Shown: positions 1-32,143 of the stretch, piece after piece
How the letters are laid out: every line of letters starts with the position of its first letter
Position numbering within the stretch: position 1 is the first letter of the stretch
Assembly (NCBI GenBank): GCA_001802945.1
Contig: MHAK01000050.1
Coordinates: 1 to 32,143 of the forward strand
Length of the DNA stretch: 32,143 nucleotides
Origin: Ignavibacteria bacterium RIFCSPLOWO2_12_FULL_56_21
GTDB lineage: Bacteria > Bacteroidota > Ignavibacteria > UBA10030
Direction: 5' to 3'
The notes under the pieces: generated by a model
The model's database searches: none
What the model was told of the DNA's origin: nothing
Seen by the model: the letters and a program-made list of their open reading frames with translations, nothing else
Translations under genes and position numbers: made by a program

Positions 1-10
1 GAGCACTGCA

Positions 11-556
11 ATGAAACGATGGACCATCGATCCGATCCATTCCCAGGTAAACTTCAAGGTGAAGCATCTCGTCATTTCGACCGTTTCCGGTCATTTCGAC
101 ACGTTCACCGCAACCATCGACGCCGCAAAGGAGGATTTCAGCGATGCAACGATCGCGTTTGAGGCGGACGTTCACAGTATCAATACGAAGAATGAGCAAC
201 GCGACAACCACCTGAGATCTGCCGACTTCTTTGACGCTGCGGCGCATCCGAAAATGACGTTCGTGTCGACATCGGTGAAGAGACTCTCAGATTTCGAACT
301 TCTGATAACTGGAGACCTTACGATGCGCGGTATTACGAAGCAGGTCACGCTCGACGCCGTCTACAACGGTACCGTCCCCGGCTTCGGAGGAAATCTTGTC
401 GCCGGATTCGAGATCGTCGGTAAGCTGAATCGCTTCGATTACGGCCTGCAATGGAGCGCGTTGACGGAGACCGGCGGCATGGTCGTGAGCAACGACGTGA
501 AGCTGGAGATCCTGGCAGAATTCAACGCCGCGCAGGCGCAGGCAAAGGCAGCATAG
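11..556 (+). CDS. YceI-family lipocalin-like lipid-binding protein
   Basis: This 181-residue protein matches the YceI family over its whole length. It opens with WTIDPIHSQVNFKVKHL, has VSGHFDTF near residue 28, and has NEQRDNHLRSADFFD followed by HPKMTF near residues 61-84, all hallmarks of the family. YceI proteins form a lipocalin-like beta barrel that holds a long polyisoprenoid or amphiphilic molecule. Many have a signal peptide, but this one starts directly at the first barrel strand, so a cytoplasmic form is likely. The ligand cannot be read from sequence. Only ten bases lie upstream in the window, so its promoter is not visible. A strong hairpin terminator follows, so it probably ends its own transcript. 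Confidence 0.93.
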   Translation: MKRWTIDPIHSQVNFKVKHLVISTVSGHFDTFTATIDAAKEDFSDATIAFEADVHSINTKNEQRDNHLRSADFFDAAAHPKMTFVSTSVKRLSDFELLITGDLTMRGITKQVTLDAVYNGTVPGFGGNLVAGFEIVGKLNRFDYGLQWSALTETGGMVVSNDVKLEILAEFNAAQAQAKAA

Positions 557-626
557 GGTCCCAGGATCCTTATGTAGAAGACCAACCGCGAATCTTCGCG
601 AATTGCGGTTTATCCTCTCTCAAAAG

Positions 627-664
627 CAGCCCGGACAACGACACGTTGTTTCGGGCTGTTTGCT
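627..664 (+). terminator. Rho-independent terminator after the YceI-like gene
   Basis: CAGCCCG (627-633) pairs with CGGGCTG (652-658). Inside it CAACG (636-640) pairs with CGTTG (644-648) around an ACA loop. A T-rich stretch (TTTGCTTT) follows. A smaller inverted repeat, AACCGC (584-589) with GCGGTT (605-610), lies just upstream and may fold separately. The T tract is interrupted, so efficiency is uncertain. Confidence 0.65.
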
Positions 665-680
665 TTGTATCTTTGAGAAA

Positions 681-684
681 AGGA
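681..684 (+). promoter_or_regulatory. Ribosome binding site choosing the start at 694
   Basis: AGGA lies 9 bases before ATG 694 but touches the earlier in-frame ATG at 685. The spacing favours 694 as the real start of the channel-like protein. Confidence 0.5.
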
Positions 685-693
685 ATGGTCACC

Positions 694-1044
694 ATGTACG
701 AGCCGCGTCATCGCAAGCCCATCCCCCGACGCCATTTTGTCCGGCGTCTCCTGAAGCATGCCCTCGTATCCGCTGCGTTGATTGTCTTCTCTCTTGCGGC
801 GGGAATGGTCGGGTACCATCGGTACGAAGGCCTCCCCTGGCTCGACGCATTCCTGAATTCTGCGATGCTGCTTGGCGGCATGGGACCCGTAGAGTTTCCC
901 CACACAGACAACGGTAAATTGTTTGCGGGATTGTATGCGATGTATTCCGGTCTCGTCTTCCTCATTGCCGCCGGAGTCATTGTCGCCCCCGCACTGCACC
1001 GGATGCTTCACCTTTTTCACTGGCAAGAGACGGAGAGATCATGA
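694..1044 (+). CDS. Small two-TM pore-loop membrane protein (K+ channel-like)
   Basis: This 116-residue protein begins with a basic stretch (RHRKPIPRRHFVRRLLKH). It then has a transmembrane helix near residues 23-43 (ALVSAALIVFSLAAGMVGY), a re-entrant segment (WLDAFLNSAMLLGGMGPVE) and a second helix near residues 82-102 (LYAMYSGLVFLIAAGVIVAP). Helix, pore loop, helix is the layout of two-TM potassium channels, and GGMGPV sits where the selectivity filter would be. The canonical TxGYG filter is absent, so ion selectivity is unknown and it may not conduct. ATG 694 was chosen over ATG 685 because of AGGA spacing. Its stop is in the ATGA at 1041-1044, but the reading frame starting there is only 30 codons and looks meaningless. 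Confidence 0.7.
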   Translation: MYEPRHRKPIPRRHFVRRLLKHALVSAALIVFSLAAGMVGYHRYEGLPWLDAFLNSAMLLGGMGPVEFPHTDNGKLFAGLYAMYSGLVFLIAAGVIVAPALHRMLHLFHWQETERS

Positions 1045-1139
1045 AGACCGTCATCCTAAGCTTCATGGTGGACATTCAGGACACGATGTATGGTTTTCAT
1101 TTGTGCCAGAGTTGTGTAATCTCCCTCGCCTGAAAAAAC

Positions 1140-1565
1140 ATGCCCCGCAAACGCCCTCCTTTCGGCCAATCACGCCCCGCCGTCACTCCGCTTGCGCCCA
1201 TTTCGCCCGCAGAGATTGACCTTCTTTCGTTGTTCACGAAGAACACGCTGGGCAAGGATGTGCCGACTGAAGCCGCCATTGGCGACGTGCGCGTTGACTT
1301 TGCACGGCAGATCGTCATACGCAACAACATGACCATTGAGCTCTCCACAAGGGAAACCCGCCTCCTCCGCTACCTCTTTGCCCGCGAGGGAGAGGTCGTC
1401 GGGCGCGACGAGCTACTCCGCGAGGTCTGGGGATTCGAAGAGCCCCCGACAACCCGCTCCGTCGACAATTATATCCTGTCGCTTCGCAAGAAGATTGAGC
1501 CACACCCCTCCCGTCCCAGGCACATTCAGACGGTACGGGGGGGAGGTTATCGGTTCACCCGGTAA
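1140..1565 (+). CDS. OmpR/PhoB-type winged-helix regulator lacking a receiver domain
   Basis: Residues ~47-141 form a complete OmpR/PhoB C-terminal DNA-binding domain: a beta strand set (VRVDFARQIVIRNNMTIEL), the LSTRETRLLRYLFAREGEVVGRDELLREVWG helices, the recognition region SVDNYILSLRKKIE, and the wing ending TVRGGGYRFTR. The first ~46 residues are basic and proline-rich and have no phosphoacceptor Asp or other receiver features. Full family members are ~220-240 residues, so this is either a natural stand-alone wHTH protein or a response regulator that lost its N-terminal half. The ATG start has no strong ribosome site. The gene ends ~105 bases before the sensor-phosphatase gene. Two direct repeats 11 bp apart, the usual PhoB/OmpR binding geometry, lie in that gap, so it may regulate the cassette. 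Confidence 0.85.
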   Translation: MPRKRPPFGQSRPAVTPLAPISPAEIDLLSLFTKNTLGKDVPTEAAIGDVRVDFARQIVIRNNMTIELSTRETRLLRYLFAREGEVVGRDELLREVWGFEEPPTTRSVDNYILSLRKKIEPHPSRPRHIQTVRGGGYRFTR

Positions 1566-1577
1566 CGCATGAATCTT

Positions 1578-1596
1578 TTGACACAGGATTGACACA
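1578..1596 (+). promoter_or_regulatory. Direct-repeat site TTGACACA-GGA-TTGACACA (putative PhoB/OmpR-type operator)
   Basis: Two identical octamers, TTGACACA at 1578-1585 and 1589-1596, repeat with an 11-bp period, one helical turn. PhoB-type winged-helix dimers bind head-to-tail repeats at this spacing, and the E. coli pho box read on the other strand is likewise TGACAG repeated every 11 bp. The site lies just after the winged-helix gene and ~76 bp before the sensor-phosphatase start. The TTGACA cores could instead be -35 elements, but I see no good -10 at 16-18 bp from either. Confidence 0.5.
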
Positions 1597-1671
1597 ACTC
1601 CGCATTCACTTCTGCAACTTGTCTCTCGATAACGTCGTTCCTTGATGCACCTCCATCACCTCAGAGAGATC

Positions 1672-4600
1672 ATGCGCACACTTCTCCTTCTCCTCGTCTC
1701 CCTCGCAGTGCTGCCGGGTCGTGTTCATGCCCAGCGCGAGCGTCTCGTTCTCCGCACGTATGGTGTAAACGACGGACTCCCTTCGCAGGAGGTCCGCTCA
1801 GTTGTCCGGGATTCCTTGGGTCTCGTGTGGGTCGGAACTGCGACTGGACTGGCTGTATCGTCGGGCGATGCGTTCGTCAATGCGGAACGGGCATTCATCA
1901 TTACGTTCCCGCCTTCTCCCATCTCTCAGGTCGCTGTACATGCGCGAGAGGGCGGACTCCTGGTTTCCGGTGCGCAAGGGACCGCGGTTTCCGTTTCATT
2001 TGTCCGGCAGGATCCATATCGCAAAGGATACCACTGGAAGTCCCTCTTCTCGGAAATCCCGGATAATGTCCTCGCAACCTGGAATTTCACAAGCATCTTC
2101 AGGACCAGAATGAAGGAGGTGCTCATTGGCACCAAAGGTCACGGCGTGTGGACCCGGGTCGACACCGGCAAAGTCATGGATGCGTATTCCTTCATGCATG
2201 CGGAGCTCCGGAAGGTCGGTGAGGGGTTGACGGTGACAGCCATCGTTGAGGATTCTTCCGGCACCGTGTGGGTGGGAACGAACAAAGGATTGTTCACCTA
2301 TCTGGATGCGAGCTTGTTGCAGGTCCCGGCGCATCTTTCCGAACTGCGACACTCTCCGATCCGCACTCTTACCGTTGCACGGGACGGAAGCTTATGGATC
2401 TCTGCGGACGGCCGCGGCCTCTTCCACGTCCAGGCAGGGATCGCGGTCCACCCGAGGAAGATAGCAGGCATTCCCGGCGCTGCCGTGACCTCGATTTCAT
2501 GTTCTCCGAACGGCGATGTTTGGTGTGCAACGTCAAGTGGAGGATTGGTCCGGCTGAGGAACGGCAAGATAAGCGTCTTCACAAGATCGGACGGGCTCCC
2601 GACCAATGCATTCCATTGCGTTCATGCGGATGACGACGGTCTTGTCTGGGCAGGTTCATCGGAAGGATTGACAAAGATCCTGCCCGAATCGTATCTGCTG
2701 TATTCGGAAACGGATGGATTACCCCGCGGCGCATTCTTCGGCGTCACAAAGGCCCCGAATGGCGATCTCTGGTTCAGCGGAACCGGAGCCCTGGTCCGTA
2801 TGCGCGGCTCCGCCATCAGGTCATGGAAGACACAATCGTCCATCGGCAACCTTCCGTTGCTCAAGCCTGTCGTCGATTCTCAAGGACAGGTCTGGATGCT
2901 CTCCGCCCGCGGCGTCGTTCGATTCGGCGGGAACACGTTTACACTCTTCGCAGATTCGCTGATCGATGAACTGTATGCAAGTGTCTGTCGGTTGAAATTC
3001 CATCCGCAGGGCGGCATTGTCCTGCTTACTCCTACATACCTCCGGCGTTTCCGAAACGGTGCAACGACCACGATCCTCAAAGGCGAGCGGTTGCAGGATT
3101 TTGTCTTCGACAGGGCCGGCAACATCTGGGCGTACAGTTTTCCCGCGGTGTGGAAAGTTGCTCTCAACGACTCTGTGACACCGCTGGGGGATATAGGCTT
3201 TCCCGTCAACATTACGACCGGACATGGCGACAGCGTTTTTGTGCTCAATCGACTCAAGGGTTTCCAATCACAGTATGAATTGGAGCATATGGATTCGGTT
3301 TCGGCGCGGGACATGAATGACGACAAGAGTATCAAGACCCGGGGATATGTTGTCGACGGAATGGTGACGAAGTCCGGTCGCAGAATCATCACGACGACGA
3401 TCGCCGTCACTGAACAACTCGTCGGAGATGATCGTCTGAAGTTCTTGGCGTCCACAGAAAACATGGCCATTCTTTCTCCGCTCTATGAGCGTTCCGACGG
3501 GTCGATTCTCCTGTTCACAGTGACGTCGAAAAATCTTGGGTTCTATCACCTCGATCTCAACAAAGGTTCCCTGATCAAACAACCGTTGTTGAACTCGTCA
3601 ATAATTCGCGAGATGCGAGCAGGACCCCTTGGAATTTACCGTGTTGGAGGATCTTCTCTGGTGAAAGGATTACAGCTTCTCACCGAGGATTCCTCCGGTG
3701 TGCTCTGGGCGGCTACGCCGGTAGGGATCATGTCCTTCCCGCCATCCGGTTTGCAGTACCCGGTTCGGGCGCCCGTCCTTTGGAAGATCGTTGCCAACCA
3801 TGCCGTATTTTATTCATCAAGTGCCGCGGATGATTTCCGATATGTCACATTCCGGGCGGCTCCGCTGCTCGAAGGACAGTACGACCCTGTTGGATACTTT
3901 GAGGGACAGCGACTTACACTTCCATCGTCCATGAACAACCTCTCGTTTGTCTTTGCCGATCGTTCATATCGGACAGAAACGGGCGTGTTCTTTCAGTACA
4001 GGCTGGACGGCGTGGACACCTCCTGGTCTGACCCGGTTTCCGAAATGGAAGCTCGCTATTACGATGTTGATCAAGGGACTCACCGGTTCCGTGTTCGTTC
4101 AATGACCCCGGATGGTTTGATCTCGAAGGAGCATTGGGTGGATGTCAAGATCATAGTTCCGTTTTGGAAGGCGACGTGGTTCGCTGCACTCTCGATCGTG
4201 ACAGTGCTGTATGGCAGTGGCAGGCTCTATGCGCGGCGAATCCGCCAGCTCAGGGAAGAGAGCGACCGCTCAACATTGCAGGCCGTCCGCGAAAACGAAT
4301 TACATATGGCAAAGACACTTCAAGCAGGTATGCTCCCCGCCGCGTGCCCACAGATAAGAGGATTCGCCTTTGCGGCCCATTCACAACCTGCATCCGAGGT
4401 TGGGGGGGATTTTTACGATTTTCTGCAGGAAGAGAATCGTGTCGGCATTGTCCTCGGCGACGTCTCCGGACATGGTATCACCGGCGCAATGATCGTCGGC
4501 ATGGCCCGTACCTCGCTGCGTTTTGCAAGCTCTCAACTCGACGCTCCCGCGCAGATATTGAGCGTGGCCAACGAACGCCTGCGTCAGGATATCAGCCGCA

Positions 4601-5028
4601 ATGTGTTTGTTGCGATGTTCTACGGTGTTCTTGAACCGAAGAAGCGTATGCTCCGGTATATTTGCGCGGGAATTCCGACGCCGATCCTGGTGCGCAACGG
4701 GCGGGCATCCTACCTTCCTCAAACGCATGGCGATCGATTTCCGCTCGGCATTTTGTCTGGAGTGCGATACAAAGAAGCAAAAATTCCGCTCCGCCCGAAC
4801 GACCTTGTGATCTTCTACACGGATGGCATTGTGGAAGCAATGAACCATACAAAGGAGGAATTCGGATTCGAGCGGCTGTTACATAGCGCCGAAGAACTTG
4901 CATCCGAAACGACGGAATCCGTCGTTCGTAAACTCATGGACAACGTTGGACGTTTTACGGAAAACGCTCCCCAGGACGATGACATATCGATGGTCGTCCT
5001 CAGAGTGGAGAAGGGAGGCCGGTCATGA
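1672..5028 (+). CDS. Beta-propeller sensor (Reg_prop/Y_Y_Y) fused to a SpoIIE/PP2C phosphatase
   Basis: ATG 1672 is preferred because it has a purine-rich site and starts directly at a signal peptide (MRTLLLLLVSLAVLPGRVHA). TTG 1642 and ATG 1645 would add ten or nine residues. In the resulting 1118-residue protein, residues ~25-735 hold repeated two-component-regulator propeller blades (for example SSGTVWVGTNKGLF, NGDVWCATSSGGLV, DGLVWAGSSEGLTK). Residues ~750-820 are a Y_Y_Y domain (FQYRLDGVDTSWSD), ~827-853 a membrane helix, then a short coiled linker. Residues ~880-1118 are a SpoIIE-type PP2C phosphatase with GGDFYDF (~911), LGDVSGHG (~928), FYTDGIVEAMN (~1048) and QDDDISMVVL (~1102), so the metal-binding acidic residues are kept. 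It should sense a periplasmic ligand, probably a carbohydrate, and dephosphorylate a cytoplasmic STAS protein such as the one at 6391. The next gene overlaps by 4 bp. Confidence 0.93.
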   Translation: MRTLLLLLVSLAVLPGRVHAQRERLVLRTYGVNDGLPSQEVRSVVRDSLGLVWVGTATGLAVSSGDAFVNAERAFIITFPPSPISQVAVHAREGGLLVSGAQGTAVSVSFVRQDPYRKGYHWKSLFSEIPDNVLATWNFTSIFRTRMKEVLIGTKGHGVWTRVDTGKVMDAYSFMHAELRKVGEGLTVTAIVEDSSGTVWVGTNKGLFTYLDASLLQVPAHLSELRHSPIRTLTVARDGSLWISADGRGLFHVQAGIAVHPRKIAGIPGAAVTSISCSPNGDVWCATSSGGLVRLRNGKISVFTRSDGLPTNAFHCVHADDDGLVWAGSSEGLTKILPESYLLYSETDGLPRGAFFGVTKAPNGDLWFSGTGALVRMRGSAIRSWKTQSSIGNLPLLKPVVDSQGQVWMLSARGVVRFGGNTFTLFADSLIDELYASVCRLKFHPQGGIVLLTPTYLRRFRNGATTTILKGERLQDFVFDRAGNIWAYSFPAVWKVALNDSVTPLGDIGFPVNITTGHGDSVFVLNRLKGFQSQYELEHMDSVSARDMNDDKSIKTRGYVVDGMVTKSGRRIITTTIAVTEQLVGDDRLKFLASTENMAILSPLYERSDGSILLFTVTSKNLGFYHLDLNKGSLIKQPLLNSSIIREMRAGPLGIYRVGGSSLVKGLQLLTEDSSGVLWAATPVGIMSFPPSGLQYPVRAPVLWKIVANHAVFYSSSAADDFRYVTFRAAPLLEGQYDPVGYFEGQRLTLPSSMNNLSFVFADRSYRTETGVFFQYRLDGVDTSWSDPVSEMEARYYDVDQGTHRFRVRSMTPDGLISKEHWVDVKIIVPFWKATWFAALSIVTVLYGSGRLYARRIRQLREESDRSTLQAVRENELHMAKTLQAGMLPAACPQIRGFAFAAHSQPASEVGGDFYDFLQEENRVGIVLGDVSGHGITGAMIVGMARTSLRFASSQLDAPAQILSVANERLRQDISRNVFVAMFYGVLEPKKRMLRYICAGIPTPILVRNGRASYLPQTHGDRFPLGILSGVRYKEAKIPLRPNDLVIFYTDGIVEAMNHTKEEFGFERLLHSAEELASETTESVVRKLMDNVGRFTENAPQDDDISMVVLRVEKGGRS

Positions 5029-5945
5029 TGACATTTGCACGCGTCTTGCGCCTGCAACTCTGGGTCCTGGGAATTTGGGGAATCCTCCTGGTGACCGCTT
5101 TCGCTTTTGTCCTCGGCCCATCATATGCATCGTTTGTTGTGGGCTGGGGAATTGCCGTCTTTTGGACTGCGATGCTCTTGATCGAAGGATCGGCGTACGT
5201 GTTTGAACGTTGGCGTTCCGCGCTCGTTGTTCCGCGCGCGACGAAGTTCATGGCCACGGCAACGATGATCGCCACTCTCCTGCTCTTTGTCCTTCCCTGG
5301 TTACGATTCGTCGTCATTATCCTGAGCGAGACGATGTGGTTTGATCTCAAGTCGTACATTGCGGAATCAGTATTCGGGGGCTCCTACTGGGTCAACGCGC
5401 GATTCGCAGTCGCGATCCTGGTCACATGGGCCTTCATGTTCGGGTTCGGCCAAGGCGTACGAGCCCTCCTTTCGCACGGCACCAGTGACGGCGTGTCCAC
5501 AGCCCGCTGGTTGAAAATCGTTCTCATCGTCATGTTGGTCGTGATGTCCCTGGTCATACCGGGTCTCGTGGCGGTGTCGTTGCGGTGGATGCGGAATATG
5601 TCGTGGAGCGAATGGTATGCCGGCGCCTGGCGCGAGCAAGCTCTTCCTACCTTCAAAATTGTCGGTTATGCGTGCTTTCTCTTCGTTTCCATGAAGACGC
5701 TCCTTGCCTGGATTCGGATGTCCTCCACGATACGAACGCTCCAGGTGATCATTGTATCGGCTCTCCTGTGCATGGTCCCCTTCTTCTATGGGTTTGCACG
5801 GTATGGTCCGACGCTTCATCACCTCGACGTCATGGAAAATATCTATGCTGTTGTCACGGCACTGTTGCCGTTCGTCTTTTGGGGGATACACACGCTCTTC
5901 ACTCTTCGGAAGCGGCAAGTACTCCCGCCTGTGACTCCGGGATGA
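5025..5945 (+). CDS. Polytopic membrane protein of unknown function in the partner-switch cassette
   Basis: This 306-residue protein has about eight hydrophobic segments (approx. residues 10-32, 35-55, 75-98, 125-147, 163-187, 208-230, 237-258 and 272-292), with basic loops such as RRWRSALVVPR-like and RMSSTIRTLQ stretches. I recognise no family motif. Its start overlaps the phosphatase stop (ATGATGA, 5025-5028), and its stop overlaps the start of the RsbW-like gene (5942-5945), so translation of all three is coupled. That placement implies a role in the same signalling pathway, for example as a membrane anchor, co-sensor or regulated target. This is inference from position alone. No signal peptide cleavage site or enzymatic motif is visible. 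Confidence 0.75.
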   Translation: MMTFARVLRLQLWVLGIWGILLVTAFAFVLGPSYASFVVGWGIAVFWTAMLLIEGSAYVFERWRSALVVPRATKFMATATMIATLLLFVLPWLRFVVIILSETMWFDLKSYIAESVFGGSYWVNARFAVAILVTWAFMFGFGQGVRALLSHGTSDGVSTARWLKIVLIVMLVVMSLVIPGLVAVSLRWMRNMSWSEWYAGAWREQALPTFKIVGYACFLFVSMKTLLAWIRMSSTIRTLQVIIVSALLCMVPFFYGFARYGPTLHHLDVMENIYAVVTALLPFVFWGIHTLFTLRKRQVLPPVTPG

Positions 5946-6364
5946 TGTCATTGGGGGACAGATTCGAAGTACGACCTGTGATCGGATTGGAGCAGAAAGC
6001 GGTGGACCGCGCTGCCGACAGGGCGCGGTCGCTCGGATTCACGGGGGCGCAGGTCGACGATATTTGTACGGCTGTGCGCGAAGCGTGTTTGAACGCAGCC
6101 GAGCATGGCACGACCGTCAACGACACATATGAGGTCACAATCTGGTATGATAGTACGACGTTGTCCGTTGAGGTTTGGAGCCGGCGAGTTGCGATCCATC
6201 CCGGCGCAGCACCTCCTCATCTTGAGACCAAGATCGACGGGAATGAGAACCCCCGCGGCTGGGGGATATTCCTCATGCAGCGGCTTGCAGATTCATGTAC
6301 ATTTGAGACCAGGAATGGCGGAACCGTCGTTCGATTGACATTCCAGCAACATCGATCGTCATGA
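5942..6364 (+). CDS. RsbW/SpoIIAB-like anti-sigma factor (HATPase) with degenerate ATP-binding box
   Basis: This 140-residue protein has the HATPase_c_2 layout of RsbW-type serine kinases. The N box is intact (EACLNAAEHG, residues 47-56), and a G2-like box is present (NPRGWGIFLMQRLAD, near residues 103-117). The G1 box, normally of the form V-x-D-x-G-x-GFDPG, is VWSRRVAIHPG here (78-88). Ser80 replaces the adenine-contacting Asp, and Arg82 and Ala84 replace the glycines, with no length change. The protein may therefore not bind ATP or phosphorylate. In known systems RsbW phosphorylates the STAS partner and sequesters a sigma factor. It overlaps the upstream gene by 4 bp and is followed 26 bp later by its likely STAS partner. 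No sigma gene is nearby. Confidence 0.88.
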   Translation: MMSLGDRFEVRPVIGLEQKAVDRAADRARSLGFTGAQVDDICTAVREACLNAAEHGTTVNDTYEVTIWYDSTTLSVEVWSRRVAIHPGAAPPHLETKIDGNENPRGWGIFLMQRLADSCTFETRNGGTVVRLTFQQHRSS

Positions 6365-6390
6365 CGCACTAAGCGGAGGATCCACGCACC

Positions 6391-6747
6391 GTGGCAGACA
6401 CAACACATGAACCTGGGCCGGAATTCGACGTCACGTCAAGCTGCGAGCGGGGCATGGGGTTGATCACGTTGTCCGGCTACATCGCATCGAACGCGGAAGC
6501 CGCGATTCTCAAGGCGTACGACACAGTAACACAGCAAGGAGCGAAGGAGATTCGCTTCCATTGTGCTTCTGGAATCGTATTGACCAGCTCCGGAATCGCA
6601 GTTCTCATTTCTACGGTCGCAAAGGCGCGCAAGCGAAGTCAGCGTATCGTCGCTTCGGGATTGTCCGCCCACTACAAGAAGATCTTCTCCATGATCGGCT
6701 TGTCGGAGTATGTCGTGATCAATGACGATACCGCGGACAAACACTGA
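6391..6747 (+). CDS. STAS-domain anti-anti-sigma factor (SpoIIAA/RsbV-like)
   Basis: The start is GTG 6391 with GCGGAGGA about 11 bases upstream. The 118 residues form one STAS domain: LITLSGYIASNAEAAILKAYD, a central strand IRFHCASGIVLTSSGIAVLIS, and the closing helix KKIFSMIGLSEYVVI. In SpoIIAA/RsbV the phosphorylated serine follows an Asp in D-S-S-G. Here the motif is T65-S66-S67-G68, so the phosphoacceptor Ser66 is kept while the Asp is Thr. The upstream SpoIIE phosphatase is its likely activator and the RsbW-like protein its partner. Only one base separates its stop from the next start, so the next gene is co-translated. Confidence 0.88.
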   Translation: MADTTHEPGPEFDVTSSCERGMGLITLSGYIASNAEAAILKAYDTVTQQGAKEIRFHCASGIVLTSSGIAVLISTVAKARKRSQRIVASGLSAHYKKIFSMIGLSEYVVINDDTADKH

Positions 6748-6748
6748 A

Positions 6749-7423
6749 ATGTCTATGCAGATCAAAGCCGTCATCTTTGGCGCCTCGGGCATGGTCGGCG
6801 AAGGAGTTCTTCACGAAGCCCTTCGGCATTCCGAAGTTGTATCGGTGCTCGTCATCGGACGAAGATCATGCGAGATTCGACATGAGAAATTGAGGGAAGT
6901 GGTCACACCGAACCTGTACGATCTCTCGAGCCTCGAGGGTCAGTTTACTGGCTACAATGCCTGCTATTTCTGCTTGGGGACGACGTCGGTCGGTAAGAAA
7001 GAAGACGAATATCGCCGCATCACATATGACCTCACGCTGCATGCAGCCCGAACATTGTCACGGCTGAATCCTGATATGACCTTTTGTTACATCTCCGGAC
7101 TCGGAACGGACAGCAGCGAACAAGGAAAAAGCATGTGGGCGAGAGTAAAGGGCAAGACGGAAAACGACCTGATGAAACTCCCCTTCAAGGCTGCTTTCAT
7201 GCTCAGACCGGGTTTCATCAGGCCGATGGCAGGTCTGAAACGATCACACTCGTTCGCGCGAGTACTTATCCCTCTGTATCCGTTCCTGCATACGGTGGCT
7301 TCCAACTACGTGTGCACGTTGGAAGACGTTGGACGAGCGATGATCAATGTGACGCGGCTTGGCTATGAAAAGCGGATCCTGGAATGTGAGGACATTGAAC
7401 GGTGTGCGCGGGGCGAAGTATAA
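6749..7423 (+). CDS. NAD(P)-binding Rossmann protein, TIP30/HTATIP2-like atypical SDR
   Basis: The start at ATG 6749, one base after the STAS stop, gives 224 residues. An in-frame ATG at 6722, inside the STAS gene, is less likely. The N-terminus carries the dinucleotide motif GASGMVGEG after a beta strand (KAVIFGASG). Further motifs typical of this TIP30-like/YbjT-like group are ACYFCLGTTSVGKKEDEYRRITYDLTLHAA-type sequence, CYISGLGTD, and MWARVKGKTENDL with the Tyr/Lys region, then LRPGFIRP. These proteins bind NAD(P)H, and the substrate is generally unknown. It is the last gene of the signalling operon, so it may be a fellow traveller or a downstream effector. Confidence 0.85.
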   Translation: MSMQIKAVIFGASGMVGEGVLHEALRHSEVVSVLVIGRRSCEIRHEKLREVVTPNLYDLSSLEGQFTGYNACYFCLGTTSVGKKEDEYRRITYDLTLHAARTLSRLNPDMTFCYISGLGTDSSEQGKSMWARVKGKTENDLMKLPFKAAFMLRPGFIRPMAGLKRSHSFARVLIPLYPFLHTVASNYVCTLEDVGRAMINVTRLGYEKRILECEDIERCARGEV

Positions 7424-7430
7424 CGTTCGC

Positions 7431-7450
7431 CCACGAATCGACACGAATGC
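7431..7450 (+). repeat. Short ACACGAAT-type intergenic minirepeat
   Basis: CCACGAAT-CG-ACACGAAT repeats ACGAAT with a 10-base period. A similar block (CCACGAAT-GC-ACACGAA) lies at 24264-24280, also between genes. The shared core is 15 of 17 bases. This suggests a dispersed intergenic element, but two copies are weak evidence. Confidence 0.4.
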
Positions 7451-7492
7451 ATAATGGGATGGCTCCATTATCGCTGAGAATATGTGTATAAT
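7451..7492 (+). promoter_or_regulatory. Possible mgsA promoter region with palindrome and TATAAT
   Basis: ATAATGG (7451-7457) and CCATTAT (7465-7471) are perfect inverted arms around a 7-base loop. A perfect TATAAT follows at 7487-7492, 45 bp before the mgsA start. There is no recognisable -35 at 16-18 bp. The palindrome sits where a -35-overlapping operator would be, so activator or repressor control is possible. It could also be a weak terminator hairpin of the preceding operon. Confidence 0.4.
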
Positions 7493-7536
7493 GAATGTTC
7501 TTATGCAGCTAGAATTATTTTTGAAAAGTTACAACC

Positions 7537-8007
7537 ATGACTGCCTCCAAACGCATTGCTCTCGTTGCACACGACAACCGCAAGAAAGACCTTGTGGAAT
7601 GGGTCGAATGGAACGCGGAATCCCTCGTTCGGCATAAAATCGTGTGCACGGGGACGACGGGTGCACTCGTCGAAAAGACGCTGACGAAAAAGTTGGACAA
7701 GTCGACACGACAATCGCTCAGCCTACGAAAACTGAAATCCGGTCCGCTTGGCGGGGATCAGCAGTTGGGATCACTCATCGCAGAAGGGGAGATCGACGTC
7801 CTCGTATTCCTCTGGGATCCAATGGAACCTCAACCGCACGACGTCGATGTCAAAGCGTTGCTGAGGATCGCGGTCCTGTACAACGTCCCAACGGCCTGCA
7901 ACCGGTCAACGGCCGATTTCATGATTTCGTCGCCGTTGTTCACAGCGGAATATGAGCCTGCTGCTATCGATTTTTCCGGTCACCTGAACAGGAAATTGCA
8001 CCCGTAG
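7537..8007 (+). CDS. mgsA: Methylglyoxal synthase
   Basis: This 156-residue enzyme converts dihydroxyacetone phosphate to methylglyoxal and phosphate in the cytoplasm, a bypass used when sugar phosphates build up. Aligned by eye with E. coli MgsA, the key residues are present: His12 (AHDNRK), the phosphate-binding TGTTG (38-42), Asp74 in SGPLGGDQQ, Asp94 and His101 in DPMEPQPHDVD, and Asp104. The conserved NVPTACNRSTADF end segment is also there. Length is typical (E. coli 152). It converges on a galactose operon, and the link between sugar-phosphate overflow and galactose metabolism is suggestive only. A strong terminator follows its stop. Confidence 0.95.
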   Translation: MTASKRIALVAHDNRKKDLVEWVEWNAESLVRHKIVCTGTTGALVEKTLTKKLDKSTRQSLSLRKLKSGPLGGDQQLGSLIAEGEIDVLVFLWDPMEPQPHDVDVKALLRIAVLYNVPTACNRSTADFMISSPLFTAEYEPAAIDFSGHLNRKLHP

Positions 8008-8029
8008 GTATGCCCGATAGGCCGGCATG

Positions 8030-8062
8030 ACCGGGTTCGGCGTGTCACCGACCCCGGTTTTT
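8030..8062 (+). terminator. Rho-independent terminator of mgsA
   Basis: Arms 8030-8040 (ACCGGGTTCGG) and 8048-8058 pair over 11 positions with one mismatch around a 7-base loop. A run of five T residues follows at 8058-8062. It starts 22 bases after the mgsA stop. It marks the likely edge of mgsA-derived sequence, next to the lacZ remnant on the other strand. Confidence 0.85.
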
Positions 8063-8089
8063 CGGTAGCTAAAATCGATGCGTGCGAAC

Positions 8090-8241
8090 TCATCTCCGAA
8101 GACGTCCTTTGGCGCAAGCGTTGGGCGTTCCAGGAACCGGAATTTCCAGGTTCCGTTGAGCGACCGAAAGAACGGCGAGCCTTCGCGGCCCACAGAAATC
8201 CGGCAAGTATCGGAGCTGCGCGGCGCATGGTATTGTCTCAC
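8090..8241 (-). pseudogene. Remnant of the N-terminus of a GH2 beta-galactosidase (lacZ-like)
   Basis: On the minus strand the frame starting at GTG 8241 overlaps the galT stop as GTGA, the same 4-bp coupling as galK-galT. It encodes SPFFRSLNGTWKF followed by RFLERPTLAPKDVFGDEF. This closely resembles the SPFxxSLNGTWKFxxxxxPxxxPxDF segment near the start of LacZ-type GH2 beta-galactosidases. Similarity stops around position 8090, and the frame then runs through the mgsA terminator and into antisense mgsA. A full LacZ has ~1000 residues, so less than 5% remains. The first ~20 residues do not match the usual ENP-region, so the 5' part is also damaged. It indicates an ancestral lacI-galK-galT-lacZ operon that lost lacZ. 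Confidence 0.6.
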
Positions 8242-9266
8242 GTGAGGGTTTTCACGAACGTGGATCTCAGGAGCTTCGCACTTTCTTCTGGCGTCACATC
8301 GCGTTGCGGCTCGGCCAACATTTCATACCCGACCATGAATTTTCTGATGTTTGCGGAGCGGAGGAGCGGCGGATAGAAATGCATGTGGAGGCACCATTCG
8401 GGATGCCGATGTCCGTCTGTCGGCGCCTGATGAATTCCGGAGGAGTATGGAAATGGGGCTTGGAAGAGCGCATCGTACGATTTCGTCAACCTGCTCAGGG
8501 CATTCGCGAAGAATGACACGTCGGAAAGTGAGAAGTCGAGAATCGACTCCATCCGACGGCGCGGCACGATCATTGTCTCGAACGGCCACACGGCCCAGAA
8601 TGGCGTCAAGACGACAAATCTGTCATTTTCGAACACGATCCGGTCCGACGCGCGTATTTCAAACCGGACATAGTCCGATAAAATGGCATGTTTCTTCCGG
8701 GAATAGTACTTCCTGCACTGGAGAAGCTCTTTAGCCGTTTCCATCGGTATGTTTTCCTGCGCCCAGATCTGACAGTGGGGATGTGGATTGCTGTTCCCCA
8801 TCATCGCTCCCTTGTTCTCGAAGATCTGGATGTGGCGTATGCGCCTGTTCTCGGCGATCGACGCACATTCTTTCTTCCAGGTCTCGATGACGTTCACAAT
8901 ATCGGGTTCGCTCATGTCCGCGAGCGACAGATCGTGACGCGGTGAAAAATTAACGACACGACAGACGCCGCGCTCCGGCCGCGCCGTAAAGAACGGATTC
9001 TTGGTTTCATACTTCTCCACCGGGCTCCCGTCAAGCGCAGCGAAGTCGTTCGTAAATACATATGTCGATGTATAGTTCGGATTACGTTCTCCGTTTGCGC
9101 GGACGTTTCCGGGGCAAAGGTAGCAGGCGGGGTCGTACGCCGCCCGTGGATGTTCCATCGCTTCGCTGATTTCTCCCTGCCACGGTCGTTGCGTTCTCTG
9201 CGGCGAAACGAGGACCCAGTCCCCCGTGAGTATGTTTTTCCTTCGATGCGGTCGGGTGAACGTCAT
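8238..9266 (-). CDS. galT: Galactose-1-phosphate uridylyltransferase
   Basis: This 342-residue class I GalT carries out the second step of the Leloir pathway, swapping UMP between UDP-glucose and galactose-1-phosphate. The active-site HPH motif is at residues 162-164 (SNPHPHCQIWAQ), with His164 the nucleophile, equivalent to E. coli His166. Cys48 and Cys51 (CYLCPGN) match the metal-binding pair. The N-terminal HRRKNILTGDWVLVSPQR and C-terminal HMHFYPPLLRSANIRKFMVGYEML segments are typical. Length matches the family. Its ATG (9264-9266) overlaps the galK stop as ATGA, and its own stop overlaps the GTG of the lacZ remnant, so it sits inside a coupled operon. Confidence 0.96.
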   Translation of the reverse strand: MTFTRPHRRKNILTGDWVLVSPQRTQRPWQGEISEAMEHPRAAYDPACYLCPGNVRANGERNPNYTSTYVFTNDFAALDGSPVEKYETKNPFFTARPERGVCRVVNFSPRHDLSLADMSEPDIVNVIETWKKECASIAENRRIRHIQIFENKGAMMGNSNPHPHCQIWAQENIPMETAKELLQCRKYYSRKKHAILSDYVRFEIRASDRIVFENDRFVVLTPFWAVWPFETMIVPRRRMESILDFSLSDVSFFANALSRLTKSYDALFQAPFPYSSGIHQAPTDGHRHPEWCLHMHFYPPLLRSANIRKFMVGYEMLAEPQRDVTPEESAKLLRSTFVKTLT

Positions 9267-10462
9267 GCCGACCCCTCCGGCATTGAAGTTACGCTCGCCG
9301 CGCGGGGCCGGCTGATCACACTCGTTCCTCCGACAATCGTTGTATGATACACCGGTGGCGTTCTCCCATACGTTTTCCGGAAACGCTCCTCAACGGTCCT
9401 TCGAACCGACCCGACAGCATCGGGCCGAACAAGATTGATCGTGCAACCCCCGAATCCTCCCCCCATCATGCGCGCGCCATAGACGCCCGGCAGGCCTCGG
9501 ACTATGTCAACGAGTTGGTCGAGTTCCCGACAACTCACTTCGTATTCGTTTTTTAGACCTTCGTGCGTTTCAAACATCTTTTCTCCAAACGCGCTAAGCC
9601 GGCCGGTTTGGAGGTCTTCGCATCCCCGAAGAAGACGGGCATTTTCCCGGATGACGTAGGCACACCGGTTGAATACGGTTGCATCCATTTCAGATCGAGC
9701 AGATTCGAGCAACTCCAGAGGAACGTCCCTGAGGGATGCAATGTGCGGATGGCGTCGCGAAAGCGCTGCGATCCCACGTCCACATTCTTCACGCCGCTTA
9801 TTGTATGCTGACGATGCCAACGAATGAGATACCTCGGTATTAAAGAGAAGAATGGCCGCGTCTCCCCGTATTTCCACGGACGTATATTCCAGCGATCGGC
9901 AGTCGATCCGGAGAACCGCGTTTTCTTTGGCAAAAATATTGATGAACTGGTCCATGATGCCGCATTTGACACCGACAAATTCGCTCTCCGACCGTTGCGC
10001 GAGTTTGGCTAGCGACATCCGGTCGATGCCGAGTTCGAATACTTCGTTCAGCGCGAATGCAAATCCTGCCTCAACAGCAGCGGACGATGAAAGACCGGCC
10101 CCGATCGGGATGTCCCCTCCGAAGACGCAGTTGACTCCGCGGATTTGATATCCGCACTTTTGGATCTGGTCCAGGACGCCGATCAAATAGTTCGGCCAAC
10201 CCCGAGGGGCCGGCTGAAGATCGTTCAGATCCGCGATATACCGGTCTTTCATGTCGAGAGCGGTCATTACACACTGACTGTCCGTCCGCGGCGTAACCGC
10301 CAGGATGATCGCACGGTCGATCGCCGCCGGCAGGACATAACCCAGGTTGTAGTCTGTATGCTCGCCGATCAGATTCACCCGACCAGGGGACCGGACCACG
10401 AGAGGTTCCTCCCCGTAGAGTTCTTTGAATGTTCGGACGGTCTCAGAAACGTCGTTTGTCAT
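9263..10462 (-). CDS. galK: Galactokinase
   Basis: I place the start at ATG 10462, giving 399 residues. The open frame extends upstream to 10570, but that part is basic, overlaps the regulator gene and has no galactokinase similarity. The galactokinase signature is present (RSPGRVNLIGEHTDYNLGYVLPAAID, near residues 24-49). So are the GHMP ATP loop (GDIPIGAGLSSSAAVEAGFA, near ~115), VKCGIMDQF with the catalytic Asp, and the C-terminal GARMMGGGFGGCTINLV. It phosphorylates galactose at C1 using ATP in the cytoplasm. It follows the LacI-family regulator by 28 bp and overlaps galT by 4 bp. No epimerase (galE) or mutarotase is in the window. Confidence 0.96.
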   Translation of the reverse strand: MTNDVSETVRTFKELYGEEPLVVRSPGRVNLIGEHTDYNLGYVLPAAIDRAIILAVTPRTDSQCVMTALDMKDRYIADLNDLQPAPRGWPNYLIGVLDQIQKCGYQIRGVNCVFGGDIPIGAGLSSSAAVEAGFAFALNEVFELGIDRMSLAKLAQRSESEFVGVKCGIMDQFINIFAKENAVLRIDCRSLEYTSVEIRGDAAILLFNTEVSHSLASSAYNKRREECGRGIAALSRRHPHIASLRDVPLELLESARSEMDATVFNRCAYVIRENARLLRGCEDLQTGRLSAFGEKMFETHEGLKNEYEVSCRELDQLVDIVRGLPGVYGARMMGGGFGGCTINLVRPDAVGSVRRTVEERFRKTYGRTPPVYHTTIVGGTSVISRPRAASVTSMPEGSA

Positions 10463-10490
10463 GGACGCGAAGAAGTGTGTCGCCGAATCA

Positions 10491-11492
10491 TCACGTCGAG
10501 CCACGCGGAATGAGTTTCGCTTCGAGAACGATCTCCTGGATCTCCGTCGTTGCGTTCTCGATCGTTTCAATCAGGACCTGCGCCGCCTTCCTGCCCATCT
10601 CGAATGAAGGTTGATCGACGGTCGTGATCTGTGGCTCAACGAGAGTGGTGATCTTATTGTTCGAAAACCCGACGATGGCAACGTCCGCAGGAATACGGAG
10701 GCCGGCTTCCTTGATACGTTGATACGCACCAATGGCGACGGGGTCGTTCACGGCAAAGACGGCGTCGGGAAGGTCTTGTTCCGCTATGAGGGAACTCATC
10801 GAGTCGTACCCGTTCTGTTCGTGCAATCCACCATACCGGATCCAGCGCTCGCGTACTTCAATCTCTGCGCGCCGAAGAGCCAGAAGATATCCGTTTTTCC
10901 TCTTGATACAGATGCCAAGTTCTTTCGGTCCGGCAAAATGAGCGATCTTCCTGTATCCTTTGTCGATCAGAAAAGAAACTGCGTTGTATGCGCATTGTTC
11001 GTCGTCGATCACCACTCTACTGGCTTCAACGTCGTCAAGCGCGCGATCAAAGAACACTACCGGAATGTGCCGCTTTTGAAGGTCGTGGAAATGTTCGCCG
11101 TACTTCGTGTTCTGCGAGATCGACGCGATGACACCGGCGACGTGGTGGTGCATCAAGACGGTGGTGTTCACCACCTCGCGCTCGAAACTTTCGTTCGATT
11201 GACAGAGGAGGAGCGTATAGCCGGATTGGAAAGCGACATCTTCTATTCCGCTGATGGCCGAGGCGAAGAAATCGTGCTTTATCTCCGGCACAATGACGCC
11301 GATTGTCGACGAACGCCGTCCCTTGAGACTCTGCGCAATCGGATTAGGGAAGTAGCGAAGATCTTTCGCCGTCTGTCGGATCAGCTCCTTCGTTTTCTCA
11401 CGTATGTCAGGATGGTTGCTCAGCGCCTTCGAAACTGTGGAGGGCGAAAGCCCAAGTTCTCTTGCGATATCTAAGAGTGTGGCGTTTTTCAC
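10491..11492 (-). CDS. LacI-family transcriptional regulator of the galactose operon
   Basis: This 333-residue protein has the LacI N-terminal helix-turn-helix (LLDIARELGLSPSTVSKALSNHPDI, residues ~4-28), the hinge region (LRYFPNPIAQSLKGRRSSTIGVIVP) and a periplasmic-binding-protein-like effector domain. Effector-domain landmarks include VAGVIASISQNT, PVVFFDRALDDVEASRVVIDDEQ and DAVFAVNDPVAIGAYQRIKEAGLRIPADVAIVGFSN. It is the first gene of the lacI-galK-galT operon on the minus strand. A perfect 14-bp palindrome 15 bp upstream of its start and downstream of a consensus promoter implies that it represses its own operon. Galactose or a galactoside is the likely inducer, inferred from the neighbours. 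Confidence 0.95.
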   Translation of the reverse strand: MKNATLLDIARELGLSPSTVSKALSNHPDIREKTKELIRQTAKDLRYFPNPIAQSLKGRRSSTIGVIVPEIKHDFFASAISGIEDVAFQSGYTLLLCQSNESFEREVVNTTVLMHHHVAGVIASISQNTKYGEHFHDLQKRHIPVVFFDRALDDVEASRVVIDDEQCAYNAVSFLIDKGYRKIAHFAGPKELGICIKRKNGYLLALRRAEIEVRERWIRYGGLHEQNGYDSMSSLIAEQDLPDAVFAVNDPVAIGAYQRIKEAGLRIPADVAIVGFSNNKITTLVEPQITTVDQPSFEMGRKAAQVLIETIENATTEIQEIVLEAKLIPRGST

Positions 11493-11507
11493 GATTTCAA
11501 TCGTTGT

Positions 11508-11521
11508 ATCAAACGTTTGAT
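11508..11521. promoter_or_regulatory. Palindromic operator ATCAAACGTTTGAT
   Basis: This is a perfect 14-bp palindrome with a central CG, the usual shape of LacI/GalR-family operators. It lies between the -10 element of the galactose operon and the regulator start, at about +5 to +18 of the predicted transcript. A repressor bound here would block initiation. Confidence 0.8.
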
Positions 11522-11532
11522 GGATTTGGTCA

Positions 11533-11561
11533 ATTATAGGTGATTCAAAGGTCTATGTCAA
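11533..11561 (-). promoter_or_regulatory. Consensus sigma-70-type promoter of the galactose operon
   Basis: On the minus strand TTGACA (11556-11561) and TATAAT (11533-11538) are both perfect matches, with exactly 17 bp between them. Initiation is expected near 11526, just before the palindromic operator. The arrangement fits a strong promoter that is tightly repressed. Confidence 0.85.
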
Positions 11562-11724
11562 GAGGGGCCTTTCTCCTGAGTATGGAATCGCGACCATGCC
11601 CCGGCTATCTGCTTTTAAACGTCATTGTGTTGCATCGCCTTTTCCGTACATTTTTCCCCGATGCATCACCGGCCGTTGATCCGAATTACACTCTGCTAAA
11701 CCTCTTTCTCGTCAAGGACTTATC

Positions 11725-12342
11725 ATGAGTATGAAGGACCCGAGAATTGACGCATACATCGCAAGGTCGGCCGACTTTGCCAAGCCCATTCTTACCCGCC
11801 TCAGGTCACTCATCCATAAGGGATGTCCGGAAGTCCACGAAACGATAAAGTGGGGCATGCCGAGTTTCGAACATCAGGGGATCCTCTGCGGTTTCGCAGC
11901 GTTCAAGCAGCATTGCACGTTCGGCTTTTGGAAATCGAAATTGATGAAGGATCCGAAGGGCTATCTAGAGGGCAAGAGCAGGACCGCAATGGGAAACCTC
12001 GGCCGTATGGCCAGTTTGTCCGACCTTCCCCCCGATTCCGTCATTCTCGGGTTTATCCGCCAGGCAGTGAAGCTCAACGAACAGGGAATGAAGGTCGAAC
12101 GCTCCACACCTACGGCAAAGAAGCCGCTCCGTATTCCGCCCGCGCTGAAGAATGCATTGGCAAAGAGCTCGAAGGCAAGGACGACCTTTGAGAACTTCAG
12201 TCCATCTCACAAGCGCGACTATATTGAATGGATCTCCGAAGCGAAGTCAGTTGAAACGCGTAAACGTCGAACTGCAACCGCAATCGAATGGATGTCACAA
12301 GGGAAGGCGAGGAATTGGAAATACATGGGAAAACGCGGGTGA
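11725..12342 (+). CDS. DUF1801 / YdeI-OmdA-family protein
   Basis: In this 205-residue protein, residues ~5-125 match the DUF1801 (YdhG/YdeI-like) domain, with HETIKWGMPSFEHQGILCGFAAFKQHCTFGFWK as the core. Residues ~135-200 form the short C-terminal helical OmdA/bacteriocin-protection segment (PPALKNALAKSSKARTTFENFSPSHKRDYIEWISEAKSVETRKRR). The same two-part layout is common in many bacteria. The biochemical function is not established. A purine-rich AAGGA-type site lies 6-10 bases before ATG 11725. It is monocistronic by position, divergent from the galactose operon and sharing the upstream region with it. Confidence 0.85.
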   Translation: MSMKDPRIDAYIARSADFAKPILTRLRSLIHKGCPEVHETIKWGMPSFEHQGILCGFAAFKQHCTFGFWKSKLMKDPKGYLEGKSRTAMGNLGRMASLSDLPPDSVILGFIRQAVKLNEQGMKVERSTPTAKKPLRIPPALKNALAKSSKARTTFENFSPSHKRDYIEWISEAKSVETRKRRTATAIEWMSQGKARNWKYMGKRG

Positions 12343-12483
12343 GTATGCAGTATGCACCCCTTCGATTCGCATTCGGCGGACTCAGGGTAGATAGCCAGTC
12401 GAGAGAAAGTAGCTTGCACAGGTGCGGTGCCGCAACAGAAGGACGTACGTGTGCGGACCTAGACAAACAAAAATCGTCAATTC

Positions 12484-12511
12484 TCCTTTATCCTTTGTCC
12501 TTTTTCCTCCA
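12484..12511 (+). repeat. Heptamer tandem repeat, consensus TCCTTTN (4 units)
   Basis: Four 7-base units start at 12484, 12491, 12498 and 12505: TCCTTTA, TCCTTTG, TCCTTTT and TCCTCCA. They form a pyrimidine tract ending 12 bases before the creatininase-family start. The purpose is unknown. The rest of 12343-12483 shows nothing recognisable. Confidence 0.6.
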
Positions 12512-12523
12512 TAAGGCCCTGCC

Positions 12524-13390
12524 ATGAAATCTCTCATGTTGCTCTACTCCTGCATCTGTTCCATTGCAATCTCGCAGAACCTTCCTGCCCGTTGGGACGA
12601 ACTGACCGCGAGCGATTGGCCGAAGGCGCTGGAACGATCGAAGAATACGTGCATCCTCCCGATCGGCATCCTCGAAAAGCACGGACCCCATGTTCCCATC
12701 GGCTCTGACCTGATTCAGGTGCGCGAATGGTCGAAACTCGCAACCACACAAGAGTACGCAGTGGTTTTTCCGGATTACTTCTATGGACAGATCTACGAGG
12801 CGCGGCATCAGCCGGGAGCGTTCGCCCTACCAAGCACGCTGGTTCTGCAACTTCTCGATGCTACCTGCGAAGAGATCGCACGAAACGGATTCACCAAGAT
12901 CGTGATCGTCAACGGCCACGGGGGTAATCCGTACCTTCTGCGTTTCTTTGTGCAATCGCAGCTCGAACGGCGCCGAAACTATGTCGTCTATTTCTACGAC
13001 CCTGCGCCCGATTCCGCATTTGCCTCCGCGAGCGCTCGCTTGCGGAAATCGGACCCTTCGTATGATGGACATGCGGGCGAAAGAGAAACGTCAACGCTGC
13101 TCTACCTCCGCCCCGACCTCGTGCAGATGGGCCGTGCAAGCGATGAATCGGGCAAGAACCAGAAGCGGCTGTCCATTCCCGGCGTCTATACCGCCATCGG
13201 CTGGTATGCTTCGTACCCCAATCACTATGCCGGCGAGGGAAGCACAGGGACTCGGCAATTCGGCGAATTTCAGACGGAATACCGCATCTCTTCGCTCGTT
13301 CACGCCATTCGCGCAATCAAGGCCGATGAACGAGCCCTGGAATTGCAGAATGAGTTCTTCGACCGTGTGGAAAAGCTTAACACTAAATAG
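12524..13390 (+). CDS. Exported creatininase-family amidohydrolase
   Basis: This 288-residue protein starts with a signal-like stretch (MKSLMLLYSCICSIAISQ), then a creatininase domain. Conserved metal-site segments are visible: LPIGILEKHGPHVPIGSD (near 44-61), IVNGHGGNP (near 128-136) and HAGERETSTLLYLRPDLV (near 184-201). These supply the Glu, His and Asp ligands of the two-metal centre. Family members hydrolyse cyclic or linear amides such as creatinine or formamidopyrimidine-type substrates. The actual substrate here is unknown. A signal peptide is unusual for most characterised members but common in FCB-group paralogues. The start is supported by AAGG at 12513-12516. Confidence 0.88.
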   Translation: MKSLMLLYSCICSIAISQNLPARWDELTASDWPKALERSKNTCILPIGILEKHGPHVPIGSDLIQVREWSKLATTQEYAVVFPDYFYGQIYEARHQPGAFALPSTLVLQLLDATCEEIARNGFTKIVIVNGHGGNPYLLRFFVQSQLERRRNYVVYFYDPAPDSAFASASARLRKSDPSYDGHAGERETSTLLYLRPDLVQMGRASDESGKNQKRLSIPGVYTAIGWYASYPNHYAGEGSTGTRQFGEFQTEYRISSLVHAIRAIKADERALELQNEFFDRVEKLNTK

Positions 13391-13640
13391 CGCATTATTG
13401 ATTTTGAGAACTAGCTAGCACTTCGTACATTACTTTAAGGTTCAGGGTCAATCCACACTGACCAAAGAATATATATACTCCCCGCCCGACTCACAGGATC
13501 GCATTCTTTGGAGTCTTGCTGATCTCTCACAACTGCTGTGCGGCGTCCGATCATTTTTCCCTTTCTCCTCATTTCGTCCCAGATGTGACACAACCGAATT
13601 CGATCTCACCCCCCACATCTTTCTAAGAGGCATTACGCCA

Positions 13641-16295
13641 ATGAACCGTTCACTCCGCGTCCTCGTGCTGATGGTATCTGCTGTATGCGCCGCAACCGCA
13701 CAGACATTGGAGATCCACACGATCAACGTCGGCTGGGGAAATTCCGCCTTCGTCAAAGGTCCGAATGGGACGACGATTCTCATCGAGGCGGGAAACACGG
13801 GGAAAGGAACGAACGAGGTGGTCCCCTATCTGCAATCGATCGGTCTTGCGCCATCGGCTGGGTTCGACTACACCATCGCTGGACATCAGCATTGCGATCA
13901 CATCGGCGGACTCGACGAGGTCATCAATGCCGGTTACGATGTCCGCATCCGGAATTACTATAACGGCTCCTCCTACAGCTCAACGTGCGTCACACAATGG
14001 AACACCACCGCCGCGGCCACAACAGCCGGCGCGCTTGTGGTCATGACCGTCGGCACAACGATCGACCTCGGCAACGGCGCTCTGCTTACCTGTATTGCCA
14101 GCAATGGATCGATCTTGGGAGGAGGCAATGTGGCGGTGTCGGACGAGAACGACCGGTCGCTCGCGGTCCTCATCAAGTACGGAGAGTTCGATTACCTTTG
14201 GTCGAGCGATCTCGGCGGTGGATCGGACGACGGATCATGCACGGGCCGCAGCACGAATCAGGTGAATGTCGAAACCTCCGTCATCAATGCCATTTCGCCG
14301 GGAGGTGCACGTCCGCTTATCTCCGACGGCGGCATTGACGTCCTGGCCGTTAATCACCATGGAAGTGAGAGCAGCACAAACAAAGACTGGTTCAACAAGT
14401 CGCGGCCGGCTCTTGCCATCGTTTCCACGGGGGCCGGACAATCATCCGGCTGGGATCTTCCGCGCATCGACGTGGTTGAGCACGTTCTTCTCGCGCAAGC
14501 GACCGCCTGCATCACGGCTCCTCCGACGCTTGTTCTGCAGACGGAAGAAGGGGCGCCCACCGGCTCATTGACGTCATTCGCGGGATATTGCTCGGGCGAC
14601 ATTGTCGTCACGACGACCGGCACCGGGACGTTCAATGTGTCGGCCGACGGCGCTGTGACACAGGGACCCGATGAACGAACTGCGGCCGGATTGCCGCTCT
14701 CACTTGCGCTGGATGACGCAGGAGGAGGTGGCGATATCACGCCTCCGGTCATTTCCAACATTCAGGCCACGAACATTTCCACCACCGGCGCTACGATCAC
14801 CTGGACGACCGATGAACCGGCAACGTCTGTTGTCGATTACGGCCTGACTTCCGCGTATGGCAGCTCGCAATCGAATGCAACGCTCGTCACGAATCATAGT
14901 GTCAGTCTTTCCGGACTCAGCGCCTCGACGTTGTACCATTACCGGGTAACGTCTGCGGACGCAGCTTTGAACTCTGCATCTTCCAGCGATCAGAGTTTCA
15001 CGACAACTACCGGCGGCGGGGGCGGGACTGCTCACCTCGTGATCAGCGAAGTGTTGTATGATACGCCGGGCACGGATGCCGTGGAAGAATGGGTGGAGAT
15101 CTACAACCAGACGACCTCGACTATCGACGTGAGCGGATGGACGCTTACCGATAACAACGGCACGGGAACTTCCTACGCGTTTCCCGCCGGTACGACGATC
15201 CTTCCCGGAACCTACTTGACGGTTGCGGCTGATGCAGCCGGTTTCCAGGCGCTGTATGGGCGAAATGCCGATGTGTATGGCGCCATTCCAGCCCTGAATA
15301 ACGACGGCGAAACGCTCCTTCTGAAGAATGGGACGGTTATCGTCGATGCGGTGGCCTGGGAAGGTGGAGCGACTGCCGGACTTCCGGCCGGCTGGGGAAG
15401 CACAACATTACCGACTGCGCCGACCGGAAGCACGGTGGTCCGGACAGACGCGACAACCGACAGCGACTCGTATGCGGATTGGGGAACAGCGGCCAACAAC
15501 GGAAATCCGCAGACCCAAACGCTCGTGTCCGAGTATGCGCCGGCAAGCATGACGATCTCCACCGGAATCGCCGGCTCGGGCAATTACACGAATTTGGCGA
15601 CTGACAATGCTTCGTATGCGACGATCAATTCCACGACAAGCGGCACGCGGACGACGGATTGGTACGCCACCGTTACAATAGCGGAGGCACCAGCCAGCGT
15701 CACCGGACTCACGATCGTCTACAACGGCAAGCAGAGCCGCTCGGGTGTTCTGCAAAAGACGTATCTCTTCAACTATTCGTCCGGGGCCTGGAATCAGGTG
15801 GATTCAAGAAACGTCAGCACGACCGATGTGACCGTGACCTATTCCCCCGCCGTCCCGACGGAGTACGTCTCCGTGACAGGTCTTATTCGGGTTCGTGTAC
15901 TTTCCACATACAACAACAGGAATTTTACGACAAGCGCGGACTACGTGCATTACACGGTTGTCACCAGCGCCGGCGGCGCGGCGAGTACCAATGATGAGGG
16001 ATTTGCTCCGCTGCTGAAGTCGGAAGTCCCTGTCGGCTATGAACTCGGCCAGAATTATCCCAACCCGTTCAATCCGACGACCATCATACCTTTTCGATTG
16101 CGTCAGACGGAGCATGTTACCCTCAGGGTGTTCGACATGCTGGGACACGAGGTAATGGAGCTTGTGAATGACGTTGTCGCGGCGGGGTCTCATTCGATAG
16201 CGTTCAATGCGGCCCAACTCTCCAGCGGAACGTATGTGTATCACTTGGCGACTCCGACGTTCAATGCATCAAGGAGACTTACGCTGATTAAATGA
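13641..16295 (+). CDS. Secreted metallo-beta-lactamase-fold hydrolase with FN3, lamin-tail and T9SS domains
   Basis: This is an 884-residue secreted protein. Residues 1-20 are a signal peptide. Residues ~22-310 form a ComEC/Rec2-like metallo-beta-lactamase domain with H82-x-H84-x-D86-H87 (HQHCDH), LWSSDLGGG and NHHGSE, so the zinc ligands are present. Residues ~365-456 are an FN3-like domain of the purple-acid-phosphatase type (ITWTTDEPATSVVDYG). Residues ~463-587 are a lamin-tail domain (VISEVLYDTPG, EEWVEIYNQT, DVSGWTLTDNNG). A ~190-residue Thr/Ser-rich module follows, and residues ~797-884 are the T9SS sorting domain (NYPNPFNPTTIIPF). Related domain sets occur in extracellular nucleases, so DNA or a phosphodiester is a plausible substrate. 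AAGAGG lies before the start. The 250 bp upstream hold no clear promoter. Confidence 0.9.
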   Translation: MNRSLRVLVLMVSAVCAATAQTLEIHTINVGWGNSAFVKGPNGTTILIEAGNTGKGTNEVVPYLQSIGLAPSAGFDYTIAGHQHCDHIGGLDEVINAGYDVRIRNYYNGSSYSSTCVTQWNTTAAATTAGALVVMTVGTTIDLGNGALLTCIASNGSILGGGNVAVSDENDRSLAVLIKYGEFDYLWSSDLGGGSDDGSCTGRSTNQVNVETSVINAISPGGARPLISDGGIDVLAVNHHGSESSTNKDWFNKSRPALAIVSTGAGQSSGWDLPRIDVVEHVLLAQATACITAPPTLVLQTEEGAPTGSLTSFAGYCSGDIVVTTTGTGTFNVSADGAVTQGPDERTAAGLPLSLALDDAGGGGDITPPVISNIQATNISTTGATITWTTDEPATSVVDYGLTSAYGSSQSNATLVTNHSVSLSGLSASTLYHYRVTSADAALNSASSSDQSFTTTTGGGGGTAHLVISEVLYDTPGTDAVEEWVEIYNQTTSTIDVSGWTLTDNNGTGTSYAFPAGTTILPGTYLTVAADAAGFQALYGRNADVYGAIPALNNDGETLLLKNGTVIVDAVAWEGGATAGLPAGWGSTTLPTAPTGSTVVRTDATTDSDSYADWGTAANNGNPQTQTLVSEYAPASMTISTGIAGSGNYTNLATDNASYATINSTTSGTRTTDWYATVTIAEAPASVTGLTIVYNGKQSRSGVLQKTYLFNYSSGAWNQVDSRNVSTTDVTVTYSPAVPTEYVSVTGLIRVRVLSTYNNRNFTTSADYVHYTVVTSAGGAASTNDEGFAPLLKSEVPVGYELGQNYPNPFNPTTIIPFRLRQTEHVTLRVFDMLGHEVMELVNDVVAAGSHSIAFNAAQLSSGTYVYHLATPTFNASRRLTLIK

Positions 16296-16337
16296 AGAAC
16301 TTGTGTTGGAAAATTGGTGCGGTGGGAATGAGGAGCG

Positions 16338-16361
16338 TGGAATAGTGGAATAATGGAATTG
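16338..16361 (+). repeat. Octamer tandem repeat TGGAATAN (3 units)
   Basis: TGGAATAG, TGGAATAA and TGGAATTG follow each other directly with an 8-base period in the gap after the metallo-hydrolase gene, just ahead of its terminator. They are transcribed with that gene but outside its coding frame. Function is unknown. Confidence 0.5.
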
Positions 16362-16379
16362 TTGTATCTGTGATGCGAG

Positions 16380-16412
16380 GCCCCGGAGATGATCCGGGGC
16401 TTCGTGTTTGTA
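16380..16412 (+). terminator. Rho-independent terminator after the metallo-hydrolase gene
   Basis: GCCCCGGA (16380-16387) and TCCGGGGC (16393-16400) are perfect 8-bp arms around a 5-base loop. TTCGTGTTTGT follows. The T run is broken, but the stem is very strong. Confidence 0.75.
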
Positions 16413-16529
16413 CTCTCTTTCCGAAAATGGTAACAAGCGCCATGTCGAGACCAAGAATCACACCTGGTTCCACTTTCTTCCCACGCCCGTTTCCCGTATG
16501 TTGAATTGGCATTGCCCCGGGGTTAACGC

Positions 16530-18293
16530 ATGAGCACTCTTCCGCACCTGAAGACATACCTCTGCCTCGCAGTCGCGTTCCTGTTTCAGTCCCTTTTCTC
16601 CCAGGATCACTCCGAGAGCCCCATCCCGAGCCCCTTTTCAAATGTCGTCGGAGCTGAAACATTTCCGGCGCCGGATGGCTCGATCTTCGTCATCGGACTT
16701 GCAGAGACTCTTCGTAACGTCACTTCGTATTCGACCAGTTTTGAGTCCCGACTGTTCATGGTTGCATACGACCCCTTCGGACAGTTCGGCAGCATCGTTG
16801 CACTCGACAGCGGAGCCAGAGGAGAAGAGTATTTTGCTTCATCGTTCGAAGACAAATTCCGCGTCTCGTGTGCACACAATCATTCGGGAAGCACGACCAT
16901 CGTCTGGAAGAAGCAGCGCAGAATTTCGAGCGATATCGTGTTCCCACGCGTTCTGCAGCAACCGCAGGTGTCGATCGCATTCAACGCGTACGATGCTGTG
17001 CGCATCGTCTCCACGACTCCGCTATCCAATAACCCCCATGTCACCGCTGATTCCGCCGGCGATTTCCACGTTGTCTGGGAATCGGTGGCGCCGCTCCATC
17101 CGATCGGCACTGATTGGATTCCGTATGGTCCGGATTCAAATTATTACTTCGAGACTTCAGCGATCATGTATAGGATGATCCACGCTGATGGCCAGTCGGA
17201 TTCGGTCATCGAATTGGGCAAGGGCTTCCGGCCTCACATTCATGCCGATGCCGCCGGAACAGTGTCTGTCACATGGCTGCGAGCGGATTCTTCCAATGCT
17301 CCTGTTTTCCAACTTGCGATCCGAAAAGTAGCCGCAGGAATCTGGGGGCCGACAACGATCATTGTTGACTCGGTGCAATGCTTACAGGAATCCGGCATCA
17401 ATTCATTGCCCCCGGAGTACAGAAGTTTTGTCGACGACTCGGCGAATATGTTCGCCGCATGGACCGATGTACTTCCGTACTCCGACAGCCGTATCGCCGT
17501 GGCCAAATATTCTCCCGACGCTGACGTACAGATCGATTCACTCTTCGTTCCAAACACGCTCGGCCAAGCGGTTGACATCGTCGTCGACCGCTACGGCATT
17601 GCATTCGCTCTTTGGAATACGTGGGATAACGCATCGGAATGGACGATGCATTATTCCCGGAGCGAGCCCGGGCGAAAGCTGTTTTCCGAGGTGAGGGATT
17701 TTCATTCCCCGAAGGGGGCCGCGATGGGCATGACGATCGTGCTGAATTCCCAGGGGACTCCGAATTGTGTGTTCGACGATGGCATAGACGGCATTGGATA
17801 TCTTCGAAATCTGGATGCTGGAAAGGATTCCGTCATTCGCGTGAGCCCCGGCTCGTCCTTGTATAACGGCATTTCTCATTGGAATTTTGACTCTCCCGAA
17901 ACTCCGGGCATGCGCGCATCCATCGATGTGAACGACCGGGTGGTTCTCGCACTGGACGGAACGACAAGCCGGCTGGCGATCTTCAGCAATGCATTGACCG
18001 AAGTCGCTTCGCCTCCCGCTGATATTCCCCTTTCCGCGCACCTCTTGCCGAATTACCCTAATCCGTTCAATCCGACGACTGTGATCCACTACGTCATTCC
18101 CGAACAATCATTCGTCACCGTCACTGTCGTTGATATCCTTGGAAGAACCGTGAGAATCCTGGTCGACCGTGTGATGCCCGCAGGGACGCATCGTACAGAG
18201 TTCGACGGCAATGGGCTTGCCAGCGGTGTGTATCTGTACCGACTTTCCACCGGTCGGTTCTCCACCACACGAACCATGCTTCTATTGAAATAA
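16530..18293 (+). CDS. T9SS cargo protein of unknown function, propeller-like
   Basis: This 587-residue protein has an N-terminal signal stretch (YLCLAVAFLFQSLFS) and a C-terminal T9SS sorting domain (residues ~496-587, LPNYPNPFNPTTVIHYVI, then FVTVTVVDILGRTVRILVD and ASGVYLYRLSTG). The middle has repeated beta-rich segments with Trp at similar places (SAGDFHVVWESVAP, AAGTVSVTWLRADS, DSANMFAAWTDVLP, RYGIAFALWNTWD). These suggest a beta-propeller of roughly 60-residue blades. No catalytic motif was recognised. It should be exported by Sec and then carried to the cell surface by T9SS. Only 15 bases separate it from the alpha-mannosidase gene, so the two probably share a transcript. Confidence 0.88.
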   Translation: MSTLPHLKTYLCLAVAFLFQSLFSQDHSESPIPSPFSNVVGAETFPAPDGSIFVIGLAETLRNVTSYSTSFESRLFMVAYDPFGQFGSIVALDSGARGEEYFASSFEDKFRVSCAHNHSGSTTIVWKKQRRISSDIVFPRVLQQPQVSIAFNAYDAVRIVSTTPLSNNPHVTADSAGDFHVVWESVAPLHPIGTDWIPYGPDSNYYFETSAIMYRMIHADGQSDSVIELGKGFRPHIHADAAGTVSVTWLRADSSNAPVFQLAIRKVAAGIWGPTTIIVDSVQCLQESGINSLPPEYRSFVDDSANMFAAWTDVLPYSDSRIAVAKYSPDADVQIDSLFVPNTLGQAVDIVVDRYGIAFALWNTWDNASEWTMHYSRSEPGRKLFSEVRDFHSPKGAAMGMTIVLNSQGTPNCVFDDGIDGIGYLRNLDAGKDSVIRVSPGSSLYNGISHWNFDSPETPGMRASIDVNDRVVLALDGTTSRLAIFSNALTEVASPPADIPLSAHLLPNYPNPFNPTTVIHYVIPEQSFVTVTVVDILGRTVRILVDRVMPAGTHRTEFDGNGLASGVYLYRLSTGRFSTTRTMLLLK

Positions 18294-18308
18294 TCTCTAG
18301 TTATCCAC

Positions 18309-21300
18309 ATGAAACTCCTCATTTTCTTCCTGCTTCCAGTCGCTCTCTACGCCCAATCACCTGTACGGCGCCTCGTTTCCGTTCTCGACTCCATCACCGT
18401 CACGTCATTCAACGATTGGCGCATCAGCCCGGACCTCAGGACGTACCGCCCCGCCGGCGATCCTCGTCAGCCGGAGTTCGACGATTCCGGCTGGGACATT
18501 CTGAAGATCGACCAGAGCGTGTATCCCGACTCGTGCTGGATCCGGAAAGAGATCGCCCTGCCCGCAAAAATTCTCGGCCGGCCGGTCAGCGGTTCGGTCC
18601 GGTTTGTGGTCTCGGTCGACGATTACGGCTCCCTCTGGGTGAACGGATCATCACTCGGCCATTTCCCGTGGGACGGCGACTTTGAGCTCACGCCGAGCGG
18701 CCAGCCGGGACAGCGCTTCGTCCTCGCCATCAGAGCGATCAATACCGGCGGACCCCTGCGCCTCTTGCGAGCCGAGGTCCGGACTTCCACGACGGAATCG
18801 ATCCGACAGGCAGCCGACGATTTGATTCTTTCCCTTCGCGTCGGCGAAAAGCTGCTCTCCTTCGACACATACCAGACCAACGCGACGCGGAAGGTCGATC
18901 CTGGCGTCGATAAGTCGACTATCCCCGCCTCGGATCGGAGACGCTTGAACGACGTGTTGCAGTCCTCCACAAGCCTCATCGACGTGGGTTCGCTCACCGA
19001 CGGACCGGAATCAGCTTTTGCAGCCTCCATCGAGAGATGGAAAGAGGCCGTCAAGCCGGTCTCCGACTTTGCGAAGCAATTCTCCCTTCAGTTCTCTTCG
19101 AACGCCCATATCGACGCCGCATGGCTCTGGCGGTCTGTCGAAACGATCGAGGTCTGCAACAACACGTTTCGTTCTGCCAACAACATTCTGGATGCCCGCC
19201 CTGATGCTACCTATTCGCAAAGCGCCGCCGCATATTATGATTGGATGGAGCGACTCTACCCTGAAACTTTCGAGAAGATCCGGAAGCGCGTGAAAGAAGG
19301 ACGTTGGGAGATCACGGGGGGCATGTGGGTCGAGCCCGACTGCAATCTGCCGAGCGGCGACTCGTGGGCGCGCCATCTGTTGTATGCTAAACGCTATTTC
19401 AAGGAGAAATTCGGCGTCGACGTGAAGATCGGCTGGAATCCCGATTCGTTCGGCTATAACGGCAACATGCCGATGATCTACCAACAAGCCGGCGTCGATG
19501 TTTTCATCACCCAAAAGATCGGCTGGAACGACACGAATGTATTCCCCCATCGGATCTTCTGGTGGGAATCCCCGGACGGGTCGAGGATTCTCTCCCTCTT
19601 CCCGTTCGATTACGTGAACGACATTGGACAGCCGCATGGTCTCGTCGATTGGCTGCGGCAATTCGAGGCGAACACGGGATTTCGCAAGCTCATCGTTCTG
19701 TTCGGAATCGGCAACCATGGGGGCGGACCGACCGTCGAAATGATGAAGCGTATCGACCGGCTGAAGACACTCGCCATCTATCCGACGGTCGAATTCGGCA
19801 CTTCGGGGTCGTATGTTTCCTGGCTACGCAAACAGGATCTCACAACTCTACCCGTTTGGAAGGACGAACTGTATCTCGAATATCATCAAGGGACATTTAC
19901 AACGCAGGCGGCGATGAAAAAGGAGAATCGGGAGAACGAGACTCTTTTGACATCCGCCGAAACGTTCGGCAGCATTGCGGGTTTCTACGGCCGACCGTAC
20001 CCGGCAGACGCTCTTCGGACGGCCTGGAGAACGGTCCTCTTCAATCAATTCCACGATATCCTGCCCGGTTCAGGTATTCGGGAGGTTTACATCGACGCAG
20101 CTGCTGAGAACGCCGGGGCTCGTGCAACGGCAGAGTGGGAGTTGAACGGGGCGTTCGAGCATCTTGCTTCACGCATCAATACAGCCACTCTTCCCGCGGG
20201 GAATCCGGTGGTATTATTCAATACGCTCGCATGGAATCGCAATGAAATCGCCTGTGTGCAACTCCCTACCGGCGATACTGCATCATACGCGGTCTTCACT
20301 TCCGACGGACGGGAGGTTCCATCGCAGTTCATCCGGCGCGACCGGCTGCACGCGGAGATCATATTCCCGGCGGAGGTTCCTTCCCTCGGCCATGCCACGT
20401 ACCTTCTCCGCAAAGGTTCCTTCATAAGCGACCGATCGCGCGTATCAGTGTCGTCAAGCGGATTGGAGAATGAGAGATTCCGGCTTGTCATAGACCCGTC
20501 CACTGGCTGGGTGAGCAGTATTTTCGACAAGCAGGCCAAACGAGAGATCCTTGCGGGACCTGCGAATGAACTGCAGGTTCTCGAGGATAAGCCGAGAGCG
20601 TGGGATGCATGGAACATCGGGCTGACCGGCGTGAAGTATCCTGTGAAATTCCGGAAAATGGAGGTAGTGGAACGGGGACCGCTGAGGGCAACACTACGAT
20701 TGCACTACACGTACTTGAAGCCGGGCGTGAAAAAAGAGTTTCCGACAGAAGATTTCCCGAGCACATTCTTCACGCAGGATATAACGCTGAACAGCGGTAT
20801 TGATCGAATCGATTTTACGACCGTCGTCGACTGGTGGGAGGAAAAGACGATGCTGAAGGTGGCATTCCCTGTGGCCGTGGACGATTCGGCGGCGACGTAT
20901 GAGATTCCGTACGGAACTATCCGGCGTTCAACGAGGAATGAAAACTCCTTCGAGAAAGCGCAGATCGAAGTGCCCTCGCATCGTTGGGCCGACCTTTCCG
21001 ATGGGGGATATGGCGTCAGCCTGCTGAACAGGTCGAAATACGGGCATGACATCAAGGGGAACGTCATGCGGCTGTCGCTCCTTCGCTCGCCCAAGTGGCC
21101 AGACCCGACCGCCGACCGTGGAAAACACGTGATCGAATACGCCCTGTGGCCGCATTCCGGCACATGGAGTTCCGCGGGAACGGTTCGGCGAGGCTACGAA
21201 TACAACTCACCCTTGAAAGCTGTTTTCGTGGCACGTCACCGCGGGCCGGAGCCGGCTGTAAAGAGCTACATCGGACTGATCGGCAACGGGCTCATATTGA

Positions 21301-21521
21301 CGTCTGTAAAAAGGGCGGAAGAGGGAAATGCGTGGGTAGCAACGCTCTACAATACGCTCAGTGCGAACGTTAACGGAGAAATGATCCTCCCGAGGTCTCC
21401 CAAAAAGGCCGTACGATCGGATATTCTCGAATCATCAGGAGAAACTCTTCGGGTATCAGGACGGTCAGTGCGAGTGTCCGTCGGACCGCAGGGATTGGCG
21501 ATAGTGAGGCTGGAGTGGTGA
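18309..21521 (+). CDS. Exported GH38 alpha-mannosidase
   Basis: This 1070-residue protein has a signal peptide (MKLLIFFLLPVALYAQ). Residues ~35-160 are a beta-sandwich resembling a GH2-type sugar-binding domain (DDSGWDILKI, WIRKEIALP, VDDYGSLWVNGSSLG). The GH38 catalytic domain follows: NAHIDAAWLWR (near 265), EITGGMWVEPDCNLPSG, GWNPDSFGYNGNMP with the nucleophile Asp near 378, HGLVDWL, and GNHGGGP near 467. The helical middle domain and the long C-terminal beta domain (LENERFRLVIDPSTGWVSSIFDKQAKREIL) are complete. It should remove alpha-linked mannose from glycans outside the cytoplasm. The first residue after the signal region is Gln, not a lipobox Cys, so it is not a lipoprotein, and it lacks a T9SS domain. 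Confidence 0.95.
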   Translation: MKLLIFFLLPVALYAQSPVRRLVSVLDSITVTSFNDWRISPDLRTYRPAGDPRQPEFDDSGWDILKIDQSVYPDSCWIRKEIALPAKILGRPVSGSVRFVVSVDDYGSLWVNGSSLGHFPWDGDFELTPSGQPGQRFVLAIRAINTGGPLRLLRAEVRTSTTESIRQAADDLILSLRVGEKLLSFDTYQTNATRKVDPGVDKSTIPASDRRRLNDVLQSSTSLIDVGSLTDGPESAFAASIERWKEAVKPVSDFAKQFSLQFSSNAHIDAAWLWRSVETIEVCNNTFRSANNILDARPDATYSQSAAAYYDWMERLYPETFEKIRKRVKEGRWEITGGMWVEPDCNLPSGDSWARHLLYAKRYFKEKFGVDVKIGWNPDSFGYNGNMPMIYQQAGVDVFITQKIGWNDTNVFPHRIFWWESPDGSRILSLFPFDYVNDIGQPHGLVDWLRQFEANTGFRKLIVLFGIGNHGGGPTVEMMKRIDRLKTLAIYPTVEFGTSGSYVSWLRKQDLTTLPVWKDELYLEYHQGTFTTQAAMKKENRENETLLTSAETFGSIAGFYGRPYPADALRTAWRTVLFNQFHDILPGSGIREVYIDAAAENAGARATAEWELNGAFEHLASRINTATLPAGNPVVLFNTLAWNRNEIACVQLPTGDTASYAVFTSDGREVPSQFIRRDRLHAEIIFPAEVPSLGHATYLLRKGSFISDRSRVSVSSSGLENERFRLVIDPSTGWVSSIFDKQAKREILAGPANELQVLEDKPRAWDAWNIGLTGVKYPVKFRKMEVVERGPLRATLRLHYTYLKPGVKKEFPTEDFPSTFFTQDITLNSGIDRIDFTTVVDWWEEKTMLKVAFPVAVDDSAATYEIPYGTIRRSTRNENSFEKAQIEVPSHRWADLSDGGYGVSLLNRSKYGHDIKGNVMRLSLLRSPKWPDPTADRGKHVIEYALWPHSGTWSSAGTVRRGYEYNSPLKAVFVARHRGPEPAVKSYIGLIGNGLILTSVKRAEEGNAWVATLYNTLSANVNGEMILPRSPKKAVRSDILESSGETLRVSGRSVRVSVGPQGLAIVRLEW

Positions 21522-21531
21522 AGGGAGTTGG

Positions 21532-21586
21532 TTAAACGGTTAATTGGCAGTACGGGGAGAACGAGGTTGGTTGAATGGTTAATTCG
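21532..21586 (+). repeat. Two direct copies of GGTTRAAYGGTTAATT
   Basis: Sixteen-base copies lie at 21532-21547 and 21571-21586, matching at 14 positions. Each copy is itself two 8-base units. They start 11 bases after the alpha-mannosidase stop. Confidence 0.55.
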
Positions 21587-21609
21587 AGGAAGAGCTCGAT
21601 TTTGGGATG

Positions 21610-21664
21610 TTCAAATGCAAGCCCCTTCGGGCTTGAACACAACCCGAAGGGTTTCGCATTTGAA
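21610..21664. repeat. 55-base composite palindrome able to form a three-way junction
   Basis: The outer arms TTCAAATGC (21610-21618) and GCATTTGAA (21656-21664) are perfect. Inside are two local hairpins, CAAGCCC/GGGCTTG (21618-21635) and AACCC/GGGTT (21641-21653). Alternatively CCCTTCGGG (21623-21631) pairs with CCCGAAGGG (21643-21651) in one long stem. It lies between convergent genes, so a bidirectional terminator is possible, but there is no T run. Confidence 0.6.
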
Positions 21665-21768
21665 TCGAGACTGGGAATTTATTGCCGGTCGAGGCTTTCC
21701 GAAAATTCCTTCTCCGAACTCCGCACTAACTACTGGGCACTCTCTGAGCATCGCTCTTACAACCACTC

Positions 21769-21817
21769 ACGACTTGCGTCTCACATCTCACGACTTACGA
21801 CTCACAACTCACTCCTC
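21769..21817 (+). repeat. Heptamer tandem array, consensus ACGACTC (7 units)
   Basis: Seven consecutive 7-base units from 21769 fit ACGACTC with one to three changes each. Units 1 and 4 are identical (ACGACTT). The array ends exactly at the base before the stop codon of the minus-strand DUF5916 gene, so it forms the start of that gene's 3' untranslated region. Between 21665 and 21768 I see nothing else. Confidence 0.65.
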
Positions 21818-24070
21818 TCAGCTTTGTATAAGATATTGCAGTTTCAAGAAATACTGTGTGCTCGTTGTTTGAAATCTCGTCGCTCCGCCAAAATCCGTAT
21901 AATCGCGCGTCGCGCCGGCGTAAAACACCGTGAACGGGTTCAGGCGATAGCTGAAGAGTGGATAAATGTTCAGCGCCTTGTCGAACGAATCATATTGGGT
22001 AATCAGCCGAAGGAAGGACTCCGCGCTGAATTGATAGATGCCTGTTGCGCGAAATATGTTACCGTCAAAGTACAGAGTTCGAGTCGCGTCGCTGGACAAT
22101 CGTGAGCGATTGTAGGACAGTGACAACCGCGCCCGTTCAGTAAAGCGCACGGTAAAGCCTCCCCCTGCGTTGTGGCCGTATCCTAATTCGGGCGGAGTCG
22201 GCCTTCGATAAATAAAGTTGCCTATCTCAAGATAGAGGTCGTAGGACAGGAAGGGGGACGGATTCGCATAGAAATTCAACGAAGTCCGCGGTATCCTCGG
22301 GAAATACAGCCCTCGGAATCGCTCCTGGTTAAGGAGAAGCGCGTTGACGTTGAATCCCATTTGCCCTTTCATGTTCGCGAACCCGTTGAGCACCACAAAC
22401 CGCTCTTTTCGATGCCCGCCGTAATTGAACTGCATTCCGGTGAACCCTCCAAAGCCCCACTGCGTCACAAAGTTCGATTCGTCCGGATAGAACGTCAGGC
22501 CGTAGTTCACACTCCAGTTGCGCCGGTTCGTTCTTGTGATAAAACCATTTTGAGCCTGAAACGTGGGAGAGAGGTCCTCCATCGTGATCCCCCAATTACT
22601 GTTCCGCCCTGAGCGTGAGAGGTCGAGACGCGCAGCAAGACCTCCATACGATTCTCCGTCGTACCCTGCTGTGTATTTGGTTGGACCAAACGTCCTCGAA
22701 TCCTGAAAAACGCTGGTGTCGTTGAGCTCGCGAGTGTCCGAATAATAGAGAACGCCGCGGAATGCGTGATTCTCCAGAAACCTGTAATTCCAGTCGATGC
22801 CGCCGACGATATTGTGGGCATCCGACGTCAGCGCGCGATGCGACACGACGCCGCCGATGTATGACTGTCCGCCGAGGTCGTAGCGAATACGGCCCACGTT
22901 TGCCAGCGATTTCATTCCCGTTCCTGCAAGGTCGCTCCGTTCTTCACCGGGAATGAACAGTGCGGTGTTCCGGTCGGACGCGCTGAGGACTCCGAACGAC
23001 AGCGCTCCGGCCTTGCCGCTCACTTTCGCCGCCACCAAAGGATCGTTGACCGTCCGCGTGTAGAACACGGTGAGCGCAGGACCGTCGAATCCTTGCAAGC
23101 TGCTCCGGAACAGGTCCGACCCTTCCAGGAAGAATGGCCGCTTCTCCTGGAAGAAGAGTGCGAACGTTGTGTTCACGCTGATCTGCGCGGCATCCGATTC
23201 GATCTGGCTGAAGTCCGGGTTGACCGTCGCCTCGACAACAATGTCCGGCGTAGGGGAAACCTTCACACCGACGCCCGCACGCCCTTTCACTTTTCCCTGT
23301 TCATACGGTGTCGTCGGGTCGTCCGCATCTCTCAGTGAGCCCTGCTGCGACCCCAGTACATACGGGAGAATCTCCGTCGAGAGTCCGGATTTCAAGCCGC
23401 GAATGCCGATGAGCGGAAATCCCTGGCAGATAAGGCATGGATTATTCCGGTCGTACGTTGTTGCAGACAACGTGGCGTTTGTTTCCCGGGGAAGTTTCCG
23501 GCCGGCGAGGACCGTCCACACTTGTTCTTCCCTGTCGGGAATCCGAATGCTTTTGAAAGGAATTCCCATTTCCACCGTCCAGGAATCCCGGCCCAGCGCA
23601 GCGCCAGAATACCATACCAGTTCGTATGACGGGTCTTCGTTCTCCCCTGCTCTCAGAGCGTCTCCCTGGACATTGTAAGGGTTGACGAAGAATTCGTACG
23701 CGCGTTGATTATCGCCGTACGGGTCGACGATGAGAATGGCGAGATCGTCGTTGAACATGCGATCGCGCTCCGACAGCTGCGCACGAAGGTTTGTCATACT
23801 CGAGTCAAAACATTCGAATGCGGCATACAACATGTCGTCGGTGTAGGCGAACTTGACGGTGGTGCGCTGCGCCGCCGGAGCATTTTCGCGCGGGTCGACC
23901 TCGTACTTCACGTCGAGGGGCGCAACGGATGACCATGCAGCATCGTCGATCCTGCCGTCGACGACGATAGGCTGGGACAAACGAGCGGCGGTGACAGGAG
24001 GGTGTTGAGCACAAAGGCGGGAAAAACCGACCAAAAGGAGTGGAATCGTCGCCAGCACAGGTTTGATCAT
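21818..24070 (-). CDS. DUF5916 outer-membrane protein with N-terminal CBM9-like domain
   Basis: ATG 24070 is chosen because CCGGAG lies just upstream and it begins a signal peptide (MIKPVLATIPLLLVGFSRLCAQ). The frame extends 26 residues further without support. Of 750 residues, ~27-220 form a CBM9-like beta-sandwich (QPIVVDGRIDDAAWSSVAPL, VKFAYTDDMLYAAFECFDS, ILIVDPYGDNQRAYEFFVNPYNVQGD, WTVEMGIPFKSI). The rest is a DUF5916 outer-membrane beta barrel with the conserved VNPDFSQIESDAAQISVN and FFQEKRPFFLEG motifs and a barrel-like C-terminus. This combination is common in Bacteroidota relatives, often beside hydrolases, and no function is proven. It is transcribed toward the alpha-mannosidase gene. 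Confidence 0.92.
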   Translation of the reverse strand: MIKPVLATIPLLLVGFSRLCAQHPPVTAARLSQPIVVDGRIDDAAWSSVAPLDVKYEVDPRENAPAAQRTTVKFAYTDDMLYAAFECFDSSMTNLRAQLSERDRMFNDDLAILIVDPYGDNQRAYEFFVNPYNVQGDALRAGENEDPSYELVWYSGAALGRDSWTVEMGIPFKSIRIPDREEQVWTVLAGRKLPRETNATLSATTYDRNNPCLICQGFPLIGIRGLKSGLSTEILPYVLGSQQGSLRDADDPTTPYEQGKVKGRAGVGVKVSPTPDIVVEATVNPDFSQIESDAAQISVNTTFALFFQEKRPFFLEGSDLFRSSLQGFDGPALTVFYTRTVNDPLVAAKVSGKAGALSFGVLSASDRNTALFIPGEERSDLAGTGMKSLANVGRIRYDLGGQSYIGGVVSHRALTSDAHNIVGGIDWNYRFLENHAFRGVLYYSDTRELNDTSVFQDSRTFGPTKYTAGYDGESYGGLAARLDLSRSGRNSNWGITMEDLSPTFQAQNGFITRTNRRNWSVNYGLTFYPDESNFVTQWGFGGFTGMQFNYGGHRKERFVVLNGFANMKGQMGFNVNALLLNQERFRGLYFPRIPRTSLNFYANPSPFLSYDLYLEIGNFIYRRPTPPELGYGHNAGGGFTVRFTERARLSLSYNRSRLSSDATRTLYFDGNIFRATGIYQFSAESFLRLITQYDSFDKALNIYPLFSYRLNPFTVFYAGATRDYTDFGGATRFQTTSTQYFLKLQYLIQS

Positions 24071-24263
24071 ATGACTCCGGATTGAGATGAACAATGACTG
24101 AAGGGGAGAGAATGCTGACTCGCTCGTTCGGCTCCCTACGCTATCCAAAGCTAGAAGTTACATGGATGCAATACATGGCTGCTAAACGTACGAAAGGACC
24201 GTCACGTCCGCAACTTGCAACTTCGGGGCTGCTTGAGCATATTGGCGCAAAGGAAAGAAAACT

Positions 24264-24308
24264 CCACGAATGCACACGAAGTAGTGTTTCATTCGAGAAG
24301 ATTCGTGG
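24264..24308. repeat. Inverted repeat upstream of the PhyH-family gene
   Basis: CCACGAAT (24264-24271) and ATTCGTGG (24301-24308) are perfect outer arms. Inside, CGAATG (24267-24272) can instead pair with CATTCG (24290-24295), extended by ACAC with GTGT. It resembles the block at 7431. It lies 34 bases before the ATG, so it would be in the 5' leader or the promoter. Confidence 0.5.
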
Positions 24309-24341
24309 ACAATTTTCTTCATAGGATATCCGACTGCCACC

Positions 24342-25163
24342 ATGCCCAATCCAAGCCCCGAACTCGCAACCCCATACCCGATCACCGAAGAACACCGCGC
24401 GAAGTACAAAACTGACGGGTTCATTTTGCTACGCGCCGTTCTGAGCCGCGCGGTCATCGACAGTTACCGGCCGGTTATTCTTGATACAGTCGAAAAAGTG
24501 TCCAGGTCGCGTGACACCCAGGGACGCATTTCTGACTACAGTGCGATGTTCACGCAGGTCACGAACGTTTGGAACCAGGACGAGACAATCCGGCAGATCG
24601 TATTTGCGCGACGGCTAGCACAGATCGCCGCTGACCTCATGGGAGTCCGGGGAGTGCGTCTGTACCACGACCAAGCGCTTATCAAAGAGCCGGGAGGCAA
24701 GCCGACCCCGTGGCACCAGGATCAGTACTATTGGCCGCTCGACTCGCCCAATACGATCACCATGTGGATGCCGCTCGTGGACGTCACGCCGGCGATGGGA
24801 TCGATGGCTTTCGTTCCCGGATCACACACGAATACTTCCTTCCCGCGCATGGCGATTTCGGACACGTCGCAGGAATTCTTCGAGAACATTATCCGGCAGG
24901 GCAACGCTCCGACGCCAAGTTTTGCCCTGTCCGCGGGGGACGTAACGTTCCATTCCGGATGGACGCTCCATTCCGCGCATCCCAACACCAGCGACCGTCG
25001 TCGTGAGGTCTTGACGATCATCTACTTCGCCGACGGCACGAAGATCCTCCCGCCCGACAACGAACACCGAAAGGTCGACATGGAGGTGTTTCATCCGGGA
25101 CAAAAACCGGGAGAGATCGCTGCGAGTCCGTTGAACCCACTATTATATGAGAAGACAGTATAG
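24342..25163 (+). CDS. Phytanoyl-CoA dioxygenase-family (PhyH) Fe(II)/2-oxoglutarate oxygenase
   Basis: This 273-residue protein has the PhyH double-stranded beta helix. It has an N-terminal YKTDGFILLRAVLS segment, the iron-binding H-x-D in WHQDQYYW (His125, Asp127), NTITMWMPLVDVTPAMGSMAFVPGSH, and the distal His in HSAHPNTSDRRR (near 210) followed by the 2-oxoglutarate-binding Arg. All expected iron ligands are present. It should hydroxylate a small molecule using O2 and 2-oxoglutarate, and the substrate is unknown. No signal peptide, so cytoplasmic. It is divergent from the DUF5916 gene, with a 271-bp gap. Confidence 0.92.
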   Translation: MPNPSPELATPYPITEEHRAKYKTDGFILLRAVLSRAVIDSYRPVILDTVEKVSRSRDTQGRISDYSAMFTQVTNVWNQDETIRQIVFARRLAQIAADLMGVRGVRLYHDQALIKEPGGKPTPWHQDQYYWPLDSPNTITMWMPLVDVTPAMGSMAFVPGSHTNTSFPRMAISDTSQEFFENIIRQGNAPTPSFALSAGDVTFHSGWTLHSAHPNTSDRRREVLTIIYFADGTKILPPDNEHRKVDMEVFHPGQKPGEIAASPLNPLLYEKTV

Positions 25164-25188
25164 ATTGTATACGCTGAGGAGAAACTTT

Positions 25189-25279
25189 CCAAACATGCCA
25201 AACAATCCAAACTTACCAAACAGTTGAAAAAGACAGTCTCCTTGTTTGGAATGTTTGGACCCATTGGAATGTTTGGAGT
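25189..25279. repeat. Two opposed arrays of 9-base repeats (CCAAACNNN x4 and GTTTGGNNN x4)
   Basis: Four 9-base units beginning CCAAAC run from 25189 to 25224. Four beginning GTTTGG (the third is CATTGG) run from 25244 to 25279. The two arrays are reverse complements of each other at about 26 of 33 positions and are spaced by 19 bases, so the RNA could fold as a long imperfect hairpin. It ends 13 bases before the ribosome site of the next gene. Confidence 0.75.
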
Positions 25280-25292
25280 TTTCAACAATCAT

Positions 25293-25298
25293 AAAGGA
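25293..25298 (+). promoter_or_regulatory. Ribosome binding site AAAGGA choosing TTG 25305
   Basis: AAAGGA lies six bases before TTG 25305, which begins a good signal peptide. The upstream ATG frame from 25224 only translates the repeat array into a Phe-Gly-rich string. Confidence 0.7.
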
Positions 25299-25304
25299 CA
25301 TTCA

Positions 25305-25850
25305 TTGAAGAAACCTCCAGTAGTCCTCATCTTAGGGCTCCTTGCCTTTTCGTCATCACCTTCTCAGGTGCTCAACAACGCCCGCGTTCTCGGCCGTAGC
25401 GATGCGTCGCTCGGATTTTTTGCAGCAATGCCATCGAGCAAGGACCTGAACCTCATCGGCGACTTTGGCTTCGGCCTCGGCGGCGGTTCAGACCTCGGTG
25501 TGCGCGCAGTGTTCGGAGAAGGAGAGACCTATCTCGGCCTCGATGTCGAATGGCTGCTCACAACCCGTTCTCCCCTGATCTCCATTTCTCTTGGAGCCCA
25601 CAAAGCGGGCGATGTCGGGGTCGATGGAACATTGAATATTTCCTTTCCGATCACCCGGGTCGTCGGACTGTATACCGGCGTCGACGCCAATGTCGAATTC
25701 GCGAACGGCACAACCGCAACACCCGTCTGGTTTTTCATCGGATTCGATGTCGACATCCGGAACTATATGGAACTCACGTTCGAGGTCGATCCGGCATTAA
25801 GCGATTCTGCCGGAGACATGTTTGCGGGCGGAGTAAGGTTCTATTTTTAG
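25305..25850 (+). CDS. Small exported outer-membrane beta-barrel-like protein
   Basis: TTG 25305 is preferred as the start: it has an ideal AAAGGA site and begins a signal peptide (MKKPPVVLILGLLAFSSSPSQV). The longer frame from 25224 would add 27 residues encoded by the GTTTGG array. The mature part has alternating beta-strand patterns rich in Gly and aromatics (LIGDFGFGLGGGSDLGVRAVFG, TYLGLDVEWLL, NYMELTFEVDPAL) and ends GGVRFYF. A C-terminal Phe is typical of outer-membrane barrels. At 181 residues it could form about eight to ten strands. No specific family was recognised. A terminator follows 28 bases after its stop. Confidence 0.75.
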   Translation: MKKPPVVLILGLLAFSSSPSQVLNNARVLGRSDASLGFFAAMPSSKDLNLIGDFGFGLGGGSDLGVRAVFGEGETYLGLDVEWLLTTRSPLISISLGAHKAGDVGVDGTLNISFPITRVVGLYTGVDANVEFANGTTATPVWFFIGFDVDIRNYMELTFEVDPALSDSAGDMFAGGVRFYF

Positions 25851-25878
25851 AGACACGTGATATCAGCATGCACACTGG

Positions 25879-25905
25879 AAGGCGGCCGATGTGCCGCCTT
25901 TTGAT
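25879..25905 (+). terminator. Rho-independent terminator of the small barrel gene
   Basis: AAGGCGGC (25879-25886) and GCCGCCTT (25893-25900) are perfect arms with a 6-base loop, followed by TTGATTTCC. The arm Ts extend into a short T run. Confidence 0.85.
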
Positions 25906-26151
25906 TTCCTTGTCTTCATCAACACGTCGAAACGGAGGATCAATTGTCGCATGCGTGGGAATGACGCGAATCATTCTTGCGAATCGTGATCCTCAACAGT
26001 TCGAAATCACCAAATTTCCCTCGAGCATCAACAATTAATGTTGGATCGCTTGACAAAAACTGAAGCCGTGCCCAGATTGTCACCACGACGGCACACTCAA
26101 AGTGAATTCTGGAGGCGCCGTGTCGGGGAACCATGTATGTGATATTGTCAA
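25906..26151. other. Noncoding stretch, possible small-RNA locus
   Basis: I see no convincing gene in this part of the 411-bp gap. TTGACA occurs at 26050-26055 with a poor -10 (CAGATT) 17 bp later, and a strong terminator hairpin lies at 26152-26187. A transcript of about 110 bases is possible. It could equally be the 5' leader of the next gene with an attenuator. Confidence 0.35.
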
Positions 26152-26196
26152 AGCCCTCATGATCGAAGTCATCCGATGGTGAGGGCTGTTTTCTTT
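26152..26196 (+). terminator. Strong terminator-like hairpin with no gene directly upstream
   Basis: AGCCCTCA (26152-26159) pairs with TGAGGGCT (26180-26187). An inner ATCG/CGAT pairing extends the stem, and GTTTTCTTT follows. The nearest upstream gene already has its own terminator at 25879, so this one ends a different transcript or attenuates the next gene. Confidence 0.75.
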
Positions 26197-26261
26197 GATG
26201 AGCGTTGGTGTTCATCGGACGATCAGCCCATGCGAACTACTTCCTTGAAGCGCCATTCCTA

Positions 26262-27911
26262 ATGCATCATCTCAGAAATGTCTCACTGGTAATCGTCGTC
26301 TGTGTAATCGTGCCGCAGTTCTCGTCTGCGCAATGGAGTCCGACCGGACTGGCGATTTGTGACACAAGCGCGAATCCGGTTTCAGGAGGGTTCATGTCTC
26401 CGCAGATCTGTTCCGACGATAATGGAGGGGCATACGTCTGCTGGATGGACAGGCGAAACGGACAAGTGGACATATACGCACAGCACGTCGCCAACGACGG
26501 GACGCTTTTATGGCAGAAGAACGGCATTCCGATTGTGGACAACGTGATTGCTCAACGGTTTCCCCAAATGGTCAGCGACGGTGGTGGAGGGGCGTACATA
26601 GCATGGGAAGACGATCAGGCAGACTACACGTATGTATTCGCCCAGCGCATCAACGCTGAGGGACAAAAGCTATGGCAGTCGAACGGCATTAAGGCAGCAG
26701 AGACCGGGGGATTGTTCATCAGCCTGGACAGGGATTCACACAATGGACTGTTGCTGGGATGGAGCACGACATATAGTGTATTTGTTCAACGTCTTGACAG
26801 CATGGGTAATCGCGTATGGGCTGATAGTGGGACGCAGATAACGAACCGACTCGGGACGGTCTATCCAGGGGCTTTGCGCGTGAAGAGCGACAGTCACGGC
26901 GGAATGTTTGTTTGCTGGTCGGAAGGCATTGACTACGAACAAATGGAACTCTACGTGCAACGAGTGGACAGCTCCGGCGTCATCGCATTCCAAGCGGATG
27001 GATTGCCCTTGACAAACAATGGCACGCAGAACTCCAACATTCATCTCATCAGTGATAAAGCGGGCAATCTGATTGTTCAATGGGGAAGTGCACCGCCTGT
27101 GCCCTTAGACACCGGTCGCACGTTTATTCAGAGAATTGACCTTCAAGGCGTCACGACTTGGGGACCCACTGGTATCATGCTTCTCGAGACCGGCGGAAGC
27201 GGTTCGGGAAAAAGGAATACAAACGACGGGCACGGGGGCGCCTTCATCGGGTACAAGAACCACATCCAGCATGTCGACAGTGCTGGGAATTTCCTGTGGC
27301 CGGGCAGTGGTGCTGATTTCACACCTTTGAAGATTCACTTCAACGAATCCGAGCAGATCCTGAATGGAGAGGACGGCATCTGGAACATCTGGACACAGTA
27401 CACAGGAGATGACGACGTGTACGCCCAGTATATCAACCGAGATGGGATTGCGAAGTGGGGGGCAGATGGGAGAAATGTATGCGGCGTCGTATCCCTGCAA
27501 GATTGGCAACGTGGGACGTATACCGGCAATGGTACGGCAATAATAGTCTGGATGGACACACGGGATTCTCGAAGTGCTGTCTACGCGGCCAAACTTGATA
27601 CTGGAGGCATCGTAACATCTGTCGGTGGCGATGAAACGCAAATGCCCCAATCCTTCCAACTCGAACAAAACTATCCGAATCCGTTCAATCCCTCCACGAT
27701 TATCCGGTATTCATTATCGCGTGGAAGTTTCGTATCCCTGAAGGTGCTCGATATTCTTGGAAGAGAACTTCGAACTCTCGTCAACGAAGAACAGTCGACC
27801 GGCGGCCACGAATTGCAATTCAACGCGGAAGGGCTCTCCTCCGGCATGTATTTTTACCGGTTACGTGCCGGCAACCAAACCCTCACGAAGAAAATGCTCC
27901 TGGTGCAATAA
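26262..27911 (+). CDS. T9SS cargo protein with repeated beta-propeller-like blades
   Basis: ATG 26262 starts a signal peptide (LVIVVCVIVPQFSSAQ). The in-frame start at 26205 adds 19 unsupported residues. The 549-residue protein carries several ~50-60-residue repeats with the pattern DxxGGAYxxWxDxRxxxxDIYAQxxxxxGxxLWxxxGxPI (for example NNGGAYVCWMDRRNG-like, DGGGGAYIAWEDDQ and SHGGMFVCWSEG), consistent with a beta-propeller. Residues ~460-549 are the T9SS sorting domain (NYPNPFNPSTIIRYSL, VSLKVLDILGRELRTLV, SSGMYFYRLRAGNQTLTKKMLL). No catalytic residues were recognised. A surface adhesin or binding protein is possible. Only 18 bases separate it from the next T9SS cargo gene, so they are likely co-transcribed. 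Confidence 0.88.
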   Translation: MHHLRNVSLVIVVCVIVPQFSSAQWSPTGLAICDTSANPVSGGFMSPQICSDDNGGAYVCWMDRRNGQVDIYAQHVANDGTLLWQKNGIPIVDNVIAQRFPQMVSDGGGGAYIAWEDDQADYTYVFAQRINAEGQKLWQSNGIKAAETGGLFISLDRDSHNGLLLGWSTTYSVFVQRLDSMGNRVWADSGTQITNRLGTVYPGALRVKSDSHGGMFVCWSEGIDYEQMELYVQRVDSSGVIAFQADGLPLTNNGTQNSNIHLISDKAGNLIVQWGSAPPVPLDTGRTFIQRIDLQGVTTWGPTGIMLLETGGSGSGKRNTNDGHGGAFIGYKNHIQHVDSAGNFLWPGSGADFTPLKIHFNESEQILNGEDGIWNIWTQYTGDDDVYAQYINRDGIAKWGADGRNVCGVVSLQDWQRGTYTGNGTAIIVWMDTRDSRSAVYAAKLDTGGIVTSVGGDETQMPQSFQLEQNYPNPFNPSTIIRYSLSRGSFVSLKVLDILGRELRTLVNEEQSTGGHELQFNAEGLSSGMYFYRLRAGNQTLTKKMLLVQ

Positions 27912-27929
27912 TGCAAAGGAGTAACGCAC

Positions 27930-30155
27930 ATGAAACCTACTCTTCACATCGTAACCCTGGCGTTCGGCATGCTATTGTTATCTGCATCTTTACTGCAAAG
28001 TCAGCAAACCGATACCTCAAGTTACTTCCCATTGGGTCTGTGGGGCATCTGGATTGACTTGGATGCACCTCCGTTCACCGCTCCTCTGAACGCTAACCAA
28101 TGGGCGAATGAGCAATCCAATTGGTCCGGAATTAACGGAAATTACCTAGTCTATTGGATTCCCAGGTCAGTCGAGGATACCGTAATGGATCTGGCCGAAT
28201 CAATCAATTACAGGATAGACGTTGCCGACGACAACTACGGTTTGCCCCACAACACCAATTCGCTTGTATACTGGCTTTATCACAGCACACTCGGGGATTC
28301 AACGACGGCGATATCACAAATCAACAGCCTTAAGAACAAGTACGGCTCGCGACCCGGATTCTTTTCGTATTCGTTCGGTCAGGAAGGGCCCGTCGATTAT
28401 CCGGTTCTTTGGCCCGGCGTTGGATTCCTGACCCGCAAGATCCACGAATTGGACCCTCAAAGAAAATCGTATATGCTTGCTCACGTTCCTCTTGTCGGAT
28501 TCTTGAATGCGGCCCCAGCGCTGGACATTTATGAATCCGAGGATTACCCATTTTATGATACAACGTATTCCGTTTATTCAAGCCAACAATCGCGACTTAG
28601 CCATCTTGCATCCCTGTTTGACAGTCTGAAAGTCCTCTTTCGCGGGAGGCATACGGAATGGCATTTTCTCATGCAAGCACATAGAGAAAATCGCCCATGG
28701 CATCCGGATTTAAGACGACCCACTTTTTACGAACTTCGTGCTCAGGTCTATCTAGCGCTTTCTCGTGGTGCGCGCGGAATTACTTCCTTTGTGTATGGTT
28801 CAGATCAAAGAGAAGGCGACGTGTCGAGATTTGTGGGGCTGGTCGATGAAAGCCGAAATCCGTTTACTCTGACTACTGATCCTGAAGGAATAGAAGGATT
28901 CGCGAATCTCGCGAACGTGCATGAACAAATTCGAGTAATTGGTCCAACTCTTCGAAAGCTGAAGGTCTATGAGGCGTTTCCAAGAACTTCCATACCTTCG
29001 GGAAATGCCGCTCGAATCGTCTCGGTCTCGGGCGACAAGATTGAAATCGGCACATTCAAGAGAATCGACCAAGGAAACGATTCTACGGCCTACTTCATGC
29101 TGGTGAATCGAGTCTGCAATAACGAGAATGGATCTGTTGCGTCTTCGCAGAACATCACTGTCACATTTGGGAATTCTGTCCCATGGGAGATCACGGAAGT
29201 AGCATCCGGTTCATCGAGTATCATCAATATCGAGGGTGACTTCGCAGCCACCTTACAACCCGGAGACGGAAAGCTTTACAAGATTGGTGCGCTCACTTCG
29301 GTTTCCGGTTCCATCACGAGCTCAACTGCGTGGAGCGGCAAATATTACATCGCCTCAAGTGTGACGGTCAATTCCGGCATAACTCTCACGATCTCGGCCG
29401 GATCCTACGTTTGCGCTCCATCAGGCGCGAGCCTCATCTGCAATGGCTCTCTTTATGTGGCTGGTTCAGCGCAAGCTCCGGTCACGATGGATGTCATTGG
29501 CAGCGGTACTTGGGGCGGCATCTATTTCCAATCTGGAAGCGGAGGTTCAGTGTCATATGCCACCTTACGATATGCTACAAAGGGTATTCGCGTTGCATCT
29601 TCGTCACCTGTCATTCAACACTGCACAATCGAAGGATTCTCCGAACAAGGGATTTACATTACTAACGGCAGTCCCAGTGTTCAGAGCAACCTGATCAATG
29701 GCTGGAGTGGAACTGCTCATGTTGGAACAGGAATTTATGTCGACAACAGTGGAATTGGCAGCTCGACGCTCGCCATTTTCGGTAATAATACCGTCAAAGG
29801 CTGTATTACTGGCATTAGCATAGCCGGACCATTTGACTCAGTAGCTCAAAACACCATAGGAACCTACTCTGGCGGGATAAGCACTAGCAATGACTACGGA
29901 ATTGTCCGCTATGGTGGCGGAATAATCTCAGAGAACAAAGTCTATGGTGACAATGACGATTCCCAAGGAATCTTGCTTTGGTCGGGATCGGGTGGATCCG
30001 TCTCAGCCATATACAATCTATTGGACCATCATGGGCTTGGCTTGATCGATGAGGGTTGGCAATCAGGGTCCGTGACACATAATTCCTTTACGAACAATAG
30101 CGTCAGTTTTTTGAGCAGCGATGGTGAGATGGAAGCGCACTATAATGACTTCTAG
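27930..30155 (+). CDS. TIM-barrel-like plus beta-helix secreted protein, cut short by an in-frame TAG
   Basis: A signal peptide (MKPTLHIVTLAFGMLLLSASLLQSQ) is followed by ~400 residues resembling a glycoside-hydrolase TIM barrel: YFPLGLWGIW, GFFSYSFGQEGPVDYP, ALDIYESEDYPFY, and FYELRAQVYLALSRGARGITSFVYG. A right-handed parallel beta-helix region starts near residue 450 (SSPVIQHCTIEGFSEQGIYITNGSPSVQSNLI). The frame stops at TAG 30153-30155 after HYNDF, yet the same frame stays open for 172 more codons. Those codons finish the helix and add a T9SS sorting domain, so the intact protein would be ~913 residues. A nonsense mutation, sequencing error or stop readthrough are all possible. Catalytic acids cannot be assigned with confidence. 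ATG 27930 has AAAGGAG upstream. Confidence 0.85.
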   Translation: MKPTLHIVTLAFGMLLLSASLLQSQQTDTSSYFPLGLWGIWIDLDAPPFTAPLNANQWANEQSNWSGINGNYLVYWIPRSVEDTVMDLAESINYRIDVADDNYGLPHNTNSLVYWLYHSTLGDSTTAISQINSLKNKYGSRPGFFSYSFGQEGPVDYPVLWPGVGFLTRKIHELDPQRKSYMLAHVPLVGFLNAAPALDIYESEDYPFYDTTYSVYSSQQSRLSHLASLFDSLKVLFRGRHTEWHFLMQAHRENRPWHPDLRRPTFYELRAQVYLALSRGARGITSFVYGSDQREGDVSRFVGLVDESRNPFTLTTDPEGIEGFANLANVHEQIRVIGPTLRKLKVYEAFPRTSIPSGNAARIVSVSGDKIEIGTFKRIDQGNDSTAYFMLVNRVCNNENGSVASSQNITVTFGNSVPWEITEVASGSSSIINIEGDFAATLQPGDGKLYKIGALTSVSGSITSSTAWSGKYYIASSVTVNSGITLTISAGSYVCAPSGASLICNGSLYVAGSAQAPVTMDVIGSGTWGGIYFQSGSGGSVSYATLRYATKGIRVASSSPVIQHCTIEGFSEQGIYITNGSPSVQSNLINGWSGTAHVGTGIYVDNSGIGSSTLAIFGNNTVKGCITGISIAGPFDSVAQNTIGTYSGGISTSNDYGIVRYGGGIISENKVYGDNDDSQGILLWSGSGGSVSAIYNLLDHHGLGLIDEGWQSGSVTHNSFTNNSVSFLSSDGEMEAHYNDF

Positions 30156-30671
30156 GACAGCGAGGTCACGAGCTACAATATCTGGCTCAACAGCGATCCC
30201 CCAGTTTACGTTGACAACAATTTCCTCGAATCATGGAAATCGTCGTCAGATCCAAAGTACTATGATTGTTGTTCACCTTCGGACCAGTGGTACCCTGCCT
30301 TGGACGATTCGAACGGTGCGGGTCCATCGTGGAGAACCGTTACTCCAAAGAAGCACGCGCAAGATCTCATTGAAGCGAAGTCTTCATCCGTCCCTACCTC
30401 TTACGCTATTTCGGCGTATCCGAACCCATTCAATCCCTCGACGACTATCGTCATGGATTTGCCGGAAGGAGGGGTTGTGAGCTTGAAGATTTTTGACGCA
30501 TTGGGACGACAAGTGAGTAATCTGCTGGATGGTTTCATGTCAGCAGGTCGTCATCAATGTGTATGGAACGGCTGGAACTCGCAGGGAAACCAAGTTTCCA
30601 GTGGTGTATACTTTCTGAAGATGGAAACAGCAGAGCGAATCATCAGCCACAAACTCCTTTTGGCCAAATAG
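30156..30671 (+). pseudogene. C-terminal continuation of the split T9SS cargo protein (sorting domain)
   Basis: This stretch is in the same frame as the gene ending at 30155, with no shift. Its first part (SEVTSYNIWLNSDPPVYVDNNF) continues the beta-helix pattern, and after a linker the last ~90 residues are a full T9SS sorting domain (YPNPFNPSTTIVMDL, VSLKIFDALGRQVSNLLDG, SSGVYFLKMETAERIISHKLLLAK). It has no ribosome site or signal peptide of its own. A gene finder might start it at TTG 30300, but the protein would then remain in the cytoplasm and be pointless. It can only work if the TAG is read through or is an error. Confidence 0.8.
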
Positions 30672-30683
30672 GGAGACGAAGTC

Positions 30684-31142
30684 ATGAAATCCATCGCCCT
30701 TGGTTTATTATCGATGCTCTTCTCTACATCAACTTTGGCCCAAGTATTAATCGTTTCGCAAAGCTCAATCTCGAAGAATGAAGATGGCCTCACGTGCCTT
30801 TCGACGAATGCAAGCGCCATTCCTCAAGATGCTCATATCGATCTGGTTGTTCTGAGGGTGGAATTGGGCAATGCAGAGTTTGAGCACTTTGAAAACGTCG
30901 CACTCTTGGACGGGGAAGGCCGACGGGTATCAATTGCAGCCATAAGCCCAACGAAGTCGACCAACAGAGGAACGCAGGTTCTGAAGTTTCTCGTCACGGA
31001 GCATTTACAAAAACTTCGGGCACGGCAAACGGACCAATGCGAATTCATAATCAAACCCATGAAGACCGCATCTGTCCTTGATCTCGGTTCTCTGAGAACG
31101 CGCGACTTCGAACTCGTAGTCTATTATACGATGGAACGCTAG
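30684..31142 (+). CDS. Small exported protein of unknown function
   Basis: This 152-residue protein begins with a clear signal peptide (MKSIALGLLSMLFSTSTLAQ). GGGAG lies at a good distance before ATG 30684, 12 bases after the upstream stop. The mature part is mixed alpha/beta with two cysteines (Cys in GLTCLST and in DQCEFI) that could form a disulfide. I recognise no family. The spacing indicates that it belongs to the same transcript as the two T9SS cargo genes before it. A weak terminator follows. Confidence 0.75.
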   Translation: MKSIALGLLSMLFSTSTLAQVLIVSQSSISKNEDGLTCLSTNASAIPQDAHIDLVVLRVELGNAEFEHFENVALLDGEGRRVSIAAISPTKSTNRGTQVLKFLVTEHLQKLRARQTDQCEFIIKPMKTASVLDLGSLRTRDFELVVYYTMER

Positions 31143-31143
31143 T

Positions 31144-31178
31144 GCCCATGTTTAGAGCGAACAGAGGCTCGGGCTTTT
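31144..31178 (+). terminator. Possible weak terminator
   Basis: GCCC (31144-31147) with GGGC (31171-31174) and GAGC (31155-31158) with GCTC (31167-31170) could form a bulged stem, followed by TTTT. The stem is short and asymmetric. The remaining gap to 31367 shows nothing recognisable. Confidence 0.4.
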
Positions 31179-31367
31179 AGCTGCGCCATTGCAGGATCCG
31201 AGTGTGGTGAAAGGACGCAGGAGATTATCCTCTTGCCAGAGTTCCTTCTGTATTCTCAATTTTATCTCCTTCATATGCTGTCGATCGTTTTCGGCAATCG
31301 CAGCTGACGACTCCCCATTTGCCGATCCTCTGCTGTTATCTCTCCGCATTTCTCGGTAAGTTCCTGC

Positions 31368-32143
31368 ATGTCAACCCCAACCACCGTCGTCGGTATCGAT
31401 CTCGGCGGCACGACCATTAAGGCAGGCCTTGTTTCGTCCGACGGTCGTATTCTCTATCAAACGAAACTCCCCTCCCGCGCCGCGGAGGGTCCGTCTGCGG
31501 TCATCCAACAGATCGCCGCAGCCGTCCGCAATGTGGCCGACAACGGAGGAACGCCGACGATTCGTTCGGTCGGCATCGGTTCTCCGGGGGTCGTTGACGA
31601 CAACGGCGTCGTAAAGGCCCCCCCAAATCTTATGGGATGGGATGAGATCCCTCTCGCCGCAGAACTTTCCCATCATTTTCCCGGATATCGCATCGTCGTC
31701 GAAAACGACGCCAATGTCGCAGCGATCGCCGAATCGCGGTTTGGCGCCGGCAAAGTTCACCCGAATTTCCTGTTCATCATCTGGGGAACCGGCGTAGGAG
31801 GCGGCATTATTCTGGATGGGAAGATCTTTCGCGGCCCCACTGGCGGGGCCGGAGAGGTCGGGCACATTTCCATCGACTACAACGGCCCGGACTGCAATTG
31901 CGGTAACCGGGGCTGCGTTGAAGCATATATAGGACAGCGATATCTCTCCCAACGGACAGCCGAGCGCCTTCGCGCACACCCCGAATCCTCACTTCTTGGC
32001 CTGGTCGGCGGCGATTTCGCGAAGATCGAACCAATGTACATTGCCCAAGCGGCGGCCGGCGGCGACCGATTTTGCCGCGAAATGCTGGTCGAAGCTGGCA
32101 TGCTTCTTGGAGTTGCCATCGCCGCTGTGATGGACACCATTGA
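31368..32143 (+). CDS. ROK-family sugar kinase (glucokinase-like), 3' end outside the window
   Basis: From ATG 31368 the frame stays open to the window edge, giving 258 residues of an expected ~310-330. The ATP-binding motif GIDLGGTTIKAGL is near residue 9. The sugar-binding and catalytic region is ENDANVAAIAE (the Asp is the base) and is followed by GTGVGGGII. The ROK zinc motif is GHISIDYNGPDCNCGNRGCVEAY with its His and three Cys. ROK kinases with this signature usually phosphorylate glucose, N-acetylglucosamine or related hexoses with ATP in the cytoplasm. Glucose is the likeliest, but the sequence does not settle it. There is no HTH domain, so it is a kinase and not a ROK repressor. Confidence 0.93.
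   Translation, partial: MSTPTTVVGIDLGGTTIKAGLVSSDGRILYQTKLPSRAAEGPSAVIQQIAAAVRNVADNGGTPTIRSVGIGSPGVVDDNGVVKAPPNLMGWDEIPLAAELSHHFPGYRIVVENDANVAAIAESRFGAGKVHPNFLFIIWGTGVGGGIILDGKIFRGPTGGAGEVGHISIDYNGPDCNCGNRGCVEAYIGQRYLSQRTAERLRAHPESSLLGLVGGDFAKIEPMYIAQAAAGGDRFCREMLVEAGMLLGVAIAAVMDTI

Follow-up and report, generated by a model that had tools for sequence, protein, structure and literature searches.

The split gene and its sorting domain

The DNA analysed here, referred to as the window, is 32,143 nucleotides long and is the whole of contig C50 of the source genome (G000), a draft of 3.36 Mb in 138 contigs that is 95.1% complete. It contains a gene whose reading frame is divided by one in-frame TAG, with the following features and neighbours.

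26205 to 27911, + strand: intact upstream T9SS cargo gene, 568 amino acids, with a PF18962 tail, 18 bases ahead of the split gene
27930 to 30155, + strand: main ORF, 741 amino acids, with a Sec-type N-terminal signal (judged by eye) and a beta-helix from residue ~460, ending at the in-frame TAG
30153 to 30155, + strand: in-frame TAG, codon 742, aligned with TGG (Trp) in the orthologue of genome G003
30156 to 30671, + strand: same-frame continuation of 171 codons plus a terminal TAG (30669-30671), holding a type A T9SS sorting domain (PF18962)
30234 to 30236, + strand: TGG (Trp), codon 769, aligned with an in-frame TAG in the G003 orthologue
30684 to 31142, + strand: next gene, 152 amino acids, with a signal-peptide-like start and no Pfam family

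An ORF and frame check agrees with the first-pass annotation that the frame from 27930 ends at TAG 30153-30155 and then continues unshifted. The annotation counted 172 codons downstream; sense codons in this frame occupy 30156-30668 and number 171, and the higher figure is reached only if the final stop is included. With the TAG of codon 742 written as x, the flanking sequence reads NDF-x-DSEVTSYNIWLNSD. Apart from this TAG, no second stop or frameshift occurs across the 913 codons of the split gene.

The T9SS sorting domain that had been proposed beyond the TAG corresponds to a Por_Secre_tail match (PF18962, E 3e-7, above the cut-off) at residues 88-167 of the post-stop segment, which is in the frame of the cargo but lies behind the TAG. 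The same segment also matches FlgD_ig (PF13860, E 3e-8). The proposal that the extra codons complete the beta-helix is only partly supported: a structure model predicts the helix confidently at residues 460-640, but residues 672-839, a region that includes the stop, are modelled at low confidence. Residues 30-450 are homologous to an uninterrupted cargo of genome G059 (45% identity).

A type A C-terminal domain is necessary and sufficient for T9SS export (PMC10202324), in line with the annotation's premise that export requires this domain. The T9SS translocon is represented in the source genome by a SprA/Sov homologue (TIGR04189, on contig C12; 789 bits against a cut-off of 200), alongside 83 matches to T9SS tails. 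Given this homologue and these tails, a cargo without its tail should mean loss of export, and the tail-less form should remain periplasmic. The split gene has the common features of type A T9SS cargo (PF18962, PMC10202324), namely a signal peptide, a beta-rich cargo, a sorting domain with a PNPFNPST motif, and SprA/Sov in the same genome. Unlike such cargo, it has a stop codon between the cargo and the sorting domain.

An orthologue with a TAG at a different codon

Among 150 related genomes searched for orthologues, one (G003, contig C30), which belongs to the same family as the source but to another genus, holds a close relative spanning window residues 450-913. Scans of additional genome contigs and of viral contigs gave no further close orthologue. 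The two sequences are 48% identical over 467 columns in an alignment that runs across both stops, and a gene resembling the 152-amino-acid next gene of the window also lies 3' of the G003 orthologue (compared by eye). Aligning homologues at this codon, one of the checks that the first-pass annotation suggested, puts the window TAG opposite TGG in G003, and the in-frame TAG of G003 (L008:1000-1002) opposite TGG codon 769 of the window. The stop position is therefore not kept between the orthologues, TAG and TGG being swapped. These two private TAGs are 27 codons apart, both at Trp codons, and each lies a short way ahead of the sorting domain. The available part of the G003 copy has no further stop and no frameshift.

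Because this same-frame run of 171 codons with a T9SS tail aligns over its whole length to the orthologue, it is not a product of chance. Past both stops, codon positions 1 and 2 are 58% identical, versus 15% for fourfold sites, which indicates that, over most of the period since the two genes diverged, selection acted on the tail at the protein level.

The alignment also bears on whether the locus comprises two separate genes, the C-terminal part starting independently inside the frame. Two ORFs, one beginning with TTG (30300-30671) and one beginning with ATG in another frame (30121-30480), could be taken to suggest such an arrangement. However, there is no ATG within the first 40 codons past the stop, the segment aligns as one continuous protein with G003, which has TGG at codon 742, and a sorting domain with neither a Sec signal nor a cargo would be useless. 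We consider two genes highly improbable.

Frequency of split genes and identity of the stop

The stretches examined contain 134 T9SS tails, of which three (3/134) belong to genes cut by a single in-frame stop, in each case TAG. These are the window gene, its G003 orthologue, and a second G000 cargo (C20, L158:2349-2351) with ...TTDGGASW...-type repeats, in which a TAG after 166 codons is followed by 255 codons that include the sorting domain. A homology (BLAST) search across in-frame stops covered ~1.0 Mb of sequence from G000 and 1.3 Mb from G003, with overlapping stretches included in these totals; antisense shadow frames swamped the unfiltered search, and a coding filter was therefore applied. 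This search added two G003 TAGs, in the genes for shikimate kinase (aroK, L243:992) and glutaminyl-tRNA synthetase (glnS, L102:11942, minus strand).

Verified single-stop split genes in the two genomes thus carry TAG in 5/5 cases. Genome codon usage predicts that TAG should make up 47-50% of new nonsense mutations, an expectation under which 5/5 has p ~0.03, a weak excess that was noticed post hoc. Of the nonsense routes open to either T9SS cargo gene, TGG-to-TAG changes account for just 6-22%, and it is difficult to put down to chance alone a pair of orthologues that each carry a private Trp-codon TAG, 27 codons apart. Such a pair could arise if a dispensable cargo is lost repeatedly, if both drafts contain consensus errors or if UAG is tolerated.

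Other candidates from these searches were set aside. TGA and TAA entries of the same BLAST search were judged to reflect neighbouring genes or non-coding leader sequences, save L160:8626 (G000:C95, near the contig end), a degenerate fragment of a T9SS tail in which TGA occupies the conserved Trp position and the upstream part is gone. A codon-score scan for split genes returned mostly adjacent genes that share a frame, and a TAA reported in prfB is that gene's own terminator.

TAG codons in glnS and aroK of G003

The glnS TAG (G003:C73, ~21942) occupies a position that is Tyr in 11/11 compared relatives, and it resides in the only glnS match of G003. The aroK TAG (G003:C87, ~5992) is at a Glu found in 10/10 compared relatives, with no decay downstream. 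Over 497 glnS codons there are 10 amino-acid changes on the G003 side versus 19 on that of its sister, with 205 synonymous differences, so that constraint on G003 glnS after the stop is, judging from these counts, not relaxed. Qualifying matches occur in 77/98 genomes of the order for glnS and in 85/98 for aroK, and none of the other matches listed for either gene has the same TAG.

The source genome and its congener G001 lack a glnS match at E 1e-100, though most of the order has one; both presumably use the transamidation route.

The glnS TAG is part of a cluster of five conserved-site changes in 12 codons, all of them transversions (AAC>AAG, CTT>GTT, TAC>TAG, AAG>AAC and TGC>GGC), which suggests a consensus error there. 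An error of consensus or assembly could likewise account for the window TAG, in which case position 30153 would begin a sense codon in the organism, probably TGG, and the gene would be intact. The source genome is a draft in 138 contigs, the glnS cluster in G003 looks like a bad consensus patch, and TAGs in single-copy, strictly constrained glnS and aroK are easier to understand as errors than as real nulls. However, the change at the window TAG is a plain transition, and random errors would not be expected to favour TAG exclusively, though five cases are few. The orthologue, at 48% identity, is too distant to reveal a comparable transversion cluster around the window TAG. Overall, we view an error as a possible but doubtful explanation, and for the TGG-to-TAG change in the window it is less likely than a real allele.

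Tests of amber decoding and readthrough

If some ribosomes read through UAG, using a near-cognate tRNA or an unknown amber-reading one, the split gene would yield two products, a short one in the periplasm and a long one that is exported; in a wider version of this idea, UAG would be generally tolerated or decoded. That each orthologue has a single in-frame TAG just ahead of the sorting domain is consistent with such a mechanism, as are the exclusive use of TAG in the verified split genes and the G003 TAGs in glnS and aroK, past which constraint is not relaxed. We retain amber readthrough as a candidate because the closest orthologue has a nearby TAG and G003 has two in housekeeping genes.

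The evidence on the decoding machinery points the other way. The first-pass annotation had proposed looking for an amber suppressor tRNA, but no CUA anticodon is found among the 43 tRNAs read in G000 or the 42 read in G003, in genomes that are 94-95% complete, so a gene could be missing. Among the G000 tRNAs inspected, the near-cognate ones have ordinary 5-bp anticodon stems, and unpinned 4-bp stems are absent. Two odd tRNA matches were rejected as suppressor candidates, one being a tRNA-Cys at a contig end and the other a partial tRNA-Val copy. The latter (G000:C18, L069:14445-14513) is a second copy of tRNA-Val (CAC), 124 bases past the intact gene, whose 5' part has been replaced. PylS (TIGR02367) has no match in G000 and a best score of 25.5 bits in G003, against a cut-off of 178, and pyrrolysine decoding was rejected on this ground. 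RF1 is intact in both genomes, prfA scoring over the cut-off with no internal stop.

Use of TAG as a terminator is ordinary: it ends 25.5% of 655 genes in G000 and 20% of 856 in G003, and global TAG recoding is rejected because TAG ends this 20-26% of genes. Backup stops are not enriched behind TAG, the next in-frame stop being no nearer than after TGA. Regarding a stimulatory RNA structure, no fold is clearly more stable than shuffled sequences (z -1.32 to 0.03, with -0.07 and 0.03 around the two TAGs), and the split-gene TAGs have no flanking codons in common. mRNA editing of UAG to UGG was also rejected: TadA requires a tRNA-Arg-like UACG, and a hairpin of the required kind is absent at both TAGs. 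A literature search on amber readthrough combined with type IX secretion found nothing. Pyrrolysine (PylS/tRNA-Pyl) or suppressor-tRNA decoding resembles the present case in placing in-frame UAG codons within otherwise normal genes, but here PylS is lacking, no CUA tRNA is found, RF1 is intact and TAG is a normal terminator. The change of stop position between the orthologues, and the restriction of the glnS and aroK TAGs to G003 among the listed matches of the order, also argue against readthrough, which we regard as unlikely.

A bolder proposal is that some Ignavibacteriales, with no CUA tRNA and with UAG still a terminator, translate in-frame UAG often enough for private ambers to persist in cargo genes and even in those for GlnRS and shikimate kinase, and that UAGs near the sorting domain would split cargo into periplasmic and exported forms. 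This seems decidedly improbable.

A probable recent nonsense change in a cargo gene

The explanation that we prefer, with a probability of about 0.52, is a recent single-base TGG-to-TAG nonsense change at codon 742 of a non-essential T9SS cargo gene, leaving a truncation allele. The orthologue has the sense codon TGG at this position and the window gene has no other lesion, a pattern that fits a nonsense allele. Translation would stop after codon 741, and the product of 741 amino acids would reach the periplasm by Sec. Without the C-terminal sorting domain, this product would be neither exported nor anchored, and would stay in the periplasm. The allele would be either segregating or at the onset of pseudogene decay. 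This account involves three inferences: the TAG is genuinely present in the population, the cell can do without the gene, and the product is retained in the periplasm. What counts against a nonsense change is the independent Trp-codon TAG in the closest orthologue, together with the 5/5 TAG result (p ~0.03).

Among the three options raised in the first-pass annotation, a fresh nonsense mutation and a read or assembly error fit best. The third, amber readthrough, received no positive support from the tRNA set (no CUA anticodon), RF1 (intact), TAG use (ordinary) or RNA elements (none).

In-frame stops that persist only briefly, in genes under purifying selection, are widespread among bacteria (PMC7918605), and since such young stops have already been described, the split gene adds a case of a known kind. 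As in those examples (Belinky et al. 2021, PMC7918605), there is a single stop, often TAG, in a gene that is otherwise intact and constrained. There, however, cases were admitted when several species had the stop at the same codon, whereas the TAGs of the two orthologues are at different codons.

If the TAG is a nonsense allele or a consensus error, the case is ordinary, and its lesson is that surface-protein genes in draft genomes need a read check before being called truncated. If UAG is in fact read, one codon would set the share of cargo leaving the periplasm, and the glnS and aroK TAGs of G003 would point to an unrecognised, tolerated form of amber decoding.

Other genes on the contig

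The contig carries four T9SS cargo genes arranged in two pairs (window 13641-18293 and 26205-30671), and one of these genes has lamin-tail and purple-acid-phosphatase N-terminal domains. Directly 3' of two T9SS cargo genes is a gene for a GH38 alpha-mannosidase (18309-21521), and a galT and galK pair is located at 8238-10570 (minus strand). A protein of 1128 amino acids (window 1642-5028) consists of two-component regulator propeller repeats fused to a SpoIIE phosphatase domain.
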